This document shows positions 1 to 64,000 of a DNA stretch of 64,000 bases, piece after piece. Position 1 is the first letter of the stretch. Each line of letters starts with the position of its first letter. Below the pieces are notes generated by a model. That model was given only the letters and a program-made list of their open reading frames with translations, searched no databases and was not told the origin of the DNA. The stretch covers positions 38,688,867 to 38,752,866 of the forward strand of contig CAIIXF020000008.1 of the NCBI GenBank assembly GCA_903813345.2. The letters are read 5' to 3'. Made by a program: the position numbers and the translations under genes. The DNA comes from Owenia fusiformis (taxonomy: Eukaryota > Annelida > Polychaeta > Sabellida > Oweniidae).

Positions 1-830
1 TTATAAACGAACCAATTTGAGATAACCCGATATCAGTCGGAGAAACTGACGATCTACGAAACTCACTTCAAAAAATCAAATGCGGACTGACGGCGTATTC
101 TACTATGTTTGGATCTAAGATTTTCAGTATAGATAAAGTCTTTTATGATCTTTCGAATGAGGTAAGTCTCTAGTTCGAAAGACAATCGTATCAACTTGAA
201 CAAAAGTTGAGTTTTGACGAAAAATTTTAACATGCGCAGAAGTCCCATTTTCGTTGTACCATATTGACTGAATTAGACTAGTTGAAAGCCCATGGTGTCC
301 CCATTGAAATGCCTTGCTGGCATATTTTACTACTTTATTTCAAGCTAACATTTTTCTAAATGTTAATATATTACATAATAAAGTATTTCTATGGAACTTG
401 TGTGAATATTTCTGTTTGTTTATGATATTTTTAAGCTTAATTTTCTTGAAAATTTTGATTAATGTTGAAAAAGTCATTTGTTAGGATAATATTTCATTAT
501 TTCTCACTATAAAATGCTACAAATTCACTATTTTAGTAACTTAAGTAAGAACAATATATATATTTCAAATATAAAAGCACATTTGAACATAAACAGTGTT
601 TTATTACTACAAATAAGTGACCAAACATATGAGCAAAATTCCAGGTGCCCATTTTTCTAACAATAAAACTTTTTACATTCTATTTTCGAATCTTCTTTGC
701 AATATTCTAGACTACAAATTTTTATTTCAAATCTATTATATGTCAAGTTAATATCGTAAAGATAATAATATTATATTTAAAATATGTATGTGGTTCAAAA
801 TGGAATTATAAATTCAGGTGCCCAAGGGGA
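1..830. other. AT-rich left flank, no gene recognised
   Basis: No exon or RNA gene could be supported. GGTGTCCCC near 291 and GGGGACACC near 827 are inverted to each other and may be ends of a decayed inverted-repeat element, but the intervening bases show no clear pairing. Confidence 0.3.
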
Positions 831-1063
831 CACCTTACTATATTTGCACATAGCCATCTTTAGATCATGATTGTTGTTGTTGGTATCCTTATGGTGCTTT
901 TATGTCACCTAATAGTCTCCCTGTGCTGGTTTACCACTAGGTTGCTATATCTCTTTGTACTCAAAGTTCAATAACACTTAATTATTCTTAAAATCTTCCA
1001 GTGTTCTTAATAAAACTCATGAAGCTAGTCTTTATCCGTTTGTTTAAGTCTGGCTTAAAGGTA

Positions 1064-1590
1064 TATTCCTTCCCAAACCATCTCTCTCTTAATATGGTAC
1101 CTATAACCACATATTTATTTTCCATATTTAGCAAAACACGGAAAAATGTTTTGATATGATCAAAATTGATCGATTAAAAATGGAGTGCTCAATTCCAGTA
1201 GGCTGCCATCTTTTAAGTGATGTCATCGACTCTCAACTTTGCATATAGCATTAAGAATAACAAAACCATCTGAATGTTCTTTTTGAATTTTTTCTATGAT
1301 TTAATCCTTCTTAAAGTATCTTCTTTTACTCTAAGCTGACAAGATCTGAAAATATATTTGCACATAATGTAAGAACCACTTGTCTAGAAGTGATTTTGTG
1401 TTACTTTCCTATACTGTTATAGGTGAGGTTATGAAAGTTGGGAGTTGATGACATCACTTCCTGAATGAAATCTTAAAAGATGGCAGCTTACTGGAAATGA
1501 GCACCACATTTTTAAATGATCAATATAGAGTATATTAAAACAATTGCCCATGTTTTGCTAAATATTGAAGGTATATAATGATTATAGCTA
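1064..1590. mobile_element. ~520-bp palindromic MITE inside the LINE
   Basis: Arms about 1068-1245 and 1430-1585 are inverted copies: GGCTGCCATCTTTTAAG at 1201 pairs with CTTAAAAGATGGCAGC near 1471, and the flanking TTTAGCAAAACA pairs with TGTTTTGCTAAA. LINE-like coding sequence resumes on both sides. Exact ends and target duplication are unclear. Confidence 0.65.
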
Positions 1591-2121
1591 TCATATCAGT
1601 ATAAAAATGGTCTTGCCAGGAATGTCCATTTAAAGTCTCTGTGAAACCCTGCTAAAAGTCTGAGGTCTATGCTTGGTTTTCCTGTATAGCCTAGTAGTAT
1701 AGTATCTATCTCATGAAGCAGTTTATTCCTGTCTCACTCGAAGAGCTTGCACTCAAAAATGTAATGATGAACAGTCTCCGGTTTGTCACAGGCTTCACAA
1801 TGTTTGCTAGAGATATTAGGGTAAATTTTCGCCTGATGGTCTCTGGGTTTAGTGTGGCCAGTGATGAGTTGATTTAACAGACAGAAGTATTTCCTATCAT
1901 GTTCACTCAAGTTCTGTTGGAGGCCAATATGTTAAATCACTTCCTGGGTTTTCTTGGCCTTAGATGAATGATCATAAGCCAGTTGCCATTTAGACCTCGA
2001 CCTGTTTTAATGGCTTTGTATGCATCAGACTTAGTGATTGAGCGAGTGGAAATAACTATATTTGTTGCTCCCGCCGCAGCGGTCTTGGCATGTTAATCAG
2101 CTAATTCATTACCCTCAATAC

Positions 2122-2408
2122 TGGCGGATCTGGGGTGGCCCCCTCGCGGGTGGGCCCAGAAAAAAAATAAAATTGGGCCCAAAAAAATGTTTGAGTCAAA
2201 AAAGGCCTTGTTGCCCCAAAAAGTGGGCCTTTTGGTCATAAATGGGCCTTCTAAGGCCTTATTTTTTAATTTTAGGCCAAATTTTGAAGAAAAAGGGGCC
2301 TCAAAATTTCAAAAATTTGGGCCCACATTTTGGTTTTTGGTTTTAGGGGCCAATTTTTCTCAGAACAGAATTTGGGCCCCCCCTTGCTGGTTCCCAGATC
2401 CGCCCCTG
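2122..2408. mobile_element. hAT-type MITE with 8-bp target duplication
   Basis: Ends GGCGGATCTGGGG and CCCAGATCCGCCCCTG are inverted. The flanks are CTCAATAC at 2114-2121 and 2409-2416. The 8-bp duplication and CAGGGGCGGATC-type ends fit hAT. The interior is runs of GGGCCCAAAA and AAGGCC. A second copy lies at 43737-44048. It interrupts the LINE RNase H frame exactly between GIE and GNE. Confidence 0.85.
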
Positions 2409-2475
2409 CTCAATACCCAAATGGCCGGGAACCCAATAGTAGGTCAAAATGTTACCTCTGTCGTGAAGTCCCTTA

Positions 2476-3221
2476 TTATCCTGTTCCCGGACTATAGTCC
2501 TGTACGGAGCCAATACATTTGCCTGTACGATTACAACTTGGGAGAATTATCTACGCCCCTTCCACTTAAGAAACCTACCTCAATGCATTCTACAACTCAA
2601 AATGTAACTTCTAATATATTGGAACCGCCGATTGTCTGGGTTAGTTGGCAGAACGAGGTCTTTTTGTTTCTTATGGCTCTTTTGGTCGAAGTTCGATTAA
2701 GATGGCGGTTATAACGGAATTTCCCGAACTCTTCCGTAATAGCACGAACTTGGTTTTTCGTTACGTCACTTCCGTGTAAAATGGATTTGTTTCGGGTAAG
2801 AGGGAATTTCGAAAATTTCGGACAATATTTTCAATATTTACTGCCATGTCGACATCCTAAGCTCTTAACTGTATACCGAATGGTTAAACAATGTTTCTTA
2901 CCGGAAACAAATCCATTTTACATGGAAGTGAAGTAACGAAAAACCAAGTTCGTGCTATTACGGAAGAGTTCGGGAAATTCTGTTATAACCGCCATCTTAA
3001 TCGAACTTCGACCAAAAGAGCCATAAGAAACAAAAAGACCTCGTTCTGCCAACTAACCCAGACAATCGGCGGTTCCAATATATTAGAAGTTACATTTTGA
3101 GTTCTAGAATGCATTGAGGTAGGTTTCTTAAGTGGAAGGGGCGTAGATAATTCTCCCAAGTTGTAATCGTACAGGCAAATGTATGGGCTCCGTACAGGAC
3201 TATAGTCCTGGAACGGGATAA
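2476..3221. mobile_element. 746-bp foldback element, ~330-bp arms
   Basis: Left arm 2476-2805 and right arm about 2895-3221 are nearly perfect inverted copies around a ~90-bp spacer. The ends read TTATCCTGTTCCCGGACTAT and its complement. GTCCCTTA flanks both sides (2468-2475 and 3222-3229). An 8-bp duplication fits hAT; if the shared AA is counted, 10 bp would suit a Mutator-like element. Long open frames on both strands here are arm artefacts. Confidence 0.85.
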
Positions 3222-3341
3222 GTCCCTTACACACTGTCTTGATCTTAATAATGGTCTCTGTCTGGGTCTTAGGTCTGATGTTCGTAATATAATTGATCAA
3301 TCTAAAGATGGCTATGTGCAAGTATAGCAAGGGACACCTAG

Positions 3342-3983
3342 GTGGTATTTAGTAACACCAACATCCCGAAGGGAGTAAGATGTGTAAACTTTAGCCTACT
3401 TGCTAAGATGAAAAAGAGGTTGAAACGTTACCTACCTTGATCAGTTATGTGATACATTGATCCATGTATAAACTGGGGTAATATGATAAACAACCCAGCT
3501 ATATTTCTCCAATAATTTGAATTTTTCATAGTCAAAAAATTGATGAAATCAGAAGTCGAACCCCGAAAGTTTGCCATTTTCTAGTTGAGAATTACCATAT
3601 AATCCTGCTACATTAGAACATCGTTTTTGTTTATGTGTATACTTTGACAAGTGAACTACACTATATCATGATTTATTCCATCCGAATGTCCAAATTGATG
3701 TGACAATGACTAATCTACATATTTGAGAAATAGTGGGCGATAATAGAAATGTTGTTTTTCGAAGTAGAAATGACGTCATTATTTAAAGGACACTAAGATT
3801 GATCTTTATAATTTTGATAAATTTACTGTGTTTTTGATTCGATCCTTTTCTTATGATATGTTTAATATTTCAAAACAGGTGTTTTGGCCAAGAAAATAAT
3901 TTGAATGACTATTTAGGTTTTTATTCCTATTTTAATATTCCACATGTTTACATCACTCTTGTTGCCTCTGATTAGTTGTAAAT
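3342..3983 (+). promoter_or_regulatory. ZFYVE21 upstream region, promoter presumed, not resolved
   Basis: 642 bp between the hairpin element and the start codon. It should contain the 5' UTR and promoter, but I see no convincing TATA box, initiator or CpG-rich core, only AT-rich unique-looking sequence. Confidence 0.3.
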
Positions 3984-4103
3984 ATGGCGGCCCCTGGGAA
4001 AATGTTAGTGCGATCAAAAAGTGGCCTTCGCACCGTCAGTTTAGAGGAAGATGTCTCTAGTCCATTCCTGTTAGATGAACCACCATGGATACCAGATAAT
4101 GAG
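3984..4103 (+). CDS. ZFYVE21: ZFYVE21 coding exon 1
   Basis: Encodes residues 1-40, from [16 protein letters not shown] to WIPDNE, ending in phase 0 before GTAACA. The ATG at 3984 is chosen because it opens the homologous N-terminus. A second ATG at codon 7 would start directly at MLVRSKSG and is a possible alternative start. The 5' UTR boundary cannot be fixed from sequence. Confidence 0.93.
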
Positions 4104-7100
4104 GTAACATAGTGCTGGAATTTCCTTTGGATTCTTCTAAAATAAAAAGGGATTGTCCCCAAAAATTTGCACCCACCCCTTTTTCGTTTGTTTTTATTAT
4201 TTAATTTTATTGACCTAATTTTATTTTTTTGTTTTCATTTTAGATTTATCACAAATACATGTATGAAACTTGTTAACCCGGGAACACCAAAATGATTCAC
4301 TTCCAAATGTTCCAAGAGTAGATTTCTTGAAAAATAAGATTTACCTGAAGATTAGGAGTCTTGTCTAGTGGGTACCCAGTGCATGATGCCCATGTCAAGC
4401 AGCGTGCCTACTAGGCACGCAGTTTGAAACTCTGACAAACTGCGCGCATATTTCAAAATGTGAGACGGGGAGGACACGACTCCCAAAAAGAGCCAAAATA
4501 CGAAAAATACAAGTTAGTCTCGTTCTAAAGATAGTACCATTCTGTGAAGATGAACTTAATTTACTCATAGTACTCAATGTTTTTCCCGATGTAAACCTAG
4601 TTATCTCAATATAAGGGTCTTAAGTAACTTCTGTGTTCAAAATTTACAGTGTAAAGTTATATCTATGTCTTTTTATCGTCATTTGCCGTTTATTCAGCCA
4701 TTGTGTCTGTGTATGCTAGAATATATAGGATCACTCCATCTGATTAAAACAGCAAAGTTTGTGTTCAAAACGATAATACGCCATAAACGTGATTTAAACA
4801 TTTTTCTTGTCAAACTGCGCGCCTATATTCACATGTATTTCCCAAACTGCGTGCCTAATATTTCAAAACTGCTTGCCTATCCAAGCTTGTTTTGTATTAT
4901 TAGAAAACATAAGCGCCATACAAGGCACATATGTGTCTAATAGTAGAACCCCATAATTGAAACACTATGAGAGTCCATCCACCAAGATGGTGATCTGAAA
5001 ATAAATGTTTTTTTCGTTCCCAACTTAATTGTCACTTCTATTATACATTTTGACTTTCAATATGAAAATCTCATAAAATCTGACGATAAAGCAAAATTTC
5101 CAAAGCTACATCGAAAACACCTACACGTACCTCTGTAGAAATTCCAATGATAATATGTAGTTTTAATAGTGTATGCGCACAGATTGTAATTTCTGGCTAA
5201 AATAGGCGCGCAGTTTGTGGTTTATTTCTTTTTAATCTCCTGATTATCTGTTTTATTTCGAAATATTTTGAATTAAACATGATAAATGTGTAAGGAATTA
5301 AATATAAAACGAGTCTTAAGTATTTGTCATTTATGTTTAAAGTGCTAGATCAATTTACGTATAAATTCCCATTAAATCAGTGACGAAAATGCCATTAATC
5401 TGCTTATGTTTTAAAACTAAGATTCATTTGCACACAGTTTTTGCTAGTATTTGCAAGATTCGTATATTCGCCACAGAATGAACGCATTGAACAAGAAAAC
5501 AATGCAGGATAAATGTCTTTAAATAACGTTTCAAAATACAGACTCCAACTTAAATGATCCAATGTTCTTAGGCACGCAGTTTGTGATCGAAACAAACTGC
5601 GCGCCTAAGTAGGCGCGCAGCTTGACATGGGCACCGTGCAGTGGGGGACATAAAGAATTACAAAAGCTATGGAAATTACATGCTGTCGCACATGTAACAA
5701 ATTCTTACATCAGTGTATTCAGTGCTCTATTTTCTCCGTCTAGAGTCCATTTCGCTGTTTAATTGTGTCAGTAAAAGCTAAAAAAATAAGAAATCAAAAT
5801 ATCATTATGCAATAATATAAGGAAAAATGTATTCCTATTGTATATGAATGACATTTGTATATCTTGGATTGCTTCTAGTTTGGTTTATAAAGTGTGTGAC
5901 CTCTTATATTTGGATGCTTCTCTGCCATGTTATTTTCAATACGATTAACATGGCCGAAATTCTTCAAATTACAAGAGGGCACAGGCTTATTGCACAAAAA
6001 ACTAAAAATCTGAAATATACAAATGTCATTCATGCACATTATGAATATACTTTTCCATATATTATTGCACAATGGTCTCCCAGTTTCTGATTTTTGGGGT
6101 TCTACTGACGCAATAAAACAGTGAAATGGTAGACTAGAGTCCATTTCACTGCTTCACTTCGTCAGTAGAACGGCAAAAATAAGAAATTGGGAGACCATTG
6201 TGCAATAATATATGGAAAAGTATATTCATAATGTACATGAATGACATTTGTATATTTCAGATTTTTTAGTTTTTTGTGCAATAAGCCTGTGCCGTCTTGT
6301 AATTTGAAGAATTTCAGCCATGTTAATTTTATTGAAAATAACATGGCAGAGAAACATCCAAATATAAAAGGCCACACACTTTATAAGCCAAACTAGAAGC
6401 AATCCAAGATATACAAATGTCATTCATGTACATTATGAATATACTTTTCCATATATTATTGCACAATGGTCTCCCAATTTCTTATTTTTGCCGTTCTACT
6501 GACGAAATGAAGCAGTGAAATGGACTCTAGTAAGGGTTATATATATTTTGCAAGTGGATCCAAGAGACCAAGTGGGCGAGTCAATTATTTTGCAGGGGTG
6601 GCATGATACACACATTTCAATTTTCTATATAGTGAATTCCCAGTGATTGATTTCAGTACAGTAAAACTGTCATAATGAACACCTCTTTAGTGAAGATCTG
6701 TGCCCAGTGAACACATAAGTCTACTCTATTGAGCACCTGTGTGTAAGGAAACACAAATTCCCAGCCAGTAATTTCAGTAACTTTTAGAGGGGATTGTACC
6801 TACAGTAAAACCTGTCTAATCCGAGGGACCAGCTAAAAGCGTTCAGATTAGGAGGTGTTCACATTTTGAGGTTTTGCATTTGCAAGATTTTGGATTGAAG
6901 AAATAGGAACAAATTCTCAATAAATATTTATAGTTCTTTTGACAATATAGCTTTATGGCATTACAGTGACATGAAAATCCGATTCAAATGAATTTATTCA
7001 TCCTAGAAAGCCCCACCATGAGTGAGATCATTCAAGGTTTTTTCAAATATTGTATGGAACATGTGATATTTAATGAAAAGTGTTCAGATTAGATAGGTTA

Positions 7101-10100
7101 ATTTTTCAAACATGACTGTTCACTGTTCAAATTGGGAGGGGTTCACTTTTCAAGGTTTTTTAACATTTGAGTCAATGGGAGGAAAAATGGGACCAAAAAA
7201 GTGTTCAAATTGGGAGGTGTTCGGATTAGCCAAGTGTTCAAATATAAAGCTTTTACTGTACTACATTTGTTTCCAAATTTTTGGAGGAAAGTGTACATCA
7301 TTTCAGAGAAATGACAGGAAACACACTGCCATGGGAACTGGTCATATCAGATGTCCCACGCTTTACTTCCAGAAGAGGTCATTTTCCAGGATTATAGATG
7401 AACAATCAGCCAATCAATGATATAGTTTACATAAGAGAAGTATGACTGTATGAATTCTGGGATATTCCTGTTTTGTTGAGCCGGATGAGAATAAAATTAA
7501 CCCTTTGCAAAATTGATCAAAACTCATTATTAATTTTCTTGGAGGGGAAAAGCCCCCCTTCCAAACTGCTGTCAAAGCTCATTCTCTTCACATTTAACAC
7601 TATTATTTGTCAATGTTTTTTCAACAAAGGATTGGTATGGTGAATTGAATTCAACAGTAGTTTTCTCTTAATTCAATTATTGAAAACATTCCGTAAAAAA
7701 CAGTTCTTTATGTAATGTTGACTGATTGACAACAATTTAATGCGCAAAATTATTTATATATATTTCATATAACTGTTTTTGTTAACATTTTTATGTTTTT
7801 TAGAGGAATTGTTTTTTGTTCCTTTCTACCAATTCTTGAGAATGAAATAAAATATCTTTCCGAACCTTATTGGAACAAAATAGCACTATAATATTTTAGT
7901 TTAAATACAAAGGAAATTTTGGTTGATTTAACAAAAGGTATTCAAAAAGTTAAAACAAAAACCCCAAAAATGGATAAAAATTAAGATAAACTTTCCTTTG
8001 TACAATTACAATATTGAGAGACCTAAACACGTTGTGTTTGTCATTTTGTTCCAATGAGGTTTGGATAGATGTTTCATTTCATTCCGAACATATGAGGCCA
8101 AGAACAAAAGAAGTGTCTGGTGTGTTTTCTAAATCAATAAAGAGAAAAGTATATATTTTTTTTCAAATCATATTGCTACCATTTAAAAGATGACCATTAC
8201 ATTGACAATGTGTAAAAGTTTCAGAATTTTTTGATGACTGGTTTAAGAGAAACTTGTGTTCAAAGAGTTCACCAAATCGATACCAATCCTTTGCAGAATA
8301 ATTTTTTTTGTATGTGGGTGAGATTACCCAAATGGCTTCACCAATGTTATGGGTTATTTTTACATATAATGCATCATGCATAATGCTACACATTAGAAAA
8401 AAATACTACTTTTCCCTAAAGAGCAAGAAACAAGAACATCCATTAAAAACAGCCCAGTAATACATTTAACAGGCCCCTTATTAGAAAAGTCTGTGATCCG
8501 GTATTTGTGCATTCTAATCTGGTTTTTATTGAATTTGCTTCTGATTTCAAAATTTACAGATCTGATATTTATTGACTACTAAACTTTTAGTAGGTTTTCT
8601 TTAATAAGGCAATGTGAGTATGTGGAAATTGATATGTGTATCCTGTCACCCCTGCAAAATAATGGACTTGCCGACTTGGTCTCTTGGATCCACTTGTAAA
8701 ATATATATAACCACTAGTAAGTCCAGATATAGTAGAATTTGTGTCTATAATGACAAATAAGAACTTAAAAATTTGAAGTAGAATTCACATGCTAATGCCG
8801 ACTCTTCAAATGTTGAGGTGATTTTAGAGCCCGATTGCGCCGCAATGTGGATTAACTCCCAGCATGCAACATGACACATGTCAGCTTTCAAAATACCATT
8901 TTGCCATTTTGAAATCTGTCACGAGTAAATAAGGTTACCTGATTTGCATTCTGGGAGTCAATCCTCCTTGGATCACAAACATGGGGATTCATGAAAACAT
9001 TCGTTCGATTTGGTTTGGATTTATCTATCATTTGCAGGTATGAAGCTTTGGGAATTATTTTTCAACCACTTGGGAGAGTTTGAGACACAAAACTTATAAT
9101 TTAGCTCATTGTGACAACTTTTGAGGGTTGAGATTTATTTTTGTCCCCCACTGTATATCTATGTCAGTAATCTGCGAAAGGCTTATACGCCCATATAAAA
9201 CAGATATATATAATTTAACAGTGATAGAATTTGAATAGAATATAATTTAAAACCTTAACATATAAAAATAGATCTATGTTTTACAACTCATTTTAAAATT
9301 GAAAGAAACCTTCCTGGTTGGCCCCTGTTGGCCTAGGAAGTCCCTTTATGTTGAAACCAGTAGTGCAGGCTTGTTGCTGTGCACTAGGGACCTTTTACAT
9401 TAAAACATAGATCTAAACACACACCTATTTAATTGCAGTTATTGACATAGGCATAGTATGATGATTTAAAAGTACTTAGACTGTCACAGTCTAGGATATC
9501 ACCTGGTAGGGGGTTCCATTTAGCTAGGGAAATAGCTAAATTTGTATGTATCCGTTCTAGTTGATGGTTGTATGAACTTAGAAGGATGATTCAGTGGCTC
9601 CCACTGTAGGTCTTGAAGAGCTTTGGTGACTAAGCCTGGTTCCCTTGAGTGGCATTTGGTTACAAACCTGGCTGCTCTTCTCTGTACCTGATCCAACATA
9701 TGAATATATTTTTGTCGGTATGGATCCCATGCCGAACTGGCATACTCTAAATTAGGCCGGTCAATATAGTGACTTATACGCCTGAGCCTTCACTTTTTCA
9801 GGGCATTGATGGGGGTTGCACCTGAGAAATCCAAGCACCTTATTGGCTTTGGATACAATAGTTTGAATATGTGTAGTCCAGCGTAAGTTATTTGTGATGT
9901 CAATATCTAGGTATGGGATGTGTGTTACCGACTTAAGGTTTTCCCCTAGTATGGTGTAATTGTGAATGATAGGGGATTTACCTTTGTGAATATTTAGCAC
10001 ATAGCATTTTGATGGATGGAATTTCAATTGCCATGTTGATGCCCAGGAGACCAGTTTATCTAGATTCTCCTGTAGTGTTAATGCATCTTGCTTGCTTTCG

Positions 10101-13100
10101 ACTGTCATGAATAAAAGGCTGCCCTCAGCAAATAGCTTAGATATGACAGTGACAGTGGTTGTAAAAGGCCTGTCATGACCATGGTGATGTTAAAGCCTGA
10201 TATGTCAGTGACAATGGTTGTAAGGCCTGTCATGACCATGGTAATGTTAAAGCCTGATATGTCCGTGACAATGGTTGTAAGGCCTGTCATGACCATGGTA
10301 ATGTTAAAGCCTGATATGTCCGTGACAATGGTTGTAAGGCCTGTCATGACCATGGTAATGTTAAAGCCTGATATGTCCGTGACAATGGTTGTAAGGCCTG
10401 TCATGACCATGGTAATGTTAAAGCCTGATATGACCGTGACAATGGTTGTAAGGTCTGTCATAACCCTGGTAATGTTAAAGCCTGATATGACAGTGACAAT
10501 GGTTATAAGGCCTGTCATGACCGTGGTAATGTTAAAGCCTGATATGTTTGTGACAATGGTTGCAAGGTCTGTCATAACTCTCGTAATGTTAAAGCCTGAT
10601 ATGACCGTGACAATGGTTGCAAGGTCTGTCATAACCCTGGTAATGTTAAAGCCTGATATGACAGTGACAATGGTTATAAGGCCTGTCATGACCGTGGTAA
10701 TGTTAAAGCCTGATATGTCAGTGACAGTGGTTGCAAGGTCTGTCATAACTCTGGTAATGTTAAAGCCTGATATGACCGTGACAATGGTTGCAAGGTCTGT
10801 CATAACCCTGGTAATGTTAAAGCCTGATATCACAGTGACAATAGTTGTAAGGCCTGTCATGACCGTGGTAATGTTAAAGCCTGATATGACCGTGACAATG
10901 GTTGCAAGGTCTGTCATAACCCTGGTAATGTTAAAGCCTGATATGACAGTGACAATGGTTATAAGGCCTGTCATGACCGTGGTAATGTTAAAGCCTGATA
11001 TGTCAGTGACAGTGGTTGCAAGGTCTGTCATAACTCTGGTAATGTTAAAGCCTGATATGACCGTGACAATGGTTGCAAGGTCTGTCATAACCCTGGTAAT
11101 GTTAAAGCCTGATATCACAGTGACAATAGTTGTAAGGCCTGTCATGACCATGGTGATGTTAAAGCCTGATATGACCGTGACAATGGTTGTAAGGTCTGTC
11201 ATAACCGTGGTAATGTTAAAGCCTGATATGACAGTGACAATGGTTGTAAAAGGCCTGTCATGACCATGGTGATGTTAAAGCCTGATATGTCCGTGACAAT
11301 GGTTGCAAGGTCTGTCATAACCCTGGTAATGTTAAAGCCTGATATGTCCGTGACAATGGTTGTAAGGTCTGTCATAACCGTGGTAATGTTAAAGCCTGAT
11401 ATGACAGTGACAATGGTTGTAAAAGGCCTGTCATGACCATGGTGATGTTAAAGCCTGATATGTCAGTGACAGTGGTTGCAAGGTCTGTCATAACTCTGGT
11501 AATGTTAAAGCCTGATATGACCGTGACAATGGTTGCAAGGTCTGTCATAACCCTGGTAATGTTAAAGCCTGATATCACAGTGACAATAGTTGTAAGGCCT
11601 GTCATGACCGTGGTAATGTTAAAGCCTGATATGACATTGACAGTGGTTGTAAAAGGCCTGTCATGACCATGGTGATGTTAAAGCCTGATATGACCGTGAC
11701 AATGGTTGTAAGGCCTGTCATGACCGTGGTAATGTTAAAGCCTGATATGACATTGACAGTGGTTGTAAAAGGCCTGTCATGACCATGGTGATGTTAAAGC
11801 CTGATATGTCCGTGACAATGGTTGTAAGGCCTGTCATGACCGTGGTAATGTTAAAGCCTGATATGTCCGTGACAATGGTTGCAAGGTCTGTCATAACCCT
11901 GGTAATTTTAAAGCCTGATATGACAGTGACAATGGTTATAAGGCCTGTCATGACCGTGGTAATGTTAAAGCACGATTTGACTGTGACAATGGTTATATAA
12001 AATGACAATTGGTATTTTGAGAATACTTTAATGAAAAATATTATCATTTAACTTCCTTAATATGTAAATATAGAATACTATGTGCATGGTACTCACATAC
12101 ATTGAAACATAAAATTTTAGATTCATGTTAACTCATAATTCATTTCCACAAACTATAATTCTAATCTTATTCAATCATGAACGTTCGATTCGATAACACA
12201 TACTTTCTATGATGATCAATCACCTCTCTAACCAACAACATGAATGTACAGCAGAATAGTTTAGTGTTATCTTGTTCCAACCTATTAGTATTTCAGTAAT
12301 TTTCAGTTTTTGAAATTTCGCAGATATTGATTTTTGTAGATTTGTCATACAAGATCACTCTTTTGACTTCCATAACACCGATGGTTGTTCCTTCGCCCAA
12401 TGATTTTGGCTTCTTATTAAGCCATTTTGTCAGAATGTTCAATTTAATGCAGTATATAGTAATTATGATCTTTCTAGTTTCTCTTTTTCAAAACTCAAAA
12501 AACTTATTGTGCCTTAGTAGCTGCTTAGATCAAGTGTGATGAAGCTGTTTTATTATAGCTCAGTAGCTGCTTATATAAAGGGTTATAAAGCTGTTCTATA
12601 GGATGAGCCTGAAAGGCTAACCCAAACAAATGTTTGAATTCCATCTTCCAACATGGATTTACAATCATATTTGGCACAATTGAAGCTTGTTCAATGTCAT
12701 TTCATTCTTCTAGTTTTTATGGCCATTTTACAAAATATGCTTCAAATGCAGAAAAATCACCTGATATGAATCCAAAACTTTTATCTTTGGAGATATTTCA
12801 AAGATAATGTCCACACTTTCAACCGTAGAAGCATAGGAATAGTGAGAGGGGTATCATGGTGCTTGTACAACCCCCCCCCCCCCAATTTGCCTCAAACCCC
12901 ACTTTCGGTATAAAATGAACCCCAGCTGGGAACAAACCCCACTCTCAGAAATTGACTATTCACATTGAATGAACTAAATAATTCTGAAATTTCAAGGCAA
13001 AATATGCAAAATTGGCCGAGTTATTCAACTTTCTTTCCTGGTTTTGGACACCCTGTATTTGATGATGCACAGATTATATTCTGTAATTTGATTGGTTTGT

Positions 13101-16100
13101 TGTAACAGTTTCCTTCGTCCAAACCCTCTCCTTCGCCTTGAACTCCAACCCCCCCCCCTTTGTTATAAAATGAGCCCTCTGGCATGGGAAAAAATTGAAC
13201 CCCCTGTCATATAATCATGACAAATAATACAACTCGGTATTTATTGTCTCATTACACCCCCTTTGGTAAATCCTGGGTACACCCCATGAAGCATCAGAGA
13301 GTTGAAACAAAATATATCTGATATCACCTGCACATTCAAATTGGCCTCAGAGATTGAAATAGCATTTTGAGGATGTTGTAAAATAGCCATAAAGTCATTG
13401 GTCATTTGAAATAGACCAATGAAACTTGGTGGAATGAAAGAACATTGAACATGCAAAATATATTATTTAAAACCATGCTGGATGACTGAATTATTTACAT
13501 TTGTTTGTGCTACCTTTTATTCAAATGTGATGAAGCTACTCTTAAATGCCTCTGTAGCTGCTTATATAAAGAGTGATGAACCTATTCTATTTTGCCTTTT
13601 TTACTTTTATGCAGCTCAAACCATCTATCTTGGTACTAGATAGTAGATATCCATTGTACAAAGAGTCTACTTTTGGTCTAGAATGCCCTAGGTGAAAATC
13701 CATGCATAGTGCAAATAATATTCCAAAGGAAATTACTCTTGTGTCTTTAAAACAATATAATATGAATAGGAACTGTATGTGTTATTCTTATTCTTATAAG
13801 TGTTTTTTTGTTGTTGTTGTAGTGCTCCAGCTGCATCCAGTGCCAAAAGAAGTTTGATTGGTCATGTAGAAGGGTGAGTAGAAGCTCCTTAAAGGGGCAA
13901 CAAGGCCTGTAGAGAGAAAATAGGAAAATTTTAACTTTTTCTGAGCTATCAAGGCAACATTTGGCTAAACATCTTTTTTGACATACCTATTTTCTTAAAA
14001 TGTATGGATTAACTATCAATTTCAGCATTTATAAGTGTAAATTCAGTTCAAAGCTTCAAAAAGGGGAAATCCACTTTTATATTCTAGGGGGTTTCTTTGT
14101 AGATAATAAAAATAGTAAGTCCTGATGAAATATCCAAACTGGTCCATGGTAACATTGTGAAATTGCTGCAATCCTTAACAGTTACATTGTTAAATAGCTA
14201 CAATCCTTAATAGTAGCATTATGAAATAGCAAATCCTTAATGGTAACATTGTTAAATAGCTGCAATCATTATTAGTAACATTGTTAAATAGCTGCAATCC
14301 TTGAAAGTAACCTTGTTAAATAGCTACAATCATTAATGGTAACATTGTTGAATAGCTGCAATCCTTAATAGTTACATTGTTAAATAGCTACAATCATTCA
14401 TGGTAATATTGTTAAATAGCTGCAATCCTTAGTAGTAACATTGTTAAATAGCTGCAATCCTTAATAGTTACATTGTTAAATAGCTGCAATCCTTAATAGT
14501 AACATTGTGAAATAGCTGCAATCCTTAGTAGTCACATTGTTAAATAGCTGCAATCCTTAATAGTAACATTGTAAGATAGCTGCAATCATTAAGAGTTACA
14601 TTGTTAAATAGCTGCAATCCTTTATAGTTACATCGTGAAATAGCTGCAATCCTTAATAGTAGCATTATGAAATAGCAAATCCTTAATGGTAACATTGTTA
14701 AATAGCTGCAATCCTTTATAGTTACATTGTTAAATAGCTACAATCCTTAATAGTTACATTGTTAAATAGCTACAATCCTTAATAGTAACATGATTAAATT
14801 GATGCAATCCTTGATAGTTACATTGTGAAATAGCTATAATCCTTAATAGTAACATGATTGAAATAGCTTAAATTCTAACAGTAACATGTATTTATTTATG
14901 TGTTGCAGCATCACTGTCGCAGATGTGGCCGTATATTCTGTAGCAGTTGTTGTGACAACAGTGCCCCATTGCCACGCATGAGTTTTGTTGACCCAGTACG
15001 TCAATGTGCCGACTGTGTGCTCAAGACAAAGAGAGAAAATGATTTCTTTGAAAAATATGTTAAAACTTTAATCAATGGTAAATATCTGTTTTATATGATA
15101 TTTTATTACCTTGCAGAATTATGTACTGATCAGAATATAATTACTGAAAAATTGGACTTTCTCCAAATAAACTGTTTTTTGGATTTGCTCATTCATGTCT
15201 ATATTTCTAAAAATATTTATAATTCTGTGTTAAGTTTGAAGCACATTGCTGTTGCGCTAAATACAATCAATTAATGTTTGATCAATTGTTCTTCTTGAAT
15301 TAAAAAAGTTGCTTTTGAACATCTTTGTATAAGAGAATGTTGAATTTGTCACATTTGGGCAAAATTAATCCATGAATTTAATTTTTCTCAATGTAAATTT
15401 CAGCCAGATCATATATTTTCTTCTGTCTTGCAGGTGCCACGTTTCATGTGAAGAGAATGGTCAACAACCAGGAGACACTGGATGTCTCTGTCTGCAAGAT
15501 GTCAGCTGATCAAAGGTATGTAGTTCCCGTGTCATGTCATTATCATCCCATCAAACAAAGTTCTGAGGGATATAGGGAACACCTCCATCTGTCTGGATAA
15601 TAACTCAAATAATACATGGGAATAGAAGTTCTGCTTGAAGGCTAGTATAAGTTCTGCTAGTAGGCGGCCATTTACCTTTATGTGTGTACGATTTTGTTGA
15701 AATTTTACTTTTAGAAGCATTAAACTTTTTCATGACAATTTGGCTAGTGAGTGACCATTTTGAAAATGATGGCTATTTTTATGTGTGTAATTTTACTATT
15801 TTTGTTATTACTGTTAGAGTTGTAGACTGACTTTGTAAAAATGGCAGCCATGGCTGTTTGATGGGATTTGCTACCATTTAGCATTGTTGTTATCTAGTTT
15901 TGAACATACTGTACTCCCGGTAATTTTCGCGCACTATATTTCACGCTTTTTGTGAATTTTGGAAAATTCGCGAAATATACAGGAGTACAGTATATCACAT
16001 TTTATTACTTTGCAGATATATCACATTTTATTATATACAGGGTGTCCAAAAAACAGGACCCAAGAAAGTTACTCATTTGGTAGATTATCATCAAACTTTC

Positions 16101-19100
16101 ACAGAAAAATTCACATTGAATCTGTCTGTCCAGGTGATAACTCAAATACAAGTTGACAGATAAGGTTTAAATTTTATAGGCTGAAACTTGATTAAGATAG
16201 GACCGTTTCTCAAGAATGAATTTTCTGATTTAAGGTGCTCATAGGCTTAGAACTCTGCTCAAGAAGAATTTTTCAGGAGAGCTACTGGTGTAGATTTTTC
16301 CAAAAGGAGACAATATGATTATACTAGCTACCTGTTTTATCATGTTATTTTGAAAATGATGAGTGATTTGATAAAATATGTTTTGTTCCATGGCATTTGC
16401 TTCTATCGGGAGTTTCTCTAGTTATTCCAGATATATTACATTTTATATTTTGCAGATATATTACATTTGAAGGAGGAAATGGTCTGGAACCAATCAACCT
16501 CACCCGCCTGGAAGGAGTACAGATCATCACGTCTGGAGCTGATGCACAGGGTGAGCCACAATTAGCACATTTTAAAATGATATATTCATGTACTGGGAGA
16601 GCAACTTTGTGAAATTCATTTTAGCCTACCTTATTAGTAATAACCAGTCGTGTAACAGCCTGTGAGGAAAGCAGTCAGGTTTTATTGCTCAGATATTTTC
16701 AGTCGATTCAATATTCCTGGAAAATTACTCATTAGACTTACTTGTTTTGTTTTATTATTATAAATTTTATTAACTTAATAACAAAATTGAAACATTTTTA
16801 CAATTTTTACATAATATACAGGGGTATATAAAATATATTAATATATACATGATAATAGTAATATAAATTCTTAAGTGTTATTACTGTTATGGAATGTTTC
16901 AACAAAACCTTGTAAAAATCTGACAAATCCGTTTGAGCATACTGCTCAGACCAATATTCATGGATAGAATTACTTGTTACTGTGTTTGGTATCCGATTAT
17001 ATTGTAGAACATATTATACACACCTTATTTTGTACTGCATATTGTAATACATGTCTGTACAGAGAAAGAAGGTGAGGGGAAACTACTTGCATGTAGGTAA
17101 AACTGTGTTTAAATGTCAACAAACTGTGTTGTACTGTACTGTACTGTACATTTTATTATACAAACACCGTATATTGTGCTACATATTGTAATGCATATAC
17201 CCTGTATATTCACACTACCCTACCTTGATCGTGCATGCGCTAGATTTTTGACTTTCGCTCAGTCCACTGCTGAGTAAAATTACTGCAATAATATATGGTC
17301 ATCTTATGAATGGTAACAATATAATTTGAAAATATATATATATACTTTCATCTATATTGTTTTAGAAAACACATCAAACACTTGTTTTGTTCTTGGTATG
17401 ATGTTTTCAGAGTGAAATGAAACATCTTTCCAAACCTCTTTGGAACAAAACGACATAAACACAACATGTTTAGGTCTCTCAATATTGTAATTGTGTAAAG
17501 GAAATTTTGGTTGATTTTAAAAAAGTATCTTGAAATAAAAGGTTTTTTCTTGATTTTTATCTATTTTGGGTCGATTTTGTTTTAATTGTGTAAAGGAAAT
17601 TTTGGTTGATTTTAAAAAAGTATCTTGAAATAAAAGGTTTTTTCTTGATTTTTATCTATTTTGGGTCGATTTTGTTTTAATTTTTTGAATACTTTTTTAA
17701 AATCAACCAAAAACTCCTTTGTATAACTATATAATATTGAGAGGTCTAAAAACATTTTGTATGCTATTTTGTTCCAACAAGGTTCAGAAGGACATTTTAT
17801 TTCATTTTTAAGAATTGGTAGAAAGGAGCATAAACAATTGCAATAAAAAAAAACAAAAAATGTTATAACAAAAAAAGTTATATAAAATATTTCTAAATGA
17901 TTTTCGCATGAAATTGTTGTCAATCAGTCAACATTACATAAAATACCGTGTTTTTTTTACAGAATCTTTTCGATAACTGGTTTAAGAGAAAAACATTGTT
18001 GAATTCAGTTCACCATATCGATACCTATCCTTTCCAGAACCTTGTGATTGCCCTGTATATATAAACACCCTACATTGTAGTACATGTTATAATTTACATA
18101 TGCTGCATATTGTGTTACATATTGTACTTTTATTTACATATGATATACTATTAGTCAACTTAATTTGGCGGGATTTAATTTGGCGAATTGGGCAAATTTA
18201 GAAAATTGGCAGAGATTTAATTTGAAGAATTTAGCATCAATAAATGGCTGTAAAATTGGCAAATTTCACAGTAGAATCAGTATTAACGGTCATCATTTTA
18301 CACTCTTATTTCCTTCAGAAAATAATAGAAAATTGTTTTGTTCATTTTATTTTTGTGACTTTCTGACACCAAATGGTCCAATTTATTGGATAAATCAGAT
18401 CTTGAACATTTAACCATGATACACAATTTTTCCGAACATAAATTACACTAGACGAAAATTTCCCAGGGATTTCTGAAAAATTGGCGAAGACATGAATTTG
18501 CGAATTTTATCAATTTGCCAAATTCGCCAAATTAAATTGTTTGCCAATGAAGTTGGCTAACAGAAGACTGTTTTGTACAGCAGTCTACAAAGAACAATGG
18601 GAGGTTGAATACATACTAGATGCATTTTTGGGACATTTGTGATGTACAGGATGTCAAAAAACAATGGCACCCCCTCTACAGCAAAAAGTCCTTAATATTC
18701 TTTATCGTGTCATACCGTATTTGAAAGATTTCAACTGCACTGACCATATGGGTTCATTTCTGAAAAACAGGGTATAGGAACTGATGGGCAAAGAGCCTCT
18801 TGAAAAAAGACACAGTAAGGATGTATTTCTGAAGAATGTGAGGAAAGTGCTAAGAGGATTTAATGCAATGCTACACCTTTATTTGAATTTTTATTGAAAT
18901 CATATCCGTCCAGATAAGCTGCTGTTTGAGTAGCAACTACTAAGAATCAGCTGTAAATCTGTAAAATTATATGATATAAAGCTGAAATTTGTCAGGTAAC
19001 TCCAGAATTAAATTGTCTTTAAAATGAGATAAGACACACCATGTAACATTAAGTACTTTTTGCTGTAGAGGGGGGATGCCATTGTTTTTTGACACCCTGT

Positions 19101-22100
19101 GTTTTATGTAAATACAAAATTAATATACTGAATGATATCATATAACTTACATATCAGTTATGACCATTGACCTCTTTTGTGTCTTTGCTAATATTACAAC
19201 ATTTAAACCAAATGCTTAGGCCGATAGAAATAATTTTTAAATAAACTTTAAGATGGCATGGTGATTGATCTGTGTTTATTTATAATTCTCTGTGGTATTT
19301 TTAAATTCCACATTCAGCCCCTAAAAGTCGTTTTTGTAAAACAGCCCTACTGTTTGATAAAATACATTAATATACATACCAAGTGTGTAGTGTCGATTAA
19401 ACATGATATACCTTAGAACTAATTCTTCACTTCTCTCTTCAAGCAGACATTTATTCTCAAACATCAACAAATGATTTGAAATGTATTTATTATTATTTTG
19501 TTTTTTTGGAATGATATGATTACTTTTAATTTGCATTGCTAAAAAATGGTAAGTACCAATCGTATGCTTTGGGCATGTGCAAAATCAATAAACACTTGAC
19601 TCCTGCCATGGCCAATTTCGCAAAGTGGGACAGTGTCTTTTAATGACGTGTCAGACCCTCAGTATGTCATATATAGATTTTATATTCTGGATATGTCATT
19701 CCATGCTTTCTTTATATAAAGTTTGTTTTTTTTACATTGAGAATAGCATTAAGCCACGTAAACTTGAATTCAAAAACTCTTTGAGCACCCAAGAGAAAAA
19801 GATAATATAGGATTCTGTTGGTGCTGCCATCTTTATATCAGCCCAAAATCTACTGATGAAACCTTTATATCCAGACACCTCTCTAACTAGAAAATGTGAA
19901 CACTTACCCCAGTGCTAACTTTGATATTACCAACTGACACATAGCCTATACTACCAGTTTTGTGAAATGAAATCAAAGTCCTTAAAATGTTAGTGTTATT
20001 TTTTTTTGTTTAATACCTTCGGGTCTGCAGATTAACCCCTAGCTTACTCTGATTGTATTGTGTATATTGTACTTTCTGTCGTCTAAATATTGCATTGTTA
20101 TTTGACAACCTTTACCACAGTTGTAAAAAGCTATTTTCTCTCTTAAAATGTTTAATTCTCACCTGCATTTTAAAGGATTGCAAACTTAATTATCTGATTA
20201 CAAGTTACAAAGCACATTTAAGAATGACAGTTTGGCATTAAAGAACAATTGTGGCACTTTAAAGATTAAAAGAACATCGAACCAATTTGACACTTGAAAG
20301 AACAGCAGCCTTGGATTTTTAAGAATGTCAACCATTCAAAGATGCCAGAATTACATAACGACACGGCTGATTTTAATTTTGCATTTAAATTTCTAGAAGT
20401 GCCCCACAATTCAGGCATCAGCGCATAATTTTTGTATGATTAACACATTTCTCAAAGAATCTTTAACCTGTTGTTTAACTGCTTCATCATCTTCATAATT
20501 ATTTTAAGTAGGTTGATAGATAAGTACATAATGTGTTTAAACCTGACAAGAACTAAAAAAAAAGTTTGAACTCTCGTATTATCATCCATATCTGGTATGG
20601 TGGTACATATGGTGAGATGGAGTTTATGCTATCACAAAATTTTAGAAGGCTTTTTACTTGAATATGGATTTTGGGAATTTTTGCCGAATGCAATTGCATA
20701 TTTTGCTCCATAATTGACATTTCCCACCGCATAATTTTGTATTTTTGCTGCATACTATGTACATGTACATGTACTTTATTTTAGGTATTCAGCAAAAGTT
20801 GGATATTTTTGAATACAACTGAATATTGAAAACAACCAAATCTAGCCTGCTATATACTGTACTTCTGCTTAATATGGCGGCCGTTTTAAATTGCAGATGT
20901 TCCAAATTGCTAAAGTCCGCCAAACTAAGTAGCCTCTAGGTTCAATATTTCATATTTCAATTGTAAATATGTATAGAATACGAGGGTTGTCCCAGAAGTA
21001 AAGCACTATATACTCTAACTTTATCAATAATTGATATTTTTCCATGAAATTTTCAGTGAATGGTCCTTAGAGACAATTTTATTATTCTACAAATTTTCAT
21101 CTTGACTGATAATACTATGTTGATGTTATAATAAAATCAAGTTGGTGAGTTTGGGAAGGGTGGGGCAGGTTATTGTCACGTCAAAAGAAATAAAAAATTA
21201 AATATGAAATAATTAATCAACAAATACCATTTTGTGTAGATATAAGAAGTATGATTTCTCCAAGAAAATTCAATAAATCTGGAAGATTTATTTTTTCAAG
21301 AGAAAGTTTACAACTGAATTGCTAAATGAATAAGCACAGTACATGGCAAAATATGTTAGGTCTTCTACAATTTTTTGAACTGATACGCTTCTAAGATATG
21401 AGATCTATTAAAAAAGGTGCATTGTCACAAACGTACAAAAGTCAATGTTTTTGCTATAAATCTGAAAGGCTACAATGGTCTACACGACCTGTAATAAACA
21501 GGTATAAGAGACGTTATTATAACAAGACTAATGATATTATTGGCTTTTTAAAGTAAGTTTCCATCCGTTTAAAAAAAAAATTGAACAGAGGGGGGAGTGA
21601 ATGGAGGGGGGCGAAATGTGTATATGAGACATGATAAGACATGTTACTTCAATTTATATATAACTCCAAATTTTCCCATTTTTCATTCTCCAGAGATGTA
21701 ATATCCGGTTTCTTACTGAGGTACTGAGTTTGTTTTTTTCAAATACACGAGGTCTTGTGAATTTGTTCCATCTTAAAGACATATTACTCCCCCCTCCATT
21801 CACTCCCCCTCCGTTCAATATTAATTTTTTTCGATTATTTTTTGTATAACACATGGAAACTAACTTTTAAAAGCAAGCAAGTGTGGTGATAATAACATAC
21901 CTATTTATTACAGGTCGTGTAGACTATTGTTGCCTGATTTATAGCAGAAACAATGACTTTTGCACGTTGGTGATGATTTGCCTTTTTTAATAGATCTCAT
22001 ATCTTAAAAGCGTTTCAGTCAAATAAATACTAGAAGACCTAACATATTTTTCCATGTACTGTGTGCCTATTCATTGAGCAATTCAGTTGTAAACTTTCTC

Positions 22101-25100
22101 TTGAAAAAATAAATCTTCCAGATTTTTGAATTTTCTTAAAGAAATCGCCTATTCCCCCACCCGTGATATTGCACAGTGTCCTATTTCACATTTTCTCTGA
22201 ATATTGGCCTTTGCATGTTATGCACTTTTGATATTTGTCAGGTCTTCCACTGTGACTTGTAGTGTTTTTGCCTCCCACATTGGAAGTTGTCATCTGGGGT
22301 TCAGTCATCATTTTAAAATCTCTTCTACCACCTCATAATTGTAATTCCATCTGGTCTATACTCCTTTCATATTTTCTTCATGGTAGCATAAGTTTATGTG
22401 GTTGGGAGTGGCTGGGAATTTCTTGTCTGTGACTGAATTTGAATTTGTGACTTTTGAACTGTGGTATTATGACATCAAAGTGGTAAATGTCATTTTTTGT
22501 ACTTGGTTAACATCATGCTGAATAAATTCAACAATTTCCAAAACATTTTGATTATTTAAAAGAAAGAAATATTAATAAATTAACATTTTGAAGCTTTTCA
22601 TGATTAGAAAAATTGTTACCTGCCCCACCCATCCTATCCCCGTGTTGCTATAGCAACCATTTTAAGACTTAATATTAATGTATGCACGCCGACACTTCAG
22701 GATATAACAGATAAAACTTCAATTGTTATATACACAAAATTCCAGCTAAATTAAACAATATTACAGTTAGAGCATATAGTGCATTACTTCTGGGACAACC
22801 CTAGCATACATTACAATATTGCAAGTCTGCCAAATGAAGTAGCCGTGTCAAATGTTCAAAACAGTAAATCTGCCAAAATAATTAGCACCAAATTAAGTAG
22901 AAGTACAGTATACTTCAGTGTATAAGTCATTGTATTTTCAATGTTGCATCATTCTGAACTGCACAATATACTTATATTATCTTAGGGAACACAGTTGCAT
23001 CCGGCATATCACTTAAGTTCAGCAACCGACAAGGAGATTTACAGAAACTGCAGCTGTCAGCACCAGAGACCACAAACAAACGACCCTGTCTTCTCTGGAT
23101 AGCTGCTATGCAAAAGGTAAGAAATATATACAAACAAATGACCCTGTCTGCTCTGGATAGCTGCTATGCAAAAGGTAAGAAATATATACAAACAAACGAC
23201 CCTGTCTGCTCTGGATAGCTGCTATGCAAAAGGTAAGAAATATATACAAACAAACGACCCTGTCTGCTCTGGATAGCTGTTATGCAAAAGGTAAGAAATA
23301 TATACAAACAAACGACCCTGTCTGCTCTGGATAGCTGCTATGCAAAAGGTAAGAAATATATACAAACAAATGACCCTGTCTGCTCTGGATAGCTGCTATG
23401 CAAAAGATAAGAAATATATACAAACAAACGACCCTGTCTGCTCTGGATAGCTGCTATGCAAAAGATAAGAAATATATACAAACAAACGACCCTGTCTGCT
23501 CTGGATAGCTGCTATGCAAAAGATAAGAAATATATACAAACAAACGACCCTGTCTGCTCTGGATAGCTGCTATGCAAAAGGGAAGAAATATATACAAACA
23601 AACGACCCTGTCTGCTCTGGATAGCTGCTATGCAAAAGGTAAGAAATATATACAAACAAACGACCCTGTCTGCTCTGGATAGCTGCTATGCAAAAGGTAA
23701 GAAATATATACAAACAAAAGACCCTGTCTGCTCTGGATAGCTGCTATGCAAAAGATAAGAAATATATACAAACAAACGACCCTGTCTGCTCTGGATAGCT
23801 GCTATGCAAATGATAAGAAATATATACAAACAAACGACCCTGTCTGCTCTGGATAGCTGCTATGCAAAAGGTAAGAAATATATACAAACAAACGACCCTG
23901 TCTGCTCTGGATAGCTGCTATGCAAAAGGTAAGAAATATATACAAACGAACGACCCAGTCTGCTCTGGATAGCTGCTATGCAAAAGGTAAGATATATATA
24001 CAAACAAAAGACCCTGTCTGCTCTGGATAGCTGCTATGCAAAAGGTAAGAAATATATACAAACAAACGACCCAGTCTGCTCTGGATAGCTGCTATGCAAA
24101 AGGTAAGGGATATATACAAACAAAAGACTCTGTCTGCACTGGATAGCTGCTATGCAAAAGGTAAGAGATATATACAAACAAAAGACCCTGTCTGCTCTGG
24201 ATAGCTGCTATGCAAAAGGTAAGAAATATATACAAACAAACGACCCAGTCTGCTCTGGATAGCTGCTATGCAAAAGGTAAGGGATATATACAAACAAAAG
24301 ACTCTGTCTGCACTGGATAGCTGCTATGCAAAAGGTAAGAGATATATACAAACAAACGACCCTGTCTGCTCTGGATAACTGCTATGCAAAAGGTAAGAAA
24401 TATGTACAAACAAACGACTCTGTCTGCTCTGGATAGCTGCTATGCAAGAGGTAAGAGATATACAAACAAAAGACCCTGTCTTCTCTGGAGAGCTGCTATG
24501 CAAAAAGGAAGATATATATACAAACAAAAGACCCTGTCTTCTCTGGATAGCTGCTATGCAAAAAGGAAGATATATATACAAACAAAAGACCCTGTCTTCT
24601 CTGGATAGCTGCTATGCAAAAGGTAAGATATATATACAAACAAACGACCCTGTCTATTTGGATAGCTGCTATGCAAATGATAAGAAATATATACAAACAA
24701 ACGACCCTGTCTGCTCTGGATGGCTGCTATGCAAAAGGTAAGAAATATATACAAACAAACGACCCTGTCTGCTCTGGATAGCTGCTATGCAAAAGGTAAG
24801 AAATATATACAAACGAACGACCCAGTCTGCTCTGGATAGCTGCTATGCAAAAGGTAAGAGATATATACAAACAAAAGACCCTGTCTGCACTGGATAGCTG
24901 CTATGCAAAAGGTAAGAGATATATACAAACAAACGACCCTGTCTGCTCTGGATAACTGCTATGCAAAAGGTAAGAAATATGTACAAACAAACGACTCTGT
25001 CTGCTCTGGATAGCTGCGATGCAAAAGGTAAGAGATATATACAAACAAACGACCCTGTCTGCTCTGGATAGCTGCTATGCAAAAGGTAAGATATATATAC

Positions 25101-27970
25101 AAACAAACGACCCTGTCTGCTCTGGATAGCTGCTATGCAAAAGGTAAGATATATATACAAACAAACGACCCTTTCTGCTCTGGATAGCTACTATGCAAAA
25201 AGTAAGATATATATACAAACAAAAGACCCTGTCTGCTCTGGATAGCTGCTATGCAAGAGGTAAGAGATATACAAACAAAAGACCCTGTCTTCTCTGGAGA
25301 GCTGCTATGCAAAAAGGAAGATATATATACAAACAAAAGACCCTGTCTTCTCTGGATAGCTGCTATGCAAAAAGGAAGATATATATACAAACAAAAGACC
25401 CTGTCTTCTCTGGATAGCTGCTATGCAAAAGGTAAGATATATATACAAACAAAAGACCCTGTCTGCTCTGGATAGCTGCTATGCAAAAGGTAAGATATAT
25501 ATACAAACAAAAGACCCTGTCTGCTCTGGATAGCTGTTATGCAAAAGATAAGAGATATAAACAAACAAAAGACCCTGTCTGCTCTGGATAGCTGCTATGC
25601 AAAAGGTAAGATATATATACAAACAAAAGACCCTGTCTGCTCTGGATAGCTGCTATGCAAAATGTAAGATATATATACAAACAAAAGACCCTGTCTGCTC
25701 TGGATAGCTGCTATGCAAAAGGTAAGATATATATACAAACAAAAGACCCTGTCTGCTCTGGATAGCTACTATGCAAAAGGTAAGAGATATATACAAACAA
25801 ACGACCCTGTCTGCTCTGGATAGCTACTATGCAAAAGGTAAGATATATATACAAACAAACGACCCTGTCTGCTCTGGATAGCTGCTATGCAAAAGGTAAG
25901 ATATATATACAAACAAACGACCCTTTCTGCTCTGGATAGCTACTATGCAAAAAGTAAGATATATATACAAACAAAAGACCCTGTCTGCTCTGGATAGCTG
26001 CTATGCAAAAAGGAAGATATATATACAAACAAAAGACCCTGTCTGCTCTGGATAGCTGCTATGCAAAAGGTAAGATATATATACAAACAAAAGACCCTGT
26101 CTGCTCTGGATAGCTGTTATGCAAAAGATAAGAGATATAAACGAACAAAAGACCCTGTCTGCTCTGGATAGCTGTTATGCAAAAGATAAGAGATATAAAC
26201 GAACAAAAGACCCTGTCTGCTCTGGATAGCTGTTATGCAAAAGATAAGAGATATAAACGAACAAAAGACCCTGTCTGCTCTGGATAGCTGTTATGCAAAA
26301 GATAAGAGATATAAACGAACAAAAGACCCTATCTGCTCTGGATAGCTGCTATGCAAAAGGTAAGAAATATATACAAACAAACGACCCTGTCTTCTCTGAT
26401 AGCTGCTATGCAAAAGGTAAGATATATAAACAAACAAAAGACCCTGTCTGCTCTGGATAGCTGCTATGCAAAAGGTAAGAAATATATACAAACAAACGAC
26501 CCTGTCTGCTCTGGATAGCTGCTATGCAAAAGGTAAGAAATATATACAAACAAACGACCCTGTCTTCTCTGATAGCTGCTATGCAAAAGGTAAGATATAT
26601 AAACAAACAAAAGACCCTGTCTGCTCTGGATAGCTGCTATGCAAAAGGTAAGAAATATATACAAACAAAAGACCCTGTCTGCTCTGGATAGCTGCTATGC
26701 AAAAGGTAAGAAATATATACAAACAAACGACCCTGTCTTCTCTGATAGCTGCTATGCAAAAAGGAATATATATAAACAAACAAAAGACACTGTCTGCTCT
26801 GGATAGCTGCTATGCAAAAGGTAAGATATATATACAAACAAAAGACCCTGTCTGCTCTGGATAGCTGCTATGCAAAAGGTAAGATATATATACAAACAAA
26901 AGACCCTGTCTGCTCTGGATAGCTGCTATGCAAAAGGTAAGATATATAAACAAACAAAAGACCCTGTCTGCTCTGGATAGCTGCTATGCAAAAGGTAAGA
27001 AATATATACAAACAAAAGACCCTGTCTGCTCTGGATAGCTGCTATGCAAAAGGTAAGAAATATATACAAACAAACGACCCTGTCTTCTCTGATAGCTGCT
27101 ATGCAAAAAGGAATATATATAAACAAACAAAAGACACTGTCTGCTCTGGATAGCTGCTATGCAAAAGGTAAGATATATATACAAACAAAAGACCCTGTCT
27201 GCTCTGGATAGCTACTGTGCAGAAAGTAATTATAGATGTTGCTTATTGAATATATCTTGCTTAAATCTTAAATGTACATTGTATATAAAAGGGGAACATT
27301 TTTTCTGTTTCTTATTCATGACATCACACCTCAAAGCTGAAATACCTAGAAACAGTACCCATAAACACAAGATTTGAATTCTTCCTCCAAATGGTAAATC
27401 ACTTATTGACAGACAAAAATGATCATAAATATATATATTTGTTATCCCAAAGAGAAAAGTTCAACAGGGATATAGAAAAGCTGTCAGTCTGCTGATGCCT
27501 ATAGACAAAAGAAGTATATTTAAGAAGAGATTTTTAAGGTGGCTGCTGAATTTAAATTGGCCACATTTTTCATCACCACTCTTTGATAATTCAAATACCA
27601 GTAGACGGATTTGGTTCACATTTTGGATGCTTATGCTCTATGATACAGGAGCTCTCAAGGGCAGCTGAATTTCAAAATGGCCACCATTTTGGGTAAAAAC
27701 ATAATCTTTGTTAACTGAAATGCCAGTGGATGAATTAAATGGTTCATAATTTATATGTTGATATCCAAGGCTAACTAAGGAGCTATGCTCAAGAAGAAAT
27801 TGTCAAGATAGCCACTATTTGTCAGAACATGTTTTGTTTGGTGGGATTTGCTACTCCCTGGAGTTGCTGTTTTCTTGTTACATTTTATTTTCATTTACAT
27901 GCATTTCCAGGCTGTGAAATTACTGTATGAAACAAGAGGAGTTAGTGCAACTACCCCTGTTACACCCTAG
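3984..27970 (+). CDS. ZFYVE21: ZFYVE21 orthologue, FYVE zinc-finger endosomal protein, seven coding exons
   Basis: Joining 3984-4103, 13823-13873, 14909-15077, 15434-15515, 16456-16550, 22986-23116 and 27911-27970 gives 708 nt, i.e. 235 residues plus stop, with every junction in phase and flanked by GT and AG. Human ZFYVE21 is about the same length. Order of parts: an N-terminal leader with the LVRSKSGLR motif, the FYVE entry motif WIPD (35-38), eight zinc ligands (C44, C47, C60, C63, C68, C71, C90, C93) around the RRHHCRRCG core, PVRQC at 86-90, then a PH-like C-terminal domain (about 114-235) ending in KLLYETRG. In the family, FYVE and PH-like modules bind phosphoinositides on endosomes and the protein acts in focal-adhesion turnover and endosomal signalling; that role is by homology. 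The introns are swollen with repeats, and intron 6 is almost entirely copies of the exon 6 end. Confidence 0.95.
4391..5635. mobile_element. Inverted-repeat element with repeated AACTGCGCGCCTA motifs
   Basis: Ends TGCCCATGTCAAGC (4389) and GCTTGACATGGGCA (5620) are inverted. Next to both ends, and again inside near 4430, 4813, 4853, 4876 and 5202, lies the motif AAACTGCGCGCCTA in one or other orientation. Subterminal motif arrays of this kind are typical transposase binding sites. No transposase is encoded, so the copy is non-autonomous. Confidence 0.65.
5741..6134. mobile_element. ~394-bp MITE, first of an abutting inverted pair
   Basis: Ends TAGAGTCCATTTC and GTGAAATGG with about 120-bp inverted arms containing TTGGGAGACCATTGTGC-like sequence. 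It meets a second copy in opposite orientation at 6134/6135 with a few collapsed bases at the junction. Open frames on both strands are arm artefacts. Confidence 0.7.
6135..6529. mobile_element. Second copy of the same MITE, inverted
   Basis: TAGAGTCCATTTCACTGCTT at 6135 pairs with AAGCAGTGAAATGGACTCTA ending 6529. The interior matches 5741-6134 as reverse complement. TA-type ends. Confidence 0.75.
6535..8713. mobile_element. 2.2 kb inverted-repeat element flanked by CTAGTAAG
   Basis: GGTTATATATATTTTGCAAG at 6535 pairs with CTTGTAAAATATATATAACC ending 8712; the arms continue through GTGGATCCAAGAGACCAAGT and its complement. The 8-mer CTAGTAAG occurs at 6527-6534 and 8714-8721, consistent with an 8-bp target duplication. 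The interior includes repeated GTGTTCA..TTGGGAGG segments (6830-7230) and a further palindromic MITE. Confidence 0.7.
7615..8301. mobile_element. ~690-bp palindromic MITE, copy 1 of a two-copy family
   Basis: AAAGGATTGGTATGGTGAA (7626) is inverted to TCGATACCAATCCTTT (8275). The interior halves mirror each other (TGGAACAAAATAGC against TTTTGTTCCAATGAGG). The family recurs inverted at about 17380-18045. Confidence 0.65.
9470..10139 (-). pseudogene. Non-LTR retrotransposon reverse-transcriptase fragment (jockey/CR1-like)
   Basis: The minus strand reads [19 protein letters not shown] from about 10138, where FAEG is a mutated FADD catalytic box. It continues through [14 protein letters not shown] and [22 protein letters not shown], then after frameshifts [18 protein letters not shown] and [12 protein letters not shown]. 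This is the thumb/C-terminal part of a LINE reverse transcriptase. The fragment is cut at the catalytic box exactly where the 57-bp minisatellite starts. Confidence 0.85.
10140..12000. repeat. 57-bp minisatellite, about 32 copies
   Basis: Unit core GTTAAAGCCTGATATG then GTGACAATGGTTGTAAGG then CTGTCATGACC. The period 57 is a multiple of 3, so open frames of over 360 codons arise on both strands with a 19-residue period (one starts [16 protein letters not shown]). Variant units alternate (GGCCTGTCATGACC versus GGTCTGTCATAACC), showing higher-order structure. No codon bias or start context supports translation. Confidence 0.95.
12001..13822. other. Rest of ZFYVE21 intron 1, no gene recognised
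   Basis: Mostly AT-rich. Poly-C runs near 12870 and 13150 sit in segments reading AAACCCCACT and TGAACCCC that look like a decayed inverted-repeat element. GGACACCCTGTA near 13046 is an orphan mariner-type end. AGTAGCTGCTTATATAAAG recurs near 12562 and 13556. Confidence 0.4.
13823..13873 (+). CDS. ZFYVE21: ZFYVE21 coding exon 2
   Basis: A 51-nt phase 0-0 exon after a T-rich tract ending GTTGTAG and before GTGAGT. It encodes [17 protein letters not shown], residues 41-57, with the first zinc-ligand pair (C44, C47) and the RR that leads into the HHCRRCG core. Too short to be found as an open frame; identified from homology between exons 1 and 3. Confidence 0.93.
14135..14880. repeat. 32-bp minisatellite in intron 2, about 22 copies
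   Basis: Unit pieces GTTAAATAGCTGCAATCC and TTAATAGTAACATT repeat from about 14150 to 14880 with point variants and one shortened unit occurring twice. The last, degenerate unit contains TTCTAAC (14873-14879), a good branch-site match 30 nt before the exon 3 acceptor. Confidence 0.93.
14909..15077 (+). CDS. ZFYVE21: ZFYVE21 coding exon 3 (FYVE core)
   Basis: Begins [15 protein letters not shown] and runs through [13 protein letters not shown] to TLIN, residues 58-113 plus the first base of codon 114. Six of the eight FYVE ligands lie here. The acceptor is GTTGCAG; the donor is GTAAAT, a weak site at which the frame otherwise reads on to a stop at 15272-15274. A 32-bp minisatellite ends about 30 nt upstream of the exon. 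Confidence 0.95.
15434..15515 (+). CDS. ZFYVE21: ZFYVE21 coding exon 4
   Basis: 82-nt exon, entry phase 1, exit phase 2, bounded by CTTGCAG and GTATGT. It encodes [17 protein letters not shown] and on to SADQR, the first strands of the PH-like C-terminal domain, aligning with the family segment that starts SGATF and ends SNNQR. Confidence 0.92.
15907..15992. mobile_element. 86-bp hairpin MITE in intron 4
   Basis: TACTGTACTCCCGGTAATTT pairs with AATATACAGGAGTACAGTA. Similar TACTGTACTT ends bound the larger element at 20857-22912. Confidence 0.55.
15990..16040 (+). other. Duplicate of the exon 5 acceptor context
   Basis: TTATTACTTTGCAG/ATATAT at about 16002-16021 closely copies TTATATTTTGCAG/ATATAT at the true exon 5 start (16456), including the preceding CACATTTTA. 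The downstream bases soon diverge and do not encode exon 5. Confidence 0.6.
16456..16550 (+). CDS. ZFYVE21: ZFYVE21 coding exon 5
   Basis: 95-nt exon, entry phase 2, exit phase 1. Encodes [20 protein letters not shown] and on to TSGADAQ, central PH-like domain. The acceptor TTTTGCAG sits in a locally duplicated AT-rich stretch, and a near copy of the same acceptor context lies 440 bp upstream. The donor is GTGAGC. Confidence 0.92.
16551..17379. other. Start of intron 5, no gene recognised
   Basis: AT-rich with TATATTGTGCTACATATTGTAA-like short repeats (about 17000-17210). No feature beyond that. Confidence 0.3.
17380..18045. mobile_element. Second copy of the 7615-8301 MITE family, inverted
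   Basis: ATTGTTGTCAATCAGTCAAC and TAAGAATTGGTAGAAAGGAG are reverse complements of sequence at 7720-7740 and 7815-7850. A 110-bp direct duplication (TTGTGTAAAGGAAATTTTGG at 17490 and 17586) is private to this copy. Confidence 0.65.
18151..18560. mobile_element. AATTTGGCG inverted-repeat element
   Basis: TTAGTCAACTTAATTTGGCG (about 18151) is inverted to CGCCAAATTAAATTG and GAAGTTGGCTAA (about 18525-18560). The AATTTGGCG motif also appears in the BANF1 intron (63316-63382). Confidence 0.55.
18647..19099. mobile_element. 453-bp mariner-type MITE
   Basis: CAGGATGTCAAAAAACAATG pairs with CATTGTTTTTTGACACCCTG, and the arms extend through CCCCCTCTACAGCAAAAAGT. The left flank is TA, the right is a mutated TG. 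Confidence 0.75.
19100..20856. other. Intron 5, unique-looking AT-rich stretch
   Basis: No exon, RNA gene or repeat could be supported. Short open frames here lack any recognisable domain. Confidence 0.3.
20981..22805. mobile_element. 1.8 kb mariner-type element with an inner palindrome
   Basis: GAGGGTTGTCCCAGAAGTAA pairs with TTACTTCTGGGACAACCCT, and GTGGGGCAGGTTA (21170) pairs with TTACCTGCCCCACCC (22617), so arms of about 190 bp. The end sequence is mariner-like. No transposase frame is left. The centre is another palindrome. Confidence 0.75.
21252..22147. mobile_element. ~900-bp palindrome nested in the mariner-type element
   Basis: Arms of more than 350 bp mirror each other: TTCAAGAGAAAGTTTACAAC (21296) pairs with GTTGTAAACTTTCTCTTGAA (22086). 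Near the centre GGGGGGAGTGAATGGAGGGG is inverted to CCCCCTCCATTCACTCCCCC. Confidence 0.8.
22986..23116 (+). CDS. ZFYVE21: ZFYVE21 coding exon 6, whose 3' end seeds the intron 6 array
   Basis: 131-nt exon after ATCTTAG, in phase. Encodes [20 protein letters not shown] through [15 protein letters not shown], matching the family segment that ends WLVAMHK. The donor is CAAAAG/GTAAGA. The last 45 nt (from 23072) plus 13 intron bases form unit one of the 58-bp tandem array that fills intron 6. Because this coding stretch is conserved in the family, the array derives from the exon and not the reverse. Confidence 0.93.
23072..27216 (+). repeat. 58-bp array of exon 6 end plus 5' splice site, about 71 copies, filling intron 6
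   Basis: Unit one is real sequence: 45 nt of exon 6 (encoding [14 protein letters not shown]) plus GTAAGAAATATAT. The unit then repeats to 27216 with 56-58 bp spacing. Most copies keep CAAAAG/GTAAGA, so dozens of intact 5' splice sites lie in one intron. Some copies lost it (AAAAGATAAGA, AAAAAGGAAGA). Because 58 is not a multiple of 3, read-through passes through three frames and meets TAG (in TCTGGATAG) within about two units. Higher-order duplications are visible: the block with a 56-bp unit near 24440-24600 recurs about 809 bp later, and a ~173-bp trimer repeats near 26290-26840. Open frames here are by-products. Confidence 0.97.
27911..27970 (+). CDS. ZFYVE21: ZFYVE21 terminal coding exon 7
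   Basis: After TTTCCAG the frame reads [19 protein letters not shown] and stops at TAG 27968-27970. It aligns with the family terminus AAKLLYESRDQ, with about eight extra residues here. The exon starts in phase 0, which matches the true end of exon 6 but not exon extensions by one or two 58-nt units. Confidence 0.93.
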   Translation, partial: AVKLLYETRGVSATTPVTP

Positions 27971-29360
27971 CCATTCTGACACCTGTCAATCACTAGTCAG
28001 GCTACACCCACCTATTGTGTGACATCGTAGGACAAACAAACAGCGAGGTACATTACAAAGGATAATATATGCCAAAAGGACCATACTTCTTGCATGAAAT
28101 ATGATATAACTTACACAAGAATGAAATTCAGAAATAACAGTAAGACATATATGGTATAACATAAAAACAGCTTTTTCACATGCACATTAAAAGTGAAAGC
28201 ATTTTAAAGTGTGTGCAACTGCATATGAATTACAATCTATTGATCAACATACAATATGTAGGCTAAGTAATACTTGTATAATGTATACATACATATATGT
28301 TGATGTGTGTAGCTTTAGACATGTATTACATAGTGGCAGAATGCTTGACATTAATACACACATACCCTGTAAGTAGTCAATGTCCATTCATATCAGCCTG
28401 AAATAGTAAAAGTATACACCAATGCTCATTTGCAACAAAACTTTGCAGTATATTTAATTTTAGTAAAGCATTGAATAGAAAGTAAAGAAGGTGATGTCAT
28501 TTTACAAATCACAGGCCACATTTTAAATGAGTTGCCTTTGCCTCCATTTCTGGTTGATAATAGTTGAACTTAATGTCCACATAAGTTCATAATTATTATA
28601 ATATTTATATTGTATTCACTTGAGGGAGATTGGTGCAATTAATACATAAGCAAAACTATCTTGGTGGTCATGTGACCTTATTTGACCAATCACACTTTAT
28701 CATTCATGGCAATGTGACCTTACTCGACCAATAATGCTTCATTATTCATGCTCATGTGACAACATTATTTGCACTGTTCTACAGCTGGATGACGCTAATT
28801 ACAGGTAGTATCATTCAAGATGATTGTTTTTTGATAAAGCAACGATTTCAGCTAAACTAAGTTGAATCTTGATTCCAAATGTTTCATCATGCAAACTAAT
28901 AAGGTAACAATTGTAAAGAGCCAGGAAAAAATGCTCGGCCACCCTTATTAATATAGTATTTTAAAGAAAACAGCATCACTTAGAGAATGTCTCGAACTGA
29001 AGTTGTTGATACACTTACTCAAAGATGGTATTCACCATTGATGACATTAACTCAGATGGCCATGCATGTATTCATCCCATAGATTTAGTGTCATCCATCG
29101 TTTCATTTAATGTCACTCCTACGTCATCATCAAGTTCAGTTAGAGTTATTCTAAGTGAAGCTGTTTCTATAAATCTCTCCGATATCGCTAGAAAACATTT
29201 TGATCCCTATGTTAGGAAACAGAATTAAGAGATCAAAATTATGTATCAGTATAAAGTAAAAAATTTCATTTTTTAAAAGTGTGATATCATAAAAGTTGTA
29301 TATCCTAAGGCCGAAAAAATACTCATAATCTACATATTTACATTATTATTTGAATGATGC
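27971..29360 (+). other. ZFYVE21 3' flank / probable 3' UTR
   Basis: AT-rich downstream sequence with no clear polyadenylation signal found. A ~50-bp unit with ATGTGAC..CTT..GACCAAT repeats about three times at 28660-28770. The frame at 29025-29228 has no recognisable domain. Confidence 0.4.
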
Positions 29361-30632
29361 GAAAAATGAGGTGTCTTTGTTCAACAATGAGGTGTCTTTG
29401 TTCAACAATGAGGTGTCTTTGCTCAACATGAGGTGTCTTTTTCAACAATGGGGTGTCCAACTTTGAGGTGTCTTTGTTCAACTTTGAGGTGGCTTTGTTC
29501 AACTATGAATTGTCTTTGTTCAATTATGAGATGTCTTTGTTCAAGTATGAGGTGTCTTTGTTCAATTATGAGGTGTCTTCAACTTTGAGGTGTCCTTGTT
29601 CAACTATGAATTGTCTTTGTTCAATTATGAGATGTCTTTGTTCAAGTATGAGATGTCTTTGTTCAAGTATGAGGTGTCTTTGTTCAATTATGAGGTGTCT
29701 TTTCAACTTTGAGGTGTCCTTGTTCAACTATGAATTGTCTTTGTTCCATAAGAGATGTCTTTGTTCAACTATGAGATGTCTTTGTTCAACTATGAGATGT
29801 CTTTATTCAACTATGAGGTGTCTTTGTTCAAATATGAGATGTCTTTGTTTAACTTTGAGGTGTCTTTGTTCAACAATGAGGTGTCTTTGTTCAACAATGA
29901 GGTGTCTTTGTTCAACTATGAGATGTCTTTGTTCAACTATGAGATGTCTCTGTTCAACTATGAGGTGTCTTATCAACTTTGAAGTGTCTTTGTTCAACTA
30001 TGAGATGTCTTTGTTCAACTATGAGATGTCTCTGTTCAACTATGAGGTGTCTTATCAACTTTGAAGTGTCTTTGTTCAACTATGAATTGTCTTTGTTCAA
30101 CTATGAGATGTCTTTGTTTAACTTTGAGGTGTCTTTGTCCAACAATGAGGTGTCTTTGTTCAAGTATGAGGTGTCTTTGTTCAACTATGAGATGTCTTTG
30201 TTCAACTATGAGGTGTCCTGGTTCAACTATGAGGTGTCTTTGATCAAGTATGAGGTGTCTTTGTCCAACAATGAGGTGTCTTTGTTCAAGTATGAGGTGT
30301 CTTTGTTCAACTATGAGATGTCTTTGTTCAACTATGAGGTGTCCTGGTTCAACTATGAGGTGTCTTTGTTCAAGTATGAGATGTCTTTGTTCAAGTATGA
30401 GGTGTCTTTGTTCAACTATGAGATGTTTTTGTTCAACTATGAGATGTCTTTGTTCAAGTATGAGGTGTCTTTGTTCAAGTATGAGGTGTCTTTGTTCAAT
30501 GATGAGATGTCTTTGTTCAACTATGAGGTGACTTTGTTCAACTATGAGATGTCTTTGTTCAAGTATGAGGTGTCCTTGTTCAATTATGAGATGTCTTTGT
30601 CCAACTATGAGGTGTCTTTGTTGTATAAAACT
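29361..30632. repeat. 21-bp minisatellite, about 60 copies
   Basis: Unit TGAGGTGTCTTTGTTCAACTA and variants (GAGATG, TTCAAG, CTTTGA). Period 21 gives 7-residue repeats in two + frames (MSLFNYE and MRCLCST) and one minus frame (HLIVEQR). No flanking exon context supports translation. Confidence 0.95.
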
Positions 30633-31085
30633 TGTCCAAGGGCATATCCAGGATGGAAGTCAGATTTGAATAGGTGAATAGGATTTTGGAGGACCTCATT
30701 ACAGTTTAAAATACATTGGTTTAAAATATATATTTTTGTAAAATCCCAGCTTGGCTACCACATAGCTTGCTACTGTCAAATGATTGGCCACACAGAAATA
30801 AGAATTCAAAGAAAATATATTCACTGATTGTCAAGAAATCGATTTTGCAGTTGTGTTTGCCAACAAGAAGGAGATCATTAATGAAAAAGGGGGCCTCCTT
30901 ATATATTAAAGTTATTAATGAAGGTTCCTTTGTATAACAAAGACAAAACCAGTTAACCGTGCCAACTATGTCTTGGATGCTATAATGAGAATGTATTACA
31001 TTATCCCTAGGAAAACTACATATTAATACATGTACATGTACTTTTCTTGATTCAATGTGGCAGTGTCTACAATTAGCATGATATT
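30633..31085. other. Spacer between arrays, nothing recognised
   Basis: AT-rich, no gene or repeat supported. Confidence 0.3.
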
Positions 31086-32012
31086 ACTATAACCCGGGTC
31101 TATAATAGGTGGGATCATTATAAGCCAGGCCTATAACAGATGGGATTATCATAACCCATGCCTATAACAGGTTGGATTATTATAATCCAGGCCTATAACA
31201 TGTTAGATTACTATAACCCAGGTCTATAATAGGTGGGATCATTATAAGCCAGGCCTATAACAGATGGGGTTATCATAATCCATGCCTATAACAAGTAGGA
31301 TTATTATAATCCAGGCCTTTAACATGTTGGATTACTATAACCCAGGTCTAGAACATGTGGGATTTTTATAAGCATAATAATCCAGGCCTATAACAGGTGA
31401 AATTATTATAATCCAGGCATATAACATGTTTGATTATTATTATCCAGGCCTATAACAGGTTGGATTATTATAATCCAGGCCTATAACAGGTGAGATTATT
31501 ATAATCGAGGCCTATAACAGGTGGGATTATTATAATCCATGCCTATAACAGGTGGGATTTTTATAATCCAGTCCTATAATATGTGGATTTTTATAATCCA
31601 GTCCTATAACATGTGGATTATTGTAATCCAGGCCTATAACAGTTTGATTATTATAATCCAGGCCTATAACAGGTTGATTATTATAATCCAGTTCTATAAC
31701 ATGTGGATTATTATAATCCAGGCCTTTAACAGGTGGATTATTATAACCAAGTATCCAACAGGTAGGATTATTGTAATCCAGACCTATAACATGCGGATTG
31801 TTATAATCCAGGCCTATAACAGGTTGATTATTATAATCCAGGCCTATAACAGTTGGGAGTATTATAATCTAGGCCTATAACATGTTGATTGTTATAATCC
31901 AGCCCTATAACAGTTGGGATTATTATAATCCAAGCCTATAACATGTGGGATTATTATAACCCAGGCCTATAACAGGAGGGATTGTTATAATCCAGGCCTA
32001 TAACAGGTTGGA
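31086..32012. repeat. ~31-bp minisatellite, about 30 copies
   Basis: Unit pieces GATTATTATAATCCAGG and CCTATAACAGGTTG, more diverged toward the left end (CATTATAAGCCAGG). It gives a spurious 113-codon frame at 31539-31880. Confidence 0.93.
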
Positions 32013-32149
32013 TTATTTACTGGTGGAGTATTGTGTTATTTCTTGAAGCATTGTTATGTATATACATATGTCACTTTATATCGATGTTAACAAATAATAA
32101 AAGAAATATGTAAGGTGTGGGATAGAACTGGAAGAATGAAATAATTTAC

Positions 32150-34210
32150 ACATTGATATGTAATGTACACTGTAATACATAATGATACATAGTGTGCACT
32201 ACAATACACATTGTACCTGTAATATGCAATGGACTATGTACTATGTAGTGTGCACTATGATACACATTGAATTGAAATACTGTGATACACAGTGTCCACT
32301 ACAATACACATTGTACCTGTAATACACAATGGTATGTACTATGCAGTGTACACTATGATACACATTGATATGTAATGTGCACTGTAATACACTATGATAC
32401 ATAGTGTACACTATAACACACATAAGTATATAATGAAAACTGAAATACAAAATGATGAATAGTGTACACTATAATACACATTGATATGTTTGTGTATACT
32501 GTAATACACTATGATACATAGTGTACACTATAACACACATAAATATATAATGAAGACTGAAATACAAAATGATGAATAGTGTACACTATAATACACATTG
32601 ATATGTCAGTGTACACTATAATACACATTGATATGTCAGTGTTCACTGTAAAACACATTGATTTTTAATATACAATGTGATAAATATTGATATATCGGGT
32701 GTCCCAAAAAAATTGTACAAAATAGCCTAAGAGTACTATTAACCCTAGAAGCCCTAAGGTAAAAAAAGTTACACAAACATCTAAGGGGGGGGGTCAATAG
32801 GGCAACCCCTTGTAAAAATTTTACTAGTAGAGCTAGGATGTTCAAACTTTCCCCAAATATACTTCATTCAATTCTCTATAACTTGGTGTAATAACTTTAA
32901 CAACCATGATGATGTAAGATTATGTAATTTTATTCTAAAGACAACACATATGGTAGAATTAGTGCTAGCTTTTTTCCGATTTTGTCAATTAGAGCTGATG
33001 ATTACATCATAATAAATTAACAACAAACTAGTAAAGCTAGGATGTTCAAACTTTCCCAAAATATACTTCAGTTAATTCTCTACAACTTGGTGTAATAACA
33101 TTAACAACCTCGATGATGATAAAGACAACAGTATTGTAAAAATAGTGCTAGCTTTTTCCGATTTTGTCTATTGGAGCTGATGATTACATCATAATAAATC
33201 AATTACCCTATGTGCGATTTTGCTGGTTTTTCAGAAAACATTTGTTATAGTTGTAGCTCCAGCTACTGAAAATTTGAAGATCCTACCAGATGCCAATAAA
33301 AAATTATTGGGAAAAAACTTAGGGCTTCTAGGGTTAATAAGTTGTAAAAGTATAAAAAAAGATCAAATAAGTATTCTCTTAGTATACATAAATTCAAAAT
33401 AGCATGTCAAAAATTCCCATACCGGAGCTCTGGGATGAGACCTCTATAGTGTTTTTACCAGCTATCAAGTGATAGCATCTGTCAATCAGTCAAAATAGCT
33501 TGTCTGTGTGTCTTGTCCAATTAATTTGTTTCATTGTTCCCAAAAATCCAAAATCCATTCTTCTCAAAATTCATTGAAGGTGATATTTTAAGAATAGATA
33601 CGGAAAAGTATTTTGCTTTGAAATGGATTAAAAAGTGACTTTTACATTGATATTGGTTATTTGACATACGGTCTTTAATTTAAAAATCAACACATAATAT
33701 GAGACCAATCTCCTACATATTCATAGCACTGGCAGAAAATTCCCTAAAGTGGCCCAAGTAAAGTTTTTAAAGAATTTGGCTCATCTATTGCTCAGATATT
33801 ACTTGTCAATTTGCTTCCATTTTTTCGGTACAAATGTAATGAAGTTCTCATTGCGTAAAATGCTCCGGTATGGGATCATTGATCTTTTGACATGCTGTCT
33901 TGAATTTCTTAGTACTCACATAACATTTATCTGATCTTTTTCATATTTTAATACCTTGCTAACGATACTATTGGGCTACTTTGTATGAATTTTCAGTAAA
34001 TTTTGTGTATCGGTTGCCGAAAGAATACTTGTTAAAAAGTTTCTCATTTTTTGGGACACCCGATATAGTAACTCTATAGGCTATATACACTGTACATTGA
34101 TATCTATATAATATACACTATACTATGCATTCTATGCTATAGTAATACCAAATGATATAAAGTGTACAGTGGTAAAACATTAATTTAAATTGTACAAAAT
34201 GATATAGCGT
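32150..34210. repeat. Diverged ~30-bp array (ACACTATAATACACATTGAT), split by an insertion
   Basis: Units with TACACTATAATACACATTGA and TGATACATAGTG run 32150-32692 and resume at 34066-34210 after the element at 32695-34063. The insertion therefore postdates the array. Confidence 0.8.
32695..34063. mobile_element. 1.37 kb mariner-type MITE, TA duplication, inserted in an array
   Basis: TCGGGTGTCCCAAAAAA pairs with TTTTTTGGGACACCCGA, flanked by TA at 32693-32694 and 34064-34065. Internally a ~200-bp segment (GAGCTAGGATGTTCAAACTT) is directly duplicated at about 32828 and 33036. No transposase is recognisable. Confidence 0.85.
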
Positions 34211-34727
34211 GTCGGTGCACAATATCAGAATGCCTTCCATTCCAAAAAACTATGAATATGTAAAATAAAAGAGCGGAAATTTATACATATTAATTTGTTT
34301 CTTGTTCTATATAACTATAGTGTACATGCAGAATTTGATAGGATGTACATGACATGTTGCATGAGTTAATTGAGAATCATATTTAATCCTAGGAATGTGA
34401 TTACTCGCATGGAACTTTTCCAGCAGAGTTGATTAAATAAGAAAAATGAAACCTTTATTTAAAACGGTGCAAGAGTATCAAACTCTAAAATGTTCCATAG
34501 TTCCTTTTTAACTTTTTAATAGCATGATATAGTGACATGATAATATAAACATATGTTTCCAGCACAACTCTGAATGTATTAATGAGACATTGATGTATTG
34601 GGTGTTTTTAATTTTTTTATAAAAAATAATTTTTACATTTTTTGTCCGCTGTGACGGAACAGTTTCACAGTTCACATTTGTAACTGCTACGTCACAGCAG
34701 ACAAAAAATGTAATCATTATTTTTATT

Positions 34728-34764
34728 AGCTCACATGGTGAGCTTTTGCAATCACTCACTTGTC

Positions 34765-34795
<31 letters not shown>

Positions 34796-36425
34796 TTGTC
34801 CGTCCGTCTGTCCGTCAACAATAGTGGCACGTTTTAAAACCTCTGTCGATAGGATTCCTGTTTTAAGTTATTTCTGTTTAACATCAATACAGAAACCCCC
34901 CCCCCCCTATGACTCCTGGTTCAAAAGCTCGCCTATTTTCAAAATGGCCCTCACTTTTGTCTCGCGAAATTCACTTTTAGCCCATTTCCTAGCTAACTTC
35001 TGTCGATAGGATTCCTGTTTTAAGTTATTTCTGTTCAACATCAATACAGAAAACCCCCCTATGACTCCTGGTTCAAAAGCTCGCCTATTTTCAAAATGGC
35101 CGTCACTTTGGTCTCGCGAAATTCACTTTTGGCCCATTTCCTAGCTTTACAAATAATTCCAGGTGTCCTACATTGTAAAGATCCATGTCAATGTAAAGAT
35201 TAGATATATGAAATAATTTTGTTACGAAAAATCAGCGAAAAATTATATCCATTTATTTATTTTCAGCCATTTTAGTTAACATTGATTTGTCCATCTGTCT
35301 CGCAAAATTCACTTTTGAACCATTTACCTTAAACCCTCTGTCGATACGATCCCCATTTTAAGTTATTTTTGTTCAACATCAATACAAAAAACTCTCCTAT
35401 GACTATTGGTTCAAAAGCTCAGCTATTTTCAAAATGGCCGTCACTTTTGTCTCGCGAAATTCACTTTTGACCCATTTCCTAGCTTTACAAATAATTTCAG
35501 GTGTCCAACATTGTAAAAATCCATGTCAATGTAAAGATTAGATATATAAAATAATTTTGTTACAAAAAATCAGCGAAAAATTGTATCCATTTTTTTATTT
35601 TCAGCCATTTTAGTTAACATTGATTTGTCTATCTGACTCGCGAAATCCACTTGCTGTCAATAACAGTGGCACGTTTTAAAACCTCTGTCGATAGGATTCC
35701 TGTTTTAAGTTATTTCTGTTCAACATGAATTCAGAAAACTCCCCTATGACTCCTGGTTCAAAAGCTCGCCTATTTTCAAAATGGCCGCCATTTTTGTCTC
35801 GCGAAATTCACTTTTGACCCATTTCCTAGCTTTACATATAATTTCAAGTGTCCTACATTGTAGAAATCCATTGCAAAGTAAAGAGTAGATGTATGAAATA
35901 ATTTGTTACGAAAAATCAGCGAAAAATTATATCCATTTATTTATTTTCAGCCATTTTAGTTAACATTGATTTGTCCATCTGTCTCGCAAAATTCACTTTT
36001 GGACCATTTACCTTAAACCCTCTGTCGATAGGATTCCCATTTTAAGTTATTTTTGTTCAACATCAATACAAAAAATGATGGTAAACTGGAAAGGTGATAG
36101 ATGTGATATTGTTTCCAAATATCTCAGAGTATGCTGGTGACACATTTTACAGCCTCTGTCAATAGGATTCCCATTCGTTATTATATCACAACTAAAAGTG
36201 GTGACATATTATTATAGTCTCCAACTTTCTTTTTTGTGGACAGTGTGTGCGGTTGGTGTTCCGTAGTTGACATCTGTAACAAATGGCAGGTGGTTATATT
36301 TTGCATGTAATGCTTTGTCTTTATTTACCATCAAAACAGGAGTCTTCATTCAAATGCTTGTCATTTTGCAAAATTGCCACCTTTTTTGTTGTACAAATTT
36401 CATTTTTGCCCTACACCATGTGAGC
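34728..36425. mobile_element. TTAGCTCAC / GTGAGC element with internal tandem modules
   Basis: TTAGCTCACATGGTGAGCTT at the left and ACCATGTGAGCC at the right. Inside, a module with CTCTGTCGATAGGATTCC, CAAAAGCTCGCC, ATTTTCAAAATGGCC and CTCGCGAAATTCACTTTT repeats about five times (34840, 34998, 35335, 35680, 36020). Such elements are, from memory, common in mollusc genomes. Confidence 0.65.
34756..34818. repeat. (TCCG/TCTG)n microsatellite
   Basis: TGTCCGTCTGTCTGTCCGTC and similar tetranucleotide runs, continuing to GTCCGTCAACA. Confidence 0.9.
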
Positions 36426-36929
36426 CCAGTACCCACGGTACTAATTTTTTATAAAAGAATTAAAAAGACCCAATTAATACATCAACATCCCATGAATACC
36501 TTCATAGTTATGCTGGAAACATATGTAAATATTATTGTGTCACTATATCGTGCCATTAAAAAGGTAAACAAGAAATGGTACATTTTGGAGTATGTTACTC
36601 TTTGTGCCATTTTCAATAGCTTTTCCTCCCAGCTTTATTGCGCGACTTCAAACAGAAGTGAGAGTTACCCACAAATGATATATCCATTGCATGAAGTACT
36701 GTAACTATTTTTCTTTGGTATAACGAAACATATGAGTTAAAAATAAATTGTGTGATTTTGCTCCGTCACAGCGGACAAATCTTCGATACCAGCCAGGGTA
36801 TCAAAGAAATGTAACTAAAAAAATAAAAAAATAATTAAAACTAATAAAAGGGTAAATTTTATAACTCAGTTTCTTAGGAATTATGCCAAATGAAGAAAAT
36901 CAATGAAAAAATACATACCCTTCTGAAGG

Positions 36930-37185
36930 TTAAGAAAACATCGCGGCTGTTTAATTGATCTATCCCTTCTGAAGTTATAAAACATCGCGACTGTTTAATT
37001 GATTTAAGGTTATCCCTTCTCAAGTTATAAATTGATACATCCCTTCTAAAGGTTAGAAGATGTAGTGGCTGTTTAATTGATACATTCCTTCTGAAGTTTT
37101 GAAAACATCACAGATGTTTAATTGATACACCCCTTGTGTAAGTTATGAAAACATTGTGACTGTTTAATTGATACATTCAATGATG
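36930..37185. repeat. Short array of a ~60-bp unit (TTTAATTGATACATCCCTTC)
   Basis: CATCGCGGCTGTTTAATTGA, ATCCCTTCTGAAG and GTTAT AAAACAT variants repeat five or so times; one unit recurs inside the next array at 37440-37500, so the two repeats have been shuffled together. Confidence 0.75.
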
Positions 37186-40100
37186 AAAATGCTCCCAATG
37201 CTTTATATGAAGTCCAATGTCTAGAAATGTACATGTCAAAGCACACATTGACAATGCTGAAAATGCTCCCATTGCTTTATATAAAGTCCAATGTCTTGAA
37301 GTGTACATGTCATAACACACACTGACAATGATGAAAATGCTCCCAATGCTTTATATAAAGTCCTGTGACATGTACATGTAATAACACATTGACAATGATG
37401 AAATTGGAGCATTTTCATCATTGTCAGTGTGTGTTATGACATTTAATTGATACACCCCTTGTGTAAGTTATGAAAACATTGTGACTGTTTAATTGATACA
37501 CTCAATGATGAAAATGCTCCCATTGCTTTATATGAAGTCCAATGTCTAGAAGTGTACATGTCATAACACACACTGACAATGAGGAAAATGCTGCCAATGC
37601 TTTATATGAAGTCCAATGTCTAGAAGAGTATTTGTCATAACACACAATGACAATGAGGAAAATGCTGCCAATGCTTTATATAAAGTCCAATGAATAGAAG
37701 TGTAATTGTCATAACACACACTGACAATGATCATGATGAAAATGCTCCCAATGCTTTATATAAAATCTAATGTCTAGCCGTGTACATGTAATAAGACAAT
37801 GACAATGATGAAAATGCTCCCAATGCTTTATATAAAGTCCAATGTCTAGAAGTGTACATGTCATAACACACACTGACAATGATTAAAATGCTCCCATTGC
37901 TTTATATTAAGTCCAATGTCTAGAAGTGTACATGTCATAACACACATTGACAATGATGAAAGGACTCCCAACGCTTTATATAAAGTCCAATGTCTTGAAG
38001 TGTACATGTCATAACACACACTGACAATGATGAAAATGCTCCCAATGCTTTATATGAAGTCCAATGTCTTGAAGAGTACATGTCATAACACACACTGACA
38101 ATGATGAAAATGCTCCCAATGCTTTATATGAAGTCCAATGACTAGAAGTGTACATGTCATAACACACACTGACAATTATGAAAATGCTCCAAATGCTTTA
38201 TATAAAGTCCAATGTCTAGAAGTGTACATGTCATAACACTCAATGACAATGATGAATATGCTCCCAATGCTTTATATAAAGTCCAATGTCTAGAAGTGTA
38301 CATGTCATAACACACACTGACAATGATGAAAATGCTCCCAATGCTTTATATAAAGTCCAATGACTAGAAATGAACATGTCATAACACACATTGACAATGA
38401 TGAAAATGCTACAAATTCTTTATATAAAGTTCAATGACTAGAAGTGTGCATGTAATAACACACACTGACAATGATGAAAATGCTCCCAATGCTTTATATA
38501 AAGTCCAATGTCTTGAAGTGTACATGTCATAACACACACCGACAATGATGAAAATGCTTCCAATGCTTTATATAAAGTCCAATGACTAGAAGTGTACATG
38601 TCATAACGCACATTGCCAATGATGAAAATGCTACAAATTCTTTATATAAAGTCCAATGAATAGAAGTGTACATGTCATAACACACACTGACAATGATTAA
38701 AATGCTCCCATTGCTTTATATTAAGTCCAATGTCTAGAAGTGTACATGTCATAACACACATTGACAATGATGAAAATGCTCCCAATGCTTTATATAAAGT
38801 CCAATGACTAGAAGTGTATATGTCATAACACACACTGACAATGATGAAAATGCTCCCATTGCTTTATATTAAGTCCAATGTCTTGAAGAGTACATGCCAT
38901 AACAAACACTGACAATGATGAAAATGCTCCCATTGCTTTATATGAAGTCCAATGTCTAGAAGTGTACATGTCATAACACACACTGACAATTATGAAAAGG
39001 CTCCCAAAGCTTTATATAAAGTCCAATGACTAGACGTGTACATGTCATAACACATTGACAATGATGAAAATGCTCCCAATGCTTTATATAAAGTCCAATG
39101 AATAGAAGTGTACATGTCATAACACACACTGACAATGATTAAAATGCTCCCATTGCTTTATATTAAGTCCAATGTCTAGAAGTGTACATGTCATAACACA
39201 CATTGACAATGATGAAAGGACTCCCAACGCTTTATATAAAGTCCAATGATTAGAAGTGTACATGTCATAACACACACTGACAATGATGAAAATGCTCACA
39301 ATGCTTTATATAAAGTCGAATGTCTAGAAGTGTGCATGTCATAACACTCATTGACAATGAGGAAAATGCTCCAAATGCTTTATATTAAGTCAAATCATGT
39401 CATAACACACAATGACAATAATGAAAATGCTCCCAATGCTTTATATAAAGTCCAATGTCTTGAAGTGTACATGTCATAACACACACTGACAATGATGAAA
39501 ATGCTGCCATTGCTTTATATTAAGTCCAATGTCTAGAAGTGTACATGTCATAACACACATTGACAATGATCATGATGAAAATGCTCCCAATGCTTTATAT
39601 AAAGTCCAATGTCTAGAAGTGTACATGTCATAACACACACTGACAATGATCATGATGAAAATGCTCCCAATGCTTTATATAAAGTCCAATGTCTTGAAGT
39701 GTACATGTCATAACACACACTGACAATGATGAAAATGCTGCCATTGCTTTATATTAAGTCCAATGTCTAGAAGTGTACATGTCATAACACACATTGACAA
39801 TGATCATGATGAAAATGCTCCCAATGCTTTATATAAAGTCCAATGTCTAGAAGTGTACATGTCATAACACACACTGACAATGATCATGATGAAAATGCTC
39901 CCAATGCTTTATATAAAGTTCAATGACTAGAAGTGTACATGTCATAACACACAATGACAATAATGAAAATGCTCCCAATGCTTTATATAAAGTCCAATGT
40001 CTAGAAGTGTACATGTCATAACACACACTGACAATGATCATGATGAAAATGCTCCCAATGCTTTATATAAAGTTCAATGACTAGAAGTGTACATGTCATA

Positions 40101-41195
40101 ACACACAATGACAATAATGAAAATGCTCCCAATGCTTTATATAAAGTCCAATGTCTTGAAGTGTACATGTCATAACACACACTGACAATGATGAAAATGC
40201 TGCCATTGCTTTATATGAAGTCCAATGTCTTGAAGAGTACATGCCATAACACACATTGACAATGATGAAAGGACTCCCAACGCTTTATATAAAGTCCAAT
40301 GATTAGAAATGTACATGTCATAACACTCAATGACAATGATGAAAATGCTTCCAATGCTTCATATAAAGTCCAATGACTCGAAATGTACAGGGTGTTTCAT
40401 AATGACCGTCCCCCCATCAACCACCAAATAGCATACCAGCATATGTTATATATCATATGAAAGCTTGTTCAATTCTGGACTAATTAAAACAATTTTGAAT
40501 AAGCTCAATAGTCTTTACAACTTGCTACATACATCTACATAAGGTACCCATTTTACACTAAGCATAGAATCTGATAGCTACTTTTTTCCAAAATTAGCCA
40601 AGTGCCCTGCAAACAGCTATAATAACCATGGTTCAATTCATTATAATCTATAGTAATGTATAACTTATAACATTTGATGGATGCTGGAGATATATCCCAA
40701 CGATATTTGAAAGACAAATGTATTAAATATTTCAAAGAAGTACCCAGAGAGCTCTTGGTGATTAAATGGATTATAAAGCAATATGCTCCTCTCTTTAATC
40801 CATTAGAAATGGTAGCCACAAATAACATAAACTGCGGCTATATTGACTATCAAACATAAGTTTACAAATTGTGTTCTCATTGACCAGTCATGCTAACATT
40901 TGGCACATAAGTCCAGAATTGAATATTTACTATGGCATATAGATTATGGGGCCACGTGATCTAGGATTGGCTGTGGGTGGGGGGACGGTCATTATGAAAC
41001 ACCCTGTACATGTCATAAAACACTGACAATGATGAAAATTCTCCGAATGCTTTATATAAAGTCCAATGACTAGAAAAGTAAATGTCATAACACACACTGA
41101 CAATGATGAAAATGCTCCGAATGCTTTATATAAAGTCCAGTGTCTAGAAGTGTATATGTAATAACACATTGACAATGATGAAATTGGTGAAAAGA
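37186..41195. repeat. 74-bp satellite, about 45 copies, interrupted once
   Basis: Unit pieces GTACATGTCATAACACACAC, TGACAATGATGAAAATGCTC, CCAATGCTTTATATAAAGTC and CAATGTCTAGAA. Subfamilies carry TGATCATGATGA insertions and recur in blocks near 39570-40060. The array is split by a MITE at 40388-41006. Confidence 0.95.
40388..41006. mobile_element. 619-bp mariner-type MITE inside the 74-bp satellite
   Basis: CAGGGTGTTTCATAATGACC pairs with GGTCATTATGAAACACCCTG, flanked by TA (40386-40387 and 41007-41008). The flanking satellite joins as AATGTACATGTCATAA once the insert is ignored. No transposase. Confidence 0.92.
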
Positions 41196-41430
41196 TTCAC
41201 CGAAAACTATTTAAATATACAAAATCAAATTATCTAACCTTTTCAAATTCAATTGTATTTTGCGAAAACAAAATGCATGTATCATGATCAGAAATGATGT
41301 CAAATTATTTTTCCGGCCCTAAAACAGTTTTTTCTTTATACTGCACAAATTATTCATATACGAATTCAAACATAAGGAAGCTTAAACACTTCGGTGCCAA
41401 ACTTTTTGGAGGAGATGTAAATTGTGTGTA

Positions 41431-41997
41431 CAGGGTGGTCAAATAAAACGGCAATCCTGTCGCTATTTTCATCATATTTTCAAGTTTGTCATTTTAGAAA
41501 AGTATATTTTCCCTGATGTTGGTACAAGTGAACATCACAGTACTGTCAACCCCCAATTTCTCGCAGGACAGATTTTTTAGACCCAGTGCCAAAAATTTGC
41601 GGGATTTTGCGGGACATCCACCTAATTTCGCGGGACATTTAAGGGATTTGCGTGATTGCGCTAATAGGTTAAATTTTGATCAAATTCGCGGGATTTCGCG
41701 GGATCATTCAAGGGACAAACACGCTAATTGCGGGACAGTTAACAGGGTTACCACCAAAAGACTTCAGAGGGACAGATTTTTTGATAAAGTGCCCTAAATT
41801 TGCGGGATTTTGCGGGACATCCACCTAAATTTACGGGATGTCGCAGGACATTCTTGAAAGGGATTTGCGTGATTGTGGGGCTTAATGTAAAAGTACTCAA
41901 ATCAAACTTTCCTACTGATTTATCAAATATAATGCACTTAACTTAAGTAAACGTCAGCACAATTCAACACAATACGCATAGAAATATTATTAAACTA
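41431..41997. mobile_element. Partial CAGGGTGGTCAAA end interrupted by a GCGGGA-family fragment
   Basis: CAGGGTGGTCAAATAAAACG (41431) starts like the complete element at 41998 and stops at about 41540, where CTGTCAACCCCCAATTTCTC opens a GCGGGA-type fragment ending about 41993. That fragment is the reverse complement of about 51130-51628. Confidence 0.65.
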
Positions 41998-43010
41998 CAG
42001 GGTGGTCAAAAAGTGGAAACCCTAATACCATTTTCCTCATATCTTTGTCATTTTAAAAAATAACTCCCTGATAGATACTCCCATCAGATTGATAGTCACA
42101 ATGTTACAGTACTTTAAAGAACATGCCCAGTGCGTTGTAAGAAACCAGTGTACTACTCATCGTCTAAAATGTCCCTACCTGTGGGGATATAGCAGAGACA
42201 GAGTATATGAGAATGACCTCAGGACAATTATTTCGAGAAACAGATGTCCTAAATATCAAAAAACTCAAAATAACCCCACATTTATGGGGGTATGACAACT
42301 GTGCTGTTTTGCCTAGTTAGTTACATACTTTATTGTCAAACTATGATACATAAATTATACATCAACTGACACTTTAACAAGTGTATGAAATTGTTTTAAT
42401 GACAAAAATGAAAATATATATGCCTACAGCGCGATAATGGCCAAATCTGAAGCATGTTATCATTCTAAGTGCTGTAAAAATTGTGTCTATCAGTCTGATG
42501 GTCATGAAATATGGTAGGGTGGTAGGAATATCATATCATATATCATATCAATATTTATTTCAAGTCGGATATTTTTTGTACAGTAAACATTAGCGCAAGC
42601 GCTATCTGAGACTCAGGCGCGATTGACCGACATATAGACATAGAAATCTTTAAAATAAAATTTTAAAACATTAACAAGATAAATACTTAAATATCATATG
42701 TCATGCTAAAATGCATTCACATAGTGGCACAGAGAATCTGAAAGGTTTACATTTTACATTTACATATTGCAACCGTTCCATGATTTAATTAGTTTTTGAA
42801 CGAACTCTCTTAGAGCTACACAGTTTCTGAGATCATTGGGTAGATTGTTCCATATAAAGCATGCATCAACTCTAAAAGAGTGTCTGCCATGTGTTACAGT
42901 ATTGAAAGATGGAACATTTAGAGTATTGAAAATTGAAAATGATAAAGATATTGAATTGAAAATGACAAAGATATGAGGAAAATACAGGGTTGCCATTTTT
43001 GACCACCCTG
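41998..43010. mobile_element. 1.0 kb mariner-type element with TA duplication, LINE tail inside
   Basis: CAGGGTGGTCAAAAAGTGG pairs with CCATTTTTGACCACCCTG, flanked by TA at 41996-41997 and 43011-43012; the arms extend through CCTCATATCTTTGTCATTTT. It contains the LINE fragment at 42530-42960. Confidence 0.85.
42530..42960 (-). pseudogene. CR1/jockey-like LINE 3' end
   Basis: The minus strand reads THGRHSFRVDACFIWNNLPN then FVQKLIKSWNG, matching the C-terminal end typical of CR1/jockey reverse-transcriptase proteins (aromatic-WN-LP). The 3' end is a short ATATC-type microsatellite tail (42530-42560). Confidence 0.75.
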
Positions 43011-43202
43011 TATGAAAAATACAACAGTGGTTTTATGTGAGGAACGGATAGGCACGGACGTTAAACCTAGGTGGGACACAAGATATGTCAGATAAGAAAC
43101 AAGGCCCAAACTAAGTTTAACTTGTTGAACTACCCGGGTCCTGGCCCTATGAAAGGGGAGATTTGTGGATAACATAAAACATAGAACCGGCAATCGAATC
43201 CT
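43011..43202. other. Short interval, no gene
   Basis: Contains the pre-integration flank of the next LINE; no recognisable coding or repeat signature. Confidence 0.3.
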
Positions 43203-43736
43203 GGCTACACCACTGAGATTTTTTTTATTGCATCTTTCTTACACAAAACATTATACATAATATACATACAGATCAAATCCATATACATTGAATATTCAAT
43301 AATATTATTACACTTTTATATTTAACAATTATACGTTTTTACGCTTTTCAGACCATCTCCATTCAGAGTATTTAATTTAACTTAATTTAAAAGGGTACCA
43401 TTTGAAAATACAATACATGCAATACGATTATCTTTCAATCGTATTGGGCTGATAATATATTAATAAAAAAGGGTATAAAGTAAAACAAAAAAATCAATGC
43501 TGTTGGTTTAATCTATCTATAACCCATCTCAAAGTCTCGCCGAAACTTTCCAGTGTGCCATTTAAGTTTGCAGTATTTCGTTCGTCATTGATTTTGTATT
43601 TTATGATTTCTTTTATTTGCATAAATGTTATTTTCGTATTAACGAGTAGTGTAACGTTTAAAACAAGTTTGTATTGAAGGCATTGTATTCTCGGTTCTCG
43701 ACCCGTCTTAAAAGGTAATGTGAAAATATGTTTCCA

Positions 43737-44048
43737 CTGGCGGATTAGGGGGGGGGGCCTGGGCCCCCCCCTTGGGTGGGCCCAGAAAAATAAAATTGGG
43801 CCCAAAAAAAATTTTGGGCCAAAAAAGGCCTTCAGGCCCCAAAAAGTATAACTGGGCCTTTTAAGGCCTTATTTTTTAATTTCAGGCCAAATTTTGAAGA
43901 AAATGGGCCTCAAAATTTCAAAATTTGGGCCCACTTTTGGGTTTTAGGGGCCCAAAATTTTTTTTCGCGCAAGCGCGGACGTTTTTTTCTATGACTTGAA
44001 ATTCGGGGCCCCCCCCCCCCCTCTTGTTCATTCCCAGATCCGCCCCTG
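43737..44048. mobile_element. hAT-type MITE, second copy, 8-bp target duplication
   Basis: Same family as 2122-2408 (TGGGCCCAGAAAAATAAAAT, AAAAAAGGCC, CCCAGATCCGCCCCTG). Flanked by TGTTTCCA at 43729-43736 and 44049-44056. It cuts the LINE frame between FTEEDWK and IFTLPFKTG. The interior has CGCGCAAGCGCG and long C runs. Confidence 0.92.
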
Positions 44049-46083
44049 TGTTTCCAATCTTCTTCTGTAAAGTTGAATTTTGAATTTAGATATTTTTTCC
44101 CGTTAGGTTCTTTAAATAAATTATCTACGAGAATCCAATATATGGTTTTAGTTTTTATAGCTTTGACGTTTATTGTCGTGTTTTTGATTTGGAGCTCTTC
44201 GTTTTTAAGTGCCTTGTTGCTTCGATTGGTTTTTAATATGTTGTTTCCAGGAGTGTGGAATTGCATGAATTAAGCCATAGAAAGTAACGAAAGGTGTATT
44301 AATATTTTATTTTAAAGAGAAATCTTCGAAACCTAAGAATTCATTATTGTTAACGAGATCTTTTATTTGAAGGATTCCTTTACTTATCCAGCTTGCATAA
44401 TTTAGGGTTTTGTCGTTAATTTTTATGAACTCATTATTCCAGATATACTCTTTTAAAGCAAATTCTTTATTATAAGGCTCTTTATTATGTAATAATTTCC
44501 AAGTTTCCATGATATTATAGTAGAAAGGGGGTAACCTGGCTAACTTGTCATCGGGAAATTTTGAATGAAATATTGTCTCCGAGTCTAGATTAGGAAAATA
44601 GCTGTAGAAATATTGCTTCCATTTGCTGGGCTTCTTCTGGTATAATCTTTTTACCCATTGTATTTGTAAAGCTTTTATTTGCGTTTCAAAATGTAAGCTC
44701 TTGATTCCCCCTTTTTAATTTTTCCTATGGTTGTTAAATTGCTTATTAATGGAGGTTTTCTGTTCCATAAAAAGTTATTAATAAGATTTTGAACATTATT
44801 AATGATGTGTTTTGGTACAAGTATGGTTGATGCTAGATATGTTAGTTTTGAGATCCCTAGAGCTTTGATCAATACGTTTTTTTCCTATTAAGCTAAGGTT
44901 CCTCCATTCCCATATTTTAAACAAGTTTTCTATAGATTTAATCGTAGGAGAGAAGTTAGGTCATTCCGTTCGTTTATATTTTGACTAAACCATACTCCGA
45001 GGGTGTAAAAATTTTCATTATTGATTTTAATTTTTGAGACAAGACTTTTAGGTGCAATTTGTGGGGGTGTTGTTTTAAAAAGAGCTAACCGTCTTCTTTC
45101 TGTTTTCTGAAGGTTGGGCTTGAGGCCAGAAATTTCAGAGAATCTTTTTAGATTCTGAAGGGCATTTTCAGTTGATGCTATTGAATCTAGGAAAAAAGTT
45201 GTATCGTCCGCAAACATTGAAAGTTTAATCTCAGTATTATTCATAATAATGCCTTGAATATTTATATTTTGTCTAATAGATAAAGCTAATATTTCCGCCA
45301 CTATATGAAAAGGTATGCCGATAGGGGGCATCCTTGTCGGACTCCCCTAGAAGGTGAATACATTGTTGATTGGTATCCGTTGTTGGATATACACGTTTGA
45401 GCATTTTTGTAAAAGGTTTTTACCCATTTGATCAATGTATTACCAAAATTTTCAGTTAACGGAATCGAAGGCTTTCTCAAAATCGATTTGAAGGAGTAAT
45501 CCGGGGATGTTACCTTGGTCCGTGTATTCTAAAATATCTTCTATAATTCTAATGTTTTCCCCTATGTATCGGTCAGTTACATATGCGGATTGGTCGGTAT
45601 TTATTATGGATGTTAAGGTTTTTCGTATTCTGTTAGCAATTGATTTGGTGCCTATTTTATAGTCCGTGTTTAAAAGGGTAATTGGTCTCCAATTTTTGAG
45701 GAATAATATAATTTTATCTTTCTTGGAATTAAGGTGACGACACCTTGTTTTTGTGAGATAGAGAGTTCTCCATACTCAAAGTCATAATTCAAACTATCGA
45801 CAACTAGATCTTTATATTAATCCAGAAAAACTTGTAGAAGTTAGTTGTGAAACCATCAGTACCAGGAGACTTATCATTTGGCATATTTTTGAGAGATTGA
45901 GCACATTCTTCAATTGTTAACAAGCCCTCGCAAGACATCTTTTCATCTTCATTTAACTTTGGAATAAGGTATCATTTTTGTTTCGGTTCTCGATCTCCAA
46001 TTTTGTATTAAAATATTCATTTTGTAGTGCTTCCGTTACATCATCTATATTGGTTTCTAGAATGGATAATTTTGATTTCAATA

Positions 46084-46515
46084 ACCCAGATGCGAGTAGA
46101 AATAATCTTACTTTACGTCATTAAAAATTCAAAATTCAGTCAAAGTAATATCATATTTGAAATCTACATGTAAAATTACATGTAGAAATATGGTTTTAAA
46201 AAGTGTTTATCAACTTTGAAAAATTAATTTTCTTTTAAAATGTGACTTCTAGCTCGGGGAGATTCCCCATAGACCCCATGCTATAAAATCACAAAAAATG
46301 AAATATCTTTTCTTTTAGTGGACAGATAATATTTTGCTTTACTGGACATATTTTCATTAGTATAAGTATCAGACGCATAAGGGTTATATGAAAATTGAGC
46401 CACTTAAATTGATAATATTCAAGTTTAAGGGAACTTTCTTATATACCTGCCATGTTAATTGACCCGAATCAGCCACCCGGTGGTGAAACTGGTAACTACC
46501 TACTCGCATTTGGGT
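46084..46515. mobile_element. 432-bp MITE (ACCCAGATGCGAGTAG ends) inside the LINE
   Basis: ACCCAGATGCGAGTAG pairs with CTACTCGCATTTGGGT. Related to the longer element at 47084-48346 in opposite orientation (shared AGTTACCAGTTTC, TGACGT, CTAGCTCGGGG regions). The flanks are TA-like. Confidence 0.8.
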
Positions 46516-47083
46516 AATTCAGTTTATTTTAGTTTTTTACGCTTTTTCGATGATTTGTAAATAGAATGTGAAATTGTGCTCGAACGTATATCTAATTTAA
46601 CCATTTCCCAAAGTAAGCCTTTAATATCCAGGTAATCATGCTTTAATTTTGATTCTGCTATACAATCTCGAATTTACTTGCTGCGAATTCAGATTCATTT
46701 AGCAAGTTGTTATTAAATTTCCACAGACCCTTTCCTCGTTCTTTATTAACTTCGCTTAGTTGTAATTTTACTGCTTTGATCTGATAAGAGTCCAGCTAAG
46801 ATCTTAATATCATCAAATTGGTTGAGCAAGTGTGGCTCGAAATTCGAAAATAATCGAGAGGGATGTTTTTGCTTCCAAGTGTAACGTTTTATATCGGGGT
46901 ATGCTGTTCGAAACGTGTCAGTTAAGTCAAATGTATCCATAAGAGTTTCAATTCTCTTGGCATATGTAGTTAACTTATCATTACCCCCTCCCATTTTATC
47001 TAAGCGTGGATTAAGTATTACATTAAGGTCGCCACCTAAAATGATATTCTCGGCTACGCCACTGAGATGGTTAGTTTGTAATT

Positions 47084-48346
47084 ACTCAGATGCGAGTAGG
47101 TAGTTACCAGTTTCGCCACCAGGTGGCTGATTCGGGGGTATTACAAAATTCCCTTAAAGTCCCCGTCTAAAGTTTGAAAATATTTTTTTATCATTCATTC
47201 ACTATTTGTCAGGACTTAAAAAGTGATTTTAGAGGTTTTTGAACAAAAAAAAATTTTTGAAAAAAAAATTGTGAGCATTTTATTTCTCTAATATTCAAAT
47301 TTCCCGCCATTTTTCAAAAAAAGTTGAAATTTCTTAATCATCAAATATTTCTTTATGCATTTCAAAAAAGATTATCTTTTTAACACCAATGCAAAGATTG
47401 AACAAAAGACACACTATTTCAATAATAAAATGTCATGTTTAATGAGCCACTTCAATGTTTTAGCTTATCAAAAATATTTTGAAACATTAGTGATGTCACT
47501 AAGGTAACAAAAACTTTTTGAAAAAAATTGAATTTTTTTTCGATGTCAATCTTTTCTAAATATGCTAGACTTTCATAAAAAAACAATGTTGATTGTCTAA
47601 CCAGGTTAAAAGGAAGAATAAATTATGTTTTAGATATCATTGTACCATTGGTTTCTATGAGAACTAAAATTTTGAAATGCATTTTTCTCAGAACCATTTT
47701 CATGCACTGATAAGTTCATTTCTCGCTTGTTTATGAACCGATTTTCTTAATTCTTTCGGAAAAAAACATGGCAGGATGAATGCTATGCATTGGTATGAAT
47801 TGTGGCTTATTAGAAGATATCAGTGACCTCTAAAAGTTGGTTTTAAATAAATTCACAAATTTTGGAACAAAAAGTCTATCAAAAACCACTTTTTGAAATA
47901 AAAAAAAAAAAAATTCACATATCACACTTTGATAACATTGGGCAAGACTACAATATAAGCCAAAGTGGTTTAAACTTTACATGGGGCCTTTAACCCTTTG
48001 AGTGAATATGCATCAGTTTTAGTGGTTCACTTTTCAGATTACCCTCATGTATGTGATAGTTATACAAATTAAATATGTCCTGTAAAATAAAATATTATCT
48101 GCCCAACACAAGAAAAGATATTTCATATTTTGTAGTTTTACAACATGGCGTCTATGGGGAATGTCCCCGACCTAGAAGTCAAATTTTCAAACTCGGAAAA
48201 TTAAATTTTCAAAGTTGATAACTCTTTTCAAAATCACATTTTTAGATGTAATTTTATATGTAGATTGCAAATATGACACCAGTTTGACTGAATTGTGAAT
48301 TTTTAATGACGTAAATCAAGATTATCAATTTATTTTCATCCAACCC
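47084..48346. mobile_element. 1.26 kb longer relative of the same element
   Basis: Starts ACTCAGATGCGAGTAGGTAG and ends in the diverged counterpart of the first copy (AATGACGTAAATCAAGATTA). The interior is AT-rich without a transposase frame. It lies just outside the LINE target duplication. The 46084 copy looks like an internal-deletion derivative. Confidence 0.7.
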
Positions 48347-48604
48347 CGGGGAATACACTCCCAAGTGTTCCGTTCAGTGATTTTTTGTATGAATCAAGAA
48401 ATATATATTGGGTGTGTCATAAAATTAATTTTGCGCGGAATGTGAAATTGGACCCGTTGAAATAAATAATTAAAAGGTAAGAGCGATCTATCCATCAAGA
48501 CGTGAGTATTTGAAAATAGCCATATGTTTGATTATTCAGATTACGTTTTCACAACTCTTGAATCCTGAAATTATTCAGGTTATTCTTTCCAAACAACGTT
48601 CTGG

Positions 48605-49415
48605 AAAAAAAACACAGGAACTTCCATAGGCTAAGGGTTAAGTAATAGTAAGCTGTATACAGAAGAGACAGGTGAACAACTAGGATTTAGGCCACTTGTT
48701 AACATGGTGATTTTAACATTATTTGTGTATAATTTGCAAAAAACAATGCAGAGTTGATCCAAAATTGATAGTTCTCAATTCTTACCTATGAATCAACCAC
48801 ATTCAAGTGATATAGAGTGAATAAAGCCGTCTTGAGGTGAGATATTCTGAAAACCTACAATTGCCTGGCAAGTTACCCGGATTTCCGTGTTGAATCATGA
48901 ATGGAAGTTTGAAACAAGGAATTTGATTGGTTCCTGCTAACCGCCGCCAGTGACACCTATCTGGTTCTCTAAAATGTAATTCATTTTCTAGAAATAACAA
49001 TCAATTAAAGTGTACAAAACTATGAAAGGTTTACTTAATAATTATTTATCAAAACATCTGATTCATATAATATCTTTTTAAACCCAATTTAAATGGTGAA
49101 ATTTCAATCTTTCCATGTGTCCGGAAGTTTCAACTTGCCGGGCAATTGCAGGTTCGTACAGTTGGTGTTTTTTTATGCTGTCTTATCGAAGAGTTAGGAT
49201 ATAGATTTGAAATATTCAACAATCTACGTTTCGAAAACACTTTGGAGAAGATTCTTGGGAGATTTGGTGGTACAACTCAATACCAGTAAGGAGAACTCGT
49301 ACCAAGACGGCAAGTTTTTGAAAAAATTTTCAATCCTAATTGTTTACCTGTCTCTTCTGTATACAGCTTACTATTTCTTAACCCTTAGCCTATGGGAACT
49401 TCAGTGTTCGCGCTA
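48605..49415. mobile_element. ~800-bp palindromic foldback
   Basis: TAGGCTAAGGGTTAAGTAAT (48629) pairs with its complement near 49376; TAAGCTGTATACAGAAGAGA pairs with TCTCTTCTGTATACAGCTTA. Deeper arms include AATTGCCTGGCAAGTTAC against AACTTGCCGGGCAATTG. Confidence 0.75.
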
Positions 49416-49733
49416 GCCATTTAGATTTCTGAGTCCCAGGGACGCAACCCATTTGAAAAATGTGAGTCCCCTCTAATTTTTTTGCGTCCCTCATATTTTT
49501 TCAAAAAGTCCAAGAGAAATTGTGAAAGTGAAAATAAAGTGGGCGATAATAGAGTGCTTACACTAAAACGGGATAAAAATGACATAGATCTATATTGTAA
49601 TTCCATGCATCTTCCCGATTAATATCTATCATTGGGTCCTTTTCACACAATTCTTAAGTAATATTATACCAAAATAGTCCGAAATGAATGAAGGAAATGC
49701 TCAAATTAAAGGTTGAATAAAGACTATACCAGA

Positions 49734-51628
49734 GCTGTCAAGTGTCCCGCGAATGGCGGGATTATCCCGCGAATTCGATCAAAATTAGGCTAATTCGCGT
49801 GTCCCGCAATGTCCCGCGAAGTCCCGCAAATGTGGCTTTCGACCTCCGCGAATTTCCGAAATTGTTGCAATCCCCTATAGTGATTATTTTATCTTATATA
49901 AGAAGCTTTTGCACTTTTGAGGAGTAAAGTTTACCTAATTTTAAGTACCTAGCATGCTGTTGTTTGGTATCAAAATAAAGAGGAAGGGTTCAACTTTAAT
50001 TTTAATTACGACAATAGGGATGTAGGTCACAAATAGTTCCAACGTTGGCCTTTTTACTATCCGTGTGGCCTTCATCTCAGAACTGAGCAAAAGTTAGCAA
50101 ACGCGAGTTATAATAAATGGACGCTGATATCTAGAAAGGGTTTGTAGAAAAAACCGGGTACCGGGTAGTAAATCCTCCATGCTGGGTTCAAACTTGGTAC
50201 CCGGTACCCGGTCAAAAAACGGGTACCCAAAAAATGAAAAATACGAATATACGAGTATAACATAATTAGATTATCAGAAAACGTGTAAGATTTGTTTTGA
50301 ATTTACAAAAAAATGTATGTAACATCCTTCAAAGTTGAGCTAGAAGCTTCAAATAAAAAGCATATTTTAAGGCTCTTTTCTTCCTCTATCGTCATGACCA
50401 TATTTTCATTGGTTATTTTCACGTACCAACATACGAACTCATTGAAAATAGAGTAAAATTGATTTGTCTTGTTATTCAAATCGTCTTACAATGTCATTGG
50501 CGTAGCCAGGAGAGGGTGTGATGGTGCGATCGCACCCCCTCCCCCTTCATTACCAATGGAAATATGACCATGATGATAGAGGAAGAAAAGAGGCTTAAAA
50601 TGCTTTTTATTTGAAGCTTCTAGCTCAATTTTGAAGGAAGTTACATTTTTGTGAATTCAAAACAAATCTTACACGTTTTCTAATGATCTAATTATGTTGT
50701 ATATTCGTATATTTCGTTTTTTGGGTACCCGGTTTTTCGACCAGGTATCAAGTTTGTCTACGTAAATTTTATTTATATTATTAATTGCATTACATTTACA
50801 TGTACATTTATATTTACATTTACATGTACATAAATAAGAATGAAGGAATAAAAAAAAAAAAAAAAGTTTGAACCCAGCATGGAGGATTTACTACCCAGTA
50901 CCCGTTTTTTTCTACAAACCCTATCTAGAAAAGTAACCTCATTCCCTATAATTTGATGTAGATTAATCGAACCCCTATATCATGGGCTTTCAATTGAAAA
51001 CCCATGCCTACAGTATGGTAGTAGTTGGTCACGACGCCAGAAGCAGAGAAGTGCAAAGTATTGTTCCAAATTTTTGAATTTCGTGTTAGATTATGATACT
51101 CACACCTCAAGCATGGTTTTTGTTTTTGATAAATTACAATAAAGTTTAATAATATTTCTATGCGTATTTTGTGAAATTATGTTGACGTTTATTTAAGTTA
51201 CAATGTAACGGTGCATTATATTTGATTAATCAGTATCTGAAAGTTTGATTCAAGTACTTTTACACGCTTTTACATTAGTCCAAATCATGCAAATCCCTTG
51301 AATGTCCCGGGACATCCTGCAAATTTAGGTCGATGTCCCGCGAAATCCCGCAAATTTAGGGCACTTTTTCTAGAAAATCTGTCCCTCTATGAAGTTTTTG
51401 CTGGTAAACCTGTTAACTGTCCCGCAATTAGGGTGTTTGTCCCTCGAATGGTCCCGCGAAATCACGCGAATTTGATAAAAAAAAATTGGCCTATAAGCGC
51501 AATCACGCAAATCCCTTAAGTGTCCCGCGAAATCCCGCGAATTTAGTAGATGTCCCGCAAAATCCTGCGAATTTTGGGCACTGGGTCTAAAAAATCTGTC
51601 CCGCGAGAAAATCTTTGGGGGTTGACAG
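49734..51628. mobile_element. GCGGGA-family inverted-repeat element, split by a hAT-like foldback
   Basis: CTGTCAAGTGTCCCGCGAA (49736) and GGGGGTTGACAG (51617-51628) are the ends. Both flanks are packed with TCCCGCGAA / TCCCGCAAA motifs in irregular tandem. The left and right halves are separated by 50137-50922. Confidence 0.65.
50137..50922. mobile_element. 786-bp hAT-like foldback with 8-bp target duplication
   Basis: AGGGTTTGTAGAAAAAACC pairs with GGTTTTT..CTACAAACCCT, and the arms extend through CCTCCATGCTGGGTTCAAAC and GAGCTAGAAGCTTCAAATAA. ATCTAGAA flanks at 50129-50136 and 50923-50930. Repeated GGTACCCGG lies in both arms. The centre has GTGCGATCGCAC. Confidence 0.9.
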
Positions 51629-51638
51629 TACTGCTATA

Positions 51639-51875
51639 CAGTTGGGGACATAAATAAATGACAGGTGGATTTGCTGAAGTGAGGATTTCCCATGTTAAAA
51701 ATAAGAGAATTTACAAGAGGCCATACATCAGTGGATGAGATTATACAAAATGTAAAATATGCAAATTTTAAGGGATATATATCTAGACAATATTGGAAAT
51801 TATGGGCTTTCAGACCACCATAATTAGGAAATGGTGATCGAAAATCGACCTGTCATTTATTTTTGTCCCCAACTG
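51639..51875. mobile_element. 237-bp mariner-type MITE with TA duplication
   Basis: CAGTTGGGGACATAAATAAA pairs with TTTATTTTTGTCCCCAACTG. TA flanks at 51637-51638 and 51876-51877. Related ends bound 5639-9152. Confidence 0.9.
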
Positions 51876-53039
51876 TAGAAGAAATTTGGGAGTCATTTTA
51901 CCTTTCCCGAGCTATTAGTGTAACGTTTGGCCTAATGTCTTCTTCGCCATACCTATTTTCTTAAAATATATGCACTTGTCGACGAATACCACCAATCAGA
52001 CTTGCAAATAGACTTCTAAATAAGCAATTGAAAGGCTGGACGTCCCGCATTTTGTTTTTTGAAACATTTCTAAATCTCCGCCATTTAAAATTGTTGCTGC
52101 AGCTGAGATAGGTAAGACCGCATGTTACAGTATAACCGCTGTTGTCTGATATAACCGTATGCATGGTATGGCGACTCTTGCAGTTAATCTCATCCACTGA
52201 CGAATGAAAAATCAAAAAATATAAGACTAAAACACCTCAAATCTGCCCATATTCAAGGTCTTCTTGACACGCGCATGGTATAAAGGAAACAGAATGTTGG
52301 ATAGAACGTTAGGTGAAAACAGGGCTGGAATCCAATGACAATATAACCAGGAAATCATTAAAAGGTATGTGAGCATTTTTTCTGTCGATGTCGGGAGAAG
52401 ATTCCCGGGGATTTAGGATGCCAGCGATTGTGAATATCGGCAGAAATTAGGTCAATCGGGGGTTTTCTTTGTAGCTAATGAAAATAGATGTTAGCCTTGA
52501 TGAAATATTCAAAATTCGATATATTTTGGCACCAGGACCATGATCGTTGAATACGTCTCTGCACTATTTATTCAACCTTTAAGAGTTTTCTTTTCACATT
52601 TTACCAACTTGCGATCTTCAAGGTCATGTCAAGGTTGTGAACTTTTGCTTCTTTTTATTAACATTTCCCCTTATTCTGACGACTTTTAGATGAAAAAACA
52701 TTGATCTATCATTCAGTTATCTTGATGTATAACAGTAGATAGATATTTAATGGTCTCTAGTGGAAATAATAATGATAATCGTGAAAAACAAGTCTTTCAA
52801 TTCGTGGGGCACCACTGGGGATTTCTGCAATATTGTATGTTTTGATCTTCCATTGATTCCGGCCGTTTCCGGAATACACCAGAACCAATCAACATCCATG
52901 TTTCATACTGGAAACCCTGTGAATCTTCGGTAGCCATGATAGCCAATCAGATTTGCCAATATAAATATACCTAGAAACCAGGAAGTGTGTATATTGACAT
53001 ATATTTTGCCCGGGATAAGTCATCGATGCAACACGATAA
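51876..53039. other. Interior of the outer element, no gene recognised
   Basis: No coding or RNA feature could be supported. Confidence 0.3.
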
Positions 53040-53214
53040 ACTTTTGATTTTAAATATCATAATTGAGTTTGCGTCCCAGGAAACGCAGGGGGCTAATTTT
53101 TCTGCGTCCTCTCCCAGAAATCAGCGTAAAATATGCAAAAAACGCGGCTACCGCGACCTCTGAACTTGTATCATCAACACTTACTCACTTCGAGTAGAGC
53201 CATGTTAGATTTTG

Positions 53215-53590
53215 AAACTTATGGCTCTCAAACGGGGAAGTGGAAATTAATAGTGACCTTTGAAATCGAATTAAGTCGATCAGCGGCCTACTTTTATTCT
53301 CTAACTATGTTATACATCATTATCATCCTTCCGTGTAAGTATTGGAGCGCTGAATTACTTCCTTTTCGATTAAGACTTGTAATTGTTAGTCGAGTGAATG
53401 TTTGGAAATTCACTCGATGAACAATTTACAAGTCTTGATCAAAAAAGAAGTATTTCAGCGCTCCAATACTTGCACGGATTAATGATACTGATGTAAGACA
53501 CAGTTAGAGACCAAAAGTAAGCTGCTGAAATCTTTATTCATATTTTAAAGGTCACTATTATTGAGCTGCCCAAGTGCGCTGTGGGAAAGC
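53215..53590. mobile_element. ~375-bp foldback
   Basis: AAGTATTGGAGCGCTGAA (53336) pairs with TTCAGCGCTCCAATACTT (53453); GACTTGTAA pairs with TTACAAGTC around a TTCACTCGA centre; outer arms AATAGTGACCTTTGAAAT against AAAGGTCACTATTA. Confidence 0.8.
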
Positions 53591-54429
53591 TACAGTATCA
53601 AAATCCACATAGCTTTCGCAGGAACACCTGACAGTTTTAGTCATATGATATAATCCGACTGTTGTATGCTGTTCTTCGATGTTCCTTGTTCTTATTTGGA
53701 TATTTATTTTTTATCACTCTTGGCATTCACGGTCATAGATATAATAGCTAACCGTCTTATGAAGCGGTTTTCTCCAACTTCCAGCAGGCGCTGGAATAAG
53801 TTAACGGTATTTAAGAAGATAATTGAATGTTTGCTAGTGGAGAAATTCCAGATCTGGCACGCACCATTTTTTTAACTTTTGCTCATATGTGCACATGCGA
53901 ATTGTACTTTACCTGCGCATGGGCATTGCCCCTAAAAAGATCACGTGACTATTCATATTTAGCTAGCGCGACTTATTTTGTAGCAAATCTTTACTTTCGA
54001 AAGTCAAGAGATCTCGCGAGACCTAAAATGGCTGCAATCTAAATTCAAAAGTTTTGTTGTCTAATAGAACATTGATTTACTACAACAACAGACTGTTGAA
54101 AGAACAAAATAAGGTAACAACAAATAAATTATGTATTGATTTAAATATATAGTGCATTAAAAACGCTACTCAGCACAGCGTTTAGTCAAAATGGGCTCGA
54201 TTTTTTTCTCTTCAAGAATTTTCAACCCAACATCCCAGAGCTGACTTCTGTCAGCTCAGTAGAGTTCCGTCCATGAACATTGTGATTCTGGACCTGTAAA
54301 TGGTATGTGGAACTAGTTGAATTGACAAGAGGTCAAAACAGAACTCTGTTATCTTTGTTCAAAAAATGTCTGAAAATGCAGAAATTTTGTCACTTCCTGT
54401 TTCATCATTTCCTGTTAAGTATCACGGCA
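53591..54429. other. No gene recognised
   Basis: Mixed-composition sequence with short open frames only; no domain seen. Confidence 0.3.
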
Positions 54430-55035
54430 CCTTAACCAGTCAGCGGTAATCCACTCTAGTGTCGCTAAGAGGAGGGAAAGCCCCAAAGTTTAAAGATGAC
54501 AGACATAATTACCTCTCTTGCTTACCACCTTCGTTTCGTTCGAATTTTCATCGGCTAGTGATCAAATACTACACTTCGATGGGATGTTTTAATTGACATA
54601 GGCATATTCCGTACACCTTTCTTTATCTTGATGTGAAATGAGAAGCTATGATATTGGTTAACGCGCCAGAAATGAACATATTATTCGAAGCGTATTTCGA
54701 AAATTTTGAAACCGCCATTGATGACGTCATTTGTTTGTCGACTTTTGACCAATCTGCGACGATATCATCTCAATACAGATTTACATTATAAGCGTATGTC
54801 ATCTTTGAACCCTGATGTTTCTCCCCCTCTGAGTGTCGCTTTGAAAAACGACAGTTGTGCGTTGCATTTTTTTGCAAAAAAATTCTTATTTTCGCTGTAT
54901 TAGCCGAATTTGAAGCAAAATGATCAATCCCTTCCACTCCCTCATTTTTGTCTGTCTGTGTACATCATTATTTGCGACACTTACAGTTCGCATACCAGGC
55001 GACACTTGAGTGGATTACCACTGACTGTTAACCCG
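54430..55035. mobile_element. ~600-bp inverted-repeat element
   Basis: CAGCGGTAATCCACTCTAGT (54441) is inverted to TTGAGTGGATTACCACTG (55006-55023). The arms continue outward through TTAAC and inward to GTGTCGC. The interior has no coding feature. Confidence 0.7.
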
Positions 55036-55887
55036 GAAGTGAACTGGTAGGCAAAATGAAAAATTTTAAAATTCAAGCAGCATGCTTATATTTCTTCAAT
55101 ATACCAATATGCGATAACGTTTAATTTCGTTCAGTTTAGCTGCCTCCCGTTTGAAGAGCTCTCATGTATGGTACAACTTCGTCTACATCCGGGTTCTTTC
55201 CCATTGGATTACACAGTGGTGCTATTTTCAATGCCGCACTGCGCCTCTATTAAACATTTATCTAGAGTTTCATTTGCACAAATGATAGGTACGTATGTAA
55301 TTAAGATATATGACAAAGCTTTTTGAACTGTAATCCCCAAATCCGAAGAAATCTGTAGATGAAAATGCCGTCCAATTCCAGTGACGTCACTGATATCCCA
55401 GAAAGTGCTCAGACGCCATCGAAGATCGAAAAAATATAAATAATATTACTTTGAATCTCCGAATATCTTTCTGATTATTGAATAGATTGGATTATATAAC
55501 TGTGCTTGAGGGCTGATGGAAGATTAGAAGCTGAGAAACGTTCAGAGTAATCGACTTGTTCGGTGGGCCAATGAAAATTTGTCCCTTCCAAAGCGATGCA
55601 TCATGGGAGATATTTATGTAAATTACCACCTGAACTCTTATCGCGAATAGGAGTATTACCAAGCGTTTTTCGTGCCTAAGGTAAGATAAATACTTGACAG
55701 TTGAAGCAAAGAAATTAATATTTCATTTGTGTGAATTTGGTTGGGAAGTAAGACAGGCCAGGAAAGCATTTCCCGCAATATAGAACCGCCTAGTTTGTAC
55801 GACCATCATATGCAAGAAAAAAGAAATATCCAAATAAGAAAAATAGCAATAAATAACAGCATTCGACAGTTCGGATTTATATGACTA
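55036..55887. other. No gene recognised
   Basis: No exon, RNA gene or clear repeat supported. Confidence 0.3.
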
Positions 55888-55993
55888 CCTGACAGTGACA
55901 TCTATTGGTGACAGAAATCTGGGAATATATCTCTTATATAAGAGATAAAGGTTATTTCCAGGGTTTGGTCACCAATTTGATGTCACTGTCAGG
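55888..55993. mobile_element. 106-bp hairpin MITE
   Basis: CCTGACAGTGACATCTATTG pairs with AATTTGATGTCACTGTCAGG around TCTCTTATATAAGAGA, a near-perfect hairpin. Confidence 0.85.
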
Positions 55994-56021
55994 TGTTGGA
56001 AAAAATGCTAAACCACAGCAG

Positions 56022-56117
56022 GGATCTAGGCTTACTATATTTGCACATGGCCATCCTTAGATTGATAATTTGATAGATGGCTATGTGCAAATACTAGTAT
56101 AGCAAATCTAGGCCTAA
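56022..56117. mobile_element. ~95-bp hairpin MITE, uninterrupted relative of 831-3341
   Basis: TTGCACATGGCCATCCTTAG is inverted to TAGATGGCTATGTGCAA, and GGATCTAGGC to CTAGGCC. The arms match the ends of the 831-3341 composite, giving the empty-site structure for that insertion. Confidence 0.8.
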
Positions 56118-57471
56118 GGTTCAGAAAACTGAGGAAATCACTTCCGGTGTAAAAGGGTGGGTGGTCCTATCAAATTTTGGTCCTACTCTCTATTGATTTA
56201 TATGGTGACCTAATTACAATTATTTTCCTTATTATTTATACACAGTCAGGGCCAGTAAGGGCCGTAAGGAAAGGGGACCATAATCCCTTTATTCCCTAAA
56301 TTCTTTTGCGCCTGTCAACTGTCCCGCAATTTGCGTATTTGTCACGCATTTGCTGAAGAATTTGAAGTCACGCCAGTTTTTTTTGCGTGACAGAAAATGT
56401 CACGCAAATACGCATTTTACCTGGTAATTGTCAAGCAAAAATATTTCTGTAGAAAATTTTTCAAAATATGTTTACGATACGGTAAAAATACGAACGTCGG
56501 AAAAAACCGAACGCAATTTGTTCGGATTTGTCATGCGAATCCCGTATATGTCACGCATGTTCATTGGAAATTTTCGTACCTACAAGTTGAATCTTTAATG
56601 AGCTAATTCAGAGTCCGCAATGTTTGGGTACTGTTCTTGTATAAGACTCTATATTGTATTGAAAAGATAAATGGTAGATTAGGTATTTTACAAATTATTG
56701 AATTGTGTTAAATGTTTTGCTAAGGTCATAAGTTAATGGTATGATGATTGAAAAGTATTGATATTGTCAAAGATGCAATACCATTTGAATGTCAATGATA
56801 AAAGCATTTGATATCCATTATTTTTTTATATGGTGTGTTCATGAAAATAACTTATGATTTTCTTGTATTTGTTTCTTTTGTAGTTCAGATAAATTGTAAT
56901 AACAAGGAGTATTTTGATTTCTGATTGTTTTATGTGCTTTTATTTAATGCATTTTGGAGAAAAGATATGACAGATTTAGATGTTATGTGCAAATGTACCA
57001 GATAAAGCAAATCATTTTTGACCATTTGTGAACCCCAATTTGCAATCTGATCTTGATTTACATGTGAGGCAAAGATTCCGAACCAGGAAGTATTGTTGTG
57101 TCTGTCAAAATCCATTTGAATCCTACACATCCCTACATCTTATCCAAATATGTTATTAATTAAAGAAACATAACAGTTTATTACATACCCAATATGTAAC
57201 ACTAATCCTGATTGGTCAATACCTAGTCACGTGTTCCGAAATAGATTTACTATTTCCCTCGGAAAGTTATATTCCCTCAAATGTGACGTCAGCGGGAATA
57301 TACATTTGAACTATTGCCCGCTGACGTCACGATTGCAACTTCTATTACCCTTGGAAACGTCTGCGCATCATCACTGCGCAGACGAAAAACAGAAAAATGG
57401 AGGATGAGCACAAACACAAATCAACTCCGTACACCATGACAGACGTGCGTGAACGATACAGTATATACTCA
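56118..57471. other. Intergenic stretch with TCACGCA motifs and TGACGTCA sites
   Basis: 56300-56570 has TGTCCCGCAATTTGCG and several TCACGCA(A/T) motifs, a decayed relative of the GCGGGA elements. TGACGTCA palindromes lie at 57284-57291 and 57322-57329, and a perfect hairpin with CGTCTGCGCA arms at 57358-57384. No exon could be called. Confidence 0.4.
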
Positions 57472-58944
57472 GGGACCCAAGTTCTGAGAAACAGCTAGAA
57501 AGTGAAAATGGATATTGGAAAGTATTACGCGAGATTTTTTCAGTTCTTGTTGGAAAATAAGTTACTTTTATGATGTGGGGTGATATCTAGAGTTTGAGAC
57601 TTGCGAAAATAAGATATCTTCATCTTTATACCCCCCGCCCTATAATTTTAGGGGGGTCAGAAGAAAATAGACTTTAATTCATAACTTTGGAAGTATATGA
57701 GATATAAACTTAATTTTTTCACCAAAATTTATGAAATAACATCAGTAATGAAGAAAAAAATATTTTGAATGAAAAAAAGCTAATTTGCATAATTTAACCC
57801 TTAAACTGCCATAGAAACTAGTAAATGACGAAATGATGTTATATCACATTTACTGTTATTGCCTTCATATGAAGTTATAACTTATGAAATAATTCCTAAA
57901 AATGCATCTATATATTTATAATAAATGTGCAAAATATTAGAAGTGTATCTTAGACAAAGACTGTGAAAAAAATTCTCCCCCTACCCAGATTTTTGAGGGG
58001 AGGGGGTCAAATAAAAATGGACTTTAATTCATAATTTTAAAAGTATATGAGGTACAAACTTAATTTTTTCACCAAAGTTTATGTAATAACATCAGTAATT
58101 CAGAAAAAATATTTTTGATACGCAAATAAGTTAATTTGCATAATTTAACCCTTATACAGTCATAAAAACTGTTAAATGACGATGCGATAAAATACGACAT
58201 TTACTCTAATTGACCTCTCATGAAGTTTTAACAAATAAAGTAATTCCTAAAAATGCATCTATATATGTATAACAGATGTGCAAAATATTAAAAGTGTATC
58301 TTACATAACGACGCTGAAAAAAATTTGTCCCCCTACCCAGATATTTGAGGGGGGTCAAATGGAAATGTACTTTAATTCATAACTTTGGAAGTATATGAGG
58401 TACAAACTTAATTCTTTCACCAAAATTTATGTTATAACGTCAGTAATTCAGAAAAATATCTTGATATGAAAATAAGCTAATTTGCATAATTTAACCCTTA
58501 TACAGTCATAAAAAACGTTAAATGACAAAGTGATGAAATACGACTTCTATGAAGTTATAACTTGTGAAATAATTCCTAGAAATACATTTACAACAGGTAT
58601 GCACAATATAAAAAGGGTATTGTATATAATGAGTGTGAAAAAAATCTCACACCCTACCCTAATATTTTAGGGTTGGGGGAAGTTAAAAGAAAATAATAAA
58701 CTTTGATTCATAACTTTGAAATCGTATAAGAAAGAGCTTATACATGTATTTCTTCGCCAGAATATTGAGAAATCACATCAAAGTCACTATGGATATCAGT
58801 CATTTAGGCAAACAGACTTAATCGTTCATTTTCAAACATATGACATTCTACTTTAAAGTGAGTTTCTGTCTCCATTGACTGTCCACATGGGCACGATCTC
58901 TGGTCTAGGGGAGTTGCGTTATTTTTGTTTATATTTCAATATAA

Positions 58945-59310
58945 AAACAAACCATCATTGGATGTATTACACTTGTTTGCAGCATCCAAAATGATATTAG
59001 AGCATTACCACTAATTATGGATGCATTTTTGGTTATATACATTTCAATGAATGCTTACAAACCACTTTTTGAGATTCCAGAGCCAGGGAATGGATTTGGA
59101 TGTCAAGTGGTTCATATTACTCTTGAGACCATTAAAATGACCAAAAAAACGAAACTTGATATAACAAAAATCCCAAAGTCATTTTGCACATGCAAACGAT
59201 ACAAGGACAAAGCAATATGTTAAACCACTTGCTCATGTGACACTGCAGGTACAGAATGTTTTGCTGCATGTTCATGCGGCTCAAAGGAAAGTGAGTGTGG
59301 ACGGGAATAA
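58945..59310 (+). pseudogene. Decayed Cys-rich (CXC-type) ORF in the inverted-repeat loop
   Basis: In one frame the sequence reads RALPLIMDAF, IYISMNAYKPLFEIPEPGNG, then SFCTCKRYKDKAIC, a TAA at 59221-59223, then TTCSCDTAGTECFAACSCGS and ending ECGRE before TAA. The order (LP..DA..I..A-Y..P-EPG-GFG followed by C-X-C...C...C-X-C...C...C-X-C) resembles an uncharacterised repeat-associated protein family with a CXC-like zinc motif that I recall from invertebrate genomes. The internal stop and missing 5' part mark it as a relic. Function unknown. Confidence 0.5.
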
Positions 59311-59639
59311 GTGGATTAACCCAAATATATATGATGACATTTTCACTGCATCAGGTACCTACAACCTAGAATATGACACCAGTCCTCACAGTGACTCTGA
59401 TTATGGTTCAATAAACTTTAGAATTGTTATGGTTACCTTTTTAAGGGTTATTCTGAAACATTGCAAGTTCAATTCAACTCAGTTTATTCATTCATTTAAT
59501 CATTATGTGTACACATATTATTAATAATAGGTGGCACCACAGGTGATGCTTAAATACCCGTACATATAGTAGTTAAATCATGAAGTATATCATTATGTTG
59601 TCAACGAATCAAACTGGAATGTAATCACAAAAGTTAGAT

Positions 59640-60110
59640 TATAATAAATAAAGTTATGGGGGATCCATGATGCTCGTTTCATTTGAAGCCAAGAAGGTGC
59701 CATATGCCATGGGGAAATTTTATGAATGTGTAGCTTCATTAATTATTATTTAAATAAGCTAAGAGAATATGCTTCTTCAGTTTTGATTTAAGAAAAGAAA
59801 TGGAATTTGACTTTTTTATTTCTTCTGGGAGATTGTTCCATATGGAGTAACCACTAAAGGCTATTGTTTTTTTGCCATAATTTTCAGTTTTGCTTTAGGA
59901 AGGGTGAAGTTTGATTTGCCTCTAGTATTATATCTATGAAAATCTCCATGGGTATTGAAATAGTTGGGAAAAATAGCTTCATAATTGTTGATATCATTTT
60001 TCCATTTAAATGCTAGTATTAAGAAAGGATATATTGTCAAAGTCCTTACTTCATGTGAAGTCAATTTCAGTATAGAACCACTTTGCCTTATAATGATTCT
60101 CATGACTGTT
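59640..60110 (-). pseudogene. CR1/L2-like LINE C-terminal fragment
   Basis: The minus strand reads FHRYNTRGKSNFTLPKAK, then after a frameshift AFSGYSIWNNLPEEIKKSNS and FLKSKLKKHI before a stop, the usual CR1/L2-type C-terminus (H-YNTR...SIWN-LP...K-KL). An AATAAATAAAG-like tail lies near 59645. No reverse-transcriptase core is left. Confidence 0.8.
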
Positions 60111-61828
60111 TGAAGCTTAAATTATGCAAATTAGTTGAAATATAGTATTGTCCCCATGTAATATTCGTTTCATTATTGATGTGATTTCTCAATTTTCAGC
60201 GAAGAAATATAAATATAATAAATTATTTCAAAGTTATGAGTTAAAGTCTATTATTTTCTTTAACCCCCCCCCCCCAGAGCCCTCAAAATTATTAAGGTAG
60301 GGTGTAAGATTCTTTTCACACTCATTATATAAAATAACCTCTTTATATTGTGCATATCTGTTGTACATTTTTTCTCGAAGTTATAACTTCATAAGAAGTC
60401 AATTAAAGTAAATGCCACATTTTATCACTTCGTCATTTAACGTTTTTTATTACTTTATAAGGGTTAAATTATGCAAATTAGCTTATTTGCATATCAAAAA
60501 ATATTTTTTCTGAATTACTGATGTTATAACATAAATTTTGGTGAAAAATTAAGTTTGTACCTCATATACTTCCAAAGTTATGAATTAAAGTCCATTTACA
60601 TTGTGACCCCCCCCCTCAAATATCTGGGTAGAGGGAGAATTTTTTTCACAGTCGTTATGTAAGATACACTTTTAATATTTTGCACATCTGTTATACATAT
60701 ATAAATGCAACTATATGAATTATTTCATAAGTTATAACTTCATGAGAGGTCGATTAAAATAAATGTCGTATTTTATCGTTTTGTCATTTAACGGTTTTTA
60801 TGACTGTATAAGGGTTAAATTATGCAAATTAGCTTATTTGCATATCAAAAATGTTTTTTCTTAGTTACTGATGTTATTACATAAATTTTGGTGAACAAAT
60901 AGGTTTATACCTCATATACTTCCAAAGTTATAAATTAAAGTCCATTTTCAGTTGACCCCCCTGAAATATCTGGGTAGGGGGAGAACTTTTTTCACAATCT
61001 ATATAAAAGATGCACTTTTAATATTTTTCACATCTATTATACATATATAGATGCATTTTTAGGAATTATTTCATCAGTTATAACTTCATATGAAGGTAAT
61101 TACAGTAAATGTCGTATATTATCATTTTGTCCTTTAATAGTTTTTATGGCGGTTTAAGGGTTAAATTATGCAAATTAGCTTATTTTTGTTCAAAATATTT
61201 TTTTCTCCATTACTGATATTATGTTGTAAATTTTGGTGAAAAAATTAAGTTTGTATCTTATATACTTCCAAAGTTATGAATTAAAGTTTATTTTCTTCTG
61301 ACCCCCTCCCTTCAATTTTAGGGTAAGGGGAGAAATATTTTTCACAGTCGTTATGTAAGATACACTTTTAATATTTTGCACATCTAATATACATATATAG
61401 ATGCATTTTTAGGAATTATTTCATAAGTTATAACTTCATATGAAGGCAATTACAGTAAAAGTTGTTTATTATTATTCCGTTATTTAATAGTTTTTATGGC
61501 GGTTTAAGGGTTAAATTATGCAAATTAGCTTATTTTCGTTTGAAATATTTTTTTCTGCATTGCTGATGTCATTCTATAAATTATGGTGAAAAAATTAAGT
61601 TTGTATCTCATTTACTTCCAAAGTTATGAATTAAAGTTTATATTCTTCTGACCCCCCTGAAATTATAGGGTGGGGGGTATAAAGATGAGGATATCTTATT
61701 TTCGCAAGCCTCAAACTCTAGATATCACCCCACATCATAAAATAAATATATTTTCCAACAAGAAAATGAAAAAATCTCGCGTAATACTCTCCAATATTCA
61801 AAAACAAAAATATTCAGGCTGGGTCCCT

Positions 61829-62903
61829 AAGTAATAAGCAACGTGTATAAAGTTCCCTAAGCTCAATACGTCTGTGTAATTTCAAGTGTTATGATAATCT
61901 ATTCCGCGTGTTTAACGCGATTGAATTTGTCAAGTGAGAGTCTCAGAGGCAAAAATTTCTGTTGAGCATCTGATGACGTCACAGCTTATAAAGCTAACAA
62001 TGGACCCGGGAAGGGGGCTTTCTAAGCCTTTTTGGCCTTCGCAGAGGAAACGGGACAAGAGTCAGTATAGGGTATATAATAAAACAAATAGTGACTGCCT
62101 AATTTCGAGCTATAGTGTAAATGATTTCCCCTTGGGAATATCCTCTACAATGTACTATTCCCTCAGCCTGCGGCTTCGGGAATACGGCTTCGGGAATAGT
62201 ACATTGTAGAGGATATTCCCTCAGGGAAATAATTTACACTATTGCCCTCAATGGCAGTCACTATTTGTATAATAATCTTTGGATTTACAAAGTTGTATGG
62301 CATTTCATAAGTGTAAAAGTTGCTTTTGAAGCATTTTGCTATAGCCATTTTGTACGAAAAAATGTTGAAAAATGTATAATCTTTTAATTTGAAGTGTGAC
62401 CTGAATCACTTGCAAACTTCATATTTGCACATCTGATGTGATATACCATTTGTGTCATATTGTGAAATTATTTAATTTGCAATCAATTCAGGTCATAGTG
62501 TATTGTAGGTATTTTTGTGAAAATCAACCAATGGCCTCCATTGGAATCTGATGGTATCCACACGTTAAGTCAATGGAGCACATTCAATGTCATGTCAATA
62601 CACCCTTGCTGAACTTAATGACCTCAACCTCAGCTCATGTGGGTCCAAATGCTTAAATATTTTCCAAGTATTATGTGACATTGTATTCTTTATGTTACAC
62701 CTAAAAATGATTCATTTTGTTCATGGGGAAATCATGGATAGTGCACAAGACCCTTTCTGAAAAAGTTAAAATTATTATCATTCTCTCATTTATCCCAGTT
62801 TGATGTCATGTTAGTAGGCCTTTAATGCATCCAGAGACGATGCACTTATTACAAAATTAAAAACATTTCACTTTTTATGTTCATCAAACGTCTTCTATTT
62901 CAG
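61829..62903. other. BANF1 upstream interval
   Basis: Holds the 62078-62277 palindrome and a TGACGTCA site at 61974-61981. It ends at the TTTCAG acceptor of the first coding BANF1 exon. A promoter or non-coding first exon must lie here or further upstream but is not resolved. Confidence 0.35.
62078..62277. mobile_element. 200-bp palindromic MITE upstream of BANF1
   Basis: TATCCTCTACAATGTACTAT pairs with ATAGTACATTGTAGAGGATA, with outer arms ACAAATAGTGACTGCC against GGCAGTCACTATTTGT. The loop has GCGGCTTCGGGAATACGGCT. Confidence 0.85.
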
Positions 62904-62918
62904 AATTAGAGCTTCAGT

Positions 62919-63044
62919 ATGTCGTCAACATCTCAGAAACATCGCAACTTTGTTCAGGAGCCAATGGGAGACAAAGCTGTGACAGAACTTGCAGGGATTG
63001 GCCCAGTCCTTGGTGAACGATTATTAGATAAGGGCTTTGATAAG
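62919..63044 (+). CDS. BANF1: BANF1 coding exon 1
   Basis: Residues 1-42, from [11 protein letters not shown] to LLDKGFDK, followed by donor GTACAG. An acceptor and short 5' UTR (62904-62918) precede the ATG. It carries most of the helix-hairpin-helix that contacts the DNA backbone in the family. Confidence 0.96.
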
Positions 63045-63878
63045 GTACAGTGTTATCACTTAACAGATGCAGAGTCCAATTTTGACTTTAGTCAGTTTTA
63101 CTAGTTTCATATATCATTTACATGACCAGGATCACAATAGGCTTGGTAGAATGACTCTAAACATGACGAGCCCTCTAAAAATGTAACTGAAAATAGTTTT
63201 AAGTTTCAGACAGATTTTCAAAGCTCCTATCACTTAAAGCAATATATTGGGCACATTTTCTCTGAAAAATCCAAAATATTCTGTTCAGTTACTGTAGATT
63301 GGGTTAATCCCCCCTTAATTTGGTGCTACTTAATTTGGCGATTTTGCCATTTTTGGCATTTTGGCGGCTATTTAATTTGGCGGATATACAAAAAAATTAA
63401 AATTTACCTACGCGCTGTTTGCGAATTACCATGTTTGGCTATGTTCATTTTTTCTTTTGGGGACCACTGGCGATATTCACCACGTTTGTTCATTTTTGTG
63501 AGATCATCCTTTACATTTTGCACCTCGATCGATGCTGCTACTATACCACGCTTTTCCTTTCTAGTTTTTTCCTGAGTATTAATGAGTGACTGACCATTTT
63601 GAGCCAATATATTAGAGACATTTTTCATATTTTTGAAAAAACTGAAACATCAAAAATGAGGAAAAGTTGCAGCAGTGATTGTTACTATGGTTACTAATCT
63701 CTATAACATACAAATGTTTATTCCATTCCAGGCATATATTGTATTAGGGCAGTTCCTTCTTCTTAAAAAGGATGAAGAAATGTTTGGAGAATGGTTGAAA
63801 GATGTGTGCAAGGCTAACTCTAAACAAGCACGTGATTGCAGTGGTTGTTTAAAAGATTGGTGTGACGCTTTCTTGTGA
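62919..63878 (+). CDS. BANF1: Barrier-to-autointegration factor (BAF), two coding exons
   Basis: Exons 62919-63044 and 63732-63878 join in phase 0 to give 90 residues, against 89 in human. The N-terminus [20 protein letters not shown], the helix-hairpin-helix [18 protein letters not shown] (25-42) and the C-terminus ending [10 protein letters not shown] are unmistakable. BAF is a small dimeric DNA-binding protein that bridges double-stranded DNA without sequence specificity, binds LEM-domain nuclear envelope proteins and shapes post-mitotic nuclear assembly. The TTTCAG acceptor at 62901-62903, only 15 nt before the ATG, implies an upstream non-coding exon that I could not place. The 687-bp intron carries a small AATTTGGCG repeat remnant. 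The gene looks intact. Confidence 0.97.
63299..63390. repeat. AATTTGGCG repeat remnant in the BANF1 intron
   Basis: GGTGCTACTTAATTTGGCG, then TTGGCGGCTATTTAATTTGG, similar to the element at 18151-18560 and to segments at 20870 and 22890. Confidence 0.5.
63732..63878 (+). CDS. BANF1: BANF1 coding exon 2
   Basis: After ATTCCAG reads [19 protein letters not shown] and on to [13 protein letters not shown], residues 43-90, then TGA at 63876-63878. No AATAAA signal is visible in the remaining 122 bp, so the 3' UTR continues past the window. Confidence 0.96.
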
Positions 63879-64000
63879 TCAACAACCAAAAATTCAAGGA
63901 AATTCAGGTTGGATATTTTGTAAAATCTGTATTTAAACAGTTCAAAAAGTTAAGCTATTATAGGCCTATGTATAATATAGTGGAAGCCTAGGAAATCTGC
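63879..64000 (+). other. BANF1 3' UTR start
   Basis: Follows the BANF1 stop; no polyadenylation signal inside the window. Confidence 0.5.

Follow-up and report, generated by a model that had tools for sequence, protein, structure and literature searches.

Competition between donors of comparable strength was reportedly treated by Roca et al. in 2013, and Turri, Cuin and Porter are said to have found in 1995 that the minisatellite of human IFI6 (6-16, G1P3) provides multiple splice donor sites. The IFI6 array consists of some 26 copies of a 12-nt unit, which keeps the reading frame, and it begins at the exon's own end. According to one account, two repeat units further downstream also act as donors, so that three mRNAs arise (PMC4526556). 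For fission yeast, Zhu and Niu (2013, PMC3629103) describe introns built of 24-nt tandem repeats. The Rogers/Hellsten model, as outlined in PMC4974935, concerns the gain of introns through tandem duplication. Among annelids, the earthworm metallothionein genes have minisatellites in their first intron (PMC12783039). Within the open-licence literature, beyond which the search is a weak negative, IFI6 was the printed case of a donor-bearing repeat that was found, by way of citations.

The locus described here lies in a 64,000-nt stretch of DNA from Owenia fusiformis, referred to below as the window, which contains the ZFYVE21 orthologue of this species (zfyve21; coding extent 3984-27970, plus strand, as for all zfyve21 features below). 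The gene model comprises seven coding exons (3984-4103, 13823-13873, 14909-15077, 15434-15515, 16456-16550, 22986-23116 and 27911-27970) with compatible phases and six introns, all GT-AG, and encodes a 235-aa product. An O. fusiformis protein record matches the whole of this product at 100% identity and forms a cluster of one member; the other 104 of the 105 homology matches are all at or below 54% identity, with scallop, ribbon worm and other animals contributing the next closest, ZFYVE21-like proteins at about 50%. Two Pfam domains scored above cut-off, FYVE (PF01363, 60.8 bits) and ZFYVE21_C (PF16696, 95.9 bits), in the arrangement that identifies ZFYVE21, a FYVE finger with the C-terminal PH-like domain of ZFYVE21 after it. 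The model, its domains and the identical record thus uphold the assignment to ZFYVE21 made in a preliminary description of this DNA.

Exon 6 (22986-23116, 131 nt) is followed by intron 6 (23117-27910, 4794 nt), of which 4114 nt (23117-27230) belong to a minisatellite array and 680 nt lie outside it, with the acceptor at the end. The coding part of exon 7 (27911-27970) contributes 19 codons and the stop. Homology continues across the junction of the two exons, where an alignment with human ZFYVE21 (PDB 2rrf; E 8.6e-10 for the whole sequence) passes without a gap (AMQK/AVKLLYE). In an AlphaFold2 model built on an alignment of 33 sequences (mean pLDDT 91.0, pTM 0.84; block means of 94, 96 and 77 for residues 201-230), the C-terminal helix is predicted to span residues 204-227, with the junction K216/A217 inside it and its completion in exon 7. 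W210, A213 and A217 are nearly invariant among the 33 aligned sequences, Owenia included. The identical Owenia protein and the gapless 2rrf alignment both support an end of exon 6 at 23116, the position given in the preliminary description.

The array itself is a 58-bp minisatellite at 23072-27230, each unit of which is a copy of the end of exon 6 together with its 5' splice site. TRF reported a single array (23072-27229) with 71.8 copies of period 58 and 94% matches; its score of 6979 was the top of 43 rows. Cyclic alignment of 23072-27230 to the consensus resolved 72 units, namely 64 of 58 bp, 5 of 57 bp, 2 of 56 bp and a last, partial one of 50 bp. Unit 1 (23072-23129) takes in the last 45 nt of exon 6 (23072-23116) and runs 13 nt into intron 6; it is the only copy joined to the exon body. 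The authentic donor of the gene model, AAG/GTAAGA (positions -3 to +6), lies at 23114-23122, and the four consecutive decoys in units 2-5 (23130-23361) have an 11-nt donor identical to it. The full motif CAAAAG/GTAAGA is found in 45 of the 72 units, and 53 retain the junction GT; unit 72 (27181-27230) is a partial and diverged edge copy that reads AAA/GTAATT. An array of exon ends with their donors, of 45 exonic and 13 intronic nt in about 71 copies, most of them keeping CAAAAG/GTAAGA, is what the preliminary description had reported, and this observation is confirmed. Thirty-nine of the 72 unit sequences are distinct, and some blocks are repeated (units 9-15, for instance, match units 3-9 when one difference per unit is allowed), the usual pattern of an expanding minisatellite. 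The motif GATAG occurs 14 nt upstream of the donor in 67 units, preceded in unit 3 by a 73% pyrimidine stretch, and each unit with this motif has both an acceptor and a 14-nt microexon in latent form.

Donor strength was expressed as the energy of the duplex with the 5' end of U1. The authentic donor scored -9.5 kcal/mol, and the five other zfyve21 donors ranged from -5.3 to -11.7 kcal/mol. Pairing as strong as that of the authentic donor or stronger was found in 49 of the 72 units, unit 1 included, which leaves 48 such copies downstream; the partial unit 72 scored -3.2 kcal/mol. Elsewhere in the window, 17 of the 3488 GT sites reach the U1 pairing of the real donor, and the array donors are therefore not a product of chance. 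The choice among near-identical donors, raised in the preliminary description, is thus a real problem for this transcript. Predicted RNA accessibility was 0.143 at the donor of unit 1 and 0.150 at that of unit 2, with a median of 0.075 for the 53 GT donors, among which unit 1 ranks sixth; the first 232 nt of the array are predicted to fold like shuffled sequences (z 0.02). With unit 1 and unit 2 so similar and the fold unremarkable, the analysis gave no support to decoys hidden by RNA structure, although a predicted accessibility of about twice the median may help unit 1 slightly. Since neither the donor sequence nor the predicted accessibility and fold single out unit 1, position remains as a cue.

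In its anatomy, the array is closest to that of IFI6: in both, the units carry a 5' splice site and several donors face one acceptor. The Owenia units are of minisatellite length and bear a GT in 53 cases and a strong U1 site in 49, and the authentic exon end (23116) falls in the first unit (23072-23129), as is also the case in IFI6. The Owenia array, however, with its 72 copies of a 58-bp unit, extends over 45 nt of coding sequence and alters the frame, whereas that of IFI6 is smaller and in frame. For IFI6, the donors of downstream units are reported to be used; the likeness of the Owenia array is one of anatomy. The fission yeast introns and the Rogers/Hellsten model share with Owenia tandem exonic copies with splice-site-like motifs inside an intron but, in those cases, the repeats make a new intron and both of its sites. 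In Owenia, the intron looks older. Its acceptor at 27911 is not part of any duplicated copy, being 680 nt past the array, and the unit already includes 13 nt of intron; intron gain by AGGT tandem duplication was rejected on these two grounds. The two-donor genes of PMC6002489 resemble Owenia in that near-identical donors compete for one acceptor; they have two sites, whereas Owenia has 49 strong ones, of which the most intron-distal is apparently used. Earthworm metallothionein genes are alike in having a large minisatellite inside the intron of an annelid gene, but the accessible part of that account (PMC12783039), unlike the present case, is silent on splice sites within the units.

The preliminary description knew of no described case of this scale. 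That statement calls for a qualification, since a donor minisatellite is known from IFI6 and introns of 24-nt repeats are known from fission yeast; neither of these repeats is known to reach the size of the Owenia array. The kind itself has a precedent, and what is new in Owenia is the larger size relative to IFI6, the span over coding sequence and the shift in frame.

The age of intron 6 was surveyed in the protein models of the 105 homologues, 92 of which match the helix motif pattern; the other 13 were set aside. Four of the 92 break exactly after the equivalent of K216. Three of these, from Pinctada imbricata (a bivalve), Nymphon striatum (a sea spider) and Zootermopsis nevadensis (a termite), continue with V, as if reading through into GT, and that of the tick Ixodes persulcatus continues with L. 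At least eight of the 13 models set aside end earlier, by eye, in unrelated sequence, so that models break elsewhere too. These protein models suggest that an intron at the exon 6-7 position is common to several phyla and that intron 6 is probably old.

Donors other than the first were translated into their predicted products. One extra unit would give 241 aa with a foreign C-terminus and a stop that ends 20 nt inside exon 7, the last exon. Two extra units would give 249 aa, ending at a TAG (23216-23218, in unit 3) that lies 14 nt upstream of the junction; three would give the same 249-aa protein with the TAG 72 nt upstream, and with four this distance grows to 130 nt. The same in-frame TAG would end the products of donors 3 to 72, that is, of 70 of the 72. 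Stop codons within 50-55 nt of the last junction usually escape nonsense-mediated decay (NMD), and invertebrates may differ in this respect. By this rule, only products with three or more extra units would be classic NMD targets. The frame shift by an extra unit had been anticipated in the preliminary description and is seen in the foreign ends of these products. Its further claim, that most isoforms become decay targets after about two units, holds from three extra units onwards, where the TAG is at least 72 nt before the junction, and fails for one or two, with a stop in the last exon or only 14 nt from the junction. Because the junction after K216 falls inside residues 204-227 of the predicted helix, any donor other than the first would break this conserved C-terminal element. 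A coding role of the array was rejected, given that donors 3 to 72 all lead to the one TAG and that the exonic part drifts at the neutral ratio.

For selection within the array, distinct changes from the consensus were counted in 71 units, the partial unit being left out, and P was taken as the share of 20,000 random-column draws; the tests are rough, as the copies are related through block duplication. There were 36 distinct changes. The three junction columns (44-46) held 4, against 1.9 expected (P=0.10), and the nine donor columns held 9, against 5.6 expected (P=0.08). Of the distinct changes that fall in the exonic part, 5 are synonymous, out of 30 possible, and 17 non-synonymous, out of 105; a common synonymous C/A difference at column 9, where the consensus carries A, stands outside the synonymous count. 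The copies thus vary like unconstrained DNA, with at most a hint of an excess at the junction. Purifying selection on the decoys was rejected, since variability in the donor columns is no lower than elsewhere. Selection against decoys is the direction in which the same counts lean, though not significantly: the somewhat above-average variability of the junction columns would fit a weak effect, dead donors are split almost equally between the halves of the array, with 9 among the first 36 units and 10 among the rest (units 37-72), and all of units 2-5 have kept their donors. Of the two readings of the donor-killing changes offered earlier, neutral decay therefore suffices and selection is needless, and the loss of U1 sites along the array, for which a check had been proposed, shows no departure from an even distribution between its halves.

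The array is one of many in this DNA. Thirteen merged TRF arrays, including the 58-bp one, account for 16,657 of the 64,000 bases of the window (26%), and arrays take up 6,947 of the 23,987 bases of the zfyve21 coding extent. In a genome so rich in repeats, an array over a splice junction is no large coincidence. The units of the arrays are highly varied, from 21 to 351 bp, also outside zfyve21. Intron 2 contains a 32-bp array of 23 copies (14149-14887) that ends 21 nt before exon 3 (14909); CTTAAC or CTTAAT occurs at 12 places in it, and its last copy has CTAAC at 14875, a likely branch point. A second splicing signal of zfyve21 may thus sit at the edge of a minisatellite. In intron 1, an array at 10140-11994 with 32 copies of a 57-bp unit is open on both strands (375 aa on the plus and 389 aa on the minus strand), as can arise when the unit is a multiple of 3, and its 375-aa plus-strand frame gave no Pfam match. 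The arrays at 57645-58544 (351-bp unit) and 60378-61657 (350-bp unit) are one repeat in opposite orientation, about 83-89% identical. Short minus-strand open frames at 45304-45528 and 9764-10189 resemble fragments of non-LTR reverse transcriptase by eye, with no Pfam match at E 0.001. Pfam searches of ten open frames other than zfyve21, chosen by eye, found no match (0 of 10), and Rfam and tRNA scans of the whole 64-kb window returned no matches.

Taken together, these data make it probable that the array is a tolerated, neutrally drifting minisatellite across an old exon-intron boundary, and that the first donor is used by position. A 58-bp stretch comprising the 3' end of exon 6 and the first bases of a pre-existing intron 6 would have been duplicated in tandem and would have grown to about 72 copies within the intron. 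The first donor would be selected, via exon definition or co-transcriptional pairing, because it lies at a normal exon distance (131 nt) from the acceptor of exon 6 and is transcribed first, despite the 48 equal or better copies downstream, and the whole array would then be spliced out as intron. A low, tolerated leak into units 2-5 is conceivable, as a guess. When exon 7 follows the first donor, the conserved protein results, which is the one on record, and no alternative-donor product of zfyve21 was present among the 105 homology matches, none of the others exceeding 54% identity. The record, the window and the published annotation (PMC9977687) probably represent one assembly. That annotation used RNA-seq junctions, with 31,678 of 31,903 transcripts supported by RNA-seq, and its pipeline also took protein homology hints (PMC9977687); the donor in the Owenia record may reflect a prediction guided by homology. 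According to PMC6002489, a choice between two comparable donors favours the intron-proximal one, by a mechanism stated as unknown. Taken literally, this rule predicts use of the last intact donors, near 27167, rather than the first, with loss of the normal product. The locus thus pits exon definition against intron proximity, which is its real interest.

A ladder of isoforms with an effect on dosage, in which later units serve as donors in a substantial fraction of transcripts, decay removes those carrying at least three extra units and copy number tunes zfyve21 output, appears improbable. It draws on the 48 decoys that equal or beat the real donor in U1 pairing, on the intact units 2-5, on stop positions that predict NMD from the third extra unit onwards and on the two downstream repeat units that serve as donors in the available account of IFI6 (PMC4526556). 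The first-donor product, however, is the only one found among the homology matches, and the array shows no sign of maintenance, its donor columns not being depleted of changes. Splicing in several steps, with later donors used first and the remaining array removed at the AG that ends each unit, so that the frame is restored, would profit from the zero-length AG/GT junction of the 45 units with CAAAAG/GTAAGA and from the widespread GATAG with its pyrimidine stretch in unit 3. Recursive sites have an AG/GT after a pyrimidine tract, yet in the unit measured pyrimidines make up only 47% of the tract before the unit-end AG, whereas the six zfyve21 acceptors reach 60-87%, and that AG lies 14 nt downstream of a better one, the use of which would add 14 nt and shift the frame; this route is very unlikely.

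A role of the run of U1 sites in its own right, either through U1 bound on the last intron that counters premature polyadenylation or through titration of U1, is suggested by 49 strong sites in 4.2 kb and by an intron 6 with no AATAAA and one ATTAAA, compared with 24 and 18 in the zfyve21 coding extent. Repeat makes up 86% of the intron, though, and its unit simply lacks AATAAA, and the copies drift as if neutral, which leaves such a role very improbable. Tandem arrays are also prone to assembly errors, and the Owenia assembly was built from PacBio reads with Canu according to its description. The 39 distinct unit types nevertheless disfavour a simple copy artefact, similar arrays occupy much of the window and, if the window comes from that published assembly, the read N50 given there (25.75-30.75 kb) far exceeds the 4.2-kb array, so that there is very little likelihood of an inflated copy number or a misplaced array. 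Positional choice of the first donor of a drifting array is accordingly the reading that we retain. A bolder form of it, in which the first and most intron-distal of the 49 strong donors wins by position alone, contrary to the bias towards intron-proximal donors known from pairs of sites, array length sets the fraction that leaks and is degraded, and copy number acts as a heritable expression dial, is put forward tentatively and is rather unlikely.

As a real donor beside dozens of identical signals, zfyve21 represents an extreme natural test of splice-site choice. Its 49 strong, near-identical donors stand about 58 nt apart, with strength constant and mainly position varying, and the use of donors per unit would yield a positional rule directly. 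The locus shows that a minisatellite can grow across a coding splice junction with the reading frame intact.
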